Program-made: the position numbers and the translations under genes
Shown here: one piece after another, positions 1 through 64,000 of the stretch
How the letters are laid out: each line of letters starts with the position of its first letter
Position numbering within the stretch: position 1 is the first letter of the stretch
DNA from: Pseudotamlana agarivorans
GTDB lineage: Bacteria; Bacteroidota; Bacteroidia; Flavobacteriales; Flavobacteriaceae
Direction of reading: 5' to 3'
Assembly (NCBI RefSeq): GCF_001642835.1
Contig: NZ_LXEI01000002.1
Coordinates: 372,001-436,000 of the forward strand
DNA: 64,000 nucleotides
The notes under the pieces: model-generated
Told to the model about the DNA's origin: nothing
The model's database searches: none
Seen by the model: only the letters and a program-made list of their open reading frames with translations

Positions 1-1275
1 ATTAATATGGCTTTAAACATGGCTTTGATGAAAAAAGGGCCTGTTCATATTAATATTCCATTTGATGAGCCTCTTTATGATGTGGTTGAAAAGGAAAGTG
101 TAAAACCAAAAATCATTGAAGCAGTGGCCAAGCCTCACGAGATTGAAGACTATGTTTTACAAACTTGTTTGGAACAATGGGATGTGTCGCCTAAAAAAAT
201 GATTCTGGTGGGTGCGAATATGCCTAATCAGATTGAAATGAAATGGCTTGATGAATTAGCAGAAGATGATAGTATTATTGTGTTAACCGAGTCGACTTCT
301 AATATACATCATAGTGGATTTTTTCCTAGCATCGATCAATTAATTGACGGATTATCTACAGAAGAAAAAGAAGCGCTTCAACCAGATATTTTAGTGACCT
401 TTGGAGGATTAATTGTTTCTAAAAAAGTAAAACAGTTTTTAAGAAATTATCAACCAAAGCACCACTGGCATATCGATAGAAAAAGAGCCTACGATACCTT
501 TTTCTGTTTAGACAACCATATTGAAGCGACACCTAATACGTTTTTTGAATCCTTTTTACCTAAAATACTACATTACGTAAAAAGTCATTATAAAACCCAT
601 TGGCTAGATGTAAAAGCGAAGCGCCTTAAAAAGCATAAAGATTATATTAAAAACATTCCGTTTTCAGATTTAAAAGTTTTTAATAGGGTTTTAAAATCGA
701 TTCCAGACGATAGCATTTTACAAGTAGGGAATAGCTCCGCTATCAGATACACGCAGTTATTCAAAGTAAACAAAACTTTAGAAGTGTACTGCAACCGTGG
801 TACCAGTGGTATTGATGGTTGTACATCAACAGCTATTGGATGTGCTGTAGCTCGAGAAGATAAGCCTACAGTGTTATTAACGGGTGATTTAAGTTTCTTA
901 TACGACAGTAATGCCCTTTGGAATAATCATATTCCTAGTAATTTTAGAATTATTGTGGTGAATAATCAAGGTGGAGGTATTTTTAGAATTTTGCCAGGAC
1001 ATAAAGACACCGAGAACTTCGACACCTATTTTGAAACCAATCATAACCTAACAGCAGAGCACTTGTGTAAAATGTATGGCCTAGATTATCAATCGGTTGA
1101 TAACGAAGAAGCCTTAGCTTCATCCTTAACATCTTTTTATGCTGAAGCCAATCAGCCTAAATTGTTAGAGATTTTTACGCCTAAAAAAGTGAACGACGAA
1201 GTGCTTTTAAAATACTTTGAGCACTTAAAAGAAACGCCTAAGAAAAAAATAGATAGTGATGAGGTTGAAAAATAG
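1..1275 (+). CDS. menD: MenD, menaquinone biosynthesis (5' end outside window)
   Basis: This is the C-terminal part, about 424 residues, of 2-succinyl-5-enolpyruvyl-6-hydroxy-3-cyclohexene-1-carboxylate synthase. MenD is a thiamine-diphosphate enzyme that joins isochorismate and 2-oxoglutarate in menaquinone synthesis. The frame is open from base 1, so the gene enters from outside and the ATG at 7 is internal; the family is usually 550-580 residues. The piece starts near the PVHINIPFDEPLY segment that ends the first domain. It includes the ThDP/Mg-binding segment GDLSFLYDSNALWNN followed by VVNNQGGGIF, both typical of MenD. A strong terminator follows at 1334-1364. Menaquinone is the usual respiratory quinone of Flavobacteriia, which fits. 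The assignment rests on motif recognition and is fairly secure. Confidence 0.93.
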   Translation: MNMALNMALMKKGPVHINIPFDEPLYDVVEKESVKPKIIEAVAKPHEIEDYVLQTCLEQWDVSPKKMILVGANMPNQIEMKWLDELAEDDSIIVLTESTSNIHHSGFFPSIDQLIDGLSTEEKEALQPDILVTFGGLIVSKKVKQFLRNYQPKHHWHIDRKRAYDTFFCLDNHIEATPNTFFESFLPKILHYVKSHYKTHWLDVKAKRLKKHKDYIKNIPFSDLKVFNRVLKSIPDDSILQVGNSSAIRYTQLFKVNKTLEVYCNRGTSGIDGCTSTAIGCAVAREDKPTVLLTGDLSFLYDSNALWNNHIPSNFRIIVVNNQGGGIFRILPGHKDTENFDTYFETNHNLTAEHLCKMYGLDYQSVDNEEALASSLTSFYAEANQPKLLEIFTPKKVNDEVLLKYFEHLKETPKKKIDSDEVEK

Positions 1276-1333
1276 TCTGTTAAGTCTATAGAACAGGGTG
1301 TTAATTCACTTTTTATATAATAAAGTTTAAATT

Positions 1334-1364
1334 AAAACGCATAGGATATTTACTATGCGTTTTT
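1334..1364 (+). terminator. Rho-independent terminator after menD
   Basis: An 11-bp stem AAAACGCATAG / CTATGCGTTTT with an 8-nt loop is followed by further T residues. It lies 60 bases after the menD stop. Confidence 0.8.
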
Positions 1365-1398
1365 GTTTTTTCATAAACATAACTTTCGCTAATATCAT

Positions 1399-1406
1399 TA
1401 CCTTTG
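1399..1406 (+). promoter_or_regulatory. Bacteroidota -7 element TACCTTTG
   Basis: TACCTTTG matches the TAnnTTTG -7 consensus of Bacteroidota and sits only 4 bases before the ATG at 1411. If it is used, the transcript of the S1-domain gene would be leaderless or nearly so. No clear -33 TTG partner is visible at the usual spacing. Confidence 0.5.
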
Positions 1407-1410
1407 CAGC

Positions 1411-2241
1411 ATGATAACACTCGGACAAGTAAATACTTTAGAAATAATACGTGAAACAGATCACGGTATTTATTTAATGGATAACGAAGACAACGAAGTC
1501 TTACTCCCTAATCGCTACGTACCAACAAGCTTTAAAATTTGGGATAAAATAGATGTTTTTGTCTATTTAGACAATGAAGAGCGTCCCGTAGCTACAACCG
1601 ATATGCCATATATTAAACGTGATGAATTTGCTTTGTTGCGTTGTAATCAAGTCACCGATTATGGGGCTTTTTTAGATTGGGGCTTGGTTAAGGAGTTGTT
1701 TTGTCCGTTTAAAGAACAGGCTTTCAAAATGAAACCTGGAGGTTGGTATTTGGTACACTGTTATTTAGATGAAAAAACAGATAGGTTGGTCGCTTCTAGT
1801 AAAACCAATCGTTTTTTAGATAATACAAACCTAACGGTTCAGCAGTTTGATGAGGTCGATATTATCATGTCTCATCCATCAGATATTGGCATGAATGTTA
1901 TTGTTAATAAAATCCATTCGGGTTTAATTTATAAAGATCAAATCTTTAAAGACATTAGTGTAGGTGACAAGCTTAAAGGCATTGTTAAGAAAATACGCCC
2001 AGGTAATAAGTTAGATATTTCTTTAGGGCAAATAGGATACCGTAATATCGAGCCTAATGCCGAACGTATTTTACATGAATTGCAAGATAATTCGGGGTAT
2101 ATGAATCTTACTGATAAATCGAGCCCTGAAGCCATCAAGGAGCAACTTCAAATGAGTAAAAAGAACTTTAAGAAAGCCATTGGAGCGCTTTATAAAGAAC
2201 GCCAGATTGAAATTAAATCAGACGGTATTTATTTGGTTTAA
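1411..2241 (+). CDS. CvfB-like S1 RNA-binding protein
   Basis: This 276-residue cytoplasmic protein resembles the CvfB/YitL family, which has tandem S1-type OB folds and a C-terminal winged helix and binds RNA. The segment around residues 65-130 (ALLRCNQVTDYGAFLDWGL) is a typical S1 strand pattern. A second S1-like repeat covers about 150-205, ending in GNKLDISLGQIG. The last 55 residues, with AIKEQLQMSKKNFKKAIGAL, look like the winged helix. The length matches the family. It stands alone behind its own promoter-like element. The gene that follows is convergent, with only 1 base between the two stop codons. The precise role in RNA metabolism cannot be read from the sequence. Confidence 0.8.
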   Translation: MITLGQVNTLEIIRETDHGIYLMDNEDNEVLLPNRYVPTSFKIWDKIDVFVYLDNEERPVATTDMPYIKRDEFALLRCNQVTDYGAFLDWGLVKELFCPFKEQAFKMKPGGWYLVHCYLDEKTDRLVASSKTNRFLDNTNLTVQQFDEVDIIMSHPSDIGMNVIVNKIHSGLIYKDQIFKDISVGDKLKGIVKKIRPGNKLDISLGQIGYRNIEPNAERILHELQDNSGYMNLTDKSSPEAIKEQLQMSKKNFKKAIGALYKERQIEIKSDGIYLV

Positions 2242-2242
2242 A

Positions 2243-2647
2243 TTATTTCTTTAAAGTGTTTTCTACCCAAGACACCGCTTCTGTTAATGATAAAAAGTTA
2301 CGTTTGTTAAATTTAAAGAAGTGACTTTCTACTTCAAATGATTTTTGAGTAAAAACGTTATAGCTTACCGTTGCATATGCCTTTGCATTAGGGAATGCCT
2401 TGTTAAAAAGGTAAGCTTCTGTAATCACTACAGAGTAGGAGTTAATGCGATTGCTTATAAATCCGAAATCATTTTCTCCAAAGTACTTTTTAATAAGGTT
2501 TTGGCATTGTTCAAAACTTAAATAATCGATTTCTACGCCTTCATAAAACTCGGCGATTACATAGTTTTTAAAAAAATACAGATCACCTAAATTGGTTTTT
2601 TCAATTTTAATATGATGTGTTATTAAGGGAGATTTTGCTACTAACAT
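2243..2647 (-). CDS. Conserved-looking small hypothetical protein
   Basis: This 134-residue protein is predicted soluble, with no signal peptide or membrane segment. It alternates hydrophobic strands and helices (for example NYVIAEFYEGVEIDYLSFEQCQNLIKKYF), giving a mixed alpha/beta look that distantly recalls STAS-like folds. I do not recognise a defined family and assign no function. It converges on the S1-domain gene with a single base between stops. Its upstream neighbour mnmE is divergent, leaving a shared 247-bp region that holds a perfect dyad. Codon use looks like that of its neighbours. It is likely a real gene because the reading frame is compact and fills the space between two well-defined genes. 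Confidence 0.6.
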   Translation of the reverse strand: MLVAKSPLITHHIKIEKTNLGDLYFFKNYVIAEFYEGVEIDYLSFEQCQNLIKKYFGENDFGFISNRINSYSVVITEAYLFNKAFPNAKAYATVSYNVFTQKSFEVESHFFKFNKRNFLSLTEAVSWVENTLKK

Positions 2648-2809
2648 GATGCTATTTTTTAGGGCGATACAAATATACGCTTGCCAATTTGTAATTTAAA
2701 ATATTATCAAATTATTAATTTGCAAGAAGTTATTAGGGGAGTATTAAGATAATAAATAATTTTTGCACTAAAAAATTATTGAATTAACAAGTTGGTTGAT
2801 TGTGTTTTA

Positions 2810-2840
2810 AAATCGCTTTAAAAGCGATTTATCGTTCGAT
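2810..2840. promoter_or_regulatory. Perfect dyad upstream of mnmE
   Basis: Ten-base arms AAATCGCTTT and AAAGCGATTT flank a single A at 2820, followed directly by a second small dyad ATCG-TT-CGAT at 2831-2840. The site lies about 55 bases before the mnmE -7 element and 160 bases before the divergent hypothetical gene. The loop is too short for a normal terminator hairpin, so an operator for a dimeric protein is more likely. Confidence 0.4.
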
Positions 2841-2882
2841 AAAGAATCGAAAGTCTTACTACGATGCTTCGTTAATTATATT

Positions 2883-2890
2883 TATTTTTG
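2883..2890 (+). promoter_or_regulatory. -7 element TATTTTTG of mnmE
   Basis: It matches TAnnTTTG and ends 4 bases before the mnmE ATG, which again implies a leaderless or very short leader transcript. Confidence 0.45.
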
Positions 2891-2894
2891 TGTC

Positions 2895-4298
2895 ATGATT
2901 AATCAAGATACCATAGTCGCTTTAGCAACACCTTCTGGAGCAGGTGCTATAGCTGTAATTCGCTTATCTGGAAAAGATGCCATCACTTTAGCAGAGGCTC
3001 AATTTAAATCGGTTTCAGGTAAACAGTTGGCAAAACAGCCCACGCATACCATTCATTTAGGACATATTATTGAAGGTTCAAGAACCATAGATGAGGTTTT
3101 GGTTTCGGTTTTTAAAAACCCGAATTCTTATACCGGCGAAAATGTGGTTGAAATATCATGCCACGGATCAAGTTATATTCAACAGGAGATTATTCAGTTA
3201 TTTTTGCGACATGGTTGCCGAATGGCTACTGCAGGGGAATTTACCTTACGTGCTTTTTTAAATGGTAAATTAGATTTAAGTCAGGCAGAGGCTGTGGCCG
3301 ATTTAATTTCTTCCGATAATGAGGCCAGTCATCAAATAGCCATGCAGCAAATGCGAGGTGGGTTTTCTTCGGAAATTGCTAAACTCCGGGAAGAACTTCT
3401 AAATTTTGCTTCTTTAATTGAGTTAGAATTAGATTTTGCTGAAGAGGACGTCGAGTTTGCCGATAGAACACAGTTTAAAGAACTCATTTCAAGAATCACC
3501 TTCGTTTTAAAACGTTTAATAGACTCGTTTGCTGTTGGTAACGTGATAAAAAATGGTATTCCAGTAGCCATTGTTGGCGAGCCAAATGTGGGTAAATCAA
3601 CCTTATTGAATGCGCTTTTAAATGAAGATCGTGCCATTGTAAGTGATATTGCAGGAACGACTAGAGATACCATTGAAGATGAATTGGTGATTGAAGGTAT
3701 CGGATTTCGTTTTATAGACACGGCCGGAATTCGAGAAACCAAAGATGTGGTTGAAGGCATCGGAATTAAAAAGACCTTTGAGAAAATAGAACAATCTCAA
3801 GTGGTTTTGTATTTGTTTGATGCGACGCAGTTTGTTGAAAATGCAGCACAGTTTCAAGTGGAAATTGAAAAAATAAAAAACAAATACCCTTTAAAACCAC
3901 TATTAATTGTACCTAATAAAATTGATAAGCTATCTGAAGCTGAAGTAGAACAATTAGAAGCGTTTTTAAGTGGTATAGAAAATTCTAAATACATTTTATT
4001 ATCCGCTAAGGAAAATAGGGGTGTGGAGGATTTAAAAAATCAACTGATAGGTTTTGTAAACACAGGCGCTTTACGAAACAATGAAACCATTGTTACCAAT
4101 ACGCGCCATTACGATTCCCTAATAAAAGCTTTTGAAGAAATCCAAAAAGTCCAAGAAGGCATCGACACCAATTTATCTAGCGATTTAATGGCTATCGATA
4201 TCCGTCAGGCTCTCTATCATTTTGGTGAGATTACAGGGCAAGTGACTAACGATGAGTTGCTTGGGAATATTTTTGCTAATTTCTGTATCGGCAAATAA
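2895..4298 (+). CDS. mnmE: MnmE, tRNA modification GTPase
   Basis: MnmE works with MnmG to build the 5-carboxymethylaminomethyl group on wobble U34 of certain tRNAs. At 467 residues the protein is full length. The N-terminal formyl-THF-binding region starts DTIVALATPSGAGAIAVIRLSG. The GTPase domain has G1 GEPNVGKST (about residue 228), the switch AGTTRDT and G3 DTAG (about 275). The helical C-terminus ends in the catalytic-site motif FCIGK. The last codons of the gene are the attachment site of the integrated element, and integration has left the coding sequence intact. A terminator just inside the element (4329-4354) now ends its transcript. Confidence 0.97.
   Translation: MINQDTIVALATPSGAGAIAVIRLSGKDAITLAEAQFKSVSGKQLAKQPTHTIHLGHIIEGSRTIDEVLVSVFKNPNSYTGENVVEISCHGSSYIQQEIIQLFLRHGCRMATAGEFTLRAFLNGKLDLSQAEAVADLISSDNEASHQIAMQQMRGGFSSEIAKLREELLNFASLIELELDFAEEDVEFADRTQFKELISRITFVLKRLIDSFAVGNVIKNGIPVAIVGEPNVGKSTLLNALLNEDRAIVSDIAGTTRDTIEDELVIEGIGFRFIDTAGIRETKDVVEGIGIKKTFEKIEQSQVVLYLFDATQFVENAAQFQVEIEKIKNKYPLKPLLIVPNKIDKLSEAEVEQLEAFLSGIENSKYILLSAKENRGVEDLKNQLIGFVNTGALRNNETIVTNTRHYDSLIKAFEEIQKVQEGIDTNLSSDLMAIDIRQALYHFGEITGQVTNDELLGNIFANFCIGK
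4281..4298 (+). repeat. attL core in the mnmE 3' end
   Basis: TTCTGTATCGGCAAATAA encodes the last residues and stop of MnmE. It recurs with two changes at 27871-27888. From memory, SGI1 of Salmonella uses an 18-bp site at exactly this position of the same gene with sequence TTCTGTATTGGTAAGTAA. Confidence 0.85.
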
Positions 4299-4328
4299 TC
4301 ACACAAAACATCACAAAGAAAAACAAAT

Positions 4329-4354
4329 AAAACCCTTATAAAATAAGGGTTTTT
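4329..4354 (+). terminator. Terminator supplied by the element after mnmE
   Basis: Stem AAAACCCTTAT / ATAAGGGTTTT with a 3-base loop and a T run. It lies 30 bases inside the element, so it ends mnmE transcription and shields the element's left end. Confidence 0.75.
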
Positions 4355-4394
4355 TGCTTTTTATACTTTTTATTGTTTTCTTAAAATCATGCTT

Positions 4395-4428
4395 TTTTTG
4401 TCTTTTTTTGTACCTATTTTGTACCTCG
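4395..4428 (+). repeat. Phased TTTTGTACCT repeats, candidate recombinase sites
   Basis: Three related copies of TTTTGT(A)CCT lie with their G residues at 4400, 4410 and 4421, about one helical turn apart, the last extending into CTCGTTTTCTA. Similar motifs occur at 22398-22425 and near the right end at 27824-27840. The placement suggests arm-type binding sites for the integrase or an accessory factor. Confidence 0.45.
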
Positions 4429-4482
4429 TTTTCTATTTTTTAATATGTTTGTTAAAAATGTGACGTATATTGAGTTTTTTGA

Positions 4483-4532
4483 ACCATATAGACCCATGTA
4501 GAACCACGTAGATCCTTATAGAACCTGATAAT
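4483..4532 (+). repeat. 10-bp iterons before the HTH gene
   Basis: Four consecutive 10-base units, accatataga, cccatgtaga, accacgtaga and tccttataga, are followed by a decayed fifth, acctgataat. They end 30 bases before the zinc-ribbon/HTH gene. A 10-bp period puts all copies on one face of the helix, as in excisionase or iteron-type sites. Confidence 0.55.
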
Positions 4533-4562
4533 ATTGATAAAATAGGGGTGAGAACTTGACGT

Positions 4563-5156
4563 ATGTTAGTAAATAAAAAATGCACATATTGCGGAAAAAA
4601 ATTTCAGGCAAGAACTACAAAAACCAAATACTGTAGTCATACCTGCAATCAAAAACATTATAAGCATAGGGCTAAGAATGAACGTATTAAAGCATTAAAA
4701 ACAAATGGTGTTTTAAAAGAAGAGGTGGTGCCATTTAAAGACCAACTCGAGATAATAAAGATTAAAGACTACTTAAGTGTTGAGGATTGTGCTACATTGT
4801 TAAATGTTAGTAGATCTACAATTAAACGGTTAATTAGCCAAGGAGAACTGGCAAGTTTTAATGTTTTTAGTCGCGTTTTAATTTCAAGGAAGGATCTGAA
4901 TCTGTTTTGTGAGAGTGAGTTGAAAAAGCCTGTATATAGAGAGAAAGTAGTTAAGGTGAAAAGTAATAAGGAAAAGTTTTTTAATGTTAATAATTACTAT
5001 TACATGGGTGAGGTTACGGAATATTACAACGTATCATTAAAATCGATTGAGAGACATATAAAATCAAATAATATAAATAAAATAAAAAAAGGAAGGTTTA
5101 GCTACGTTCTAAAATCTGATATAAAAAAGCTGTTTGGAGCACCTAATAAAACATAA
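4563..5156 (+). CDS. Zinc-ribbon protein with two HTH domains (excisionase-like)
   Basis: This 197-residue DNA-binding protein starts with a four-cysteine ribbon (CTYCGKKF ... YCSHTC, about residues 8-31). A MerR/Xis-type HTH follows at about 65-115 (SVEDCATLLNVSRSTIKRLI then the wing residues VLISRKDL). A second, weaker one covers about 140-190 (YMGEVTEYYNVSLKSIERHI). Single HTH proteins of this type act as excisionases or directionality factors next to tyrosine recombinases. The gene ends 3 bases before the integrase start, so the two are surely cotranscribed. It lies next to the 10-bp iterons, its plausible target. The ribbon resembles that of the protein at 9262-9696, which suggests a shared domain within the element. 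The excisionase role is inferred. Confidence 0.75.
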   Translation: MLVNKKCTYCGKKFQARTTKTKYCSHTCNQKHYKHRAKNERIKALKTNGVLKEEVVPFKDQLEIIKIKDYLSVEDCATLLNVSRSTIKRLISQGELASFNVFSRVLISRKDLNLFCESELKKPVYREKVVKVKSNKEKFFNVNNYYYMGEVTEYYNVSLKSIERHIKSNNINKIKKGRFSYVLKSDIKKLFGAPNKT

Positions 5157-5159
5157 CCT

Positions 5160-6299
5160 ATGGCAAATGTTACTTTAAGGCACAAGAAAATTGCGAATGA
5201 TAAATTAAGTCTGTATTTAGATTTTTATCCACCTATAATTAATTCAAAAACGGGAAAGGAAACTAGACGTGAGTTTCTAAAATTACAGATTTATGAATTT
5301 CCGAAGTCAGATTTGGAAAAGCAACACAATAAGGAAACCATAGAATTTGCAGAACTTATTCGATCTAAGCGATTAATTCAAGTTAGAGATAAAGAATATG
5401 GGTTTAAAGACAATATGTTGTTTGATGTGAATTTTGTTGCTTTTTACGATACTGTTGTTGAAGAGTATTTAAATAAAGGAAGTTATAATAATTACTTATC
5501 ATGGAAAGCATCTTTAAACTATTTTAAGGCTTTTGCGGGTAGTAAAATTCAATCTCATAATCTGTCTGTTTTGCACCTAAAAAAATACCGACAGTTTTTA
5601 TTAAGCACTAAAAATTTAAGAACTAATAAAGGAAAGTTATCACGTAATACGGCTTCATCTTATTATAAGAAGTTTATTTATGTACTAAAGCAGGGGTATA
5701 AGCAAAACATTATAACATCTGATTTGTCCTTGCATGCTGAATATATTAAAGAAGAGGAGACGCATCGAGAATATTTAACAGAGGATGAGTTATCAGTACT
5801 TTGGAATACCGATGTTAAAATTGAAAAAGTTAAACATATGGCTGTTTTTTCGGCATTAACAGGTTTGCGTTTTGTTGATATTCAAAATCTAACTTGGGAA
5901 AATTTATATTCGGATAAACATCAAGGCGAATATGTGAAGCTGCAAGAGAAAAAAACTGGTAATATTCACAACCATCCCATTTCAAAAACGGCTTATAATA
6001 TCTTAAAGAAACAAGATACTGAATCTGGTTTTATTTTTGGAGATATTAAATATTATCAAATTGTGAGACCACTAAATGATTGGATTAAAAAGTCTGGTAT
6101 TATTAAAAAAATATCATTTCATAATTTTAGACATAGTTATGCAACACTCCAACTAGCCAATGGTACAGATATTTATACGGTATCAAAATTATTAGGTCAT
6201 AAAAATGTTTCAACCACACAGATTTATACTAAAGTTATGGATAGAAATAAAATTGAAGCTGCAAATCGAATAAACTTGGATTTAGATGGATTATCATAA
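5160..6299 (+). CDS. Tyrosine recombinase (integrase)
   Basis: This 379-residue site-specific recombinase is presumed to insert the element at mnmE. The N-terminal 100 residues form a Bacteroidota-type arm-binding region. A SAM-like core-binding domain covers about 100-195, and the catalytic domain follows. Catalytic residues visible are Arg237 (ALTGLRFVD), a lysine in the EKKTGN hairpin, His321 and Arg324 (HNFRHSYAT), His347 (LLGHKN) and the nucleophile Tyr356 (QIYTKV). All are intact, so the enzyme should be active. It follows the HTH gene by 3 bases and overlaps the next gene by 14. The SGI1-type target is known for other recombinases of this superfamily; the use of mnmE here is shown by the flanking repeats. 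Confidence 0.95.
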   Translation: MANVTLRHKKIANDKLSLYLDFYPPIINSKTGKETRREFLKLQIYEFPKSDLEKQHNKETIEFAELIRSKRLIQVRDKEYGFKDNMLFDVNFVAFYDTVVEEYLNKGSYNNYLSWKASLNYFKAFAGSKIQSHNLSVLHLKKYRQFLLSTKNLRTNKGKLSRNTASSYYKKFIYVLKQGYKQNIITSDLSLHAEYIKEEETHREYLTEDELSVLWNTDVKIEKVKHMAVFSALTGLRFVDIQNLTWENLYSDKHQGEYVKLQEKKTGNIHNHPISKTAYNILKKQDTESGFIFGDIKYYQIVRPLNDWIKKSGIIKKISFHNFRHSYATLQLANGTDIYTVSKLLGHKNVSTTQIYTKVMDRNKIEAANRINLDLDGLS

Positions 6300-7239
6300 A
6301 TTATATAGTCACTTTTATGATAAAACGTTCATAATAACGAAGCGTGTAATTATTTCAAAGTTTAAGAAAGCTAAAGTTAAGAACAGGCCTTATGAAAAGT
6401 TTAGGAATGATATGCTTATGGATTTACGTGGGTATATAGCCGAAAAATTTGAAAACGTTTTAAAAGGTAAAGCGGCAGAATCTTATATTATTTTTAAAAA
6501 CAGACATGAGTATGTTGAAGGTGACTCCCAAGCAGTTTTAAAACAAATTTTAGAAGAAGAAGTGTTAAATGCATTTGTGTATTCACAAGGGTATACTTAT
6601 AATGGTTTTGTTGCAGACTTAGCGATCGAAACTTGTTTAAATGATATAATTAGCCATTATGTAAGTCATTCTGGGTACTATGAGCTAGTATATGAACAAG
6701 AGAGATATAATTATATCTTTCTAGAAGACTTTAAAGGGATTTCATATGAGAGTTCGAGTGAATTTAGGGAGATGCAAGAGTTTAAATATCCAAGTCTCAA
6801 AGAAGAACGTGAAAAGGCTAACCTTGGAAATAATGTTGTAGATTTTAATATAGAAGTCGAAAAAGGTTTGGGGAAGAAAAAGAAGTGTTCTTCAGACGAA
6901 AATAAAATGTTAGCAATTATAAATATTTTCAACGATAATGAACGTGCCTTATTGTTGTCTGTCTTTAACGATCAATTGATAAAAAATAAACTTTCGAAAA
7001 CACCTTTGACGGAGTTAGTTAAGTTATTTAAAATTATTGGTCATTATGAGGATCTATCTATTTTCACAGAAATATCAAAGAATAGTACTTTTTATGTTAA
7101 ATCTAATAAGGGTTTAGGTTATTATAAATCATCGAGTCGTAAATTGGAATTAATTGATTCTACAATAGCTAAATTGAATAAAAATAATATAAGTTTCATG
7201 ATAGATCTTTTGAAATCAAAGAGGCTAGACTTACTCTAA
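6286..7239 (+). CDS. Hypothetical protein coupled to the integrase
   Basis: This 317-residue protein is predicted cytoplasmic, rich in Lys, Glu and Asn, and has no signal peptide or membrane segment. Its ATG lies inside the integrase end (14-base overlap), so translation is probably coupled. The N-terminal half is helical, with a run of aromatic and acidic residues (YNYIFLEDFKGISYESS). A basic stretch GLGKKKKCSSDENK marks about residue 200, followed by a helical C-terminal domain. I recognise no family. Its position in the integrase operon suggests a role in excision, regulation or maintenance, but nothing in the sequence proves it. A clear terminator ends the operon at 7257-7299. Confidence 0.7.
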   Translation: MDYHKLYSHFYDKTFIITKRVIISKFKKAKVKNRPYEKFRNDMLMDLRGYIAEKFENVLKGKAAESYIIFKNRHEYVEGDSQAVLKQILEEEVLNAFVYSQGYTYNGFVADLAIETCLNDIISHYVSHSGYYELVYEQERYNYIFLEDFKGISYESSSEFREMQEFKYPSLKEEREKANLGNNVVDFNIEVEKGLGKKKKCSSDENKMLAIINIFNDNERALLLSVFNDQLIKNKLSKTPLTELVKLFKIIGHYEDLSIFTEISKNSTFYVKSNKGLGYYKSSSRKLELIDSTIAKLNKNNISFMIDLLKSKRLDLL

Positions 7240-7256
7240 AACTAATAAAATCTGTA

Positions 7257-7299
7257 GCAAAAAAAAGAATCTGATCAAACATTAGGTTCTTTTTTTTGC
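7257..7299 (+). terminator. Terminator ending the integrase operon
   Basis: A 16-bp stem pairs GCAAAAAAAAGAATCT with AGGTTCTTTTTTTTGC (one G-U pair) around an 11-base loop. The A-rich and T-rich arms allow it to work in both directions. Confidence 0.8.
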
Positions 7300-7397
7300 T
7301 TTTTAGTGTGTTTTGTTTTATTTATTTTCCTTATTTAAAGTTACTTATTGATTTCGGCATACTTTCGGTCGGTTTCTGGCACGGCCTTCAATACTTC

Positions 7398-7452
7398 TTT
7401 CTTCATTTTAAGTTTGCTACATAATTTTTAAAAAAAACAAAAAATGAAGAAA
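7398..7452 (+). promoter_or_regulatory. Inverted repeat that buries the start codon of the HTH gene
   Basis: TTTCTTCATTTT at 7398-7409 is perfectly complementary to AAAATGAAGAAA at 7441-7452, and the second arm contains the ATG at 7444. If the transcript starts upstream of 7398, the mRNA could fold and hide the start codon. No promoter could be fixed, so this is a suggestion. Confidence 0.4.
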
Positions 7453-7776
7453 CAATTTTTTATGCTCTCAGAGGACGAAATTGAAAACCTGGTAGAGCGT
7501 ATTTCAAGTAAATTGAGAGATCAATATGATTCTCAAAACAGTTTTCAAGAAGATGTGTTATTAACGATAGATGAAGCGGCGAAGCTGATAAAACTATCTA
7601 AAGCAACTATTTATGGTTTGGTCCATAAAAAGGAAATCCCTTACAGTAAGAAGGGGAAACGTTTGTATTTTCAAAAATCACAGCTGTTTGATTGGATAAA
7701 ATCGGGTGAAAAAGAGACAAAAGTATCTATGAGAAGCAAAGTAGATGCCTACCTGTACCAAAATAGATTGACTTAA
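7444..7776 (+). CDS. MerR/Xis-type HTH protein
   Basis: This 110-residue protein has an N-terminal helix (about residues 8-30, LSEDEIENLVERISSKLRDQ) and one excisionase-family HTH. The HTH has recognition segment IDEAAKLIKLSKATIYGLVHKKEIPY and wing GKRLYFQKSQLFDWI (about 42-95). Such proteins are common at the start of replication or mobilisation modules in Bacteroidota elements, where they regulate or act as excisionases. It begins a new transcription unit after the terminator at 7299 and is followed after 10 bases by the replication-protein gene. Its translation may be controlled by the inverted repeat at its start. Confidence 0.8.
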   Translation: MKKQFFMLSEDEIENLVERISSKLRDQYDSQNSFQEDVLLTIDEAAKLIKLSKATIYGLVHKKEIPYSKKGKRLYFQKSQLFDWIKSGEKETKVSMRSKVDAYLYQNRLT

Positions 7777-7786
7777 AAGCAAGCTT

Positions 7787-8458
7787 ATGATGTTTCAATC
7801 AGGTTTTATTAAACTATACAGGGATTTAGTAGACTGGGAGTGGTATACAGATCTGAATACGTGTAAGTTGTTTATTCATTGTCTTATAAAAGCAAATTAT
7901 AGCAAAAAAAAATGGCAAGGAATAACTATTGAAAAAGGAGAGTTTATAACTTCAAAAGAAAGGTTGGCGGTAGAGACAGGTTTATCAGTTAGTAAAGTGC
8001 GAACAGCGTTAGTAAAGTTACAGTCATCTCAAGATTTAAAATTGGAGCCTCAAACAAAATACACTAAGGTGATTATTACTTCAAGTTATTTTGATGATTC
8101 AGAATTTAAATCTCCTGAAAATAGCAAACATACTAGCAAGACTAATAGCAATCGTTTAGCAGTTAAAACACAAACGAATAGCAATTTAGTAGCAACTACT
8201 AAGAAAGAAAAAGAAGAAAATATAATTAAAAGAAAAAAGAGATTTAAAGAAGATGTTTTTTCTCTCACTAATTTTTCAAATAAGATTTTAAATGATTTTT
8301 ATAATTATTGGTCCGAAATTAATTCGTCCGAAACACTAATGCGATTTGAGTCTGAAAAATTTTGGGAGTTAGATAAACGTGTTGCTAAATGGGTGGCCTA
8401 TGAGAGACCAATATCGGTTAGGGATAAGTCTAAGCTAGAATTACAAACCAATAGATAA
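7787..8458 (+). CDS. Phage O-like replication protein
   Basis: This 223-residue protein has an N-terminal winged-helix module (SGFIKLYRDLVDWEWYTD ... GEFITSKERLAVETGLSVSKVRTALVKL). The layout is that of phage O-type and DnaD-like replication initiators, which bind an origin and hand over to a helicase loader. The middle (about residues 110-150) is a low-complexity Ser/Asn/Thr/Lys linker ending in KKEKEENIIKRKKR, and a short helical tail follows. The first ATG at 7787 is followed by a second Met at once, so the start is uncertain by one codon. The next gene, 7 bases downstream, encodes a DnaC-like ATPase, which is the expected partner. Assignment is by motif and context. Confidence 0.65.
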   Translation: MMFQSGFIKLYRDLVDWEWYTDLNTCKLFIHCLIKANYSKKKWQGITIEKGEFITSKERLAVETGLSVSKVRTALVKLQSSQDLKLEPQTKYTKVIITSSYFDDSEFKSPENSKHTSKTNSNRLAVKTQTNSNLVATTKKEKEENIIKRKKRFKEDVFSLTNFSNKILNDFYNYWSEINSSETLMRFESEKFWELDKRVAKWVAYERPISVRDKSKLELQTNR

Positions 8459-8465
8459 CTGGATT

Positions 8466-9197
8466 ATGAGAAAAAATGAAACACAAACAGTGCATGAGGT
8501 TTTTAATCAGTTAAAAATAGAGAAATCATCTACCATTTCTAATCAAGATTTTAAAGATCATTCGCCATTAATTTCTAAAAAACAACTGTGGAATGAGTTC
8601 CTTTTTGAATTCAAGAACATTTATGGAAAAGAGTTTATCAAGTGTCCCGATAGTGTGATGAATATTAAGGTGCTGTTTTTATATTTTTTACAAGACATGG
8701 AGTTTTTTAATTGTGAAAAGTTAAGATCAGATTTAAGTTGTCCAAGTTTTAAAAAGGGACTCTTCATTATAGGTGGTTTTGGAGTAGGTAAGACAGCATA
8801 CATGAAGGTTTTTGAAAAAATATTTAATAAACATAAAGAATTAAGGCTTAAAGGGTATACAGCAAAAGAGCTGGTTAATATGTATGAGTCTTGTGCTACA
8901 CCGTCTGATAAAAGTTATATGATGAGCACAACGGTTAGGCCAAGGTTGTTTATAGATGACATTAATTCAGAAAGAATAGCAAACAATTATGGTAACTGTG
9001 ATGTGGTAGAAGAAATTCTATTTAACCAAAACGAAAAACGTTACACAACTTTTGTAACTTCTAATCACACAAACCCAGAAAATAGTATGGAAGAATCAAT
9101 TATGGATATTGGTGTAAGGTATGGTGGTCGAATCCATGATCGATTTTATGAAATGTTCAATATGATTGACTTTACAGGAAAGAGTAATAGGCGCTAA
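8466..9197 (+). CDS. DnaC-like helicase-loader ATPase
   Basis: This 243-residue AAA+ ATPase is of the DnaC/IstB type. The Walker A motif is GGFGVGKT at about residues 103-110 and Walker B is RLFIDDI. A sensor-1-like segment FVTSNHT and the C-terminal arginine region GGRIHDRFYEMFNMIDF are typical of helicase loaders. Family members load the replicative hexameric helicase onto an origin opened by an initiator. With the O-like protein just upstream, the pair probably lets the excised element replicate. IstB of IS21 transposons is a related possibility, but there is no IstA-like transposase here. Confidence 0.82.
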   Translation: MRKNETQTVHEVFNQLKIEKSSTISNQDFKDHSPLISKKQLWNEFLFEFKNIYGKEFIKCPDSVMNIKVLFLYFLQDMEFFNCEKLRSDLSCPSFKKGLFIIGGFGVGKTAYMKVFEKIFNKHKELRLKGYTAKELVNMYESCATPSDKSYMMSTTVRPRLFIDDINSERIANNYGNCDVVEEILFNQNEKRYTTFVTSNHTNPENSMEESIMDIGVRYGGRIHDRFYEMFNMIDFTGKSNRR

Positions 9198-9261
9198 AAC
9201 GTTAAATAACACTTTATTTAACGTTTTAATCTATGAAAAATCATCAAAAACAAGACAAAAT

Positions 9262-9696
9262 ATGTTAAACAAGACAAAAAAATGTAAACATTGTAGTTGC
9301 CAGTTTGAGGCCCGAAGAGCAAATCATTTGTATTGTTGTTCAAGCTGTAAGACAAAGGCAAGTTATAAGCGTAACGGCTATATGTACATATCTGGCCATT
9401 ATAAAAAAGTTGAAGACACAGGTTTATCATTAGCAAAACCAAGAACCGAAACCGAAGACCTACGAACATTGTTAAAAGACATGGATTCTAAATTAGAGGC
9501 TTTGAGTAAAAATACGCATTCTCAAAATCAAAATATTTTAAATTCCGCATTGGGTAGTGCTGCTAGTGATGCAACAATTAAAGCGGCTCAGAAATTGTTC
9601 GCACCGCAAACACTACCCGCGACAAAAGGGGATATGCAAACTATAAATCAACAACTTAAACAGCTCAGCTTGATTTTAAGACAGCTAAAAACCTAA
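9262..9696 (+). CDS. Small zinc-ribbon protein
   Basis: This protein has about 144 residues if started at the ATG at 9262. An in-frame start at 9166 exists but would overlap the DnaC-like gene by 32 bases and add an unremarkable leader, so I prefer the later one. The N-terminus has a four-cysteine ribbon (CKHCSCQFEARR ... YCCSSCKTK) very like that of the HTH protein at 4563. The rest is a polar, helical segment (MDSKLEALSKNTHSQNQ ... INQQLKQLSLILRQLK) suggesting a coiled coil. The function is unknown. It ends the replication module and is followed by a terminator. Confidence 0.6.
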   Translation: MLNKTKKCKHCSCQFEARRANHLYCCSSCKTKASYKRNGYMYISGHYKKVEDTGLSLAKPRTETEDLRTLLKDMDSKLEALSKNTHSQNQNILNSALGSAASDATIKAAQKLFAPQTLPATKGDMQTINQQLKQLSLILRQLKT

Positions 9697-10080
9697 ATAT
9701 TTAAATTATTTTGTAATGATACAGATGTATGTAACCACTTCAATAAGCCAAATTATTAATGGTTTTTGGAGTGGTTTTTTTAGTTTGAATTTTATGATTT
9801 TAAAAGATTTTGAAATAGGCTTAGTATCTATAAACTAGTTGTATATTTTGTTATAATTCTGATAAACCATAATTAAAAATAATTCATATTCATTACATTA
9901 GCAGTTCAACCTGATTAGGTATCTTTTTTCTCAAAAATGAAAATGTCAAAAATAAAATTTACCTATCTCAATTAGATTAGTATTCAGATAAAGCTATATG
10001 AAAGGTCAGCTTAAAAGGGGGAGAAAAACTCAAAGCAACATTAAATCAATTTGTTAACAGATAACATAGATAATTGAAGG
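9697..10080. other. Gene-free gap between replication module and defence cargo
   Basis: This 384-bp AT-rich stretch contains the terminator at 9733-9780 and presumably the promoter of the helicase operon. I see no consensus -7 element close to the ATG at 10081, no ORF of note and no clear repeat. Confidence 0.5.
9733..9780 (+). terminator. Probable terminator of the replication module
   Basis: AACCACT at 9733-9739 pairs with AGTGGTT at 9770-9776, followed by a T run. The 30-base loop may hold a second weak stem. It is 36 bases after the last stop. Confidence 0.55.
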
Positions 10081-12336
10081 ATGGAAGAAATTGTACTTTC
10101 GAAAGAACAGGAAAAAGCGATTAATTATAATAAGACTGGTGCATATGCTATAAAAGGAATTGCCGGTAGTGGTAAAACAACGGTTGGTTTGCATAGGGTT
10201 CCATTTTTAGCATCAAAATGTGTAAGCGGGGAAAAAATCCTTGTGGTTACTTTTCACAAAATTCTTATAAATTATCTCGAGCACCTTATAGAGAAAGAAA
10301 ATTCCAAAAAAACCGAGGATATCTTTCATACAGGTAATGTTTGTGATTTTAGAAGTATAGATAGTTTAGTATATGGAGTATATCAAAAATTCAGGAGGCA
10401 GAATTCAGAGCATAAACATTATCAAAGATTACCCGAAAAAATTTCCAATGACATAAACTTAAAAGATGTTTTTAAGATAGCGCTCGATTCAGTAAGCGCT
10501 AAATATCCAAGTCTTAAATCGTACAACAGAGATGAATTTTTGAAAGACGAGGTTGATTACATAAATAATTGTGGTATTAGTACGGTAAAGGAATACCAGG
10601 TTTTTTCCCGAAGTGGACGTAATAGATTTACTGAAACCCGAATTGAACTTCAAAAAAAATCAAACATTAGGGAAGCCATTTTCCAACTTCGTAGAAAATA
10701 TAACAATTTACTTATTAATGAAGGTTTGATAGATTGGCCGGTAATGCGTTTGTTGGCATTAAAACAAGTAACAGATAATCCTCCTAAACAATATACTCAT
10801 ATTGTGATAGATGAGTGTCAGGATATGGATCGTACTCAACTAGATTTCTTAAAAAACTATTTGGTTGATAGGCCAAACGCTTCAGCCACATTTTTGTATG
10901 ATAATACACAAAGCATATATAAAAGCTCTTGGCTGGGTAATGGACACAGTTTTAAATCCTTGGGTGTTGACATTAAAGGCCGAAGCAAAATTTTAAAGCA
11001 CAACTTTCGTACTACTTATGAAATACAAGAAGCAGCACAATCGTTAATTGTAGGTAACGAGCTTATAACACAAGAAATTGAACCGGTACTTATTAACCGA
11101 TCAGGTACTAAGCCATTTTGGGCACATTGCAATAGTTTTGAACATCAGGTTGATTATATCTACGACATTATAAAAACGCATAGCGAAATTTTAAATTTTA
11201 ATGATATAATAGTAACCGCTCGTACCTGGAACCATGTAAGTAAACTCAATGACGCATTACGGAAAAAGGGTGTTGATTGCGGAATTCTAAAATCAGGAGA
11301 TGATTCTATAAAAAAGAATCAAGTACGCATAATGACCGTTCACAGTTCCAAAGGTCTAGAGAGCGAAGTGGTAATTATGGCCGATTTAAACGAAGGTGTG
11401 TTTCCTTGGAACCCTAAAAGTAAGGCAGATATTGTTAGAGAATTGAAACTAGTGTATGTGGGAATGACGCGTGCCTCTAAGCACCTTTACCTCACTTCTT
11501 ATGGTAAAGCTTCAATATTTTTTGATTCAATAAATCATAAGACATTAGATATTGTTGATTTACTAAATTATCGGGAATTTCAGCCAGTTCATGATAAGGA
11601 TTTAATGAAGAAAATGTCTACTATTAAAAGTCAACTTATGGAAGTGTTGGAAAATGCAACTGATCTTAATGCAAGTGTACAGACGAAGGAAGATTATGAA
11701 GAGCGTCGGACTGTAAATATGCAGATGCAACATCAGCTTGCAATATTTCGTCAGCAATTGATAGAATTAAAAGAGGAAGTGCCGGCTAATACTTCAATTC
11801 ATGACTTTTATAATAACCTTTGGAATCAGTGCGAATGTGGGATTGAGGATGAAATGAGTAAGTTATTTAACTTTATTAATACACCTCTTGATTTAAAAGA
11901 ATGCATAAAAGACTTAAAGTATAGTTTTTATAATTTTCAAGAAAAAACAATAGAATCGATAGCCACGCCTGAATATGAATTAAAAGAAGCTAGTATAAAG
12001 CAAAAAGCAATCGAGAAAGATTGTGCTCCTTATATTACCTCTTATTCAAAAGCGCTTGAAATGGAGCTTAGAAATTTAGTCAGAAAAGAAAAGTTTAATG
12101 ATACATGTGAAAAAACAGGGGGGCTAAGCCTATATAAAATGTTAAATATTCTTGAGAAGAAGGAAGATCCCTATAAATTATTGGTTGAAATGTTGAGAAG
12201 TGTTGACTTTAGAAGAAAACGAAATAGTGCGACACATTATGAAGTCATTAAGCACCATGAAGTATTGCCCATACAAGAAAAATTAATGAAACAGGATGGC
12301 GTTTTTGATTTGTTAAACGATTTATTGAACGACTAA
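10081..12336 (+). CDS. UvrD/Rep-like helicase with HEPN-like C-terminus
   Basis: This 751-residue protein has an SF1A helicase core in its first 480 residues. Motifs visible are I (GIAGSGKTT), Ia (LVVTFHK), II (VIDECQDMD), IV (LKHNFRTTYEI), V (MTVHSSKGLESEVVIM) and VI (LVYVGMTRAS). The core is compact, with reduced 1B and 2B insertions. The last 250 residues are helical and unrelated to UvrD. They end with KRNSATHYE, in which Arg714-Asn-x3-His719 fits the R-x4-6-H signature of HEPN ribonuclease domains. The next gene, encoding a TerD-domain protein, starts on the last base of the stop codon (TAATG), so translation is coupled. A role in defence against foreign DNA is inferred from cargo position and partners. 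The HEPN reading is tentative. Confidence 0.8.
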   Translation: MEEIVLSKEQEKAINYNKTGAYAIKGIAGSGKTTVGLHRVPFLASKCVSGEKILVVTFHKILINYLEHLIEKENSKKTEDIFHTGNVCDFRSIDSLVYGVYQKFRRQNSEHKHYQRLPEKISNDINLKDVFKIALDSVSAKYPSLKSYNRDEFLKDEVDYINNCGISTVKEYQVFSRSGRNRFTETRIELQKKSNIREAIFQLRRKYNNLLINEGLIDWPVMRLLALKQVTDNPPKQYTHIVIDECQDMDRTQLDFLKNYLVDRPNASATFLYDNTQSIYKSSWLGNGHSFKSLGVDIKGRSKILKHNFRTTYEIQEAAQSLIVGNELITQEIEPVLINRSGTKPFWAHCNSFEHQVDYIYDIIKTHSEILNFNDIIVTARTWNHVSKLNDALRKKGVDCGILKSGDDSIKKNQVRIMTVHSSKGLESEVVIMADLNEGVFPWNPKSKADIVRELKLVYVGMTRASKHLYLTSYGKASIFFDSINHKTLDIVDLLNYREFQPVHDKDLMKKMSTIKSQLMEVLENATDLNASVQTKEDYEERRTVNMQMQHQLAIFRQQLIELKEEVPANTSIHDFYNNLWNQCECGIEDEMSKLFNFINTPLDLKECIKDLKYSFYNFQEKTIESIATPEYELKEASIKQKAIEKDCAPYITSYSKALEMELRNLVRKEKFNDTCEKTGGLSLYKMLNILEKKEDPYKLLVEMLRSVDFRRKRNSATHYEVIKHHEVLPIQEKLMKQDGVFDLLNDLLND

Positions 12337-12899
12337 TGGATAGAAAACTTAATTGTAATCAAGTAATTATTGGTATAAACTGGGGAGCGATTTTTGAAAG
12401 GGGGTGGTTTGAATCAGAACAACGAGTCGGTGTTGACTTGGACCTTTGCTGCTTTTTGCTTGATAGTGATCAAAACACAAAAGAAATCCTTAACTGGGAA
12501 AATTCAAGCTCCATTTGGGGCAGTATAAGTAACGACGATATGGAAGGCGATATGGAAGGTAATGACCAAAAAGATAATGAATGGCTTACACTTAACTTAA
12601 ATCAAGTAAATAATAACTTCGAGTTACATATTAGTATTAGCAATTATAGTGAGAAGAGCTTGAGAAAACTTTCTCATTTCGATTATCGCATCTATACTGG
12701 TCATCCCAATGAGGTGAATAAAAGCTTTTATTTTAAAGATTTAAAACATAGTAACCTCAATGATACTTCAAAAGGGGTTTATCTGGGGCGAATAAAAAAA
12801 ATAGACGGGATATGGCAATTCAGCACTATGGAAACTCAGTTGGAAGCTTGTGATGCCGGACAACAGATTGAGCAAATTTTATCAATAGTTACAAAATGA
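12336..12899 (+). CDS. TerD-domain protein
   Basis: This 187-residue protein is of the TerD/TerE fold, a calcium-binding beta-sandwich family first linked to tellurite and phage resistance. Family landmarks are the early GINWG, the VDLDLCCFLLD strand, the acidic calcium-binding segment GDMEGNDQKDNEW, and the closing GIWQFSTME strand. Unlike typical ter loci there is no TerB, TerC or TerY nearby; instead it sits between a helicase and a DNA-processing machine. Start and stop overlap both neighbours (TAATG upstream, ATGA downstream), so it belongs tightly to this operon. I infer a regulatory or calcium-responsive sensor role for the helicase system. The family call is fairly sure, the role is not. 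Confidence 0.78.
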   Translation: MDRKLNCNQVIIGINWGAIFERGWFESEQRVGVDLDLCCFLLDSDQNTKEILNWENSSSIWGSISNDDMEGDMEGNDQKDNEWLTLNLNQVNNNFELHISISNYSEKSLRKLSHFDYRIYTGHPNEVNKSFYFKDLKHSNLNDTSKGVYLGRIKKIDGIWQFSTMETQLEACDAGQQIEQILSIVTK

Positions 12900-13123
12900 C
12901 AGAGCAAGAACTTGAAAAGAACTTCTGGGGAGCGGCTATTGTTTTACGTGGAAACATTGATACCGGAGATTACGAACAATATATTTCCCCACTTAAATTC
13001 TTTAAATGTTTGTACGATGTGTATAACGAAGAATTAAAAGGCTTTGTTAGAAGTGATGTCGATATGAAATATGAGGCATTCGCCGAAAACCATCATTTTG
13101 TGGTTCCGGAAAATACCCACTAA
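12896..13123 (+). pseudogene. N-terminal fragment of type I methyltransferase HsdM
   Basis: This 75-residue reading frame matches the beginning of HsdM, the modification subunit of type I restriction systems. It has the helical start LEKNFWGAAIVLRGNID, then YEQYISPLKFFKCLYDVYNEE, and stops right after the conserved ENHHFVVPENTH. The real protein continues for more than 400 residues to the SAM-binding and NPPF motifs, none of which are present. No hsdS or hsdR lies nearby. The ATG overlaps the TerD stop (ATGA). It is either a decayed remnant or a retained stand-alone HsdM N-terminal domain; a remnant is the simpler reading. Confidence 0.7.
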
Positions 13124-13229
13124 AATCAAGACCCGCTAGTTCCAAAGCTTTATAAGAGAGTTTAATTTATCAATTGTTTCAGCAAATAGAATAATTGAAT
13201 GGCTCCAACATAATTAAGAATAAATATTT

Positions 13230-16200
13230 ATGCAATTATCAAAGCTACTTAAACATTACAAACTCAACGTACAGCAGCTAAAACTTATCCTTGAGCGCAA
13301 AAGTATTATCCACGATTTTAGAGCAACAACAACAGTTCCCGATGAATGGAACCAATTACTTAGCGAGTATACCGGCATTGAGTCTATGTTAACTGATAAA
13401 CAAGTGGAGAGTCAGATTATAGTACCTGCAAACATATCCGAGTGTATACAAAAAACAGAACAACCTTTGGTAAATGATGTCTTTGTAGCCTACGTAAAAT
13501 TTGTTGCTGATGATAATTCTCATGGCTTTGTTAAGCGTATTGACAATATAGCAAAAATAAAGCAAGTTGATTTTCGTATAAAGAATGAACTAGACTATGT
13601 GTTAGGTATTGATATAAAGGATTTAAAAAGAGGCCAATTAGTTTTGTGTGCTTCGTCAAGTGATTCAAATAATCGAGGGAAAGCAAAGTCTGCACAGTTG
13701 GTAAGTAGTGTCTTTACCGGGATTATCCATAAACAGCCTTCAGCTATCGATTTCACTATGATAGACACTGTTGAAACGAATTTCACGATTAGTTTGAGTT
13801 GCAATACAGAAAAGCAGGCTGAGTTGTTAGAATATGCCACTTTAGAGTTGTTTTATAATAAGAAAAAAGTATATAATAGATATTCAAGGTCGAGTTTAAA
13901 ATGGTTTTTTACTTTTGAATTAGCCAAGGGGGAAGTGAATGAAGAAGCGGTTGAATTAGGAATTAAAAGTCAGGTTGAAAATATATTAACTAAATTTACA
14001 CTCAACAAAACCGATAAATACCTAATTGATGCTTATAGAAGTATCGTTGACCAAGGAATGTTTTCTGCCAGGCTTTCTGAACTCTTTATCCAAGAATTTG
14101 AATTAGGCACCAGTTTTGAAAGTGTTGATAAATTAAGCAAATTCGTTGATAAATGGAATACGCTTGATAACAGCTTATTGGATAATGAACTGCTTAAAAC
14201 AAAGGTGGATACCAGCATCCTATTTGAATATTGGAAACAAGGAGGTTTGTCATTTAATTACTGGGGGTGGCATTTAGTCGGCATTGTTATAGATTATTAC
14301 AAAGGAATAGAGGTAGAGAGTCAGCTAAATCTAGTTTACAAAGGCAACATCCAAGATACAAGTATTACTATATTACAAGAATCTTTAGATTTTTATTTTA
14401 GTAAAATAGGCCTTATCAATGATGCTTTACATTATAATAACCTCCATACCATAATATCTTTTCTGCCTTTAAAATCTCGAAGAGTATTACACGAAAAACT
14501 ATACTTTATAATTAATCCAGACCTACAATTTAAAGTTTGGTTGAAAGACACAAGGCTTGATTTTACAGAGGGAGTAAATAATGTGCTAGTTGAAAAGCTA
14601 GAATTTGAACTTAAGAAGGAAGAACTAGGTGACGAGATAATACAATTAGTTGGAGTAGCTAAAGAGCATATAGATCCAAAAAAGTATAGGGAAATAACTT
14701 CTCGTAATTTGATAAATGAAATAAGCTTCGGCAAATGCTTCAAAACAGAAACCAGTATTTGTAATTTCATTATAAAATGGAATACTATTAATGAAACTAT
14801 ATTAAACCATGAGCTACTCAAGAATAAAATAAATGCAGATTTATTATTTGATAATTGGAAAGAAGGTTTTTTACCTTTTAATTTTTATGGAGATTTATTA
14901 GTAGAACACTTTTTACAGCACTTTGATACCGAGAATATACCTAATGCCCTCCATGATATTTTTAAAGGGGAGGTAAACGAGGAGTCTTATAATGATTTTG
15001 AAGTATCGCTTCAATACTACTTTTCCAATTGCAGGGATATAGATACGCAGAACCTTTTCAATAGCTTAAAAGCATTTATTGCCTATCTGCCTGAGAAATT
15101 CCGAGCTGATAACCTGGCTCAAGCCTATTTAAAACTAACACCAAAGCTTCAAATAGAGAATTGGTTACAAGATCAGAATTTAGATTTTCCTCAAAAGGCT
15201 GCCGTACGTTACATGGCATCTTTTGAAGTTGAGCAGCAAGAGCAATTATTACAACACATTGAGGATAAGTTTTTACCTGATGTGTTGAATGAGCTACATG
15301 AAATTAAAAACGAGGCATTGCTTAAAAGGCTCTTGGAGTTGGTGGTATACCCAAGGATTACAGCGTTTAATGCTATAAGCTTCGACCTTGAAGTGAACCC
15401 AACTACGAAAGAAATTCTAGAACTCGCATTTGGAGATGAAAAGCAATGGGAGAAGTGTGTTCATAAAGACAATATGCCGATTTCATTAAATTCATTAGAG
15501 GCCTTAACCAAGGATAACAACAAACTGTTTATTGGGCACAACGCTACCGAATTTGATTGTCCCATTCTGGAAAAACACAACATTTATATTTCACCCAACA
15601 AGCTTTGGGATACCATGCTAATTGAGATGCTGCTAAGTCCCGAGTTTATGACGTTTGCCTTAAAAACCGTACATCACGCTATTGATGATGCTAAATTGAC
15701 TCACTGTCTTTTTATTAATCAGTTACTTCGTCTGGTAAAAATATCTGAAAGTGACTTTGAGCTCATAATTGCTTATTTCCCCACAGCGATATCTGAAAAA
15801 ATAAAAATATTTAAGAATACACTGGCTTTAAACTGGCTACCAGTAAATTTCCTATTCAGTGAACGGAATGAATTTTACAGACCCCAACCTAAGGCTAATC
15901 CTGTTTTAACAAGGTTGAAAGAAGAACTAAGTAAACATTGTGATAAAACAAAATTAATTATAGCACCCCAAGTATACGAAAAGGAACTGCTTAGGGTTAG
16001 TAATATAGTCTGTAATTTCATTGATACTGACGAAGACTATAGGCTGTTAAGCCAAAGTAAGGTCGATGAATTGACAGATGAAAATGATTGGAGTTTTATC
16101 GTTTTGCAACGTTATTTTAACTACTGTAAAGTAGAACAAATAGAACCCTATTGGGGGAATTTAGCTGTAGCCATAAAAATGAGACTATATAATACACCTG

Positions 16201-18032
16201 GTATCGATTTTATTTTGGATAAAGCTAATGATGAAATACATTGGGAAAGCAGTAAAACTTATTTTACAGCTGTAAGTAGTTTGAAACAATTTGCCAGGCA
16301 AATTGATGAGTTAGAAAAACTCGAATTATTTATACTCGATCCCGATTTATTATCGGTTTCGAACAAAGAGCTATTAAGGGAAATAAATATTGATAATTTG
16401 CTCAGCAATGATAGGGCTAATCAGCTTTGGATGAAATTTTCGGGAGGGCAAAGTATTGTTGGTTTATCAAAAGAGCAAGCTGTAAATTATCTCGATTCTG
16501 GTGATACGGTATTCTCACATTATTGGATAGAGAAATACCAGTTTGAACGTTATCGAATATATGGTACCCACAATTGGGAAGAGGAAATTACAAAATTAAA
16601 AAGCTGTAATAGCCATTTAATTTATCCGGATGTAAACGATACTCATAATGGGCAAGTTCAATTTGCAGTTGTAAAAAGCACAACAGCCAAAAGCAGCAAG
16701 GTGGTGCGTTACAATCCTGAAACCATATATCGCTCACGTTATTGGGTATATCAAAAAATGCTATTGCAACAAATTGATTCAAGCAAACCTTTAATATTGC
16801 TCATTCAACATTGCGACGAAATAAAATATCTAAAAAACTACTTTGCAAGCTTAGGCTACTTTATACCTTATGGGGATATGCCCATCGGCCGTCAGTTGGA
16901 GCGTTTACATACGGATAAAAGTCATCGAAAAATGCTCATTGCTCCTCTTTATCAAATAGGTGCAATTTTACACGCCAATTACCTTGGAGCATTAACTGTG
17001 GTTATCGATAGCTTTTATTTAGCAGAAAAGTGCCATACTGCGCAAGGAACCTCGCTGTTTAAGCGTATGGAAACCCAGTCCGCCGGACAAAATTCTGAAA
17101 ATGAAGAAACTGAAGAGAAAAACATGACTTTTAAGTCGAATTTACCTTACGAAAAAGACACCTTTTTTCTGTTAAAGCTTCAATTACCCTATATAAATTA
17201 TTTGCGTACTATTATAAATGCTAACGACAGTGAACATCAAATTTGGTTGCTCGACCCTCGTATTACTGATTTTCCAGAATTGGGAGAAACCTGGAAAGCC
17301 AAACGGAATTACATATCTATTTGGAGCGATCCGGAGAGTTATGAAGCCGATGCAAAAGAAGCCGATGAGCATATTAACAGTGTTAAGCCAAGTAATGAAA
17401 TACCATATGAGCACAATGAGGTAAAGAGTATTTTATCAAAAGCTTTTCTGGGTGAAGAGTTCGATTGGTACGACTATCAGCATGAATATCTAGATAAAAT
17501 AATTCCGGGCAAGGAGGATTTTTTAATCAGCTTGCCTACCGGGGGAGGAAAATCTTTACTGTTTCAGGCTCCTTCCATTTTCAAAAGTACTTTTACCAAC
17601 CGATTAACATTGGTAATTACTCCTCTCAAGGCACTTATGGAAGATCAAGTAAAAGATCTATGGCAGAAGGGGTTTGTTGGTAGTGTTGAATACATTAACT
17701 CAGATCGTAGCAGCGATGTTCAGTTAATATATCGTAGCCTGGCTGGAGGAGAGTTGTCACTTTTGTACATTACTCCTGAACGGTTTAGAAGTCGTGGATT
17801 TCTTAATGCCTTAAATATGCGTTTACAATCAGATGGAGGTCTTGAGTATGTTGTTTTTGATGAGGCTCACTGTGTATCTCAATGGGGTAATGAGTTTCGT
17901 CCCGATTATTTAAACGGGGCGAAAGTAGTTTGTCAAAAACGACAACAATGTGACCAAGACTTTCCGATTTTATTATTCTCCGCTACCGTTTCGGAAAAAG
18001 TTTATAACGATTTTAATGTGATTTTTTCATGA
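13230..18032 (+). CDS. Exonuclease / RecQ-type helicase first half (giant DNA-processing protein)
   Basis: This is a 1600-residue protein. Residues about 81-165 look like a cold-shock/OB domain (FVAYVKFV ... HGFVKRI ... RGKAKSAQLV). Two diverged repeats of about 208 residues follow (W309 NTLDNSLLDNELLK and W517 NTINETILNHELLK). A DEDDh 3'-5' exonuclease domain starts near 718 (FDLEV, then GHNATEFDCPIL, then HHAIDDAKLT). The C-terminus is the first RecA domain of a RecQ-like SF2 helicase, with PTGGGKS near 1437, DEAHCVSQWG near 1544 and FSATV. It stops right after motif III, exactly where the second RecA domain should begin. That domain opens the next gene, which overlaps by 4 bases (ATGA). 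Alone it would lack the arginine-finger half of the ATPase. It is probably a DNA-degrading defence enzyme; this is inferred. Confidence 0.85.
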   Translation: MQLSKLLKHYKLNVQQLKLILERKSIIHDFRATTTVPDEWNQLLSEYTGIESMLTDKQVESQIIVPANISECIQKTEQPLVNDVFVAYVKFVADDNSHGFVKRIDNIAKIKQVDFRIKNELDYVLGIDIKDLKRGQLVLCASSSDSNNRGKAKSAQLVSSVFTGIIHKQPSAIDFTMIDTVETNFTISLSCNTEKQAELLEYATLELFYNKKKVYNRYSRSSLKWFFTFELAKGEVNEEAVELGIKSQVENILTKFTLNKTDKYLIDAYRSIVDQGMFSARLSELFIQEFELGTSFESVDKLSKFVDKWNTLDNSLLDNELLKTKVDTSILFEYWKQGGLSFNYWGWHLVGIVIDYYKGIEVESQLNLVYKGNIQDTSITILQESLDFYFSKIGLINDALHYNNLHTIISFLPLKSRRVLHEKLYFIINPDLQFKVWLKDTRLDFTEGVNNVLVEKLEFELKKEELGDEIIQLVGVAKEHIDPKKYREITSRNLINEISFGKCFKTETSICNFIIKWNTINETILNHELLKNKINADLLFDNWKEGFLPFNFYGDLLVEHFLQHFDTENIPNALHDIFKGEVNEESYNDFEVSLQYYFSNCRDIDTQNLFNSLKAFIAYLPEKFRADNLAQAYLKLTPKLQIENWLQDQNLDFPQKAAVRYMASFEVEQQEQLLQHIEDKFLPDVLNELHEIKNEALLKRLLELVVYPRITAFNAISFDLEVNPTTKEILELAFGDEKQWEKCVHKDNMPISLNSLEALTKDNNKLFIGHNATEFDCPILEKHNIYISPNKLWDTMLIEMLLSPEFMTFALKTVHHAIDDAKLTHCLFINQLLRLVKISESDFELIIAYFPTAISEKIKIFKNTLALNWLPVNFLFSERNEFYRPQPKANPVLTRLKEELSKHCDKTKLIIAPQVYEKELLRVSNIVCNFIDTDEDYRLLSQSKVDELTDENDWSFIVLQRYFNYCKVEQIEPYWGNLAVAIKMRLYNTPGIDFILDKANDEIHWESSKTYFTAVSSLKQFARQIDELEKLELFILDPDLLSVSNKELLREINIDNLLSNDRANQLWMKFSGGQSIVGLSKEQAVNYLDSGDTVFSHYWIEKYQFERYRIYGTHNWEEEITKLKSCNSHLIYPDVNDTHNGQVQFAVVKSTTAKSSKVVRYNPETIYRSRYWVYQKMLLQQIDSSKPLILLIQHCDEIKYLKNYFASLGYFIPYGDMPIGRQLERLHTDKSHRKMLIAPLYQIGAILHANYLGALTVVIDSFYLAEKCHTAQGTSLFKRMETQSAGQNSENEETEEKNMTFKSNLPYEKDTFFLLKLQLPYINYLRTIINANDSEHQIWLLDPRITDFPELGETWKAKRNYISIWSDPESYEADAKEADEHINSVKPSNEIPYEHNEVKSILSKAFLGEEFDWYDYQHEYLDKIIPGKEDFLISLPTGGGKSLLFQAPSIFKSTFTNRLTLVITPLKALMEDQVKDLWQKGFVGSVEYINSDRSSDVQLIYRSLAGGELSLLYITPERFRSRGFLNALNMRLQSDGGLEYVVFDEAHCVSQWGNEFRPDYLNGAKVVCQKRQQCDQDFPILLFSATVSEKVYNDFNVIFS

Positions 18033-21000
18033 TAAGCCGATTAGAAAACAAGGAGGTATATAATCCTATACGCGACCATATTAATATTAATTTTGAACAG
18101 GTAGATTCAGTAGATGATGCACTTGCTTTTATCTCTAATGATTTATCAAGAAAAGGTTTTGACCCCGAAAAAAGTCGTGTTCTAATTTTTGTTCCTACTC
18201 GTAAAAAGACAGAAAATATTGCCGAGCTTTTAAGTATAAAATTAAATGATACAAGTGCAGCTTACGGAAATAAAATAGATTTCTACCATGCCGGTCTTGA
18301 TGGTATCGAACGCGAAGAAAAATACGATCAGTTTAATGCCGGTGATGTCGTAATATTAGTAGCTACCAAGGCGTTTGGTATGGGTATGGATATTAAGAAT
18401 ATTCATTACATCTACCACGTGGGGCCTGCTTCAACATTTGAAGACTACTTGCAAGAGGTGGGAAGGGCTGGACGCCATAAAGGAATGCTGGAAGAGGCTG
18501 GGTTTTCAACTCAAAATCCAATTCAAACAATATGTCTGTTTTTGAAAGATGATTTTAAAAAACTCAAGGATAAATTACATGAATCGCAAATAACCTGGAC
18601 AAATTTAAATGAAGTTAGGGAAATCGTATTTGACTATGTAAAACAATTTAAAACCCTAGAAGTTGATGAAGAACAGCCTTTTGCTTTGCCACTCGATTTG
18701 TTAGAACAATCGGATGAATTTAATGATAAATTTAATAAAGATACGTTTTTTAGAGTTTCTCTCTTTTGGTTGGAAAAGTTAGAACGTATTAAACTAGGAG
18801 TTTATACACCTACTCAGTTACCAATTCAATTAATGAATGATAACAGCAACTCTATAGAAAAGGTCGGAGAAGATAAATTGAAACAGCAAATTAATTCCTT
18901 ACTAAATGGACTTAACGAATACCAAAAGGATAACTTTCCAAGTTCACAATTTGTAATGATTGAGATGAACAAACTCAAAGCGTTTGTTCCAGACCTATCA
19001 CCAGGGAAATTATTAGGCTTATTATTTCGTGTACAAAACCTTGACCTTATCCGTATAGAACGAACAATTACACTTGAGCCAACAAAAACACGAATCGATG
19101 AGTTAAAGGAATGGGAAGAAATGAAGTGGTGTCATGATACAAAATCACCTATATTGGAAGCTCTCTTTGAACTCGCTCATGAGATTTTAAATTCAACCTC
19201 TTTGGGAGATCAAAGAAGTTTTGATGGAGCCTATTTAGATCACTTGAGGAAGGAAGTAACTACTAATCATTTTATACCTGATAATATTTTTTGGAAAGAA
19301 ACAAAAGGCAAACATGAGAAGGAAATAAGTAAGGACGAAATTGCTAAAATACTTGCTGAAGATTTTATTACTAAACGATCAAAATTTGCTCTTAAGCTTA
19401 TAAGCTTTTTGCCAAAAATCCGTCATAAGACGGTTATTCAAATTAATCCAGATACCAAACACCCTGAAATAACCCAGCTGGTTTATAATGGTTATCAAAA
19501 ACATGACGAATGGAAAGCTCTACTGAATGATTTTAAGGATAAGCTATATGTCTTAATTCAAAACATTTCAAAAGAATTTATTATTGAGAATAAAAAACGC
19601 TTTAATATTGTTGACTTAATTGTTAAACTAGACATTATTGAGCAGGAAGAAGATTATCTTCAAAAGTTAGTTTTTATAGTCAAAGCACTAGCTTATCTGA
19701 AGGGCTATGGTAGCCTTGTTCCGATGGGGATAGAATTATTTATTAAAGATACGACTTCATTTGCTGAAAAAGATCAATCCTCAAACGATTATCAGGTTTT
19801 CAACGAGTTTAACGAAAGTAATCAAATGCGTGAACTACGATTATTAGCTCTTGAGTGTTTGTCAAGGATTAATACTGAAGATTATGATACCTACATAAAA
19901 GATTACTTTAGGGGAGCAAGTGTCAGTGATATTATAAGGCTTCTGGAGGATAAACTAGGTGAAGAGCATGAGAATTTAAAAGCTTTCAGAATAGAAGCCT
20001 TAAACAAAGCTAAGGAAGAACTAAATGAAGCGCAACGTAAGGTTTATGATACTAATGTAAACCAAAACCTACAGGTGATAGCCGGTCCAGGTAGTGGAAA
20101 AACACATACTTTAACCTTAAGGGTTGCAAAACTTATTCAAGAGGAGAAAGTTAACCCCGACAATATTTTGGTTCTGGCCTATAACCGCGCAGTTGTGGTT
20201 GAATTAAAAGAGCGCCTTGAACGACTGTTTCGTGCTCTTGGCTATGGCAAATTAATTAAGCGCCTAAAAGTATATACGTTTCACGGATTTTGTAAATTTT
20301 GCTTAAAAAATGAACTAGATAACCTAGATTTTGATAGATGGACAACTACTTTTATCCGAAAAGCACGTAATGAACCAGGGCTGGTAGCTCAGAAGTTGGG
20401 TAATGTTAAATATGTTTTTGTAGATGAATTTCAGGATATTACCAGCGAACGTATGGAGCTATTAAGCTTGATTGCGAATCCTGAAAACACCAAAGTATGC
20501 GTTATTGGTGATCCCAACCAAAGTATATATGGTTATGAAAGAGCAGCTGTAGGCGATACTATGAATCCTAAACCATTCTATGATAGATTTAAAGAGATAT
20601 ATAAACCACAAGAGTTAAACTTGAATATCAACTATAGATCCTACCCCGAAATACTTAGGAATGCAGAGCAATTATTAAGTTTGAATAAATCAAAATTTAT
20701 TTTACCACCATTAGTAGCAAATAAAGTACCCAAAAACAATGAGACTTACTGTCATATTATAAAATACGCAAAAGGAGAGCTTTCCTGGTTGGATTGGCTA
20801 AACGAGTTGATTGAAACGAAAGAAGACAGTGGTAGTAACAAGTACAGTCAAGTTGCCTTAATGTTTCGAACTAACGATGAAGTTTATAAGGCATTTAATA
20901 CTGTTAAAGAAAAAATGAAAAATGTTAGAATTCGTATTCAAGGAGGTAAGAGCTCTCCATATCGTTCGCGTGAGTTTTATTACTTTTTAAAATCGTTTGA

Positions 21001-21937
21001 AAGGATATCAGGACAGTTTGTTGAGTCCAGTTTGATTAAGTCTTTTGCAAAGGAGAAAGAATTATGTCTAGCTAGATTTCCCAATTGGGATAATTATTTA
21101 CTAAATCTTTTTCACTGTATTCTTATAGAATTTAGTCGTATTAAAGATGAAGATGCTACTTATGGAGAATTGATAGATTTTGTGGAAGATATCGCTAATC
21201 GAGATGATGGTCAATTCGGGAAAATTTACGATAATAATATAAGAAGCATAGAAGGTGAAAAAGCAGAGCAAGAAATTGTGATTACCACTATGCACAAAGT
21301 AAAAGGAATAGAATATGACGCCGTAATTATACCACCTTCGTTTGCTAACCTGCCTCCTAGATTAGGAAGAGATAATGCATACACTGAAAAACAAATAGAA
21401 GAAGACATTGAGGAAGAACGACGCTTGCTTTATGTTGCTTATACGAGGGCTAAATATAAATTAATTGTTATAAAGTATGATAGAGAACATTCTTTAGACA
21501 AAGGAGAAATATATAAATTCCCTGATGACACCATGAATAGATTGGGTGTTAAAATACCAGAAGGAATTGATAAGATGAATATCTCTTGGGGTGCACAAGA
21601 TTATCAAGAAACTAGACTCAAGGTATTTAATCATTTACGTGATAGTATTAAGCTAGGAGCTCCGGTGCGATTAATTAAGAAAATTAATGGTTTATACACT
21701 TTTTGGGAGGTAGTATGTAACAACAGAATAAGTGGTCAAATAACATCGAGATATTATCCAAATACGAATAAAACAGAATTGAACGGATTCTTGGTATCAT
21801 CAATTGAAAGATATACTTATGTTGAGACCTTAAAGTATGATGAGAAACACAGTACAAACTATGCAAGCAGATGGTGTGAGTCGTCTAAGAGCAGAGGATA
21901 TATTTATTTAGTAGATTTTGCTGGTTTTGGAAAATAA
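18029..21937 (+). CDS. RecQ second half fused to UvrD-like helicase
   Basis: This 1302-residue protein begins with RecQ RecA-domain 2: LIFVPTRKK, ATKAFGMGMD and DYLQEVGRAGR (motif VI near residue 145). A long helical middle of unknown fold follows. A complete SF1 UvrD-type helicase then starts near 675: GPGSGKT (about 686), VDEFQDI (799), GDPNQSIYGY, NYRSYPEI, TTMHKVKGIEYD and LLYVAYTRAK (about 1133). The C-terminal 130 residues form a small beta-rich domain with no obvious match. The gene starts inside the end of the preceding one (ATGA). The two polypeptides together would form one exonuclease-RecQ-UvrD machine of about 2900 residues, either as a genuine two-subunit enzyme or through a recent one-base change in a T6 tract. 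Confidence 0.85.
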   Translation: MISRLENKEVYNPIRDHININFEQVDSVDDALAFISNDLSRKGFDPEKSRVLIFVPTRKKTENIAELLSIKLNDTSAAYGNKIDFYHAGLDGIEREEKYDQFNAGDVVILVATKAFGMGMDIKNIHYIYHVGPASTFEDYLQEVGRAGRHKGMLEEAGFSTQNPIQTICLFLKDDFKKLKDKLHESQITWTNLNEVREIVFDYVKQFKTLEVDEEQPFALPLDLLEQSDEFNDKFNKDTFFRVSLFWLEKLERIKLGVYTPTQLPIQLMNDNSNSIEKVGEDKLKQQINSLLNGLNEYQKDNFPSSQFVMIEMNKLKAFVPDLSPGKLLGLLFRVQNLDLIRIERTITLEPTKTRIDELKEWEEMKWCHDTKSPILEALFELAHEILNSTSLGDQRSFDGAYLDHLRKEVTTNHFIPDNIFWKETKGKHEKEISKDEIAKILAEDFITKRSKFALKLISFLPKIRHKTVIQINPDTKHPEITQLVYNGYQKHDEWKALLNDFKDKLYVLIQNISKEFIIENKKRFNIVDLIVKLDIIEQEEDYLQKLVFIVKALAYLKGYGSLVPMGIELFIKDTTSFAEKDQSSNDYQVFNEFNESNQMRELRLLALECLSRINTEDYDTYIKDYFRGASVSDIIRLLEDKLGEEHENLKAFRIEALNKAKEELNEAQRKVYDTNVNQNLQVIAGPGSGKTHTLTLRVAKLIQEEKVNPDNILVLAYNRAVVVELKERLERLFRALGYGKLIKRLKVYTFHGFCKFCLKNELDNLDFDRWTTTFIRKARNEPGLVAQKLGNVKYVFVDEFQDITSERMELLSLIANPENTKVCVIGDPNQSIYGYERAAVGDTMNPKPFYDRFKEIYKPQELNLNINYRSYPEILRNAEQLLSLNKSKFILPPLVANKVPKNNETYCHIIKYAKGELSWLDWLNELIETKEDSGSNKYSQVALMFRTNDEVYKAFNTVKEKMKNVRIRIQGGKSSPYRSREFYYFLKSFERISGQFVESSLIKSFAKEKELCLARFPNWDNYLLNLFHCILIEFSRIKDEDATYGELIDFVEDIANRDDGQFGKIYDNNIRSIEGEKAEQEIVITTMHKVKGIEYDAVIIPPSFANLPPRLGRDNAYTEKQIEEDIEEERRLLYVAYTRAKYKLIVIKYDREHSLDKGEIYKFPDDTMNRLGVKIPEGIDKMNISWGAQDYQETRLKVFNHLRDSIKLGAPVRLIKKINGLYTFWEVVCNNRISGQITSRYYPNTNKTELNGFLVSSIERYTYVETLKYDEKHSTNYASRWCESSKSRGYIYLVDFAGFGK

Positions 21938-22083
21938 GCTAGTTAGGAAGTTAGCAGTAAAATACTTGTATTTTGTGTGTTTATAGGGGGAATAATAGGA
22001 GGTGTTACCTCAAACAAATGCATTATCTATTATATCTTTTAGTTGGACGTAAAAAGAAATATAGCTATTTATTGTGTTTTGAG

Positions 22084-22151
22084 GGTAAATAAACTCATTT
22101 GTCCAAAGAATTTAGAAAGCTTTCTGTCAGCCCAAATGAGTTAATTTATCC
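22084..22151. repeat. Nested inverted repeat
   Basis: Outer arms GGTAAATAAACTCATTTG and CAAATGAGTTAATTTATCC are almost fully complementary (10 perfect pairs next to the loop). The 31-base loop contains the perfect 12-bp palindrome AGAAAGCTTTCT at 22114-22125. It could form a cruciform or a branched RNA. There is no T run on either strand, so it is not an ordinary terminator. Confidence 0.5.
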
Positions 22152-22397
22152 TAAAACTAAAAAGGTTAATTCAGCTGAAATATATAAGATTGAGGTAGTA
22201 AAACAATATATTTGATTCACGAAAAATAAATAAAGAAATCTTTTTAGTAATCTAAAATGTACAACTTTTTAATACCATGTTTGTGGATTATTTTAAATAA
22301 AAAAATGCCAATAAAATCAAATCTAAGACAAAATAAAAATTATTTTTTAAAGATGACAATGTCCTAATCTTTTTATGAGTCTTATCTTTTTTGAGGT

Positions 22398-22425
22398 GTT
22401 TTTGTATCTCATTTGTACCTCGATT
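22398..22425 (+). repeat. Internal copy of the TTTGTACCTCG motif
   Basis: TTTGTATCTCATTTGTACCTCG repeats the two-unit pattern of the left end (units 11 bases apart), 50-70 bases before the lipoprotein gene. Confidence 0.45.
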
Positions 22426-22470
22426 TTTTTCCTTATTTTACAGGCTTATTAAAATATATTATAAGTCATT

Positions 22471-22950
22471 TTGAAAAAAATCATAGTCTTATCCATTTTT
22501 ATAATCAGTGTATTTTATTCATGCAAGTCGGATCCTAAAATTACAGACTACAGCGAAGATGATTTATATGAAGTTCAAGGGATTCTGGATTTTATTGGTT
22601 CAAATAGTAATCCTTTTGATCACCACACAATTAAGGATGTAAGATTTAGTTATTTCTTAGATCGCTCTATTCCTAAAAAAGGATCCGAAAATAATCTTGA
22701 TTTAAGAGATGTCGAATATGCCTTTAGGCCAAATGATATTCAAAACGGTTACCCATTAATAGTCTTAGTTCATAAAGATGATGAAAACATTAGTTTTTAT
22801 GGTCAAGTTGGAGTTCTTGATAATTTGAACGAAAAAGAAAAAGCATTTCTCACGGGTTATATTCAAAGTAAAATGGATAAAATAAAGAAAGAGACGCCGG
22901 AGTATATTTACAATGCGCTCATTGAAGAAAAACAAACCGGAAAGGATTAA
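22471..22950 (+). CDS. Small lipoprotein upstream of McrB
   Basis: This 159-residue exported lipoprotein has a signal peptide MKKIIVLSIFIISVFYSC with the lipobox cysteine at residue 18. The start codon is TTG at 22471: no ATG exists near this point and the signal sequence begins exactly there. The mature part has mixed strands and helices with no recognised domain, and ends in a Lys/Glu-rich helix. It lies 60 bases before the McrB gene on the same strand, so cotranscription is possible. A periplasmic or outer-membrane protein beside a cytoplasmic nuclease is odd. It may be unrelated cargo, or a surface-exclusion or immunity factor. No function can be assigned. Confidence 0.6.
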   Translation: MKKIIVLSIFIISVFYSCKSDPKITDYSEDDLYEVQGILDFIGSNSNPFDHHTIKDVRFSYFLDRSIPKKGSENNLDLRDVEYAFRPNDIQNGYPLIVLVHKDDENISFYGQVGVLDNLNEKEKAFLTGYIQSKMDKIKKETPEYIYNALIEEKQTGKD

Positions 22951-23010
22951 TTTTTTTTAAAATTCTGTTACGTTTAGATGTAGCAAATACCAAAAAATAA
23001 AAGTATTAAT

Positions 23011-26000
23011 ATGTCAAATATGATCGTTGATTTTATAAAAGAAAAAGCCATTTTTCTTAATAATTTAAGTAAAGACGAAGAAGCGCTTTTTAATTATATA
23101 AATACTAACCAAGATAATTTAGAAGAGATTATCCAACAGTATAAACCAGAAACTGTATTCAAACCCGTTAATACCTTACGTTTCTTAATAGCTAATGAGC
23201 TTAAAAAAGGGAATAAGGTTGATGTTAAAATTCTAGATGCACTAAAACTAGCCATTGAAGAAAGAGATATTTCAGTTTACTATAATTTTAATGAAACTGT
23301 AAATCAAAGTTTATCTAATTACAAGCAGAGTAAAAAAGGTATGTTTCCTAATTGGGGGAACGCTTTTAATGTATTATTTCCTTTTTTGTACAATAACGCA
23401 GTAAATGCAGAAGTAAATATACAACTCGAAAGGTTGGCAGATGAGGTTATTCAAGCCAATCAACTGGAAAATGTATCTAAACATATTGTTAGTTTTCTAG
23501 GATCGAACAACTATGGATCTGACCATACTTGGGTTGCAATAATTCCAGAAACGGCTCCTAGTGTGCAATATGCTTATCAAATATTTTTCACTATAAATAA
23601 AAACGGTGTAGTTGGAGGCTTGCATAAAGGACACAGTTTAACCAAACAAGTATTTAGTAACCAAGACTTGCAGTTCAATAATTGGGAGAATTATATAGAG
23701 CATACACAACAGACTAAGGAGGAGTGGTTACAATTAAACTCAGCGGTTAATTTCATATTATTAAATGATGAAAAGGCATTAATAAAAGCAGTAAAGCAAG
23801 TTGATGCAGTAGCATTAGCTGATTATTTCAAGGTGCTTGATAAATTAAAAGAAGATTTAGATATTCAAGATGAAGAAAAGCTCGTGTTTAGCACCTCAAG
23901 TAATCGTTTAAGCTTTCATGTAGGAAAGCGGTATTGTTTGAATGTTAATAAAGCACTTTTCGATTATATTTCGTATATCGAACTAGAAGAAGGTAATTCA
24001 GATAGGGAAACATTTACAGCTTCTGAAACGGCATACCTGTATAAAAACAGAAACTCAGGAGACGTTTATAAAAATTATGAGGTTATTAAATCTGCTATTG
24101 AAATTGAAATAGAGAGAGACAACCATGCATTGGCAAAATCGTACGATAATAGTGCTTTTAGGAAAGCTGTTTTTAATTTAGCATATCGAAATAATATCAT
24201 TCAGAATAATGAAATTAAAGGAAAACCTAATAATTATTGGGGATTAGGATTTAATTCAAATATAGACAGATTGAATCTCTTTAAAAAAGAAGGGTATTGG
24301 CAAGCAATAGATTATAAAAAAGGAGATACTCGAGCAGCGGCAAAAAGGGCTAGAAAGTTATTTGAGAAGATTCAAACAGGAGATTATGTTATTATTAAGG
24401 GGTATGGTGGTTCACACGATTTAATTGTTCATTATAAAGGTGAAGTAGTATCAAAAGATGAAGAAAATGAACGTTTAGAGCTAAAAGAAATAAAAGGAGC
24501 TCTTTATAAAGGTAAAGCACCAAGAGGAACTGGTGCTGGTAATTGGCACGATACAATTGTACAAGTAAAGAGGCAGGAAGATATTAAATTATTGTTTGAA
24601 AATATGGTAAACATTAAAACAGAGTTTATTGAATGGTTGATTTTGAATTCTAGTGCTGATTTTTTCAATAAAAAATCGGATACCCTAAGTGAAAATTTAG
24701 ACTATTATAACACCTTTTTTAATATCGACATTTTTAATGTTTCAAAAAGTAGTTATAAAAATGTAATAGCAGAAATTGAGAATATTGCTTATAACGATGA
24801 CACAAGTGCTTTCTTTAAATTTAGTAAAGTTGAGAGTAATCATGTGCCAAGGGCAATTATTGGTCGTGCAAATTATTTTAAGTTTTTAGGGGATTATTTT
24901 AACGAATCTGATGAAATAAAAAATGAAGATGATACTTATATTGGTTATACAGCCCCACTAAACCAAATATTATACGGCCCACCGGGAACAGGAAAAACCT
25001 ATAATACGGTTTTAGAAGCAGCAAAGATTATAGAGCAGAATGAAACTTTAAGCTATGCTGAAGCTCTACAGGTTTTTAACACCCATTTGGGTAAGCGCAT
25101 AGAATTTATAACGTTCCATCAAAATTATAGTTATGAGGATTTTGTTCAGGGCTTGAGACCAGATGTAGATCAGCTAGCTTTAAGTTTTAATAGGGAAGAT
25201 GGTTTATTTGCAAAAATAGCTACTAATGCACTTTTTGAGTATTATAAAGTACATCAAAAGGAAAGTAAATTAAAGAAATCTAAAGAAGATGTTAGTATTG
25301 ATATTAATGAAGCTTACATCGAATTTTTTAAATCTTTAACTGTTGGTCAAGAGTTTGAAACCAAAACTGGGATGACCGTTAAGGTGGTTAGTTTTACAGA
25401 TAGACAAAATATTGAATTTAAGCCAGATAATGGTGTGAAATCTTATTTGGTTTCAGGAAATCGTTTATTGAAATTATATGAAGTCTTCCCAGATATTAAT
25501 AAAATTGAACGCGTACATGAAGATATTAGGGAAGCCATTGGTGGGTGTAATTCTTCAATATACTATGTGGCATTAAGAGAGTTTATTTCATTTTTAGACA
25601 GCTATAAAGAAACCGTTGATACCTTTGAGGATAAAGATGAGGCAGATTTCGATTATGATGATATCTCTTATCAACGTAAAAAGGACCTGCTTACTAATGT
25701 GAATTTATCCGATTTACGCAAAGTAGATCTGCATAAGGTTCCTAAGTATGTAATTATTATAGATGAGATAAACAGGGCTAATATTTCGCGAGTTTTTGGA
25801 GAGTTAATTACGCTTTTGGAGCATGATAAACGTTCTCATGGTCAAATTCCTTTAAAAGTAAAACTACCTTCTAGTGAAAATTTTATTGTGCCTTCAAACT
25901 TATATGTTATTGGCACTATGAATACCGCCGATAAATCGATTGCTTTATTAGATATAGCTTTAAGGCGACGCTTCGAATTTGTGGCAATGTATCCAAAATA

Positions 26001-26268
26001 TGAATTAACCGATAGAGAAGTTCATAAAAAGGAATTTTTAAAAACACTGAATAATGAGATTGTAGCCTCTGGAAAAGGACATGATTTTACTATTGGTCAT
26101 GCTTATTTTATGGGTGATGATTTCAATTTTAAAAGTGTTATTAATAATAAAGTGATTCCGCTATTGTTAGAATATTTTATGAATGATGAAAAGGAAGTAC
26201 AACGTGTACTTGCTAATTCGGGAATAAAAGTTGAAGGTTGGCCAATGGAAATGATAACGAATGATTAA
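23011..26268 (+). CDS. mcrB: McrB-type AAA+ GTPase with N-terminal sensor domains
   Basis: This 1085-residue protein is the motor subunit of a modification-dependent (type IV) restriction system. The C-terminal AAA+ domain has Walker A GPPGTGKT (about residue 656), HQNYSYEDFVQGLRP, Walker B/IDEINRANISR (about 918) and the McrB signature MNTADKSIALLDIALRRRF (about 970). A roughly 90-residue beta-rich insertion sits between the first and second AAA motifs. The N-terminal 640 residues are far larger than in E. coli McrB. About 150-215 resembles the MrcB_N (DUF3578) domain (DHTWVAIIPETAPSVQYAYQ). About 430-525 (GDYVIIKGYGGSHDLIVHYKGEV) looks like an EVE/PUA-type base reader. The stop overlaps the McrC start by 8 bases. 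The modified base it reads is unknown. Confidence 0.9.
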   Translation: MSNMIVDFIKEKAIFLNNLSKDEEALFNYINTNQDNLEEIIQQYKPETVFKPVNTLRFLIANELKKGNKVDVKILDALKLAIEERDISVYYNFNETVNQSLSNYKQSKKGMFPNWGNAFNVLFPFLYNNAVNAEVNIQLERLADEVIQANQLENVSKHIVSFLGSNNYGSDHTWVAIIPETAPSVQYAYQIFFTINKNGVVGGLHKGHSLTKQVFSNQDLQFNNWENYIEHTQQTKEEWLQLNSAVNFILLNDEKALIKAVKQVDAVALADYFKVLDKLKEDLDIQDEEKLVFSTSSNRLSFHVGKRYCLNVNKALFDYISYIELEEGNSDRETFTASETAYLYKNRNSGDVYKNYEVIKSAIEIEIERDNHALAKSYDNSAFRKAVFNLAYRNNIIQNNEIKGKPNNYWGLGFNSNIDRLNLFKKEGYWQAIDYKKGDTRAAAKRARKLFEKIQTGDYVIIKGYGGSHDLIVHYKGEVVSKDEENERLELKEIKGALYKGKAPRGTGAGNWHDTIVQVKRQEDIKLLFENMVNIKTEFIEWLILNSSADFFNKKSDTLSENLDYYNTFFNIDIFNVSKSSYKNVIAEIENIAYNDDTSAFFKFSKVESNHVPRAIIGRANYFKFLGDYFNESDEIKNEDDTYIGYTAPLNQILYGPPGTGKTYNTVLEAAKIIEQNETLSYAEALQVFNTHLGKRIEFITFHQNYSYEDFVQGLRPDVDQLALSFNREDGLFAKIATNALFEYYKVHQKESKLKKSKEDVSIDINEAYIEFFKSLTVGQEFETKTGMTVKVVSFTDRQNIEFKPDNGVKSYLVSGNRLLKLYEVFPDINKIERVHEDIREAIGGCNSSIYYVALREFISFLDSYKETVDTFEDKDEADFDYDDISYQRKKDLLTNVNLSDLRKVDLHKVPKYVIIIDEINRANISRVFGELITLLEHDKRSHGQIPLKVKLPSSENFIVPSNLYVIGTMNTADKSIALLDIALRRRFEFVAMYPKYELTDREVHKKEFLKTLNNEIVASGKGHDFTIGHAYFMGDDFNFKSVINNKVIPLLLEYFMNDEKEVQRVLANSGIKVEGWPMEMITND

Positions 26269-27619
26269 CCTTTTTGAATATAAAAATACAGCACCCTTTC
26301 CTGAAAACCACTTTGAAAACCTTGAAGTTTTCTTGGATGAGGTTTGGGCAAAAAGAGAAAAATCTAATTATTATACCGAGGATGAAAACAGGGAAGAGGT
26401 ACAACGGTTTATTCAGTTTTTGCATAAGTCCAAAACTTTGAAGTCCAACAAATATGTTGGTGTTATTCATTTCGAAGGCGAAACCTTAAATTTATTACCT
26501 AAGATATTTTTTACAGGAAGTGCTCCTCAACCAAAACATGTAAAAGCAATAAGCACCCACATTTTATGGTGGTTGAGTTATTGCAGAAAAATTAAGTTCC
26601 CAAATTATCTTTCAGGTTTATCGAGCACCCAATCAGATTTTTTTGAAATTCTTATTTATCTATTCAGTAAATACACGAGAGAGCTTCTAAATTCTTCTAT
26701 TTATCAAAAGTATATTGAAGTAAATAGAGAGCTTTCTTTTGTAAAAGGACGTATTAACTTTAATAGTTACATCGCAGCCAACCTAGCAACGGCGCGACAC
26801 CATAAAGTGAGTTGTACTTATGATTCTTTTGAAATGGATAATGAATTTAATCGCTGTGTAAAATTTGTTTCAAAATTGTTGCTAGGAGTAAGTCAGGATT
26901 ATCAAAATAAGCGTTTTTTAAACGATATTATTTTTATTCTGGACGATGTTAAAGATATTCGAGTTTCTGCTGATAAAATGAAACGCATGTCTTTTAACCC
27001 CATGTTTTCAAACTTTGAAACCATTAGAGATTATTGCGTGTTGTTTTTAGACAATAGCGTGTCCTTTAATTATAAAAGTTCCATGAAGCTCTTTGCATTC
27101 CTATTACCCATGGAATATGTTTTTGAGGATTTTGTTTTTGGATTTATAGATAAGGAAATCGATGAGATAAAAGCAAAAAGTCAATTAGGAAACACCTACT
27201 TAGACGAAGAAACAAACTTTAAATTAAAACCAGATTTGTATTTGAGTTTTCTCGATAAAAAGGTTATTGCAGACACAAAGTACAAAATCGTTTATTCAGA
27301 TAGTACAGATCCTAAAAAAGGCATTTCACAAAATGATTTGTATCAAATGTTGGCTTATGCCGTGCGATTTGGAGTGTCTGAAATCGTGTTGTATTATCCC
27401 AATACGTTAAACCATGAGAATCCAGAAAGCTCGGAATTATCAATGGTTGATAGCTTGGCAGAGAATCAAAAAATTCATGTTAGATCATTTCAGTTACCAA
27501 TAATTAATTTTGATTTGTTTAAAGACGATTACATTAGCAAAACATCATTAATTTTAGATTTTGAAGAAACCAGAGTAAGATTAATTGGCGAAATTAGAAA
27601 GTCTTTGAGAGCTGATTGA
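26261..27619 (+). CDS. mcrC: McrC-type nuclease subunit
   Basis: This 452-residue protein is the partner of McrB and supplies the endonuclease. The N-terminal part (MINLFEYKNTAPF ... GVIHFEGETLNLLPKIF) is the McrB-interacting beta region, and the middle is helical. The C-terminal PD-(D/E)xK domain shows Asp325 (LKPDLYL) and Asp338-Thr-Lys340 (IADTKYKI), followed by ISQNDLYQMLAYAVRF, which is the conserved helix of the fold. All catalytic residues are present, so the system looks functional. The 8-base overlap with the McrB gene implies coupled translation. It is the last gene of the element; the right end lies 250 bases downstream. Confidence 0.9.
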   Translation: MINLFEYKNTAPFPENHFENLEVFLDEVWAKREKSNYYTEDENREEVQRFIQFLHKSKTLKSNKYVGVIHFEGETLNLLPKIFFTGSAPQPKHVKAISTHILWWLSYCRKIKFPNYLSGLSSTQSDFFEILIYLFSKYTRELLNSSIYQKYIEVNRELSFVKGRINFNSYIAANLATARHHKVSCTYDSFEMDNEFNRCVKFVSKLLLGVSQDYQNKRFLNDIIFILDDVKDIRVSADKMKRMSFNPMFSNFETIRDYCVLFLDNSVSFNYKSSMKLFAFLLPMEYVFEDFVFGFIDKEIDEIKAKSQLGNTYLDEETNFKLKPDLYLSFLDKKVIADTKYKIVYSDSTDPKKGISQNDLYQMLAYAVRFGVSEIVLYYPNTLNHENPESSELSMVDSLAENQKIHVRSFQLPIINFDLFKDDYISKTSLILDFEETRVRLIGEIRKSLRAD

Positions 27620-27793
27620 TTGTTTTTATGTTAATTCAAATTTTAAGTGCAACGGAAATTGAACTAAGTGAACACTTGTGATGTGATGTATAACAATAAA
27701 TTATACTCAATGCAGGTTAAATACACGTTAAATAGACCTGATTTTGGTAAATTTGAATGAAATTAATATCCATTTGAAATTACTTTTAAAGCA

Positions 27794-27807
27794 TTGCTAA
27801 TTTCTGT
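27794..27807 (+). repeat. Extra 14-bp match to the mnmE 3' end
   Basis: TTGCTAATTTCTGT is identical to 4273-4286, which reaches upstream of the 18-bp core into mnmE coding sequence. It then diverges after the first six core bases. It lies 63 bases before the true attR. Confidence 0.5.
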
Positions 27808-27823
27808 GGAACTTCCGAGACTT

Positions 27824-27840
27824 ATTGTACCTCATTTTCT
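27824..27840 (+). repeat. Right-end copy of the GTACCTC motif
   Basis: ATTGTACCTCATTTTCT matches TTTGTACCTCGTTTTCT at the left end (4418-4434) with few changes, 30 bases from the attR core. Confidence 0.45.
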
Positions 27841-27870
27841 ATTAAGCCTTGTAAATAAAGGAAAATATAT

Positions 27871-27888
27871 TTCTGTATCGGGAAGTAA
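27871..27888 (+). repeat. attR core
   Basis: TTCTGTATCGGGAAGTAA differs from the copy in mnmE at two of 18 positions and marks the right boundary of the element. Outside the core, two further upstream bases (AT) match. Confidence 0.82.
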
Positions 27889-27943
27889 ATCTTTATACTG
27901 AGCTAACAACATGGTTTTTTTATGTATTCGAAAATAAAATACC

Positions 27944-28732
27944 CTAAACGAGCATTCCTAATTTTAATTTAGCCTCTTCGTAACCCATTTGGAAGATGTC
28001 TTCGGCATGAGTTTTTGAAAACACATCATGTTTCCCTAATTCGCTAGGAGCTATAAATACATCACAGGCCTTAAATTTTGCCTCTGATGCATTGACACGT
28101 GAAATTCTATAAGCCCGATCGATAACAGCTTTAGTATTTGAAAGTGCTTCAATTGAAGTTTCTAAAAGTGAATTTAAGAATACACCTATAATGGTGTCAC
28201 AAGGTGTTAATATAGGTTCAATAGGGAAGTTGTTCGTTACACCACCATCACACAATAGCATGTTATTTAAAGGAATTGGCGTGAAAACACCAGGAACCGC
28301 TGCCGAGGCAATAATAGGTTTTATGATTGGCCCAGAATTAAAAAAGCAGGTTTTACCTTGAATTAAATCGGTTGTGGCAACGTACATAGGAATGTTTAAA
28401 TGCTCAAAGCTGTCTTCTTTTAAATGTGACGTTAATAGTCTTTCAATTTTAGCACCATCTATTAAACCAGGTTTTTTTAAGGTATAATTGTGGTAAGAAA
28501 ACAATTCAGTTTTCGTAAAAACATCAAATATCTGGTCACAAGAATTTCCGGCTGCATATAGAGAACCTACAATAGCACCTGCACTAGTTCCAGAAATATA
28601 ATCTGGTTTGATCCCTAACTCTTCCATGGCCTTTAAAACGCCAATGTGTGAAATCCCTCGGTAACCGCCACCAGATAACACTAGCCCTGTTGTATGTGAT
28701 CGTTTCATGAATGAAAATATATTTAATTTCAA
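27944..28732 (-). CDS. Patatin-like phospholipase
   Basis: This 262-residue cytoplasmic or membrane-associated serine lipase belongs to the patatin/RssA family. It has the oxyanion loop GGGYRG (residues 21-26), the nucleophile elbow GTSAG with Ser50, and the catalytic Asp162 in CDGGVTNNFP. The catalytic dyad is complete. The start at 28732 gives a short leader; a second Met at residue 9 (MKRSHTTGLVLSGGG) is an alternative start and fits the family's usual N-terminus better. It is the first chromosomal gene to the right of the element and points towards it. The natural substrate is unknown; most relatives hydrolyse phospholipid or acyl esters. Confidence 0.9.
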   Translation of the reverse strand: MKLNIFSFMKRSHTTGLVLSGGGYRGISHIGVLKAMEELGIKPDYISGTSAGAIVGSLYAAGNSCDQIFDVFTKTELFSYHNYTLKKPGLIDGAKIERLLTSHLKEDSFEHLNIPMYVATTDLIQGKTCFFNSGPIIKPIIASAAVPGVFTPIPLNNMLLCDGGVTNNFPIEPILTPCDTIIGVFLNSLLETSIEALSNTKAVIDRAYRISRVNASEAKFKACDVFIAPSELGKHDVFSKTHAEDIFQMGYEEAKLKLGMLV

Positions 28733-28850
28733 AAACTAAATTACATAAATTTTAATGATCATAAACGTTGCTACATCAGGGAATACTTAAAATTAATAAT
28801 GAAAGTGTTTAGTATAAATAGTAGAAAATTAAATCGTAGGAGGCTTTTAA

Positions 28851-30188
28851 CTAAACACTCAGCAACGTAGGTTGAAGTATTCTTTGAACATCAACATTAT
28901 CATTCTGCTGAATTAAAAAAGGCTCTAAATCTTCCGAAGTCATCATTTGTTCTTCTTTATCTATAAACCCATAACCACAATACAAGCTATCTTTTATCAT
29001 GATAAAAGCGTTTTCATTATCATGTCTGCCTGGTTGTTTTAAGATCATATTTTTTGAGTTGGTTTTGGAGTATTCTATAGCTTGTTTAACACGAATATTA
29101 TAGAGTGCTACCGATTCTGTTTTTCTACAAACACCTTTACAGGATTGAACTTCGTAACCAGAACATTCTTGAAGACCTTCCTGTAAATGACAGTATTTAG
29201 GACATAAATTAAACTGTTTACAGAGCTTTTCTAAATATTGCTGACATGTTTTTACGCTATACAGGATTTGAAAAGGAGAGGGGGCTGCCTTTAGGGTGTT
29301 AAAAGCTAAATGTATGATGCCATTGCGGTCTTGATAACTAAAGATACCGTAGGCTTTAGGTGCCCTTTTTAATACTTGATTGTACTTAGGGTTGTATTCT
29401 TTTATGGCAGCATCTTCCATAAGTAAAGCGATGGTTTCACTTCCAGAAAGTTCAAAATCTATATCGACCGTTTCTTGTGTTAGAAGCACTTCTTTTTCTG
29501 CTTTGCTATTAAAGTGCTTTAAAACTTGTTTTTGAATGTCGGTAGCATGACCGACATAGATAACAGTGTCTTTTTTATCTTTAAAATAGTAAACCCCAAT
29601 GGCTTTCGGTAATTGATTATAAGTTTCTGCTTTCAGGTTTTTAGGTAACTTGGTTTCTTTAGCGTCTTTTTTCAGAAATACCTGAATGACATCTTGAGCA
29701 TCTGGTTGCTCTAATAATTTTTGAAAAAGAATAACCGTAGCTTCTACATCGCCTTTAGCGCGGTGTCTGCCGTGTATGGGAATATCTAAATCCTGACATA
29801 TTTTACCTAAACTATACGATTTATGTCCGGGAATGAGTTTTCGAGATAGCCTTACGGTGCATAGTTTTTTTCGGTTGAAAGTGATACCAAGGGCTTTAAA
29901 CTCGTTTCTTATAACATTATAGTCGAAACTCACATTGTGTGCAATAAATACCGCCTGTTGTGTGATGGCTAAGATGTTTTCAGCAATTTCATGGAATTTA
30001 GGCGCTTTAGACACCATGTAATCATCGATTCCAGTTAAATCTGTGATATAATCGGGAATTAATGTTTCTGGATTAACAAGGCTTGTAAATTCATCAACTA
30101 AAACAGCATCGTCATATCTAAAAATGGAGATTTCAGTAATCTTATTACTTGGTCCCGTAGTTTCTACGTCAATTACGGTATAAATCAT
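28851..30188 (-). CDS. DnaQ-like exonuclease fused to GIY-YIG nuclease domain
   Basis: This 445-residue protein joins a DEDDh 3'-5' exonuclease to a GIY-YIG domain. The exonuclease (residues 1-165) has DVETTG (Asp7, Glu9), IAHNVSFDYNVI and the closing HRAKGDVEAT. The GIY-YIG domain at about 190-275 (AIGVYYFKDKKDTVIYVGHA) is related to the UvrC N-terminal half. The last third holds a cysteine cluster (CPKYCHLQEGLQEC ... CKGVC) that may bind a metal. This fusion is characteristic of Bacteroidota and is presumed to act in DNA repair, like Cho/UvrC. Its start overlaps the stop of the S24/XRE repressor gene by 4 bases (ATGA), so it is coregulated with a LexA-like protein, which suggests damage induction. 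Confidence 0.9.
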   Translation of the reverse strand: MIYTVIDVETTGPSNKITEISIFRYDDAVLVDEFTSLVNPETLIPDYITDLTGIDDYMVSKAPKFHEIAENILAITQQAVFIAHNVSFDYNVIRNEFKALGITFNRKKLCTVRLSRKLIPGHKSYSLGKICQDLDIPIHGRHRAKGDVEATVILFQKLLEQPDAQDVIQVFLKKDAKETKLPKNLKAETYNQLPKAIGVYYFKDKKDTVIYVGHATDIQKQVLKHFNSKAEKEVLLTQETVDIDFELSGSETIALLMEDAAIKEYNPKYNQVLKRAPKAYGIFSYQDRNGIIHLAFNTLKAAPSPFQILYSVKTCQQYLEKLCKQFNLCPKYCHLQEGLQECSGYEVQSCKGVCRKTESVALYNIRVKQAIEYSKTNSKNMILKQPGRHDNENAFIMIKDSLYCGYGFIDKEEQMMTSEDLEPFLIQQNDNVDVQRILQPTLLSV

Positions 30189-30958
30189 TTTACTAATCGT
30201 TCTAAAGCTTTGAGCTCAATACCTAGTTCGGTAAACATATTTATAATACTGCTTAGTTTGAGTTCTTCCTCGCTATATTCTTGGGTGTTAATGCTACAGG
30301 TGTATTCCCAAATTTCTAAAACTTCATCCATAGGAATGCTGTAATCATTGTATTTCTTGTTGTCGGACATTAATAAAAGGGAGCCGTTAAAGTCGATGTT
30401 ATTCATAACACGCTTATATACCATACCATCATTTAATGTAACTAAAACGTAGGTACGCCCTGTTTTTATGTCATTTCTATCTTCTATAAAACGCCCAATA
30501 ACAAAGGAGCCGTCTTTCATTGGTAACATGGAATCTCCTTTTATAGGAAAGGCTCTGTGTTTTCCAGTGGGTAGGAAAGGCAATTTTATTTTTTGTAATT
30601 GCTCAATGTATTCCGGATCATCATAACCGGCCAAATACCCCGCCGAAGCTTTAATAGGAACGACTTCAATTAAGTTTTCGTTGTCGCTATCTATGGTGAT
30701 GGGGAATAACACACGCTGATTACCTACTTCAATAAAAGAAGCGTCTGTCGCCTTAGTTAAATCATTACGCAATAAAATATCTATGGGTAATTTAAAATAA
30801 TCAGACAGCAGTATAAGCATGTCAATGCTTGGTGCCGAACGGCCTTCCTCATAAGACCCAATACGAGATCGTGTCACCTTCAGTTCATCTGCAAGAACTT
30901 CTTGAGACAACTTTTTTAGGGTCCGTAAATGTTTTATGTTTTTAGCTATTATTTTCAT
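30185..30958 (-). CDS. XRE-family repressor with S24 (LexA-like) peptidase domain
   Basis: This 257-residue protein has an N-terminal XRE helix-turn-helix (about residues 7-60, LRTLKKLSQEVLADELKVTRS). The C-terminal S24 domain has an Ala-Gly cleavage site (ASAGY, Ala106-Gly107), Ser143 in GDSMLP and Lys182 in YKRV, the Ser-Lys pair of self-cleaving repressors. I place the start at 30958 rather than at an upstream in-frame ATG (31048). The later ATG begins a typical XRE N-terminus, and the promoter/operator lies between the two. Activated RecA would trigger self-cleavage and derepress this operon, which includes the DnaQ/GIY-YIG nuclease. The SOS link is inferred from domain structure. Confidence 0.88.
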   Translation of the reverse strand: MKIIAKNIKHLRTLKKLSQEVLADELKVTRSRIGSYEEGRSAPSIDMLILLSDYFKLPIDILLRNDLTKATDASFIEVGNQRVLFPITIDSDNENLIEVVPIKASAGYLAGYDDPEYIEQLQKIKLPFLPTGKHRAFPIKGDSMLPMKDGSFVIGRFIEDRNDIKTGRTYVLVTLNDGMVYKRVMNNIDFNGSLLLMSDNKKYNDYSIPMDEVLEIWEYTCSINTQEYSEEELKLSSIINMFTELGIELKALERLVK

Positions 30959-30961
30959 TAT

Positions 30962-30998
30962 GCTACAAATATAAGTAATAAATACTTTGTTTTGTAGC
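30962..30998 (-). promoter_or_regulatory. Autoregulatory promoter/operator of the S24 repressor
   Basis: Two nested dyads share one centre at 30980: outer arms GCTACAAA (30962-30969) and TTTGTAGC (30991-30998), inner arms AAGTA and TACTT. On the minus strand, bases 30973-30966 read TATATTTG, a perfect TAnnTTTG -7 element, so the operator covers the promoter. The start codon is only 8 bases beyond it. Confidence 0.7.
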
Positions 30999-31110
30999 TG
31001 TTTTTTGTGTCCGATAAAAAATATTTTAAGATGCATAGGTGCAACCAACGTAGATCAAGAAAAGCCTTAAATAATTATTGTACTTTTACGACCTTAAATT
31101 TTAAAATTGC

Positions 31111-31914
31111 ATGTCGAAAGTTGTATTAATCACTGGAGGATCTTCAGGAATTGGGAAATCTATAGGAACGTTTTTAAAAGCTAAAGGTTATGTTGTATAT
31201 GGTACCAGTAGAAATCCGCAGCATTATAAAGATAGCCCATTTCCCATACTTGCTCTCGATGTTAAAGATGGTGAAACTATAACCAATACTGTTCAAGATG
31301 TTATTAAGAAGGAGGGAAGATTGGATGTGGTTATAAACAATGCAGGTGCTGGTATAACGGGACCTATAGAAGAAATTCCAGACTCTGAAATTAAAAACAA
31401 TTTTGAAACGAATTTTTTCGGACCCCTTAAAGTGATTAAAGCGGTGTTGCCACAAATGAGAAAGCAAAACTCCGGATTAATTATTAATATCACCTCAATA
31501 GCTGGTTATATGGGCTTGCCATACCGTGGTGTTTATAGTGCGAGTAAAGGCGCTCTGGAGCTTATCACAGAGGCATATCGTATGGAGTTGAAAAACTTCA
31601 ATATAGAAATGACTAATGTGGCTCCTGGCGATTTTGCTACTAATATTGCTGCAGGACGTTATCATGCACCGCTGTTAGACGATTCGCCTTATTATAAAAT
31701 TTATAAGGATACTTTAGAGTTGATGAATGCTCATGTTGACCACGGGAGTAATCCTAACATGATGGCTGAAGCGGTTTGTAAAATCATTGAAACCAATAAT
31801 CCTAAGGTACACTATAAAGTAGGGGCGTTTATGCAGAAGTTCTCCATTGTTTTAAAACGTATTTTACCAGATACGGTTTATGAAAAACTTTTAATGAATC
31901 ATTATAAGCTTTAA
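31111..31914 (+). CDS. Short-chain dehydrogenase/reductase
   Basis: This 267-residue NAD(P)-dependent oxidoreductase belongs to the classical SDR family. The nucleotide-binding motif TGGSSGIG is at residues 8-15, NNAGAG follows strand 4, the catalytic serine lies in INITSIAGYMG and the Tyr-Lys pair in YSASK. An Arg in the TSRNP stretch after strand 2 suggests a preference for NADP. The gene is monocistronic and divergent from the repressor operon. A near-consensus -7 (TACTTTTA, 31080-31087) precedes it. The substrate cannot be deduced. Confidence 0.92.
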   Translation: MSKVVLITGGSSGIGKSIGTFLKAKGYVVYGTSRNPQHYKDSPFPILALDVKDGETITNTVQDVIKKEGRLDVVINNAGAGITGPIEEIPDSEIKNNFETNFFGPLKVIKAVLPQMRKQNSGLIINITSIAGYMGLPYRGVYSASKGALELITEAYRMELKNFNIEMTNVAPGDFATNIAAGRYHAPLLDDSPYYKIYKDTLELMNAHVDHGSNPNMMAEAVCKIIETNNPKVHYKVGAFMQKFSIVLKRILPDTVYEKLLMNHYKL

Positions 31915-32097
31915 GTTGTAGTTCAGATTTTGATAAAAACGGGAAGTCTTTTAAAGGCTTAAGTTGCTGTATAAAACCTGACTAATTACCTGAAGAAACG
32001 CTTTATAAGAAGTAGGGTTTCGACAAATCCACCTAACAGGTCAAATTTTATTGACTTTTCAGAAGGACTCTAATAAGAATTATATTTTATTGAGAAA

Positions 32098-33519
32098 TTA
32101 TCTGTTGATGAGACCTAGAATATCATCTTCAAATTTATAAGAGAAAATATTCGCATTACTCTCTATAATTTTTTTGTCCTTATCAACAATAATGGTTTTT
32201 GTAATCGGGTAGATGATTAATTTTTCTGAGGCCAATTTAGAGTCTTGAAACTGGTATTCATGCTCATGATTAAAATTAAAATTGTCTAAAAGCTTCTCGG
32301 CTTTTTCTAAACCATAATCATCCACATTAATAGTAATGAAATGCACTTCAGGGTACTTAAGTTCTAATTCTCTAATCTTATAGTGACTGTCCTTGAAATG
32401 CTGATAATAAACGTTAGACCAAAACGTAATAACGGTCAGTTCGTTAATAAGCGTGTTAAGCTCAATCGCTTCATGGTTGTAATCAACAAGGTCAACAAGC
32501 GGTAATTGCGATCCATTTTTTAATTTATGAATGGAATTAGCATATTTAGTCATACGCTCTTTTTCAGACGCATTACTACTCTTATCTAGGTAAAAATCTA
32601 AAACCTTTCGGTTGTAGGATTCATCATCATGTTTTGATAAATATTTTAAAGTGAAATGATAAAGTAAATCATCTTTAATATTAGGGTCTGAAACTAAGCT
32701 GTCAACCAATTTTAAGCGTTCGAAATTGTAGCAAAAAGCATGCTGCTTACGTGATTTTTCGTCGTCGTGCTTAGCATGTTTTTTAAGCGCTAAATTACTT
32801 ATGTTGTGCTTTAAAAAAGTACGGTAATTGTGGTAATCACTAAAAAAAGTATCGTTATAATTGATGGTTTTTCGGTAGTCATAAAAGCCATCAGGTAAAC
32901 TTTTAAGGTTTTTCATTTTGTTCTTCCCGTGGTGCGCAAAAGGGTATACCTCTTTATTGGAGTAATAACTGTATTTGTTGTTGGCTTCAGCTATTTTGAT
33001 GAATAAAGGAGAAGGATCGTATCGGTTTATAAAACTAGCTAAAAGGTTGTCCTTTTCAGTTTTTATAGAATCGATTTTTTGCTCATAGGCATCAGGAGAG
33101 AGTTGGCAAAGTTTAATAATGTATTTTTCTTCCTTTTCATGCTCAAGAAAATCATTAATCAAGTAGTTGTTTTTCTTATCGCCATGACCGGTAAAAACCA
33201 AAGATTCATCAAAGTCTAAGGTATTTAATCGAAACAAGACACTATCTCTAGGTTCTAAGAGCACCATTTGTGTTTCAACACCGTGTTTAAAGGTGTAAAT
33301 TCCTGGAGTAAGCGAGTCTAACTTGTAAAGAAATCGGTTAACACCATTTAGCTTTACGGTGTCTATAACTTTTTGATCTATAGAAAGAACCACGTAGTTG
33401 GTGTTGGGATTTATAATTTCACCACCAATATATGCATAACTATCTCTCTCATTATCACTGTCTTGTTTACAGCCAAAAAAGGTTAATAGTAAAACTACAA
33501 CTGAAAAGTAAATTCTCAT
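32098..33519 (-). CDS. Thioredoxin-fold lipoprotein lacking the CXXC motif
   Basis: This 473-residue lipoprotein has a signal sequence MRIYFSVVVLLLTFFGC with the lipobox cysteine at 17. I chose this start over one ten codons upstream because it gives a normal signal peptide. The N-terminal part (about 30-130) is a beta-rich DUF4369-like domain (GEIINPNTNYVVLSID), and the middle is helical. The C-terminal 130 residues follow the TlpA/ResA thioredoxin fold (LTVITFWSN ... VHFITINVDDYG ... YPITKTIIVDKD). The redox CXXC that should follow FW is replaced by SNVYYQH, so it cannot act as a classical thiol oxidoreductase. It is probably a periplasmic binding or scaffold protein. The family is common in Bacteroidota. 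Confidence 0.78.
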   Translation of the reverse strand: MRIYFSVVVLLLTFFGCKQDSDNERDSYAYIGGEIINPNTNYVVLSIDQKVIDTVKLNGVNRFLYKLDSLTPGIYTFKHGVETQMVLLEPRDSVLFRLNTLDFDESLVFTGHGDKKNNYLINDFLEHEKEEKYIIKLCQLSPDAYEQKIDSIKTEKDNLLASFINRYDPSPLFIKIAEANNKYSYYSNKEVYPFAHHGKNKMKNLKSLPDGFYDYRKTINYNDTFFSDYHNYRTFLKHNISNLALKKHAKHDDEKSRKQHAFCYNFERLKLVDSLVSDPNIKDDLLYHFTLKYLSKHDDESYNRKVLDFYLDKSSNASEKERMTKYANSIHKLKNGSQLPLVDLVDYNHEAIELNTLINELTVITFWSNVYYQHFKDSHYKIRELELKYPEVHFITINVDDYGLEKAEKLLDNFNFNHEHEYQFQDSKLASEKLIIYPITKTIIVDKDKKIIESNANIFSYKFEDDILGLINR

Positions 33520-33685
33520 AAATATGATAAGGTGTCTTTGGAGAAGCAAAAGTATAGGTTGTTACGGGATTCGGCTGTTAAGAGGCTGTTAAAAGTTGTT
33601 TTTCTTACAAATTTAGAGCCGTTTTTAATTGATTTTATCGCCTAAAATTGCTACGCTTAAGTTTCGTCTTACCAATTCATTTTTC

Positions 33686-33693
33686 TACTTTTG
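33686..33693 (+). promoter_or_regulatory. -7 element TACTTTTG of the ABC-F gene
   Basis: It matches TAnnTTTG, 20 bases before the ATG at 33714. A TTTCG about 21 bases upstream may serve as a poor -33 element. Confidence 0.5.
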
Positions 33694-33713
33694 CAAAAAT
33701 TTTAATATAAATT

Positions 33714-35333
33714 ATGCTATCAGTATCAAATCTTTCTGTCCAATTTGGAAAACGTGTGCTTTTCGATGAAGTAAATACCTCTTTTAACAATGGTAATTGC
33801 TACGGTATTATTGGCGCCAATGGGGCTGGTAAATCTACCTTTTTAAAGATTCTTTCTGGGAAGTTAGATCCAACCTCTGGTCATGTGTCGCTTGAAGCAG
33901 GAAAGCGTATGTCGGTATTTGAACAAGACCATAGTTTATATGATGAGCATACGGTGTTAGAAACCGTTTTGATGGGGAATAAACCACTTTTCAAAATTAA
34001 ATCTGAAATTGATGCCCTTTATGCTGATTACACCGATGAAAACGCCGAGAAAATAGGGGAGTTACAGGTGCAGTTTGAAGAAATGGATGGCTGGAACGCC
34101 GATAGTAATGCAGCTTCCATGTTATCTAACTTAGATATTAAAGAAGACTTGCATTATACCATGATGGCCGATTTAGATGGTAAACAAAAAGTACGTGTGT
34201 TATTAGCACAGGCTTTATTTGGAAATCCTGATGTGCTTATTATGGATGAGCCTACCAACGACCTGGATTACGAAACCATTTCGTGGTTAGAAAACTTCTT
34301 GGCTAATTATGATAATTGTGTGATTGTAGTTTCGCACGATAGACACTTTTTAGATGCCGTGTGTACACATATTTCGGATATTGACTTCGGAAAAATTAAT
34401 CACTACTCAGGAAACTATACCTTCTGGTATGAGTCTTCGCAACTAGCCGCAAGACAACATGCACAGCAAAACAAAAAAGCTGAAGAGAAAAAGAAAGAAT
34501 TAGAAGAGTTTATTCGTCGTTTTTCTGCCAACGTAGCTAAAAGTAAACAAGCTACTAGTAGAAAGAAAATGATTGATAAATTGAATGTAGCTGATATTAG
34601 ACGTACCAGTAGAAGATATCCTGCTATTATTTTTGAACGCGAAAGAGAAGCAGGTGATCAAATTTTAAATGTTGAAGGCCTTGCAGCTTCTATTGATGGT
34701 GAAGTACTATTTAAGGACATCGACTTAAACTTAGCCAAAGGGGATAAAGTAGTGGTGTTTTCACGTGATTCGAGAGCTACTACAGCGTTCTATCAGATTT
34801 TAAATGATAAAGAAAAAGCCGATGCCGGTAAATTCATGTGGGGTGTCACGACAACACAATCGTATTTACCTCTAGATAATAGTGAGTTTTTTGATAACGA
34901 CTTAACCTTAATTGATTGGTTACGTCAGTGGGCAAAAACAGAAGAAGAGCGCGAAGAAGTTAATATTCGTGGTTTCTTAGGAAAAATGATTTTTAGTGGT
35001 GAAGAAGCCTTTAAAAAATCGACGGTACTTTCGGGTGGTGAAAAAGTTAGATGTATGCTATCTAGAATGATGATGGTACGTGCGAACGTATTACAACTTG
35101 ATGAGCCTACAAACCACTTAGATCTTGAAAGTATCACGGCTTTTAATAACTCCTTAAAAAACTTTAAAGGTACCATATTATTTACCACGCATGATCACGA
35201 GTTTGCACAAACTGTTGCTAACCGTGTGGTTGAGTTAACGCCAAACGGTGTGATAGACCGCTACACTACTTGGGATGATTATATGCAGGATCCTAAAATA
35301 AAGGAATTACGTAATCAAATGTATGGGGCGTAG
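33714..35333 (+). CDS. ABC-F ATPase (YbiT-like)
   Basis: This 539-residue soluble twin-ATPase has no membrane segments. The first nucleotide-binding domain has Walker A GANGAGKST and Walker B LIMDEPTNDLD, with a degenerate signature (LDGKQKVRVLLAQAL). A charged linker at about 245-310 (KKAEEKKKELEEFIRRFSANVAKSKQ) is the P-site tRNA-interaction motif region of ABC-F factors. The second domain has a proper signature LSGGEKVR and Walker B LQLDEPTNHLD, but its Walker A position (VFSRDSRATTAF) is degenerate. ABC-F proteins bind ribosomes and influence translation or relieve stalling. Length and linker fit the YbiT branch. The gene is monocistronic and followed by a long repeat-rich gap. Confidence 0.9.
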   Translation: MLSVSNLSVQFGKRVLFDEVNTSFNNGNCYGIIGANGAGKSTFLKILSGKLDPTSGHVSLEAGKRMSVFEQDHSLYDEHTVLETVLMGNKPLFKIKSEIDALYADYTDENAEKIGELQVQFEEMDGWNADSNAASMLSNLDIKEDLHYTMMADLDGKQKVRVLLAQALFGNPDVLIMDEPTNDLDYETISWLENFLANYDNCVIVVSHDRHFLDAVCTHISDIDFGKINHYSGNYTFWYESSQLAARQHAQQNKKAEEKKKELEEFIRRFSANVAKSKQATSRKKMIDKLNVADIRRTSRRYPAIIFEREREAGDQILNVEGLAASIDGEVLFKDIDLNLAKGDKVVVFSRDSRATTAFYQILNDKEKADAGKFMWGVTTTQSYLPLDNSEFFDNDLTLIDWLRQWAKTEEEREEVNIRGFLGKMIFSGEEAFKKSTVLSGGEKVRCMLSRMMMVRANVLQLDEPTNHLDLESITAFNNSLKNFKGTILFTTHDHEFAQTVANRVVELTPNGVIDRYTTWDDYMQDPKIKELRNQMYGA

Positions 35334-35366
35334 GGTTTAGGTTTTAGGCAATATGTTGTATGCCGT

Positions 35367-35611
35367 ATGCTTAAGGCATGTAACTTCGTTTCATTGAAGC
35401 TGTGTATACTGATTTTGCTGCCCTTCGACAATCTCAGTGTGACACCGTAGAGCATAGTTTCAGAAGTAGCTTAATCAATAGTCAATAATAAATATTCAAT
35501 TTTTTTGGATTTATGCTGAAGGCTTGTAACTTCGTTTTATTGAAGCTATCTATATTGATTTAGCTGCACTTCAACAAGCTAAGTGTGACATCGTAGTGAA
35601 TAGTTTCAGAG
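35367..35611. repeat. Two diverged direct copies of a ~99-bp unit
   Basis: Copies at 35367-35465 and 35513-35611 (period 146). Both run from GTAACTTCGTTTxATTGAAGC through a GTGTGACAxCGTAG segment to AGTTTCAGA. The early segment forms a small hairpin CTTC...GAAG. A shorter relative lies near 35890-35960. Confidence 0.7.
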
Positions 35612-35657
35612 CTTTTTAAAGGTTTTATCTACGGTCTTCGAGCGGAGTCGAGAAGTT

Positions 35658-35735
35658 AAGTTACAAGGTTACAAAGGTTACAAAGGTTACAAAGGTTACA
35701 AAGGTTACAAAGGTTACAAAGGTTACAAAGGTGGT
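35658..35735. repeat. 9-bp tandem repeat AAAGGTTAC
   Basis: Seven exact GGTTAC cores at 35667, 35676, 35685, 35694, 35703, 35712 and 35721, with partial units at both ends. The array is prone to copy-number change. Confidence 0.9.
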
Positions 35736-35923
35736 GACATTCAGAAGGAGGTACGACTGAAGAATCTTTAACTCAATAACTTGTTAAAATACAGAGATTC
35801 ATGAAGGTTTTTTGCTTTAGGTGGTATGTTTTATGCCAATAACCAGTAACCCACAACAAATTTTCACTTCTAATATCTACTATTTAACTTTTGAAGACTC
35901 TTCGACAAGCTCAGAGTGACAAG
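35736..35923. repeat. Dispersed intergenic repeat, copy 1
   Basis: It begins GACATTCAGAAGGAGGTACG, passes through ATGCCAATAACCAG and ACTTCTAATATCTA, and ends CAAGCTCAGAGTGACAAG. The same order of blocks occurs at 41211-41393, with a shorter copy at 41443-41500. Confidence 0.75.
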
Positions 35924-36004
35924 TTGGGACCACGTTTCAGTAGTAGGTTAATAATCAATAATGAATAGTCAATTTTCTTACCCAAAAACCAATATCTAGC
36001 TCAA

Positions 36005-36042
36005 AAAAAAAACAGCCTAGAATATAATTCCAGACTGTTTTA
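36005..36042 (-). terminator. Terminator of the peroxiredoxin operon
   Basis: Arms AACAGCCTAGAAT and ATTCCAGACTGTT pair with two mismatches. On the minus strand the stem is followed by a run of ten T residues, 125 bases beyond the last gene of the operon. Confidence 0.75.
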
Positions 36043-36167
36043 TAAATGTTTGATTTGTTTTGGAAAACTAATTTAAAGTAAAGTTTGAAGGCTATAGATT
36101 GATACGCTTCACGAGATAATAATCACGTTCTACGAATCCATTTTAACTTCTACCGTTTCACTTCAAA

Positions 36168-36425
36168 TTAATTATCTATCGATCCCATAACACGCTTCAT
36201 AAAGGCATTTAATGCTTCTTTTTTAGGCGTGCCATCTTTGATCATTTTGTTAACTTCAACGGCTCCATACATGTTAGAAATAAGCTCGCCAATAACATCC
36301 AATTCTTCATCTTTTAAAGACGATAATTCGGTTAAAGCTTCTAGCGTTTCGATGGTTTCAATTACGAAATCCTCGTCATTCTCCTCAATAAATTGAGTAA
36401 GATGTTTAATTACTGGTAACTTCAT
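36168..36425 (-). CDS. Small acidic hypothetical protein in the peroxiredoxin operon
   Basis: This 85-residue, strongly acidic, helical protein (EENDEDFVIETIETLEALTELSSLKDEELD) ends in a helix with MKRVMGSIDN. No catalytic motif is visible. Its start lies inside the end of the thioredoxin gene (20-base overlap), so it is translated with it. Small proteins of this kind appear to follow thioredoxin/peroxiredoxin genes in other Flavobacteriia (from memory), perhaps as an adaptor. No function can be shown from the sequence. Confidence 0.7.
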   Translation of the reverse strand: MKLPVIKHLTQFIEENDEDFVIETIETLEALTELSSLKDEELDVIGELISNMYGAVEVNKMIKDGTPKKEALNAFMKRVMGSIDN

Positions 36426-36720
36426 CGACTAAATCTTTTAAAGGATCAAATTTATTGGTTTGCACTTGGTTTAAAAAGTTCCCATTTTTAAAAGTAGCAA
36501 AGGTTGGTAAATTATCAACATTAGCTAATTTTCTTGATTCTGGGAATTTTTCAGCATCAGCGATAACGAAAGTAATGTTTTCGTTTTCGGTGGCTAACTT
36601 TTTAAATTTAGGTTTCATAATTCGGCAGTTACCGCACCATGTTGCAGAGTATTGAACTACAACCATATCGTTGTTTGAAACTAATTCGCCTAAATTGTCT
36701 TTATCTAATTCTTGAACCAT
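36406..36720 (-). CDS. Thioredoxin-family protein
   Basis: This 104-residue cytoplasmic thioredoxin has the active site WCGNC (Cys29, Cys32) in the normal place after a beta strand (VVVQYSATWC), and the cis-proline segment NLPTFATFKNG. The CGNC sequence differs from the usual CGPC, which may shift its redox potential. It lies 13 bases after the peroxiredoxin gene and overlaps the small acidic gene. It is the probable reductant of that peroxiredoxin. Confidence 0.9.
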   Translation of the reverse strand: MVQELDKDNLGELVSNNDMVVVQYSATWCGNCRIMKPKFKKLATENENITFVIADAEKFPESRKLANVDNLPTFATFKNGNFLNQVQTNKFDPLKDLVDEVTSN

Positions 36721-36733
36721 GAGTTTTGTGTTT

Positions 36734-37372
36734 TTAGTGTGAAGCTAAATATTCAGCGGTACCTTTAGCGTTAGCTTGCATAGCATCTTTTCCTTCTTCC
36801 CAGTTTGCAGGACAAACTTCTCCTTTTTCTTGTACGTGTGTTAAGGCATCAACTAAACGGATGTACTCACCAACATTTCTTCCTAAAGGCATGTTGTTTA
36901 TACTTTCGTGTTGTACTGTACCTTCTTCGTCAATAATGTAAGTCGCTCTGTATGTTACGTTATCGCCTTCAACTTGTACGGTTCCAGTAGCTTCGTCAAA
37001 AGTTTCGTTAGTAATATCTAAAATACCTAAAATGCTAGATAAGTTACGGTTGCTATCAGCTAGGATTGGGTAAGTAACACCTTCAATACCTCCGTTATCT
37101 TTTGGCGTGCTTAACCATGCGAAGTGAACTTCTGGCGTATCACAAGAAGCTCCAATAACTACGGTGTTACGTCTTTCAAATTCTGGTAAAGCCGCTTGGA
37201 AAGCGTGTAATTCTGTAGGGCAAACAAATGTGAAGTCTTTTGGATACCAAAATAAAACAACTTTTTTCTTGTTATCTCTTGCTGCTTCTAAAACGTTTAG
37301 TTTAAAAGTATCACCCATTTCGTTCATGGCGTCTACGTTTAAATCTGGGAATTTTTTTCCTACTAATGACAT
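36734..37372 (-). CDS. Typical 2-Cys peroxiredoxin (AhpC/Prx1 type)
   Basis: This 212-residue peroxidase reduces hydrogen peroxide and organic hydroperoxides. The peroxidatic Cys51 is in DFTFVCPTEL and the resolving Cys187 in GEVCPANWEEG. Length and both sites fit the Prx1/AhpC class. It is the first gene of a three-gene unit with thioredoxin and a small acidic protein. A -7 element lies 36 bases upstream. No OxyR site could be identified by eye. Confidence 0.93.
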   Translation of the reverse strand: MSLVGKKFPDLNVDAMNEMGDTFKLNVLEAARDNKKKVVLFWYPKDFTFVCPTELHAFQAALPEFERRNTVVIGASCDTPEVHFAWLSTPKDNGGIEGVTYPILADSNRNLSSILGILDITNETFDEATGTVQVEGDNVTYRATYIIDEEGTVQHESINNMPLGRNVGEYIRLVDALTHVQEKGEVCPANWEEGKDAMQANAKGTAEYLASH

Positions 37373-37407
37373 ATTTCTGTTTTTAAGTTATTAATTGTTT
37401 TCTACTG

Positions 37408-37415
37408 CAAATGTA
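37408..37415 (-). promoter_or_regulatory. -7 element of the peroxiredoxin operon
   Basis: On the minus strand it reads TACATTTG, matching TAnnTTTG, within a small dyad CTAC...GTAG (37402-37416). It is 36 bases before the start codon. Confidence 0.5.
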
Positions 37416-37510
37416 GTATAGAATATAGATTTTTTAGAATAATTAAATCCTAAAAATTTATCAAACTATAGATTTTTGTTATAGTAAAATTTAAACTGAA
37501 TAGTTTTCAG

Positions 37511-38977
37511 TTATTTAGAGGCGAGTTCCTTTATTTTGATGTTTAGCGCAGCGAATAATAAGGTGGTAAACGGACTCAACCAATTAAAAATGGCATAGAT
37601 AAAGTACTCGCCAACACCAACGCCTAAAACGCCAGATTGATAAGCCCCACAGGTATTCCAAGGGATGAGTACTGAGGTTACGGTACCCGAATCTTCAAGC
37701 GTTCTACTTAAATTTTCTGGAGCTAATTGTTTGTCGGCGTAAGCTTGTTTAAACATTTTTCCAGGAATCACGATGGCTAAGTATTGATCGGAAGCAATAA
37801 TATTTAATCCCAAACAACTAATTACGGTACTAGCAAACAAGCCGAATATAGAACTTGCTACGGCTAATAAAGCCTGAGTAATTCGAGCTAACGCTCCAAT
37901 ACCATCCATCACACCACCAAAAATCATGGCACAAATAATTAAAAAGATGGTCCATAACATGCCTTTCATGCCGCCAGAAGCAAAAAGTTCATTGAGTTTC
38001 TCGTTATCGGTGCTTATTTGGGTGTCTGTTAAAATGGAAGTGATTACCGCTGAGAATTTTGAATCTCCTATTCCGTTTAAAATATCCGGTTGAAACACAA
38101 AAGCAAAAATAGCAGCTAATAATACCCCGGCCAATAAAGCGGCCAAAGGTTTGGTTTTTAATAATATGAGACCAACTACCACCACAGGAACCGCGAATAA
38201 CCAAGGGGTAATGTTAAAGGTGGTTTTTATGGTTTGCAGTAAATCGCTAACATCGGCACTTCCCGAAGTTTCGGTGGTTGCACTTAAAATCCCAAAAACA
38301 ATTAAAGTGATCACAATGGTAGGTACCGTTGTAATGGCCATATACCTAATGTGAGTAAACAAATCGGTTCCCGCCATAGCAGGCGCTAGATTGGTGGTAT
38401 CACTTAAAGGTGACATTTTATCACCAAAGTAAGCCCCAGAAATAACAGCACCAGCAATCATACCAGGATGAAGCCCCAAAGCCGTACCAATCCCCACAAG
38501 TGCAATACCTACAGTCGCCGAGGTGGTCCAAGAACTGCCCGTAGCTATAGAAATAACCGCTGCGATAACCACAGAGGCGGGTAGGAATATCTGCGGACTT
38601 AAAACCTGTAAACCATAGTAAACCATAGCCGGAATAACGCCGCTAATTAGCCATGTTCCGGCTAAGGCTCCTACTAAAAATAAAATCATAATAGGAACAA
38701 AAACACTTTTTAAATTCTCCCATATTTCTTGCAGCATGAGTTGGTAGGATACTTTGTTTAAAAAACCTACTACAGCAGCTATAGCCGCACCAATTAATAA
38801 AATAATTTGATTAGAATATTCCCCAAACATTTCGCCGTTAGCAAAAAAAATGTTGTAGGCTAAAAAACTCATTAAAACCAGAACAGGAATTAGGGCTGCA
38901 GTAAAATTTAGGGCTTTGTTTTCTATAATATGCTGCCCTTGGGCTTCAAATTCAGAAATATTTTTGTCGTCTTGCAT
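37511..38977 (-). CDS. nhaC: NhaC-type Na+/H+ antiporter
   Basis: This 488-residue inner-membrane protein has about 11-12 hydrophobic segments and an N-terminal cytoplasmic leader. It has the family's conserved stretches GSSWTTSATVGIALVGIG, GAYFGDKMSPLSDTTNLAPA and, near the end, DSGTVTSVLIPWNTCGA. NhaC exchangers expel sodium for protons, consistent with a marine habitat. Related malate/lactate antiporters (MleN) share the fold, so the exact ions are not certain. The gene is monocistronic. A weak hairpin (AACTGAA/TTCAGTT) overlaps its stop region. No -7 consensus was found directly upstream. Confidence 0.88.
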   Translation of the reverse strand: MQDDKNISEFEAQGQHIIENKALNFTAALIPVLVLMSFLAYNIFFANGEMFGEYSNQIILLIGAAIAAVVGFLNKVSYQLMLQEIWENLKSVFVPIMILFLVGALAGTWLISGVIPAMVYYGLQVLSPQIFLPASVVIAAVISIATGSSWTTSATVGIALVGIGTALGLHPGMIAGAVISGAYFGDKMSPLSDTTNLAPAMAGTDLFTHIRYMAITTVPTIVITLIVFGILSATTETSGSADVSDLLQTIKTTFNITPWLFAVPVVVVGLILLKTKPLAALLAGVLLAAIFAFVFQPDILNGIGDSKFSAVITSILTDTQISTDNEKLNELFASGGMKGMLWTIFLIICAMIFGGVMDGIGALARITQALLAVASSIFGLFASTVISCLGLNIIASDQYLAIVIPGKMFKQAYADKQLAPENLSRTLEDSGTVTSVLIPWNTCGAYQSGVLGVGVGEYFIYAIFNWLSPFTTLLFAALNIKIKELASK

Positions 38978-39033
38978 GAAGGTGATTTTGTAACGGTAAT
39001 GTTACGATTTTCGTAGAAGTTACGCAAGTTTAG

Positions 39034-39069
39034 GTTTCAGTCTCGGTTTCAGTCTCGGTTTCAGTCGCA
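39034..39069. repeat. 12-bp tandem repeat GTTTCAGTCTCG
   Basis: Three units at 39034, 39046 and 39058 (the last with two changes), then a partial GTTTTCAG. They are followed by a run of AATCACCAAATC-like repeats to about 39130, upstream of the trio of hypothetical genes. Confidence 0.8.
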
Positions 39070-39237
39070 GTTTTCAGTTAAACGCCTAAACGATTAAACA
39101 AATCACCAAATCAACAAATCACCAAATCCACGATTAAACATATAAACAAACCCCATCCTTCCATAACAATCAAATTCTTACATAACAAAATCTTTTTAGT
39201 ACATTTAGGCATTATTAATCAAACCAAATTTTAACAA

Positions 39238-39756
39238 ATGAAAAAATTAGTACTACTTGTATTAGGCTTTATTTTAGGAGCAGTTATTACTTATTATTTT
39301 TGTCCAAGACCGCTTCAAGAAGAGGTGGCTGAGCAAAAGATTGTAAAACCAAAAGGTTTAATTACTTTTGATGAAGCTAAGGTTTTAAACGACAATTGGA
39401 GCAAGTATAGACAAAAGGCAGTCGATTCGGCTTCAAAAAAATATGGAGGACGAAATAAGGACACTCGTAATGTTAATTGGCCTTTAGAAGAAGTAGAAAA
39501 CTATATCGCTTATGCGAAAAGCCAAGCAGATAGCTTAGGGTATGAAGTAACAGGTTTGCGAGTGTATCTTGGGGTTTACGGTAAAAACCAAGGTCAAGCA
39601 AAGAAAAACTTATCTACCATGTTTATTGTTCCTACAGGAACCAAAACCACATCTAAAGCCAGTAGCTTAAATTTTAACCTTCAAGGAGGGCCAACTGATT
39701 TAGATGTAAGTCCATTGAACAAAGTAACTGGTGGTACAGGTGATTTTCCTCAATAA
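39238..39756 (+). CDS. Exported hypothetical protein, paralogue of 40541
   Basis: This 172-residue protein has one N-terminal hydrophobic segment (LVLLVLGFILGAVITYYF) acting as a signal anchor, so the rest is periplasmic. The body has the pattern GLITFDEAKVLNDNWSKY, then WPLEEVENYIAYAKSQADSL, GLRVYLGVYG, TMFIVPTG and the tail SPLNKVTGGTGDFPQ. The protein at 40541-41041 follows the same pattern step by step. No known family is recognised. The three-gene cluster with a membrane protein in the middle suggests a complex at the inner membrane. Confidence 0.7.
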   Translation: MKKLVLLVLGFILGAVITYYFCPRPLQEEVAEQKIVKPKGLITFDEAKVLNDNWSKYRQKAVDSASKKYGGRNKDTRNVNWPLEEVENYIAYAKSQADSLGYEVTGLRVYLGVYGKNQGQAKKNLSTMFIVPTGTKTTSKASSLNFNLQGGPTDLDVSPLNKVTGGTGDFPQ

Positions 39757-39765
39757 ATATTTTTT

Positions 39766-40503
39766 GTGCTTAATTTTTTAACTCAAAATTATTATTACCT
39801 TTTAAGTCTAGAGTTCTTAACAGCAATTATAGGTTTGTTGTGTTATAAGTATTACAAACATAGTGTTGCTAAATATTTTATAATATTTTTACTATATGTA
39901 ACTGTTGTAGATACTTTAGGCTTGTATACACAATATGTGAGCGAAGACAAAGCATTAGAGTTTTTAATAGGTACCGTTTTTGAGAAGAATTACTGGCTGG
40001 GTACTTTATCGTGGGATATTGGTGCTGTTTTGTTTTATACTTTTTACTACCGTAAAATTTTACATTACAAGTTGTCTAAAAATATTGTATTAGGAGTTTC
40101 TATTTTATTTTTAATATTTTCTCTAGTATATATAGGGACTCATTTGAATCAATTTTTTCTTGAATATTACAGCAGTGTCATAGTGTTTGGAGGTTTTACC
40201 GTTGTACTTTGTTCTTCACTCTATTTTGTAGAAATGTTACTAAGCGAAAAGATTCTATATTTTTATAAGGATTTAAATTTTTACATTAGTGTGGTTATTT
40301 TTATGTGGTGGATTATAATTACACCTCTGACTTTTTATGATGTTTATTATACATATGATGAAGTGAACTCTTTTAGTGACTGGAATTATGTTCATTTAAG
40401 GCAACAAATTTATATTTTCGCTAATTTATTTATGTATTTGTGCTTTACAGTTGCTTTAATATATTGTAGACCACGAAAAAACGAAATAGTTGATTGTAAG
40501 TAA
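39766..40503 (+). CDS. Polytopic membrane protein of unknown function
   Basis: This 245-residue protein has about seven transmembrane helices from the first residues on (YYYLLSLEFLTAIIGLLCYKYY onward), aromatic-rich loops and a short basic C-terminus. The start codon is GTG at 39766, 9 bases after the previous stop; no ATG is better placed. It lies between two paralogous exported proteins and overlaps the region just before the second. The seven-helix plan is like YhhN- or sensor-type membrane domains, but there is no cytoplasmic output domain. No function is assigned. Confidence 0.7.
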   Translation: MLNFLTQNYYYLLSLEFLTAIIGLLCYKYYKHSVAKYFIIFLLYVTVVDTLGLYTQYVSEDKALEFLIGTVFEKNYWLGTLSWDIGAVLFYTFYYRKILHYKLSKNIVLGVSILFLIFSLVYIGTHLNQFFLEYYSSVIVFGGFTVVLCSSLYFVEMLLSEKILYFYKDLNFYISVVIFMWWIIITPLTFYDVYYTYDEVNSFSDWNYVHLRQQIYIFANLFMYLCFTVALIYCRPRKNEIVDCK

Positions 40504-40540
40504 ATTTGATTATGTTTGTAATAAATATCGACATTTTATT

Positions 40541-41041
40541 ATGAAACATCTATTTAAATTAAAGCGCATCGTACTTATAACGGTGTTTGGTTTTTTAGCA
40601 TTTAACTGTTCTAAAGATGACAGCGAAAACTCTGGTAACACTTCTTTTTACAAGCCAGATGGTGTTATTACTATAAACGAAGCACAAGATTTACATCAGG
40701 CTTGGCAAGATAAAAATGCCGCTTTATTTAATAAAGCGGGCTCTAGTAAGTTTAGTGAGCAACACCAATCGTTTTGGTGGTCGTTAGAAGATATACGTAA
40801 TTATTTAGACTACGCCCAACAAGAAGCCAAAGACAAAGGTTATAACATGAATGGTATTCGTGTTTACCTAGCCGCTTATCCAGAAAAAGAAGGCCAAAAT
40901 ACCTTATTTATCGCGCCTACAGGATATGAAAATACAGTTAAAGCCAGTGTTTTAAATTTGAGTTTTTTTGGTAATGATGAAGATATCCCTGTAGGACCGT
41001 TGAACAGAAGTGCAGGAGGTTCAGGAGGGTATAATCCTTAA
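40541..41041 (+). CDS. Lipoprotein paralogue of 39238
   Basis: This 166-residue lipoprotein starts at the ATG at 40541. An upstream in-frame ATG at 40490 would spoil the signal peptide and overlap the membrane-protein gene. The signal is MKHLFKLKRIVLITVFGFLAFNC with the lipobox cysteine at 23. The body repeats the pattern of the protein at 39238: GVITINEAQDLHQAW, WWSLEDIRNYLDYAQQEA, GIRVYLAAYP, LFIAPTG and the tail GPLNRSAGGSGGYNP. The two proteins differ mainly in anchoring: a signal anchor in one and a lipid in the other. The role is unknown. Confidence 0.72.
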   Translation: MKHLFKLKRIVLITVFGFLAFNCSKDDSENSGNTSFYKPDGVITINEAQDLHQAWQDKNAALFNKAGSSKFSEQHQSFWWSLEDIRNYLDYAQQEAKDKGYNMNGIRVYLAAYPEKEGQNTLFIAPTGYENTVKASVLNLSFFGNDEDIPVGPLNRSAGGSGGYNP

Positions 41042-41101
41042 TTTTTTGAATCATTTACAAGTAAACATTTACGTTTAATTCAAAACAAGTAATAATCTTA
41101 G

Positions 41102-41156
41102 CAGCAGTTTTTAGCGATGTTCTCTTTTTAAGAGCTATGCTTAACTGCTGTTTTTT
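41102..41156 (+). terminator. Terminator of the hypothetical trio
   Basis: CAGCAGTT at 41102-41109 pairs with AACTGCTG at 41143-41150, followed by six T residues. An inner stem CTCTT/AAGAG stabilises the long loop. Confidence 0.65.
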
Positions 41157-41210
41157 GTTTTGTATTTTTATGCTTTAAGCTGTATGCTTAACGCTGTATG
41201 CAGCATACTG

Positions 41211-41393
41211 TGATTCAGAAGGAGGTTCGACTTAATAATCTTTATCATAAGAAATTGTTGTAACGCAGAGGTTTATTGCTTTACGCTGTACGCTTTATGC
41301 CAATAACCAACAACCAACAACCAATTTCTACTTCTAATATCTAAAATTTAACTTTTACCCTTAATTGCCTTCCACAAGCTCAGGATGACAAGG
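41211..41393. repeat. Dispersed intergenic repeat, copy 2
   Basis: It has the same block order as 35736-35923: a TTCAGAAGGAGGTxCGACT start, an ATGCCAATAACCAACAACC block, ACTTCTAATATCTA, then CACAAGCTCAGGATGACAAG. Confidence 0.75.
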
Positions 41394-41442
41394 TCTGGGC
41401 TCTGGGCGGTACGCTTTAAGCTGTATGCTATAGGCGTTATGC

Positions 41443-41500
41443 TGTCATTTAGAAGGAGGCACGACTGAAGAATCTCTACCCTAAGAAGCGGTTGTAACAC
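41443..41500. repeat. Dispersed intergenic repeat, partial copy 3
   Basis: TGTCATTTAGAAGGAGGCAC followed by GACTGAAGAATCT and a GTTGTAACAC segment. It matches only the first third of the full copies. Confidence 0.65.
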
Positions 41501-41635
41501 ATTCACTGCTGTTCCTGCTCGATTATTCGTGATATATTCAATATCTTTAGCCTCATTAAGAAAACTTGGCACTTTTAATCTATAAAGTAGTCGTTTCAAG
41601 TTTTCTAGAGAGAGAAACAACTAACCCACTATTTT

Positions 41636-42481
41636 ATGATTGTTTTAAGCATTATGGAAGCAGGTGAACGCTTGGCCAGTACATCTTCGGCAGAGCGTTA
41701 TATGCTGATATACATGATTAATGTTTTGGCTATTATAGTAGTGCTGTTTATTGCGTTTTTCGTGATGTTTAATATTCGTAAAAATAAACTTCTGCAAGAA
41801 AGAATTAAACGCGAACAGGAATTTGAAACCCAAATTGCTACTGCTAAAGCCGAAACTCAAGAACAGATTTTAAAAGATATTGCCTGGGAGTTACATGATA
41901 GCGTCGGACAATTATTAATATTTGGAAATATGCAGTCTCGCTCATTACTGCGTTTGAGTCCGGAATCCTTAGAATTTAAAGTTGCTGAAGTTAATGAAAC
42001 CTTTAATTCGAGCTTGACCGAAGTAAGAGCCTTATCTAAAACACTTAACGGCGAAGTGGTTTTGGATTTAGGTTTTCAAAAATCGATTTCAAACGAACTG
42101 ATTCGACTAGAGCGCATGCGCTTTGACAAAGCAATACTTGAGGTTGTTGGGGATAACAAGCTTTTTCCTCGTAGTAAAGACGAAGTCATGCTTTTTAGAA
42201 TCCTTCAAGAGTTTTTATCGAATTCTGTAAAATACTCACAAGCCAAAAACATTCATATTATTTTAGATTACCAAGCAGATTATTTGGTTGTTACCGCTAA
42301 AGATGATGGGAAAGGATTTGACATCAATACCATAGAAAAAGGCTCCGGACTAATTAATATGAATGGCCGTGCAAAATTGATTAATGCCGAATTAACTCTG
42401 AATAGTGCACCTGGAGAAGGGGTGGAGTTGATTGTTCGTTATCCGTTGGACAATGCTACGCAGGAAGAGGTTGATGTTTAA
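41636..42481 (+). CDS. NarL-type sensor histidine kinase
   Basis: This 281-residue kinase has one transmembrane helix (about 23-45, MLIYMINVLAIIVVLFIAFF), a coiled-coil (about 50-80) and a HisKA_3-type dimerisation helix with the phospho-acceptor His87 in WELHDSVGQLL. The HATPase domain has an N box EFLSNSVKY, G1 DDGKGFD and GSGLINMNGRAKLI. It has no periplasmic sensor domain, so it may read the membrane or a partner protein. No response-regulator gene is adjacent; the next gene is convergent. The first ATG is at 41636; another at 41654 is possible. Confidence 0.88.
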   Translation: MIVLSIMEAGERLASTSSAERYMLIYMINVLAIIVVLFIAFFVMFNIRKNKLLQERIKREQEFETQIATAKAETQEQILKDIAWELHDSVGQLLIFGNMQSRSLLRLSPESLEFKVAEVNETFNSSLTEVRALSKTLNGEVVLDLGFQKSISNELIRLERMRFDKAILEVVGDNKLFPRSKDEVMLFRILQEFLSNSVKYSQAKNIHIILDYQADYLVVTAKDDGKGFDINTIEKGSGLINMNGRAKLINAELTLNSAPGEGVELIVRYPLDNATQEEVDV

Positions 42482-42576
42482 AGTTACGTTGTATTTTTAA
42501 TCATTAAGAAGTACTTAAATCCTACTTCAAATGCCTCTTATTATATTATTCGGATTGCAGTTTTGAGTTCAGATAA

Positions 42577-43281
42577 CTAGGAAGCACAGGCCTTCCAAAT
42601 AACATCTTCAGGAAGCGGCGCATCAATGGTTATTGCTTCTTTTTTAACCGGATGAATAAATTCAATGTGTTTGGCGTGTAAATGAATACTAGCGTCTTTA
42701 TTACTGCGGTCGAAGCCGTATTTTAAATCGCCTTTTATCGAACAACCTATAGTGGCGAGTTGAGACCTTATTTGATGATGTCTGCCTGTTTCTAAATTGA
42801 TTTCTAGTAAAAAATAATGGTCTAGCTTTTTTATAACTTTATAATGAAGTACGGCTTTTTTACTCCCAGTAACCTCCTTATCGTGGGCTTTAGATTTATT
42901 ATTTTTCGGGTTTTTAACCAGCCAATGTGTTAAGGTATCAGCCGTTTTTGGTGGTTGATTTTTTACCACTGCCCAATAGGTTTTTTGAATGTCTTTGGAT
43001 ATAAACAGTTTGTTTAATCGCGGTAGAACTTTACTGGTTTTTGCAAAAATTACTAAGCCTGTTGTGGGGCGATCTAAACGATGAACCGTGCCCAAATACA
43101 CATTTCCAGGCTTATTGTATTTGTCTTTAATATACTCCTTAACCACATCGCTCAAAGGTTTATCGCCTGTTTTGTCTCCTTGCACAATATCGCCAGCACG
43201 TTTATTTACAACAATAATATGATTGTCTTCGTAAAGTACTTGAAGGTTGGATTTGTTAGAAAGGATCTTCGAGGCGGTCAA
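42577..43281 (-). CDS. RluA-family pseudouridine synthase
   Basis: This 234-residue enzyme converts uridine to pseudouridine in ribosomal or transfer RNA. The catalytic motif is VHRLDRPTTGL with Asp70. Further motifs are the KTYWAVVKNQPP strand, GRHHQIRSQLATIG, and the closing LHAKHIEFIHPVKKE. It lacks an N-terminal S4 domain, which places it with the short RluA/RluC-like group. The target base cannot be named. The tail may be slightly shortened compared with RluD. It is convergent with the histidine kinase gene. Confidence 0.92.
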   Translation of the reverse strand: MTASKILSNKSNLQVLYEDNHIIVVNKRAGDIVQGDKTGDKPLSDVVKEYIKDKYNKPGNVYLGTVHRLDRPTTGLVIFAKTSKVLPRLNKLFISKDIQKTYWAVVKNQPPKTADTLTHWLVKNPKNNKSKAHDKEVTGSKKAVLHYKVIKKLDHYFLLEINLETGRHHQIRSQLATIGCSIKGDLKYGFDRSNKDASIHLHAKHIEFIHPVKKEAITIDAPLPEDVIWKACAS

Positions 43282-43433
43282 TTTTTTGTTGGTTATTGGT
43301 TGATGGTTACTAGTTATTAGTTAGGGGGATGCGTATTTATTGTTTATAGTTTACAGCCCATAACAATTTAAAATTTATTAATGATTATTTATTATTGCTA
43401 AAAGCAAATAGCCTACTGTAATTTATTTTTTTG

Positions 43434-43493
43434 CCTAAAGCCTAAAGCCTAAAGCCTAAAGCCTAAAGCCTAAAGCCTAAAGCCTAAAGCCTA
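43434..43493. repeat. 7-bp tandem repeat CCTAAAG at the panB stop
   Basis: Eight exact copies at 43434-43489 are followed by a partial CCTAATA. The panB stop codon (43491-43493, minus strand) is formed by the last partial unit, so the array begins exactly where the coding sequence ends. Confidence 0.92.
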
Positions 43494-44309
43494 ATACTTC
43501 TCCTCCTCATTGGGGAAATCGGTTGTTTTTACATCGTCTACATATTGGCCGATGGCTGTGGTCATGTCTTCGTAAAGATTTAAATAGCGGCGTAAAAATC
43601 TAGGATGAAATTCATGGGTCATTCCTAACATATCGTGTAGTACTAAAACTTGTCCGTCTACATCTGGACCAGCACCAATACCAATAATAGGAATACTAAC
43701 ACTTTCGGCAACTTCTTTGGCTAATTGAGCAGGGATTTTTTCTAAAACGATGGCATAACAACCAATACGTTCTAGCATTTTAGCATCGGCGATAAGGCGT
43801 TTTGCTTCTTCTTCCTCTTTAGCACGAACGGTATAAGTACCGAATTTATAAATGGATTGCGGCGTTAAACCTAAATGGCCCATTACAGGAATTCCAGCAT
43901 TTAAGATACGCTTTATAGATTCTTTAATTTCTTTACCACCTTCTAATTTTACAGAATGTGCTCTACTTTCTTTCATGATTCTAATGGCCGAACGCAGGGC
44001 TTCTTTAGGATCACTTTGGTAGCTTCCAAAAGGTAAGTCGACAACAATTAAAGCGCGATTTGCAGCACGTACTACCGATGAGGCATGATATATCATGTGG
44101 TCTAAAGTAATAGGCAGCGTAGTTTCGTAACCTGCCATAACATTACTAGCCGAATCGCCAACAAGAATGACATCGACACCAGCGCCATCTACGATTTTAG
44201 CCATGGTATAATCGTATGCGGTAAGCATCGATATTTTTTCGCCACGAGCTTTCATATCGACTAATGTTTTTACGGTTACTCGTTTGTATTCTTTTTTTGC
44301 TGTAGACAT
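43491..44309 (-). CDS. panB: 3-methyl-2-oxobutanoate hydroxymethyltransferase PanB
   Basis: This 272-residue cytoplasmic enzyme transfers a hydroxymethyl group from 5,10-methylene-THF to 2-oxoisovalerate, the first step to pantoate and coenzyme A. Motifs seen are [30 protein letters not shown] (metal-binding Asp), [23 protein letters not shown] and [15 protein letters not shown]. Length is normal. It is probably transcribed alone from the -7 element at 44336-44343. The 3' end abuts a 7-bp tandem array. No panC or panD lies nearby. Confidence 0.96.
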
Positions 44310-44335
44310 TTTTTCTGTATAAAATTTATGAGCAG

Positions 44336-44343
44336 CAAAAATA
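44336..44343 (-). promoter_or_regulatory. -7 element of panB
   Basis: It reads TATTTTTG on the minus strand, 27 bases before the panB start. Confidence 0.5.
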
Positions 44344-44417
44344 CTAAATAAAGCAGATATGGCTAAATTTTTATGGCTTTAGCTTCTCGTTTTACGATGG
44401 GGTTGTCATTTAACGCT

Positions 44418-44503
44418 GGTTGCGCAAGGGATAGTAGTGAAAAGCCCACAGGGAGGTACGACCGCGGACTTGCAACGGATAGCCCGACCCCTTAGGGTTG
44501 CGC
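44418..44503. repeat. Conserved-looking intergenic element with the phrase GGATAGCCCGACCC
   Basis: This GC-richer block begins GGTTGCGCAAGGGATAGTAG, has GGGAGGTACGACCG in the middle, then CAACGGATAGCCCGACCCC, and ends GGGTTGCGCC. Similar sequence phrases recur between genes in many Flavobacteriia (from memory). It lies between sdaA (44514) and panB. It shares GGAGGTACGAC with the dispersed repeats at 35736 and 41443. Confidence 0.5.
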
Positions 44504-44513
44504 CCAAAAACAA

Positions 44514-45935
44514 CTAACAATCGGTGAGGTGAACGCCCACGGCAAGGCCGCCTTCGCTGGTTTCTTTGTATTTTCTACTCATGTCTTTGGCGGTTTCCCA
44601 CATGGTTGAAACGACTTTATCTAGAGGTACTTTGACGTTTTCGGGGTTGGTGTCTAGCGCTAATTCTGCTGCATTAATGGCTTTGATGGCGCCCATGGCA
44701 TTGCGCTCGATACATGGAATTTGCACGAGTCCGCCAATGGGGTCGCAGGTAAGCCCGAGGTGATGCTCCATAGCAATTTCGGAAGCAACCAAAACCTGTT
44801 CTGGTGTGCCACCAAGGAGTTCGCATAAAGCACCAGCAGCCATGGCTGAAGACACGCCAATTTCGGCCTGACAACCGCCCATAGCGGCACTAATGGTTGC
44901 GCCTTTTTTAAAGATGCTTCCTATTTCGCCAGCGACCAGTAAAAAACGCTTGATGTCTTCGAAATTTCCATCGTGATTTTCAATAACCAAATAGTACATG
45001 AGCACGGCAGGAATTACGCCTGCGCTTCCGTTGGTAGGTGCCGTAACCACACGGCCTAAAGAGGCATTAACTTCGTTAACCGCAAGGGCAAAACAGCTTA
45101 CCCATTTTAGGATTTGGCGGAATTTAACTTCGGTTTGCCTGATGGAATAAATCCACTCGACAGGATTCGTATAAGGCGCTGTGCCTTTTATATTTTGATG
45201 GATATCGAAGGCGCGACGACGTACTTTTAATCCGCCAGGAAGTGTCCCTTCGGTATGGCAGCCCAAGTACATGCTATCTAGCATGGTGTCCCAGATGCGT
45301 TTTAATTCGGTGTCTATTTCTTCCTCACTACGGATGGACTTTTCGTTTTCTAAAACAATTTCTGAAACCGATTTGTCCCAGGTTTTACAAAATTGAAGCA
45401 GCTCGGTGCCTTTATCGATAGGATAGGGGAAACTACATTTTATCTCGAAATTCTTTTTTGCGTTGTTTTTGGTTTCTTTAACCACAAAACCACCTCCAAT
45501 AGAGTAGAAGGTAGAACTTTGTTTTTTGCCCTTTATAACCGTTGAAAATCGAAGTCCGTTGGAATGAAAAGGCAGAAATTTTTTATTGAAAACAATAGCG
45601 GTACTCGGATCGAATGGGATACGGTTTTCGTTATTGAAACACAGGGTTTTACTTTCCTTTATTTCTGAAATAATACGGTTTATATCCTCAGTAGGCATGG
45701 TTTCGGGATCGGCTCCTGTAAGGCCTAACATGATGGCTAAATCGGTAGCATGCCCTTTACCTGTTAATGATAACGACCCATATAAATCGATTTGTATGTT
45801 ATCGACTTGGCCAAAGGTATTGGCTTTTTTTAGTTCGGCTATCCATTGTTCGGCGGCACGCCAAGGTCCCAAAGTATGGGAGCTAGAAGGACCTACACCA
45901 ATTTTAAGCATGTCGAAAACAGAGATACATTCCAT
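44514..45935 (-). CDS. sdaA: L-serine ammonia-lyase (iron-sulfur type)
   Basis: This 473-residue cytoplasmic enzyme deaminates L-serine to pyruvate and ammonia using a [4Fe-4S] cluster. The single chain contains both the beta domain (start [21 protein letters not shown]) and the alpha domain ([58 protein letters not shown]). The cysteines in these last motifs are the cluster ligands. Length agrees with the E. coli SdaA type. Its -7 element lies 18-25 bases upstream. It is followed by the intergenic element at 44418-44503. Confidence 0.96.
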
Positions 45936-45952
45936 AGGGCAGCATTTTTCTG

Positions 45953-45960
45953 CAAATATA
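45953..45960 (-). promoter_or_regulatory. -7 element of sdaA
   Basis: It reads TATATTTG on the minus strand, 18 bases before the sdaA start, and fits TAnnTTTG exactly. Confidence 0.5.
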
Positions 45961-46017
45961 TTGTTTTTAAAAGTGATTTATGCCGCCAACGACTTGAGGT
46001 ATTTTAAAATAATTGTA

Positions 46018-46060
46018 AAAAAAAAGATCGGTTTACACATCTAGTAAACCGACCTTTTTA
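46018..46060 (-). terminator. Terminator of the lamin-tail-domain gene
   Basis: TCGGTTTAC (46028-46036) pairs with GTAAACCGA (46044-46052) with a 7-base loop. A and T tracts on both sides make it usable in both directions. Confidence 0.8.
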
Positions 46061-46077
46061 ATAGTGTTAAAGCTTAA

Positions 46078-49000
46078 TTATTGCTTAACAATTTTAATAG
46101 CAGTGTTTAATGCTGCAATACGTAAAATATAGATTCCTGAAGGTAAATTAGATACAAATCCAAGCGTTGTTTTTCCACTTGACAATACCATGGTTTCATT
46201 ATAAACCGAAGTTCCTAAAATGTCTATAATTTCTACATTAGAGCTTACAGGTGCCTGTAAATTTAATTGTAAGTTCAGGTAGTCGTTAAACGGTACTGGG
46301 AATACTTTTACAGTATTTACACTAGCATTGGTTTCAAGATCGCTTAAGGTTGGACCTTGATTTCCAGGGGAACCAACAGCAGCTTCATTAGCGTCGTTAA
46401 CCGCTGTAGCTACAGGTTTGTACATCCCATCTCCAATGACACTAAAGGCACCTTTTTCAACATCATAAGATTGTCCTGGTGCTGTAGCTGTATCTGGGAA
46501 AGCTTGTGCATCAACAATATTACCTACGGTAGTTGGGTCACCAATCCATAAGGTTACAGTATCACCACCACCACCTAAGCCAGCGCCAGCGTAAGTTCCT
46601 ATCTGTACATCGGTAAGGTTATAGTAAGCACCCCAAACGGCTATAAATTCATCGGCATTAGCATCATCAATAGCGATTACCGATTCGCCTGGTTGGATAG
46701 AAGTGATTCCGCTAATTAAAACTGCTGCATTAGGGTCTTGTGAATCATCGTCAAAATATAAACCACCAGAAGCAGGTGTCCATGCTATTGGGCCGTTGTT
46801 TGTGATTTCAAACCAGTCTGCCGTTAAATTGCTTCCTTGGTCGTTACCAGCCCAGATTTCGGTAATATTTAAAATAGGGCCAACAAGTTTATTATTGCTA
46901 CCAGGTGTATTTAAGGCTTCACCTTCGGTAGGTGTTCCTGTAAACCCTGAAAATCCTTCTCCATTAAAATCATTTCTAATCCAGTCGTTAGGGCTATCTG
47001 TATCTGTACCATTAGGCATGCGAGAGGCTCCACCATAGGTCGTTGAGCCGCCATCAAAATTAGGAACTAAAGACACCACATAGGCGAAGTCATTTAATCC
47101 TCCATCAATAACACCAATACCATCAACAATCGTACTCCAGTAAACGGTATCGATAGCACCATCATCAGCGGTATCAATATCGTTTCCAACAGATCCGGTG
47201 TAGTTTTCAACAAGTAAAAGCGAGATGCTTCCATTTCCAATCACATCGGTAAGGAAACCTGTGCTCCAGAAACCATTTTCGTCTGTTGTTCCTAAGTTAT
47301 GAGACGACGTGATGTTACCCGTACTACCTTCATCAGCTTGAACAACGACTACCGAATATGCTGAATAATCGGTAAATGGTGCGCCAAATATTTCAATGAA
47401 TTCATTGGTGTTATTTCCAGCATGATTTGCCACAAATTCATTAATTACTGGTGTTTGTATGATTGGTTGTGCTACAGGACCTAAAGTCACGATATCGGTT
47501 CTAAATTTTTTCCATTGCACACGTTGGTCTTTATTTTCGTTACCATCGTTGTAAATTACAGTAGCCCCAAGATCAACTAATAATTTAATCGTATCTGTAT
47601 CACCATCTGTACCTAAAAAAGTGCTGTTTGGTAAATCTGCAATACCTTCAAAAGACCCGTTGGTATGAAGCGCTGTTAAATCGGCACTACGCATTTCAGG
47701 AGTATCGGTAGCAAGACCGGTCCAAGTGTATAATTTAAAGTCATTTTGAATATTAAATGGCCCACCAATTAAAACACAACCACCATCGTTACACTCCATA
47801 CTTCTTAAAGATCTTCCGTTAAGGTCTAAAAATATAGGCGTTCCAAAAGTAGCAGAACCAGCAGCCATACCTGGTAAACTTGTAAAGTTTGTTACCGGGA
47901 TTACAATGGCGTTGTTTTCAGAAGTCGAACTTCTTAAACCTAAGTAAGCTGTAGTGGTGCTGTTTGGTGCTAAAGCTAAAGCTTCAACTTCTATAACTTG
48001 ACTTAATCCGAAGTAATTAGCGCCTAAACCGTGATCGTTATTGGTATCCCAAGCCACTAAATCGTCGTGTAGGCTATTGTATTTATCGCCATAAGTTAGG
48101 GTTGAATTAGCTCCTGAACCAGATACTTCGGTAGTAAAGATTACCGATCTATCGGCTTCCGCAGTAGAACCTGTCCAGTAAATCGTGTTGTTTAAACGGA
48201 ATGAACCTTCAATATCCACTTCTTCGGTAGACCCTAAATCGGCGTTAAAATCGATAGATTTCACAGGTAAACCTGATTGGTTTCCGTTATATAATCGGAT
48301 GGTTTGATCTTCATCATCACCAATCCAGATGTAATCATCTTCAACAGTGATTCCTGTTGATCCATCGGAAGCACCCGTATAAAAATGACTTGTTGTTGGT
48401 GACACAGAAGCTTCAGAAGCCGCATAATTAATAGTGTAAGTGGCTGTGTTTAAATCGGTGTCTTGAACAGTTACCGTGATGGTTGTAAAACCTAGTGCCG
48501 TAGGGGTGATTTTTAATAATCGGTTAGCATCGGTACCAGTTAACACTAAGTTGGCGTTAGGTACTACGGATTCGTCGCTACTAGCAACCGATACTTGTAA
48601 ATCGGCAACAGGAGTTTCAACATCTGAAACAAGGAATGGAATCCCGTAGATGCTTGCTGGATCGGTAGGATCGTGAACCACACCACTAGCAGAACCTATA
48701 TTTTGTTCTGGTAAATCTAAAAAGTTAGATAGGTTAGCGGTATCAACCGTAATGGTTAATGTTGGAGTAGAAGTAGCTAAAGGCCCTTGGTTTCCAGGAG
48801 AAGCGATAGCGGCTTGGCCTTCATCATTCATGCTTGTGTTGGTTGCACCAGCTTGAGAAGCATTACCAACTGTGCTGTAGGTAGTAAATTCAACGTCGTA
48901 TGATTGTCCGCCAAATCCATTAGTATCTGGGTAGGTTGCATAATCAATCATGTTTGCCGTTACTAATGGATCACCTAAGAAAAGGGTAACACCATCACCT

Positions 49001-49932
49001 CCTTTACCAAGACCAGAACCAGCACAATAGCCTACTTGGATACCCGTCATATCATAATCTAAAGTCCAAAGCGTTTTAAAATCGTTGGCTTCGGTAGCGT
49101 CTCCTAAAATCACAATAACACGTTCGCCAGGTTGGATCGCACTAATACCTTCAATGATATCGGCACTTGCAGGATCTTGTGAATCGTCGTCATAGTATAG
49201 GGCACCATCAGTACTGGCTACCCATGCCGTTAAACCGTTGTTTTTAATTTCAAACCAGTCTGCAGTTAAATTATCGCCCGGATCGTTTCCAGGCCAAATT
49301 TCGGTTACCATTAAATCGAAACCAGCAGCTAAAGGACCTTGATTACCAGGCGATCCGATAGCGGCTTGGCCTTCATCGTTAACTGTTTGTGTCGTAGGAG
49401 CAGCATGGTTAGCGTTAGCAGCCGTACTAAATGCAGCTAAGGCTACGTCGTATGATTGTCCGCCATTAGCATCAGCATCAGGGTAAGCTTGAAAGTCAAT
49501 AATGTTACTTGTTAGTGTTGGATCACCTAAGAATAAAGTCACACCATCACCGCCGCCGCCAAGACCAGGGCCATCGGTATAGCCGATTTCAATACCTGTC
49601 ATATTATAATCTTGAGACCATACATGGTTAAATTCATCAATGTCTGTGATTTCTCCAATGATTACAATAACATGTGCGCCAGGTTTAATTTCTGTAATCC
49701 CTTCAATGATTACAGCTTTAGTAGGGTCTTGAGAGTCGTCATCATAGTATAAATCAGCATCCACACCCGATACCCAGGCGGTTGTCCCTTCGTTGGTGAT
49801 TTCAAACCAATCGGATGTTAAATTATTGCCAGGTTCGTTACCGGGCCAGATTTCGGTTACTTTTAATATTGCTTGGGATGTCCCGATAAAGCAAGTCAGT
49901 AAAAGTGCGCTAAATAGCGTAATTTTCTTCAT
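46078..49932 (-). CDS. Secreted T9SS cargo with repeated lamin-tail domains
   Basis: This 1284-residue exported protein has a signal peptide MKKITLFSALLLTCFIGTSQA. Three near-identical lamin-tail domains start VTEIWPGN, VTEIWPGN and ITEIWAGN at about residues 24, 208 and 1030, each containing a DWFEI strand and a YYDDDSQDP-like acidic turn. A fourth, diverged copy lies near 835 (TPVINEFVANHAGNNTNEFIEIFG). Between copies 2 and 4 is an extracellular beta-rich region, including a cadherin-like stretch near 400-490. The C-terminal 75 residues (VKVFPVPFNDYLNLQL ... SGIYILRIAALN) are a type A T9SS sorting domain. It is presumed a surface-attached or secreted adhesin or enzyme scaffold. The repeated acidic turns may bind calcium. 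Confidence 0.88.
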   Translation of the reverse strand: MKKITLFSALLLTCFIGTSQAILKVTEIWPGNEPGNNLTSDWFEITNEGTTAWVSGVDADLYYDDDSQDPTKAVIIEGITEIKPGAHVIVIIGEITDIDEFNHVWSQDYNMTGIEIGYTDGPGLGGGGDGVTLFLGDPTLTSNIIDFQAYPDADANGGQSYDVALAAFSTAANANHAAPTTQTVNDEGQAAIGSPGNQGPLAAGFDLMVTEIWPGNDPGDNLTADWFEIKNNGLTAWVASTDGALYYDDDSQDPASADIIEGISAIQPGERVIVILGDATEANDFKTLWTLDYDMTGIQVGYCAGSGLGKGGDGVTLFLGDPLVTANMIDYATYPDTNGFGGQSYDVEFTTYSTVGNASQAGATNTSMNDEGQAAIASPGNQGPLATSTPTLTITVDTANLSNFLDLPEQNIGSASGVVHDPTDPASIYGIPFLVSDVETPVADLQVSVASSDESVVPNANLVLTGTDANRLLKITPTALGFTTITVTVQDTDLNTATYTINYAASEASVSPTTSHFYTGASDGSTGITVEDDYIWIGDDEDQTIRLYNGNQSGLPVKSIDFNADLGSTEEVDIEGSFRLNNTIYWTGSTAEADRSVIFTTEVSGSGANSTLTYGDKYNSLHDDLVAWDTNNDHGLGANYFGLSQVIEVEALALAPNSTTTAYLGLRSSTSENNAIVIPVTNFTSLPGMAAGSATFGTPIFLDLNGRSLRSMECNDGGCVLIGGPFNIQNDFKLYTWTGLATDTPEMRSADLTALHTNGSFEGIADLPNSTFLGTDGDTDTIKLLVDLGATVIYNDGNENKDQRVQWKKFRTDIVTLGPVAQPIIQTPVINEFVANHAGNNTNEFIEIFGAPFTDYSAYSVVVVQADEGSTGNITSSHNLGTTDENGFWSTGFLTDVIGNGSISLLLVENYTGSVGNDIDTADDGAIDTVYWSTIVDGIGVIDGGLNDFAYVVSLVPNFDGGSTTYGGASRMPNGTDTDSPNDWIRNDFNGEGFSGFTGTPTEGEALNTPGSNNKLVGPILNITEIWAGNDQGSNLTADWFEITNNGPIAWTPASGGLYFDDDSQDPNAAVLISGITSIQPGESVIAIDDANADEFIAVWGAYYNLTDVQIGTYAGAGLGGGGDTVTLWIGDPTTVGNIVDAQAFPDTATAPGQSYDVEKGAFSVIGDGMYKPVATAVNDANEAAVGSPGNQGPTLSDLETNASVNTVKVFPVPFNDYLNLQLNLQAPVSSNVEIIDILGTSVYNETMVLSSGKTTLGFVSNLPSGIYILRIAALNTAIKIVKQ

Positions 49933-50173
49933 GTGTACATAATTTGGTTAAGGGCGCAATGTACTTTGTTAAGTTTATGAACATGAAAACTAAAGATTAC
50001 AATACTGTTACCTCGAAGACCTGAATATTAACACTGTGTTTAGTAATTAACATTAATTTAAAACAGAGGACAACGTAAATTTAATACGCAAAACTCGGAT
50101 GGTAAAAAGTAGGAAAATATCTCATGTTTTAGATTGTAAAACGATATATTTAAAGTTTTAAAATTTATAATAT

Positions 50174-51718
50174 ATGGCTACAGGGTATCAATTTGGAGAA
50201 CGTGATCAATATCAAGAAGGTGTTCAAGAACTTCCAACAAACAGAACATTTTTGATACATCAGTTTACTGAAAAGACGCCTTTGCTTCCTGAAATTATAG
50301 AGGATTTAAAAACGCTTCAAGATGTTTTTAGTCATTTTAAACCGCAAATATCTGTGGTTTTAGAGGGGTTATCTGGTGAGCAGGTAAATGAAACCATGGT
50401 TTTTAGAAATATATCTGATTTTGATGTATCACGTATGGCCTTTAGAAGTCCTTATCTTAGAGCTATAAGCCATAAAATTAACAGCTATTTTGATGTGCTA
50501 AAAACATTACAATCTCAAGAAACTTTTAAGGCAATACCTCATGATGAAGGTGATCAAGACCCCTTTTTTAAAACGGTTGAACTGTGTGAGGATTTAAAGG
50601 AAAGGACTAAGGACCTTTCGGAAATGGTTGCTGCTATGACTAGAAAAATGAATAAGGCCCAAAATATATATAAGCGTAGCTTAATGCAATTTGTTAACAA
50701 GGCTAAAACTTTAGAGTCTACATACAAAGGGTTGGCTTTGTTTTTTGAAAATGCGCAAAAGCGAAAGATCGGTAAAATGAGTCTTATGAATGCCGATTTA
50801 AATCAACTCAAAGATTTAGATAATCCTGAATTTATTGATGCTGTTAGAGATGAAATTAATTCGGCCTTCGATCGCTTGGATTTAAGTTCACACTATTCAC
50901 TACTTGTGATTCCTGGGTATTTGGGAGGGAATAAGGTTTTGGACCGTTGGGCGAAAATGGCTTTCGATCATAAAGTTTTTATGATAACAGATTACGCACA
51001 TTTGGATGGCCCTGATGATGTTGTAGCCTATTTTGAAACCACCAATCATGTGCGTAATGAAACCTATTTATCTAATGTGGTTATGACTTGTAATTGGTTG
51101 GTAGGACGAGGAAAATATGATTTTATAGCTGAGGAAGACGATTTGTATTTACCACCATCGTTGGCTTTAGCAGGGAAACTTTATAGTAATGGCTTGTCTC
51201 AAGCAAGTGCGGGAAGAAAATATGGCGCATTAAATGGGGTAGGAGGTGTTTGTTTTAAGCTTAAAAAGCAGGATTTAGCCATTTTAGAAGGTTTGGGCTT
51301 GATTCCCATGTATTTTGAAAATGGTCAAATTATAGCCTACTCGGCAAAAACACTTTTTAACGGTAATAATTTGGGTTTACAAACCTATTCTGTAGTGCGC
51401 GTTTTTGACTATGTGAGTAAAGTGCTTATAGATTATTTTAACCGAAAAACCTTCGAGAATTTTAGCGTGCGCACCCGAAGGGAGTTTATGCGAGATATCG
51501 TAAGCTTTTTAGATAAAAATACAGGAGCCCAAAAACTTATTGAAAGTTTTAGTATCAAACGATTAGAACAAGATATGGAACATAAAGATCGTGTGCATTT
51601 GGAACTTTACATGGAACCGTATTTTCCAGCAATAAACTTTTTAATTCATTTAAATGGTAAAATTGGCGATTCGGGTAAGGCTACTTCATGGGAAGCGAAC
51701 TACGAACAGAAAGGCTGA
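50174..51718 (+). CDS. TssB-TssC fusion, T6SS sheath paralogue
   Basis: This is a 514-residue protein. Its first 115 residues align with the TssB gene at 59787 (LPTNRTFLIHQFTEKTPLLPEI against IPQNRTLIAGKLSPNTPIKPEV, and NETMVFRNISDFD against NETVQFNNLGDFG). The remaining part, from about residue 145, aligns with the TssC gene at 60250 along its whole length (MNADLNQLKDLDNPEF, SLLVIPGYLGG, MTCNWLVGRG, TLFNGNNLGLQTYSVVRVFDY). A linker of about 30 residues joins them. The separate TssB carries an additional Gly/Gln leader that is missing here. It stands alone, 7.5 kb from the T6SS operon, behind a 241-bp gap. It may be an alternative sheath subunit, a baseplate-proximal variant or a sheath for another contractile device. 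The fusion is seen; the role is inferred. Confidence 0.85.
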   Translation: MATGYQFGERDQYQEGVQELPTNRTFLIHQFTEKTPLLPEIIEDLKTLQDVFSHFKPQISVVLEGLSGEQVNETMVFRNISDFDVSRMAFRSPYLRAISHKINSYFDVLKTLQSQETFKAIPHDEGDQDPFFKTVELCEDLKERTKDLSEMVAAMTRKMNKAQNIYKRSLMQFVNKAKTLESTYKGLALFFENAQKRKIGKMSLMNADLNQLKDLDNPEFIDAVRDEINSAFDRLDLSSHYSLLVIPGYLGGNKVLDRWAKMAFDHKVFMITDYAHLDGPDDVVAYFETTNHVRNETYLSNVVMTCNWLVGRGKYDFIAEEDDLYLPPSLALAGKLYSNGLSQASAGRKYGALNGVGGVCFKLKKQDLAILEGLGLIPMYFENGQIIAYSAKTLFNGNNLGLQTYSVVRVFDYVSKVLIDYFNRKTFENFSVRTRREFMRDIVSFLDKNTGAQKLIESFSIKRLEQDMEHKDRVHLELYMEPYFPAINFLIHLNGKIGDSGKATSWEANYEQKG

Positions 51719-51796
51719 TTTGATTTAATCTATTATTAACCAAATAGTCCCTACAACTTTGATGAAATAAGCTGTTGAGGTATGTTTTTAATAAGA

Positions 51797-51841
51797 AAAA
51801 CCTTTTACTGCTAAGCTATAAGCTCATCAATAAAAGGTTTT
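51797..51841. terminator. Bidirectional terminator
   Basis: AAAACCTTTTA (51797-51807) pairs with TAAAAGGTTTT (51831-51841) between the convergent TssB-TssC fusion and DUF5689 genes. Confidence 0.75.
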
Positions 51842-51868
51842 AAATGATTCTGTTTTATCCTAGTTATT

Positions 51869-53311
51869 CTATTCTTCCGTGATTAAAATATTATCTATTT
51901 TATATGCTGTAGTTGCAGTCAATGTTGGATAAAGTATTTTTTTATAGCGAAAGCCTATTCTAAAAGTCGTTAGATTTTCTGGGATGTTAATGACAGATTC
52001 AATGGTACTGAATTCATGCGCTGCGTTTTCCGTTTGCGGTACCATATTGATGTTGTTTTCAAGACTGTATAAAATTTCAGTATCAGTAACATCATCAACA
52101 ATAAAGATGTCTAAATTATCACTATTTCTGTTGGTAATATTGATATCTAAAGATAGCTTTAATTGTCTGCTGTTATTAATTTCTATGGGTTTTGTAATTA
52201 ACCATGATTCATAGGCTTCATTTTCACCACCTTTTCTAATTTCAGCATATACGTTGTCGTTATAGGCGTTTGCTAACCAATAAACAGGAATGTCCTGAGC
52301 TGTATTGATGTTTTTCCAGCCTTCTAAAGCTATGAGTTCTTCTTGAGTGCTAATTGATTCAAAATTTTCGGAGAATAGAATGCCTTCTTCTGTACTTTGA
52401 GATGCTGTTTGGCAGCGTTCTTGGGTAAAATCGATATCATTGGTATCTCTAATAATTAATCTATTTCCGTAAAGAATACCAGTAATACTACCGTTAAGTT
52501 CAGGAAATATGTGGTCGCTAAAGCTTGAACTCCCACTATTTTGTAGGCTTAGTTCCAGATTGTCGTTACAGTCTATTAAGGTTTTTATGGCCTGAAGTTG
52601 TGTTTCACTGTTTTGGGCATTTTTACCGTAGGCGCTCCCTAATTCTTCATCAATCAGTTGGACATTTTCAAGGCTTACCAGAATGGCTGGAAACGGTTCG
52701 CTAGTGCTTTCAGGATCTAAACTTTGTAAAACTTCGGCTATGGTTACTGGTTTAGGAACGATGGTTTGGGTTTGGATGGTTTTTAAAATGTAGGTTTCAA
52801 TTTCTTCTTCAGAAATGGCTGAAAGGGCTCCGTTGGTAAATTTTCCTATGTGATAAATGTTGTTGATTTTTTGAAGTCCTAAACCTTGAAGTTTAAGTTG
52901 AATTTCATGACCAACACCAATTTGGAATTGGTTGTAAATATGCTCGGAAGCCACATGGATTACAACGCCCATCGTAGGGTTTTCGGCTTGATCTTGAATA
53001 AAAATTTGTTGTGTGATGTTTTGACTTGCATCGCTAGAAATCACGTATCCTCTAGTAAGAAGTTCATGAGCTTCTAAAGATGACGTTGAAAATTCTAAAA
53101 TCTCACCGTCATACAGTTTTTCAATGTCGGAAAGGGAGGTTGTAGTAAAATGTCTGATGTCTATATTTTCATCTACAGTGTTTTCAGTAATCTCTTCATT
53201 TTCTTGGTCATCAAGGTTTAATTCAGGTACCATAAGGTCGTCATCGCCGCAAGACACCAGAGCGATTAAAAAACTTAGTACAAAAAGTGGTTTAATTAGG
53301 TTGTTTTTCAT
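51869..53311 (-). CDS. DUF5689-type lipoprotein, partner of the TonB receptor
   Basis: This 480-residue lipoprotein has a signal peptide MKNNLIKPLFVLSFLIALVSC. The N-terminal half (about 50-290) is an OB-like beta domain of the DUF5689 type (RGYVISSDASQNITQQIFIQD, then a segment with NRLIIRDTNDIDF). The C-terminal part is a jelly-roll-like domain (LFSENFESISTQEEL ... YKIDNILITEE). The gene begins 13 bases after the TonB receptor stop on the same strand, as is usual for this family in Bacteroidota. It is likely a surface lipoprotein that captures a ligand for the receptor. The ligand is unknown. Confidence 0.8.
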   Translation of the reverse strand: MKNNLIKPLFVLSFLIALVSCGDDDLMVPELNLDDQENEEITENTVDENIDIRHFTTTSLSDIEKLYDGEILEFSTSSLEAHELLTRGYVISSDASQNITQQIFIQDQAENPTMGVVIHVASEHIYNQFQIGVGHEIQLKLQGLGLQKINNIYHIGKFTNGALSAISEEEIETYILKTIQTQTIVPKPVTIAEVLQSLDPESTSEPFPAILVSLENVQLIDEELGSAYGKNAQNSETQLQAIKTLIDCNDNLELSLQNSGSSSFSDHIFPELNGSITGILYGNRLIIRDTNDIDFTQERCQTASQSTEEGILFSENFESISTQEELIALEGWKNINTAQDIPVYWLANAYNDNVYAEIRKGGENEAYESWLITKPIEINNSRQLKLSLDINITNRNSDNLDIFIVDDVTDTEILYSLENNINMVPQTENAAHEFSTIESVINIPENLTTFRIGFRYKKILYPTLTATTAYKIDNILITEE

Positions 53312-53323
53312 GTTTATCTGTAT

Positions 53324-56300
53324 TTAAAATCTATAGTAAAGGTTTAGAAAGTAAGTGGCACCGTAGCCTTTCCAGAAACGGTTGCCATATAAAGGTTTTT
53401 CGCGCGTAGCATCTTCGAGAAGCGCATCGTATTTTAATTGTCCCGGTGTTTCAAATCCAGCTACATCATAGTTTTGTCCTAAAACATTATTAACACCTGC
53501 TTTAAAACCTATGATGTCAGCTTTTATTTTCCAGTATTTACCACCAAATAGATTGATGTTGAGGTAGTTGTTAAGACGGTTTTGCTGCAATAGATAGCTA
53601 GCATATTCTGGTTGGTAATTTGGGAAAACGGTACCGTTAGTGTCTCGGAAAAAATCCTCTGTTCTGTAATAGGGATTGATGTCGATATAGTGATTAGCAA
53701 AATAATTTCCAGTGACTTCAAACCAATACTGGTGTTTATCTCGATATTCAAACCCGATGGAATACACTTGTGAAGGCGTGTTGGAAAGGTGGTAGTTTTG
53801 AAGCGCAACTTCACCCAGATTTATGACCTCGCTTTCTGAAATGACGTAATGTAATTCTGGGTTGTTGGTGTAAACAAAATCACCTAAGGCTACTGCCGTT
53901 TTAAGCTTTAAGCCATCAAAAAATTCATAGGAAGCCCCTATTTCGAGTCCCATGTATCTCTTATCGATATCACTCATGACTTCCTGTATGGTTGAGGAAG
54001 ATTGACCGTCGACGCTGTCACCTACAAATCGTTTATTAGAAATACCCTTCGTTTGTGAAGTGAAATATCCCGTGATGGTCGCTTCAAAAGAAGTGGATTG
54101 ATAGCTGTAATTTAATTCTGTTGAAAAGTTATGGGCAGCTTCAATGGGGATCAATTCCGGCGCTTGATCCAGTTCGGATGCTGTGGTTACGTTTTGAAAA
54201 TCTCTTGGGTTATCGCTTTCAAACGGATTTAAAAAGATGTTATTAAGGGTAGGAGCTTGTCTTCCAAACAAAGCGCGTATTCCTAATTGGTGCTTCGGAT
54301 GTATTTGATAATCAAATCCCCCTTTAAAACTAAAATCTAGAAAGCTATAATGTCGCCCAGCTCCGTAGGATAGATTTGGTGAGCGTCCATTTTGGTATTT
54401 TCCAACTCTGTATTGGTTCGAATGATTCAGTTGTATGCCTAAAAACATTTGCAGCGGTTCGTTGGTATAACGCAATTGAACAGATCCGTTTATGGCACTC
54501 CGGTTTAGGTCATATTGATACCTGAAAAAGTCATTATTAGAAACCATTCTGTTTGGTGTTATTAAGTTTGACTGCGCGCTATCACCATCACCATCCAGTG
54601 TATTCACATCAAGGTAATTTTGGGCACCTAGCAAATCATCCATTTGAGCATAATGACTGGACTCAAAATGCGAATAACCAATAGCTGTATTTAAATCGAA
54701 TTTGCTATTTAGTTTTATTTCGGCAATGTTATTGATGTCCAATTTGCCATGATCGACAACATGGTTATAAAGCGCATATGCGGCACTGGTTAAACCACTG
54801 TTTTTATTGGTGTCAAACAAATTAGTCCAATCAATTTGTCCGTTGTTTTTAAAAGCTTCTTGTGCCAGATAGGCATGCTCATAATCTGGATTTTGGGCGT
54901 CTGCCAGGAAATAACTAGGAAGTTTGGTGTAATAGCTGGGGTCTGGATTTTGGCCAATAGGATCGGTCATTTGTCCAGAATTATCTAATTCAACCCCTTG
55001 AAAATCTATCATACTTCGGGTGCTAGAACCAAAATTGTAAGCAATATTGGTCTGAATTTTAACATAAGCACCCCAATTCAAATAATAGTTCAACATTAAA
55101 AAGGGATTTGAAACCGTTTGCGTTCTAGCATTGACATCGTCTCCATTTAGCGTTCCCCAATAACTATTGTATTTATGGTTTTTTAGATCAAAGACTTCAT
55201 TAGTGTTTGCTGATCTACCACCGCGCTTCGTACTGTTAAAGAAACCACTAAAATTGATGATGTTATTACTGTTTAAACGCGTTTCAGCACTAATTAAAAA
55301 GGCGTTGGAGTCATAATCTGTACCATCGAAATAACCTGAATCAAAGGCCGTTCGTTTGCTTGCAGATATGGCTAAGGAAAACCCTTTTGGTGATATTCCT
55401 GTCGCATAAGTGGCTAGGATGCCATGACGATAACGTTGGCTTGAAGATAGGTAAGCTATTTGTCCGCCCTCGCGTTGTGCAGAGGCCCTAGTATTGGTGT
55501 TTAAGGTTCCTAAATTACCATTTACCTGGTATTTTGAAAATGATAAACCGTAGTCTAGTTTGTTGTTTTCAAGGGTTTCGCTAATTCCTCCAAAGGCATT
55601 CCAATCGGCTGCACCGCTCAACGGCGAATTGTAGGGCACCCCGTTTATCATGACGTTACTTTCTGAGTAGTCTTGAGCACGAGCTTTAAAGAACGCGGAT
55701 CCAAACTGGTAAGCTGCTGTTCTTAAAAAAGTTGTATTTGATGCTTGATAGAAACTTGAATTATTGGTTAAGGTATTATAGTCCGTGTGTAGTTGGTCTT
55801 CTGCAAAGGTGTTTATAATTTGATTTTGAAGCTGGAAAAGCTCACCGCCTAAAGTGATGCCGTCAACATGAGCTATTTTCCCAAGACTCACAAATATAGG
55901 ATAGGTTTTAGTAGTAAAATCGGCTTTGGTTATTTTGAGCATTACGGGACCCTCTGGGACATGGTGGCTTAAAATAAACCGACCTTCATCATCGGTTGTA
56001 GTGGTTACATAAGAATCAACAATACTGACTCTGGCTCCTGGAATAGGGCGTTGGGTTTCTTTATGGGTGACTATACCGGTAATAGCGGTGCCAGTAACAG
56101 GCTTTAATTTATCGGCTTTTTGTTTCGTATAAAGATTGATGTTTTCAATATGCGCATGCTGGCCTTCTTTAATTTCTATATCGAATTTTCTGGAGCGATA
56201 GCCTGGTTTTTCGATAGATAGTGTGATAGTTCCCTGTGGCATATCACTTTTAAATTCAAATTCACCGAGAGCATTAGTTTTTTGGTTTACCTTGGCGTTT

Positions 56301-56434
56301 ACTATGATGACTAAGGCTTCGCTGATAGGTTTTTTGGTGTTGTGATCTATAATGTTACCCTTTATTGATGCTTCCTGAGACCAGCCAAAATAGCTTAGCA
56401 ACAGGGATAAAAGGGCCATATTAATTCTTCTCAT
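53324..56434 (-). CDS. TonB-dependent receptor with carboxypeptidase-like regulatory domains
   Basis: This 1036-residue outer-membrane protein starts at the ATG at 56434. A GTG further up lies inside a hairpin and spoils the signal peptide MRRINMALLSLLLSYFGWSQ. Two carboxypeptidase-D-type regulatory beta domains follow (about 20-105, ASIKGNIIDHNTKKPISEA; about 110-190, GIVTHKETQRPIPGARV). Then come the plug and the beta-barrel, ending in aromatic residues YFLNLYYRF. It forms an operon with the DUF5689 lipoprotein gene. I cannot name the substrate. Tandem regulatory domains are unusual, as most relatives have one. Confidence 0.88.
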   Translation of the reverse strand: MRRINMALLSLLLSYFGWSQEASIKGNIIDHNTKKPISEALVIIVNAKVNQKTNALGEFEFKSDMPQGTITLSIEKPGYRSRKFDIEIKEGQHAHIENINLYTKQKADKLKPVTGTAITGIVTHKETQRPIPGARVSIVDSYVTTTTDDEGRFILSHHVPEGPVMLKITKADFTTKTYPIFVSLGKIAHVDGITLGGELFQLQNQIINTFAEDQLHTDYNTLTNNSSFYQASNTTFLRTAAYQFGSAFFKARAQDYSESNVMINGVPYNSPLSGAADWNAFGGISETLENNKLDYGLSFSKYQVNGNLGTLNTNTRASAQREGGQIAYLSSSQRYRHGILATYATGISPKGFSLAISASKRTAFDSGYFDGTDYDSNAFLISAETRLNSNNIINFSGFFNSTKRGGRSANTNEVFDLKNHKYNSYWGTLNGDDVNARTQTVSNPFLMLNYYLNWGAYVKIQTNIAYNFGSSTRSMIDFQGVELDNSGQMTDPIGQNPDPSYYTKLPSYFLADAQNPDYEHAYLAQEAFKNNGQIDWTNLFDTNKNSGLTSAAYALYNHVVDHGKLDINNIAEIKLNSKFDLNTAIGYSHFESSHYAQMDDLLGAQNYLDVNTLDGDGDSAQSNLITPNRMVSNNDFFRYQYDLNRSAINGSVQLRYTNEPLQMFLGIQLNHSNQYRVGKYQNGRSPNLSYGAGRHYSFLDFSFKGGFDYQIHPKHQLGIRALFGRQAPTLNNIFLNPFESDNPRDFQNVTTASELDQAPELIPIEAAHNFSTELNYSYQSTSFEATITGYFTSQTKGISNKRFVGDSVDGQSSSTIQEVMSDIDKRYMGLEIGASYEFFDGLKLKTAVALGDFVYTNNPELHYVISESEVINLGEVALQNYHLSNTPSQVYSIGFEYRDKHQYWFEVTGNYFANHYIDINPYYRTEDFFRDTNGTVFPNYQPEYASYLLQQNRLNNYLNINLFGGKYWKIKADIIGFKAGVNNVLGQNYDVAGFETPGQLKYDALLEDATREKPLYGNRFWKGYGATYFLNLYYRF

Positions 56435-56447
56435 AAATAGGTTTGTC

Positions 56448-56470
56448 ACGCTGCTTTGTGTAAGCAGCGT
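56448..56470. promoter_or_regulatory. Hairpin between clpV and the TonB receptor gene
   Basis: ACGCTGCTT (56448-56456) and AAGCAGCGT (56462-56470) form a perfect 9-bp stem with a 5-base loop, 14 bases upstream of the receptor ATG. The T run follows only on the plus strand, so for the minus-strand genes it is not a standard terminator. It may be a leader hairpin of the receptor mRNA or a pause site. Confidence 0.45.
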
Positions 56471-56497
56471 CAGTTTTTTATTAATTAAAGGCTTGTA

Positions 56498-58972
56498 TTA
56501 AAGGGTTGGTTCAGTTAATATTTCGCTAGGCACTTTAGGGTTGAATTCAATGTTGCCTTGGTTTAAAACGACATCAATTTCTTGTGGGGCTTTAAAAGTT
56601 TCCGAAATAATGAGCCTAGATAAGGGACGTTTTAACCGATTTCTTATCACTGCTTTTAGTTGTCGCACGCCATAAACAGAAGAAAAGCCATTTAGAGCTA
56701 AGTATTTGCAAGTGTCATCGGAAATATGTAGTGAAAAACCTTGGTCCTCAGCCAAATTGAGCAGTTCCTTTTTTAAGTGTAATTTGAATATGGAAACAGC
56801 AATTTCCTCAGAAATGGGAGCAAAGGGAACTATTTCGGTAATACGCCCTAGAAATTCAGGTCGGAAATATGGACTCATGATTTCAGTGAGTTGCGTAGGG
56901 CTTGGTAGTTGTCCTTTTTCCATGGATTTAACAATATAATCAGATCCTATATTCGAGGTGAATAAAATCACGGCATTTGAAAAATCTCCTGTTTTGCCTA
57001 AGCGATCATGAAGTTTACCTTCGTCTAGAATCTGTAAAAAAACATCAAATACCGATGGGTGTGCTTTTTCAATTTCATCAAACAGCACTATAGCATAGGG
57101 CTTTACTCTAATTTTATTGACTAACACGCCGCCTTCTTCATAACCTACATAACCAGGAGGTGCTCCGTAGAGTAAAGCTGCCGCGTGTTCTTCTTTAAAT
57201 TCCGACATATCAAAACGAATGATGGCGTTTTCATCTTGAAATAAAAATTCGGCTAATGTTTTAGCGAGCTCGGTTTTCCCAGTACCTGTAGGACCTGAAA
57301 AGAAAAAGGACCCAATGGGTTGCCCAGGCTTCGATAAGCCAGACCGTGACTCTATAATGGCATCCGATATGGTTTTTATAGCGTTATCCTGCCCAATAAC
57401 CCGTTGCTTTAAAATAGCCTCCATATTCATAAGTCGTGCTTTTTCTTGCGTTTGCACTTTACCTATAGGAATCCCTGTTAGTATGGAAGTCATGGTGGCT
57501 ATGTCCTTTTCAGTAATACTTTTTACATCCTTTTGAGTATGTTGCTCTAGCTTTACTAGTAAAGCCTTGATGTACGTTTGCTTGTCTGCGACAGTTTTAG
57601 GTTTATTATAATTCTGATCAAGATATGGGGTCAATACCATGTCATGAACTTTATAGCAAATGGTATGATAAAACGCATCCAGTGCTTCTAAAACTTCTCG
57701 ATTAGATTTGTTTATAGTGTTCTTTTGTAAGCTGATGAAATTTGATTTTAACGCTTCGATATCTTTACCAAGGGATTGGTTGCTCACTTTTACGGCCGAC
57801 ATGGTACGGTCGATTAAATCGATGGCCGTATCCGGAAGACTTTTTTCCTTCAAATACCGTTTTGCTAACTGAATGACTGTCTTTATACCATTCTCAGAAA
57901 TAGTGAGTTCATGATGCTTACCATAAGTTTCAGCATGTTTTTTTAGCATATCAAATGCTGAAGCATCGTCTGGAGCTTCAATATTAAGTGTGACCATTCG
58001 GCGTTCTAGAGCTTCATCAGTAGCAATTAATTTTCGATAGTTTTCTGGAGTTGTGGAAGTGATCAGTGTCATTGCTCCAGAATTTAATTCCGATTTAATA
58101 ACATGTCCAAGGCTTTTTCCCGTGGTTTTATCCTCCAAAAGCATATGAAAATCATCAATAAAAATGATAGGCTTCTCATAACTTTTTGCTGCCTTAAATA
58201 CATCAAATAAGCGATCTTCAACCTCTCCCTTGTATGAGGACGTGGTTAATAATTTAGCCGTGTTAATTTCTAAAACGGTAGCGTTTTGTAGGCTAGTTAT
58301 TGTAGATTTATCACTTATGGAAGCCGCAAAACCTTGTATTAATGTGGTTTTCCCAACACCAGACTCGCCTATAATGGTGACGTGTGGCTTTGATTTTCTA
58401 TTTAAAATTTCAGCAATCTGTTTTATTTCACGATCACGACCAGTAAAATCATCAAAGGTCCCTTTGGAAGCCTCTAAAACTAGGTCGGTGGTATACTTTT
58501 TAATGGTGGGATTCGAAAGTACTGTCTCTAAATTAGTATGTTTTTGATGAGGTAGAGAAGAGGTCTGCTCGAATAAACTTATAAGTTGTAAATGTGTAAC
58601 TGGTAAGGCTTTAAGTTGGTCGTAACTAAATCCGATATCTGGTGTAAGACATGCGATAAAAATGGAAAGTAATTCCGAAATCTTGTTATCGTCAATAGAC
58701 TTTAAGCGTTCGGCTTCTTCTAAAACTTTTGAAACCTGTTCATTTCCAGAAGGAAGCCAGTTGCTTCGATTTCTTTTTGGAAAATTTTCTAAATGCACCG
58801 TAGCCCATTCATCAATAAAATAGACATCAACATCCTTATTAAAAAGGGTTCTAAGCAGACCAAATTCTTTAGTTAAAACAGCTTTGATAAGATGTGCTGG
58901 ACCATAGCTTTCATGCTGATGGTCTTTCGCAATTTGTATGGCGATATGGGTTATTTTATTTAAATCTGACAT
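56498..58972 (-). CDS. clpV: T6SS sheath-recycling ATPase ClpV/TssH
   Basis: This 824-residue Clp/Hsp100 ATPase disassembles contracted T6SS sheaths. The N-terminal Clp-N domain (SYGPAHLIKAVLTKEFGLL) is followed by AAA-1 with Walker A GESGVGKTT (residues 202-210) and FIDDFHML. A shortened middle domain follows, then AAA-2 with GPTGTGKTE (about 560-568), the pore-loop segment PGYVGYEEGG and LFDEIEKAHPSVFD. Compared with ClpB, the long coiled-coil arm is reduced, as is typical of ClpV. It diverges from the tssD-tssG operon with a 279-bp shared control region. Confidence 0.9.
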   Translation of the reverse strand: MSDLNKITHIAIQIAKDHQHESYGPAHLIKAVLTKEFGLLRTLFNKDVDVYFIDEWATVHLENFPKRNRSNWLPSGNEQVSKVLEEAERLKSIDDNKISELLSIFIACLTPDIGFSYDQLKALPVTHLQLISLFEQTSSLPHQKHTNLETVLSNPTIKKYTTDLVLEASKGTFDDFTGRDREIKQIAEILNRKSKPHVTIIGESGVGKTTLIQGFAASISDKSTITSLQNATVLEINTAKLLTTSSYKGEVEDRLFDVFKAAKSYEKPIIFIDDFHMLLEDKTTGKSLGHVIKSELNSGAMTLITSTTPENYRKLIATDEALERRMVTLNIEAPDDASAFDMLKKHAETYGKHHELTISENGIKTVIQLAKRYLKEKSLPDTAIDLIDRTMSAVKVSNQSLGKDIEALKSNFISLQKNTINKSNREVLEALDAFYHTICYKVHDMVLTPYLDQNYNKPKTVADKQTYIKALLVKLEQHTQKDVKSITEKDIATMTSILTGIPIGKVQTQEKARLMNMEAILKQRVIGQDNAIKTISDAIIESRSGLSKPGQPIGSFFFSGPTGTGKTELAKTLAEFLFQDENAIIRFDMSEFKEEHAAALLYGAPPGYVGYEEGGVLVNKIRVKPYAIVLFDEIEKAHPSVFDVFLQILDEGKLHDRLGKTGDFSNAVILFTSNIGSDYIVKSMEKGQLPSPTQLTEIMSPYFRPEFLGRITEIVPFAPISEEIAVSIFKLHLKKELLNLAEDQGFSLHISDDTCKYLALNGFSSVYGVRQLKAVIRNRLKRPLSRLIISETFKAPQEIDVVLNQGNIEFNPKVPSEILTEPTL

Positions 58973-59037
58973 ATAAAATGTTGTGATTAGAAAATGAAAT
59001 ATGCGGATTGATGGTAAAATCTAAGCCTAAAATGCGC

Positions 59038-59045
59038 CAAATGTA
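59038..59045 (-). promoter_or_regulatory. -7 element of clpV
   Basis: It reads TACATTTG on the minus strand, 66 bases before the clpV start, and matches TAnnTTTG. No good -33 element is visible. Confidence 0.4.
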
Positions 59046-59156
59046 ATATAATTTTGTAGGAATTATCATAATTTCATCTGTAAATTTGTAGATTTTTTCT
59101 TTCATTCTGAAAACGTGATAGTTAGGAAAATATTTACAAATTTTGAAATAAAATTC

Positions 59157-59186
59157 TTGCAAATGTAATGTGATTTTATAGCTTTG
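59157..59186 (+). promoter_or_regulatory. Promoter of the T6SS tssD operon
   Basis: TTG at 59157-59159 and TAGCTTTG at 59179-59186 are separated by 19 bases, the standard Bacteroidota -33/-7 spacing. The leader before the tssD ATG would be about 59 bases. Confidence 0.65.
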
Positions 59187-59251
59187 TCGTTGGCTTTTAT
59201 GCCGTTACATATATTTAATCAGGTAGTATTTACCAAAAAAACCAAGTTATT

Positions 59252-59641
59252 ATGGCTTTTAAAACAAAGTTGAAAGTAGGTGGAAACGAGTACAACGTAT
59301 TAAGTTGTAGCTACGCTCTTAAGCAAGAAACAGATGCAACTGGAAGACCTTCTTCTGTAACAAGAGGAGGTGAAGTAAAAGTTGTTATCGAATCTACTGG
59401 AGGAACCGAGTTATTCGAATGGCAATGTAGCAGTTTTGAACGCAAAGACGGCTCTATTGAATTTACCAAAAGAGACACTGATGCGAAACTTAAAGAAATT
59501 AAATTCGAAGAAGGTTATTTAACCTATTACCGAGAAGATTTCGATGCTACGGGAACAAACCCGTTAACTCAAACCTTTACAATTTCTGCCAAAGTACTTT
59601 CTAGCGGAGGTGGCATTCATGAAAATGAATGGCCAGTGTAA
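59252..59641 (+). CDS. tssD: TssD, T6SS tube protein (Hcp-like)
   Basis: This 129-residue protein is of the Bacteroidota TssD group. Its hexameric rings stack into the inner tube, which is fired through the sheath. The beta-rich sequence MAFKTKLKVGGNEYNVLSCSY, with VTRGGEVKVVIES and a YLTYYREDFDATG helix/loop, is typical. It has its own strong promoter and is separated from tssB by a terminator-like hairpin. This suggests that extra tube protein is made relative to the other parts. Confidence 0.93.
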   Translation: MAFKTKLKVGGNEYNVLSCSYALKQETDATGRPSSVTRGGEVKVVIESTGGTELFEWQCSSFERKDGSIEFTKRDTDAKLKEIKFEEGYLTYYREDFDATGTNPLTQTFTISAKVLSSGGGIHENEWPV

Positions 59642-59682
59642 TTGTTCTAAATAGATGTTTTAAACACTCTGATGAAGGACAA

Positions 59683-59730
59683 AACAAAAAGGGGTGCTTA
59701 TAATTTTTAAGCATGCTCTTTTTGTTCTTT
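59683..59730 (+). terminator. Terminator or attenuator between tssD and tssB
   Basis: AACAAAAAG (59683-59691) pairs with CTTTTTGTT (59717-59725), with an inner stem TGCTTA/TAAGCA and T residues after. It probably ends most transcripts after tssD while letting some reach tssB. Confidence 0.65.
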
Positions 59731-59786
59731 TAATTAAAAATAAGCATGTAATCAAGTTGAAAATCAAATTTTTAAATATATAAGTT

Positions 59787-60239
59787 ATGGCATCAAATAG
59801 CGTAGGATTAGGAGGGCAGGTGGTTCAAACCGATGCAGGAGAAGCATTAAATGAAATTCCTCAAAATCGAACCCTTATTGCAGGGAAATTGAGTCCGAAT
59901 ACACCCATAAAACCAGAAGTCGTTGAAGGGCTAAAAACTGTAGAGGCTGTCTTCCAACATTTTTCTCCAGAGTTAAATTTGGCTTACGAAGATAAAGATG
60001 GTGGTACTGTAAATGAAACCGTTCAGTTCAATAATTTGGGTGACTTTGGAGCTCAAGGATTAACGAAAAACAGCCATTTTTTGAAAGGTTTGGAGGTTGA
60101 AAGTGAGCAATACAATAAAATAATAAAACAGCTAAAAACCAATAAAGTTCTGAAACAGGCTTTGCAAAATGAATCCTCTAAAAAAGGACTGATTGCGACT
60201 TTAGAACTGCTTATTGAAGAGTTAAATGCTGCTAAATAA
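59787..60239 (+). CDS. tssB: TssB, small sheath subunit
   Basis: This 150-residue protein forms the contractile sheath with TssC. The order of segments, a Gly/Gln-rich leader, IPQNRTLIAGKL, LKTVEAVFQHFSPELNLAY, NETVQFNNLGDFG and a helical C-terminus, matches the Bacteroidota TssB group. The next gene (tssC) starts 10 bases downstream. The TssB-TssC fusion at 50174 is a clear paralogue of this protein and its neighbour. Confidence 0.9.
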   Translation: MASNSVGLGGQVVQTDAGEALNEIPQNRTLIAGKLSPNTPIKPEVVEGLKTVEAVFQHFSPELNLAYEDKDGGTVNETVQFNNLGDFGAQGLTKNSHFLKGLEVESEQYNKIIKQLKTNKVLKQALQNESSKKGLIATLELLIEELNAAK

Positions 60240-60249
60240 ATAGATAATT

Positions 60250-61602
60250 ATGGCGCAAATAGAAAATAGTGCAGATCAGGTATTAGAAAAATCTTGTGCA
60301 GAACAAGTATTAGAAAATTCGAATGCCTTGGCACAGTTTGGCGGATTTGATTTAATTGAGTCGGCTATCGATAATGTTCAAAACTTGAATCCAGAACGTA
60401 AGGCTAGAAAGAAAATTTTTCTATCTGAGAACAGTAAAAAACAAGAGCGAGAGGATCTGCTTAAAGTGTTGAATATATGGGTGGAAACTTTAAATTCTGA
60501 AGGTGATATTATTGATATCATTGAAAAAACTACCGAAAATGCAGCACGTACCAAAAATGTGTTGCAAAGAAATTTAAAGTTGGCCCTTGATGAAACCCGT
60601 GTATTGGAATCGTCATACCGTTCGGTGGCATTGTTCTATAAAAACACCGATGAAGCGGCTATAAAAAACTTAAGTATTGTAAACGCCGAATTAGAGCAAC
60701 TAGCGGATCTTGATAACCCAAGATTTTTTGATTATATCCGAGAGGAAATCGTATCTAACTTCGACCGTTTAGATTTAAGGGATAATTATGCGTTATTAGT
60801 GCTTCCAGGGTATTTGGGAAGTAAGTCTGTCGTAGACAAATGGGCTAAAATGGCCCATGAAAATAAAGTCACTTTAATAACTGATTTTGTGCATCTGGAT
60901 GAGCCTGATGATGTTATTGAGCTTTTTGAAAGCGCAAATTTAGCTAGTGGCGATGCTTATTTGTCAAATGTGATTATGACTTGCAATTGGCTTGTGGGAC
61001 GTAACAAGGTAGCTGAATTGGGTGAGGAAGACCATCTGTTCATTCCGCCGTCTACAGCATTAGCAGGAACCATCTATAAAACCTTAATGTCGCAAGTTAC
61101 AGCGGGTAAAAAACACGGTGGTTTAAGTGAAGTTGAAGCAGTTAGTTTCGATTTAAAAAAGAGTGAAATCGCTGTTTTAGAAAACCTAGGCTTGGTTCCT
61201 ATGGTGAACGAATACGGTAAAGTCATGGCTTTTTCAGCCAAAACCTTGTTTAATGGTGATAATATAGGACTGCAAACCTACTCTGTGGTACGTGTTTTTG
61301 ATTATATCTCGAAAGTTTTAATGGATTTTTTAAACCGTCGGGCATTTGAAAATTTCAATACCAAAACGAGAAACGAGATTTTAAAACAAATCGTTAAGTT
61401 TTTAGATAGCGTGACCGGACCAGATAAATTGATAGAGAATTTTGATATCAAACGTTTCGAGCAAGATCAAAATCAGAAGGATAAAATTCATGTCGATATT
61501 CGTTTAAAACCTTATTTCCCAGCCAAGAACTTCTTGATTTCTATGGACGGACAAAAAGGTGATGAAGGCACAGAATGGGACACCGATTACGCCGAGCAAT
61601 AA
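60250..61602 (+). CDS. tssC: TssC, large sheath subunit
   Basis: This 450-residue protein interlocks with TssB to build the sheath. Conserved segments are VNAELEQLADLDNPRFFDYI, LVLPGYLGSKSVVDKWAKMA, LITDFVHLDEPDD, NVIMTCNWLVGRN and KTLFNGDNIGLQTYSVVRVF, with a C-terminal RLKPYFPAKNFLISMDG strand. It lies 10 bases after tssB and 50 bases before tssE. All parts are intact and length is as expected. Confidence 0.92.
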   Translation: MAQIENSADQVLEKSCAEQVLENSNALAQFGGFDLIESAIDNVQNLNPERKARKKIFLSENSKKQEREDLLKVLNIWVETLNSEGDIIDIIEKTTENAARTKNVLQRNLKLALDETRVLESSYRSVALFYKNTDEAAIKNLSIVNAELEQLADLDNPRFFDYIREEIVSNFDRLDLRDNYALLVLPGYLGSKSVVDKWAKMAHENKVTLITDFVHLDEPDDVIELFESANLASGDAYLSNVIMTCNWLVGRNKVAELGEEDHLFIPPSTALAGTIYKTLMSQVTAGKKHGGLSEVEAVSFDLKKSEIAVLENLGLVPMVNEYGKVMAFSAKTLFNGDNIGLQTYSVVRVFDYISKVLMDFLNRRAFENFNTKTRNEILKQIVKFLDSVTGPDKLIENFDIKRFEQDQNQKDKIHVDIRLKPYFPAKNFLISMDGQKGDEGTEWDTDYAEQ

Positions 61603-61652
61603 ACAACGACCTCATATCTTTTAAATGATGCTTAACCTACGTCCTTTTTTTA

Positions 61653-62084
61653 ATGGCTGTTACATATTATAAACTTCCTATACAGGCAAAGGATTTAATG
61701 ACCAATACGAACTCCAAAATGGTGAGTTTAGAGGAATCTATTGTAAATTATTTGCATTTGATTATGACAACCCGTTTTGGCGAATGTCAGTCAGATGCAT
61801 CTTTTGGATGTGCGTTATGGGACGTTGATTTTAACAACATGGGGTCTAATAATAAACTCCGTGCTGTGATCGCAGATTCTTTAACTAAATCATTAAAACA
61901 CTACGAAAAAAGGCTATCTCAAATCGAAATAAATGTTAATATCGAACAAGATGAAATGGATGGCAGAGCTACAGTGAGCCGCGTGAAAAAAATGGTGCTA
62001 GTGCATGTGATAGGCGTCATCAATAAAACCAATGAAAATTTTACTTACAAGGCTCATTTTTATATCGCGCCCTTATCGTATTAA
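61653..62084 (+). CDS. tssE: TssE, baseplate wedge protein (gp25-like)
   Basis: This 143-residue protein is of the gp25/TssE family. The helix-loop segment SIVNYLHLIMTTRFGECQSDASFGCALWDVDF carries the RFGE- and FG-type motifs of the family. KSLKHYEKRLSQIEINVNIE is the helix-strand that locks to TssC. It sits at the base of the sheath. The start (ATG at 61653) is 50 bases after tssC. tssF follows 3 bases after its stop. Confidence 0.85.
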   Translation: MAVTYYKLPIQAKDLMTNTNSKMVSLEESIVNYLHLIMTTRFGECQSDASFGCALWDVDFNNMGSNNKLRAVIADSLTKSLKHYEKRLSQIEINVNIEQDEMDGRATVSRVKKMVLVHVIGVINKTNENFTYKAHFYIAPLSY

Positions 62085-62087
62085 GTT

Positions 62088-63923
62088 ATGAGAATGAATG
62101 CTAAAGAAGCGATTACAAATCGCATGATGAAAAAAGCGGCCCGTTTATGGAATATTCCTGTAAACGAAATCAATGAAACCATAGATCCTTTGGTCTCTTT
62201 ATTGTTTTCGGCGTGTGCATCCGAGTTGGAAAAGATTTCTGTAGCTATTAATGACACACAAATAAACACGACAGAACGACTTATTCAGCTTATGGCACCT
62301 TTGTCTTCTTGTGAGGTAAAGCCAGCACATGCGATTGCTTATTGCGAATCGACGCTTCCAAAGACCATTATAACGCCAAACGATCAGTTTTTTTATAAGG
62401 ATAAGCAGGCAGATTCTAATTCTAATCATCATCAAAATGATGTGTTTTTTACGCCAACACAAGAGACGACGTTATTGGATGCTTGCGTGAAATATATGTT
62501 TACGGGCAATAAATTGTTTACGATTTCAGGACATAAATCAAAAGAACTCACGCACATCATAGACCACCGAAGTGATACAGATCGAACAACCCTGTACTTG
62601 GGTATAGAAAGTAGTAATGCTGCCTTGGATTTAGAAAATGTATCTTTTTATTTCGAATATTTAGGTGTAGATGAATCCGATCAGTTTTATCATCATTTGA
62701 AACATGCCACTTGGAGAATAGGTAAGCAAAAAATCAATGCAGTATCAGGTTATGTTAACTCTGAAGGTTTAGATGCTATGGATTTGGACGCTATCATTAA
62801 CGGACAAGCCAATAGAGCTACAGCAGTTTGTGAAGAGATTAATCAGTATTATAAAAAGCACTTTGTTACCCTAAAAGGAGCAAATAGAATAGAAGAAAAT
62901 CCAAGTTATGAAGCGTTTAAAAGTTTAAACAGCCATGATGCTGAATACTTTGATTTCCCTAATACTTTGTGGATTGAGGTTGAATTTTCAAGCATTGTGA
63001 ATTCAAAAACATTAGAGCAATTGTTTTGTGGGATTAATGCATTTCCTGTAGTGAATAGAAAAATGCATCAGTTTAGTTATCAAATGAAAAACATCATTGA
63101 TATCATCCCTGTTATTTCTGAATCGCCTTTTTTTGATATTAAATCCATTGAAAATACCTCAGGTCAAACATATAAAAATCAAGGAACTCAGGTTTCGGAA
63201 GCCGATAAAGGAGGTTATATTTTAAAAAATGCCCATGTTGGTAAACTCGACTCTCGCAATGCTAAGGAATATCTAAGTCATTTAATAGGGCTTATTAAAG
63301 ATGAAAGCGCTGCTTTTCAGTTTTATAATCATGAGTTCTTACAGAACGATTTAAATGTTTTAAACCAAACGGTTGCTGTCATTGAAAAAAAATTAGAGGA
63401 GGTTATAAAAGAAGGTACTCATGCCCATTATATTTATTTAAATCCGTATGAAAGCAATGAAACTATTCAGGTTACTTACTGGACTACAAATGGGGCAGAA
63501 GCGAATCATATCAAGGCTAGAAAGGCCTTAGAGGTTTATAAAGGCAAACATTTAAATACGAAAAGCAGTTATTTGATAACTCCTGTTTTTGGCGGTCGAC
63601 ACCAATTGAATTCAGAACAACGCTTGCAGGCCTACAGACGAGCAGCTTTAACTCAAAATAAAATTGTTACCGAAGAAGATATCAAGGCGGTTTGCTATGA
63701 ATTATATACAAATCATATTGCATCGGTTGAAATAGAAAAAGGAATAAGTACCGATTTGTCTGTAAATAAAGGTATGACGCCGTGTATTGAAATTACCTTA
63801 TCAGCAAGTGAAAATTCGAATCTGAAACCCTACGAATGGGATTATCTAAATCATCGTTTAAAAACCATTTTAGAAAAACAGTCAACTAATGTTTTTCCCT
63901 TCCAAATAATTAATAAATCCTAA
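62088..63923 (+). CDS. tssF: TssF, baseplate protein
   Basis: This 611-residue baseplate wedge component of the T6SS-iii type resembles gp6/VasA. N-terminal segments NEIDETIDPLVSLLFSACASELEKI-like (residues about 25-50) and ERLIQLMAPLSSCEVKPAHAI are recognisable TssF features, as is a late GRHQLNSEQRLQAYRRAALTQ segment followed by an acidic TEEDIKAVCYEL stretch. TssF normally works with TssG and TssK to attach the sheath to the membrane complex. The tssG gene starts 8 bases downstream. Confidence 0.85.
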   Translation: MRMNAKEAITNRMMKKAARLWNIPVNEINETIDPLVSLLFSACASELEKISVAINDTQINTTERLIQLMAPLSSCEVKPAHAIAYCESTLPKTIITPNDQFFYKDKQADSNSNHHQNDVFFTPTQETTLLDACVKYMFTGNKLFTISGHKSKELTHIIDHRSDTDRTTLYLGIESSNAALDLENVSFYFEYLGVDESDQFYHHLKHATWRIGKQKINAVSGYVNSEGLDAMDLDAIINGQANRATAVCEEINQYYKKHFVTLKGANRIEENPSYEAFKSLNSHDAEYFDFPNTLWIEVEFSSIVNSKTLEQLFCGINAFPVVNRKMHQFSYQMKNIIDIIPVISESPFFDIKSIENTSGQTYKNQGTQVSEADKGGYILKNAHVGKLDSRNAKEYLSHLIGLIKDESAAFQFYNHEFLQNDLNVLNQTVAVIEKKLEEVIKEGTHAHYIYLNPYESNETIQVTYWTTNGAEANHIKARKALEVYKGKHLNTKSSYLITPVFGGRHQLNSEQRLQAYRRAALTQNKIVTEEDIKAVCYELYTNHIASVEIEKGISTDLSVNKGMTPCIEITLSASENSNLKPYEWDYLNHRLKTILEKQSTNVFPFQIINKS

Positions 63924-63931
63924 ATAAAAGT

Positions 63932-64000
63932 ATGATGCGTACAAATGGTCACGAAACGGCAGCAAAGTACCTAGATAAGTCTGTTGTTTATTTTTTTATA
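63932..64000 (+). CDS. tssG: Start of tssG (cut by window end)
   Basis: An open frame starts at the ATG at 63932 (another at 63935) and runs to the last base, giving 23 codons (MMRTNGHETAAKYLDKSVVY). Its position directly after tssF, where T6SS loci carry tssG, is the main reason for the name. The visible part is too short to prove it. Confidence 0.5.
   Translation, partial: MMRTNGHETAAKYLDKSVVYFFI

Follow-up and report, generated by a model that had tools for sequence, protein, structure and literature searches.

A predicted RecQ helicase motor divided between two overlapping genes, probably by an old gene fission that selection has preserved

Is a helicase motor whose two RecA domains are encoded by separate, overlapping genes a broken enzyme, a fusion controlled by frameshifting or phase variation, or a genuine two-part machine? 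The question was raised by a preliminary description of a 64,000-nucleotide stretch of the Pseudotamlana agarivorans genome (the window), in which two ORFs, here called A and B, share an ATGA that is both the start codon of B and the stop codon of A, next to a run of six T. All of these elements lie at the coordinates that it gave (Table 1). It had further placed the end of A just after RecQ motif III and motifs IV–VI in B, and this assignment is borne out by NCBIfam, by Pfam and by 8/8 members of an alignment of five split and three single-chain proteins. We consider it probable that the gene was split long ago and that selection has preserved the two-gene form, whose coupled subunits would build one RecQ ATPase in trans.

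Table 1. Positions of the two genes, of their predicted domains and motifs, and of neighbouring mobile-element and restriction genes in the window
Feature	Position	Strand	Basis or remark
Tyrosine-recombinase integrase	5160..6299	+	Upstream; mobile-element context
Gene A, 1600 aa: N-terminal region, DEDDh exonuclease, DinG/XPD-like region, RecQ RecA1 half	13230..18032	+	
Cold-shock-like (OB) segment, A residues ~85-150	13482..13679	+	Alignment by eye; weak
DEDDh-type exonuclease domain, A residues ~700-830	15327..15719	+	Motifs FDLE 718, GHNxxxFD 769, HxAxxD 815
DinG/XPD-like region, A 870-1395	15837..17414	+	AlphaFold model and Foldseek
RecA1 half of RecQ motor	17427..18029	+	Sequence matches, motifs
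Motif I, PTGGGKS	17535-17555	+	RecA1 half, gene A
Motif II, DEAH	17859-17870	+	RecA1 half, gene A
Motif III, SAT	from 17979	+	RecA1 half, gene A
T6 tract at seam	18022..18027	+	Not conserved in other split members
ATGA, B start over A stop	18029..18032	+	
Gene B, 1302 aa: RecQ RecA2 half, middle region, UvrD-type motor	18029..21937	+	
RecA2 half of RecQ motor	18161..18523	+	Sequence matches, motifs
Motif V, ATKAFGMGMD	18362-18391	+	RecA2 half, gene B
Motif VI, QEVGRAGR	18452-18475	+	RecA2 half, gene B
UvrD-type SF1 helicase motor, B residues ~660-1150	20006..21478	+	Motifs I, II, III, V, VI
McrB-like AAA ATPase and McrC	23011..27619	+	Downstream; context only

Pfam assigns DEAD to A residues 1415-1591 and Helicase_C to B residues 47-150, and the NCBIfam RecQ model TIGR01389 is matched by A 1399-1595 (model positions 2-180) and B 51-150 (model 227-318); since both sets of matches divide at the seam, the cut separates the RecA1 domain from the RecA2 domain. 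Throughout the alignment, the stretches that we take to be RecQ motifs I–III are found in the A part and those that we take to be motifs IV–VI in the B part, motif IV being scored by a loose pattern. Homology reaches the seam from both sides, as is seen when the window sequence (...IFS / MISRLEN) is set beside RFNGSINRLEN of the single-chain Taibaiella protein, and sequence searches of the PDB with both seam flanks returned RecQ-family chains as the best matches. The NCBIfam family scores were obtained for the two window halves scanned apart, and in this form they do not reach the cut-offs of recQ_fam (118.3 bits for A and 61.5 for B against 219.8) or recQ (129 and 76.1 bits against 640.2). 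Downstream of RecA2, Pfam found no match to the RecQ zinc-binding, RQC or HRDC domains in B at E 0.01, and none in the single-chain Taibaiella protein. A model of the motor of a single-chain relative was poor (mean pLDDT 55.4, 4 rows); the RecQ structures matched by a fold search with it may be taken as a hint only. The preliminary description had also held that neither chain contains a complete ATPase, which is correct for RecQ and for RecQ only, because B holds a UvrD-type SF1 motor of its own. What we take to be motifs I, II, III, V and VI of that motor recur in 8/8 aligned members, with variants of motifs I, V and VI in the genome designated G1034 (GPGTGKT, STMHKAKGLEYQ and VACSRA, respectively).

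Chain A carries further modules upstream of the RecQ half. DEDDh motifs (DxE, D, HxxxxD) are present in 8/8 aligned members, one with LDLE and one with GQN; the NCBIfam exonuclease/polymerase match in A is weak (E=7.6e-4, far under the cut-off) and Pfam gave no exonuclease match in A. By its motifs the exonuclease is of the DEDDh type, and we regard it as a putative nuclease. For A 690-1395, an AlphaFold model built from 7 rows (mean pLDDT 72.8) had DinG (6fwr), XPD (2vsf) and CasDinG (7xf0) as its best PDB matches in Foldseek, with E values of 7e-5 to 4e-4 and low TM-scores of 0.27-0.33 (for 6fwr, E=7e-5 with a TM-score of only 0.27), and a sequence search of the PDB with the DinG/XPD-like region gave no match. 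Because Walker A is absent from its invariant columns, this region is probably degenerate and devoid of ATPase activity. At the N-terminus, Pfam CSD had no match in the A protein of the window itself; it matched the Hymenobacter swuensis homologue (E=0.011, 16 bits) and a separate upstream gene of Rhodobacter (E=1.1e-5, 25.6 bits), in both cases under the 27-bit cut-off. As predicted from these matches, the full machine would comprise, in order, a cold-shock-like segment, a DEDDh exonuclease, a degenerate DinG/XPD-like region, the RecQ motor and the UvrD motor.

Among the nine homologous loci found, six share the split point, with the RecQ halves on two ORFs, and three encode both halves in one polypeptide, namely SI037 (2570 aa), Taibaiella (2625 aa) and genome G1018 (2712 aa). 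Fused forms, which the preliminary description had considered, do exist (3/9), while its proviso that all homologues might be one gene and this copy simply broken is at odds with the other 6/9. The intact split pairs (n=5) are those of the window, of genomes G189, G257 and G1034, and of pHsw1, a complete plasmid of H. swuensis that is annotated as two genes at this locus; the sixth split locus, on a plasmid of H. cellulosilyticus, has A and B broken further. That copy (L014:7818-15844) shows several extra frame breaks, indicating either a pseudogene or sequencing errors, and since it is broken elsewhere too, the family can decay. Among the intact pairs, identity in B is 32-55% (53% between the window and G189, ~32% between the window and G1034), and despite this divergence they keep all RecQ motifs, their adjacency and an overlap of 4-26 nt. 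The fact that distant relatives carry the same cut argues for a stable two-part machine and not a broken gene, and it is on these six loci that the true split helicase, one of several readings offered at the outset, has found its support.

The whole genomes with a match are five distinct ones (the window's own, G189, G257, G1018 and G1034), recovered in draws that overlap one another: 3/299 and the same 3/397 in family draws (own, G189, G257), 3/395 in a class draw (own, G1018, G1034), 1/395 in a phylum draw, 1/64 (G1018), 1/45 (G1034) and 1/376 (own) in order draws, and 1/1 (G189), 1/15 (G257) and 1/6 (own) in genus draws, the last two of which make the distribution sporadic, as for a mobile trait. 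In the large draws, the two best candidates per genome were scored at an E limit of 1e-50 or 1e-60, so that distant members may escape. Named records contributed the MAG loci SI037 and Taibaiella and the two Hymenobacter plasmids, a third match of the search that gave the two MAG loci being only a distant helicase. The genome of the window holds one full copy of the A–B locus. A phage or viral origin was rejected: a search of 50,697 phage records with B (E 1e-15) was without a match, two scans of viral contigs gave none in one and eight distant helicases in the other, and an exact back-translated pattern search for phage or viral copies returned 0 matches.

We propose that an ancestral single-chain exonuclease/RecQ/UvrD protein underwent fission in the RecA1/RecA2 linker of its RecQ motor, and that the two-gene form was then kept by selection. 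That the uncut motor is ancestral is likely, given that the more distant RecQ–UvrD proteins, from Rhodobacter sp. CZR27 (1774 aa) and the viral contig L021 (1647 aa), are single chains. Production of chains A and B would be coupled via termination–reinitiation at the overlap; overlapping genes can be translationally coupled, a coupling for which Bacteroidetes make little use of Shine–Dalgarno sequences (PMC6728339). Positions 17000-19000 of the window contain no terminator-like site, and the promoter-like sites there number only three, fewer than the shuffled mean and without exception on the minus strand; no tRNA was found in the 64-kb window and no Rfam match in positions 1-36000. The two chains could assemble through the RecA1/RecA2 face, docking like the lobes of one chain, and the RecQ ATP site would be formed in trans, with Walker A/B contributed by A and the motif VI arginine by B.

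The alternative that survives best is that the gene was split several times independently because the linker tolerates cuts, with no common benefit, a history that would be compatible with trans assembly and that we consider possible, if rather unlikely. The seams do differ in ways that such a history would produce: B lies in the -1 frame relative to A in the window, G189 and H. cellulosilyticus, where the overlap is the 4-nt ATGA, and in the +1 frame in G257, H. swuensis and G1034, where the overlaps are 26, 17 and 11 nt, respectively (the B starts of G257 and G1034 are ATG codons picked by homology, a choice on which their overlaps depend). Frames and overlaps can, however, drift after one fission. 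The trees point in both directions as well. When G1034 is left out, four split members stand on one side of a branch and three single-chain members on the other, with a support of 100/100; with the long-branched G1034 included, the best trees place it apart from the remaining split members, and the best tree needs two changes, or three with outgroups. Bootstrap trees that join all split members then make up 2% with outgroups and 14% and 24% without, but the AU test does not reject a single split group (p 0.311 with outgroups, 0.282 and 0.411 without). It should be noted that the outgroup, consisting of Rhodobacter and L021, was dropped from later trees on account of its very long branches, and that none of the trees includes H. 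cellulosilyticus, its genes being further broken.

A fused A–B might instead be produced in a fraction of translations, if programmed frameshifting or slippage in transcription occurred at the seam; this appears improbable. The window on its own would suit such a mechanism, with B in the -1 frame, the T6 directly preceding the A stop and four open codons of the B frame immediately before its ATG. Yet the six split loci are evenly divided between frame relations of -1 and +1 (three each), and the T-run just before the seam amounts to 6 in the window, 4 in G189, 3 in H. cellulosilyticus, 5 in G257 and 2 in H. swuensis and is absent in G1034, nor was a conserved slippery sequence seen by eye among the split loci. 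The T6 itself is not special: A and B of the window together contain 18 runs of six A or six T (7 T-runs and 11 A-runs) and none longer. Assignment to the programmed -1 frameshift genes was rejected, the constant frame relation and conserved slippery site of such genes being absent here, and the phase-variable or frameshift-controlled fusion envisaged in the preliminary description is therefore rejected as a mechanism shared by the split loci, though slippage may conceivably occur in this one genome.

It seems no more credible that the RecQ motor has been catalytically retired in split members, leaving only the exonuclease and UvrD parts to matter. The adjoining region of A already resembles a degenerate DinG/XPD helicase, and the single cut of the five intact pairs falls in the RecQ motor. 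Against this, the RecQ motifs are intact in 5/5 of these pairs, and the RecA1 and RecA2 halves are among the most conserved stretches: identity between split members is 49-76% in RecA1 and 48-64% in RecA2 compared with 38-60% in UvrD, and between single-chain members 52-83%, 50-67% and 44-57%, respectively. The retained motifs and the identity of RecA1 and RecA2 relative to UvrD indicate that split members show no decay of the RecQ motor. Finally, a recent inactivating frameshift or assembly error confined to this strain, suspected at first and nourished by a draft genome of 50 contigs, a homopolymer at the seam and the H. cellulosilyticus copy, which shows that breaks or misreadings can occur in loci of this kind, is very improbable in view of five other split records with the same seam, among them the complete H. 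swuensis plasmid, and of 1600 and 1302 codons that are otherwise open with motifs kept.

Returning to the fission kept by selection, the surroundings of the genes may suggest what the machine is for. Restriction or modification genes adjoin 5/9 loci, a raw count from a neighbour survey in which one gene was scanned for SI037 (no match) and the flanks of G1034 were left out. In G189, A and B lie between HsdM/HsdS and HsdR, together with a GIY-YIG gene, and G257 has the same gene set by similarity to that of G189 (HsdR 79%, HsdM 72%). A type I restriction locus hence encloses the split pair in two genera, in the order HsdM, HsdS, GIY-YIG/HARE-HTH gene, A, B, HsdR. McrB-like and McrC genes lie downstream of the pair in the window and upstream in Taibaiella, and G1018 has a DNA methylase, an SNF2-type helicase and DUF4391 upstream. 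By annotation, H. swuensis carries SNF2-related and AAA genes on the opposite strand, and upstream of the H. cellulosilyticus copy, which is outside the 5/9 count, genes for helicases, a DUF1998 protein and an HNH endonuclease are annotated. On the strength of the restriction–modification neighbours at 5/9 loci, we infer a role in defence, in which the A–B machine would act against foreign DNA.

Other genes of the window were noted in passing. Directly upstream of the pair, positions 10081-12899 (+) encode a UvrD-like helicase of 751 aa followed by a TerD-like protein of 187 aa with a 1-nt overlap. Farther downstream lie a patatin-like phospholipase (27944-28732, -), with matches to PADLOC 'Effector' phospholipases, and a 445-aa protein combining a DEDDh/RNase_T exonuclease with a GIY-YIG nuclease (28851-30188, -), which matches the PADLOC candidate PDC-S48 at E=1.7e-39. 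As for att-site repeats, no exact word of at least 15 bases is shared between positions 4001-5200 and the window beyond 6500. Two known defence families were considered for the pair and rejected: the Dpd protein DpdF, for which the halves, scanned apart, reached 98.6 and 41.5 bits with an NCBIfam cut-off of 550, and Gabija, for which the PADLOC GajB matches cover the generic UvrD motor only, with no GajA among the matches listed (9 proteins scanned; for B, the best 25 of 69 families).

Joined in one machine, the DEDDh exonuclease and the RecQ and UvrD motors would unwind DNA and degrade or otherwise process it, the substrate probably being foreign DNA cut by the neighbouring restriction systems. 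Assembly in trans could serve the RecQ motor as a safety catch, with the UvrD motor of B still able to work in the absence of A. This leads us to the tentative suggestion, held with distinctly less assurance than the fission itself, that the pair forms an obligate two-chain RecQ motor, with an ATP site that comes into being only on contact of the chains, as the safety catch of a mobile exonuclease–RecQ–UvrD machine that would join restriction systems in acting against the DNA of phages or plasmids.

To our knowledge, RecQ and other SF2 helicases have been treated as single chains with two tethered RecA domains. A natural cut kept over large divergence would show that the tether between RecA1 and RecA2 is dispensable, and the split and single-chain relatives could offer a ready system for studies of lobe assembly, closure and ATP hydrolysis. 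The RecA halves and motifs I–VI of A and B resemble by sequence those of established RecQ helicases (E. coli RecQ, 1oyw; RECQ1, RECQL5, BLM and WRN), whereas the motor is here placed on two polypeptides, has no RQC, zinc-binding or HRDC domain by Pfam, and is joined to exonuclease/DinG-like and UvrD parts. WRN, which is among the PDB matches of both halves, comes close in having a DEDD-type exonuclease upstream of a RecQ motor in one protein. The WRN exonuclease is of the DEDDy type, whereas A–B has the DEDDh motif, and the bacterial machine differs further in its additional DinG-like and UvrD parts and in being split.

With DinG and XPD, the top fold matches of A 690-1395, the likeness is confined to weak TM-scores of a predicted model; the region of A has no sequence match in the PDB and, to judge from the invariant columns, apparently no ATP site. 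The pairing of exonuclease and helicase in A resembles that of Bacillus, where B. subtilis DinG consists of a DEDD exonuclease and a helicase domain according to the available part of PMC12525004. RecQ is absent from the available part of an account of the YprA helicase (PMC12458937), and in the open-access literature no description of an exonuclease/DinG-like/RecQ/UvrD family, split or single-chain, was found among the matches listed. On a plasmid of Rhodobacter sp. CZR27, the RecQ and UvrD motors occur together as in A and B, in one chain (WP_096787916.1), but the cut lies elsewhere, the RecQ motor being whole and the exonuclease-like module encoded by a separate gene; this upstream gene, annotated as a cold-shock-domain protein, resembles A 756-815 over a short stretch (E=5.6e-6). 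The plasmid region (L034:6327-13728) reads as a CSD and exonuclease-like gene, a small gene and then the single RecQ–UvrD chain. Since the CSD/exonuclease-like part forms its own gene there, the wider family is cut at differing places. To the extent that Table 1 of PMC3655853 lists them, the nearest precedent for A–B is the split helicase genes of Nanoarchaeota, in which a large helicase-related protein (NEQ003–NEQ409) and reverse gyrase are each encoded by two genes; those splits differ from A–B in that the gene numbers are far apart, the genomes are those of reduced symbionts and the helicases are not RecQ.
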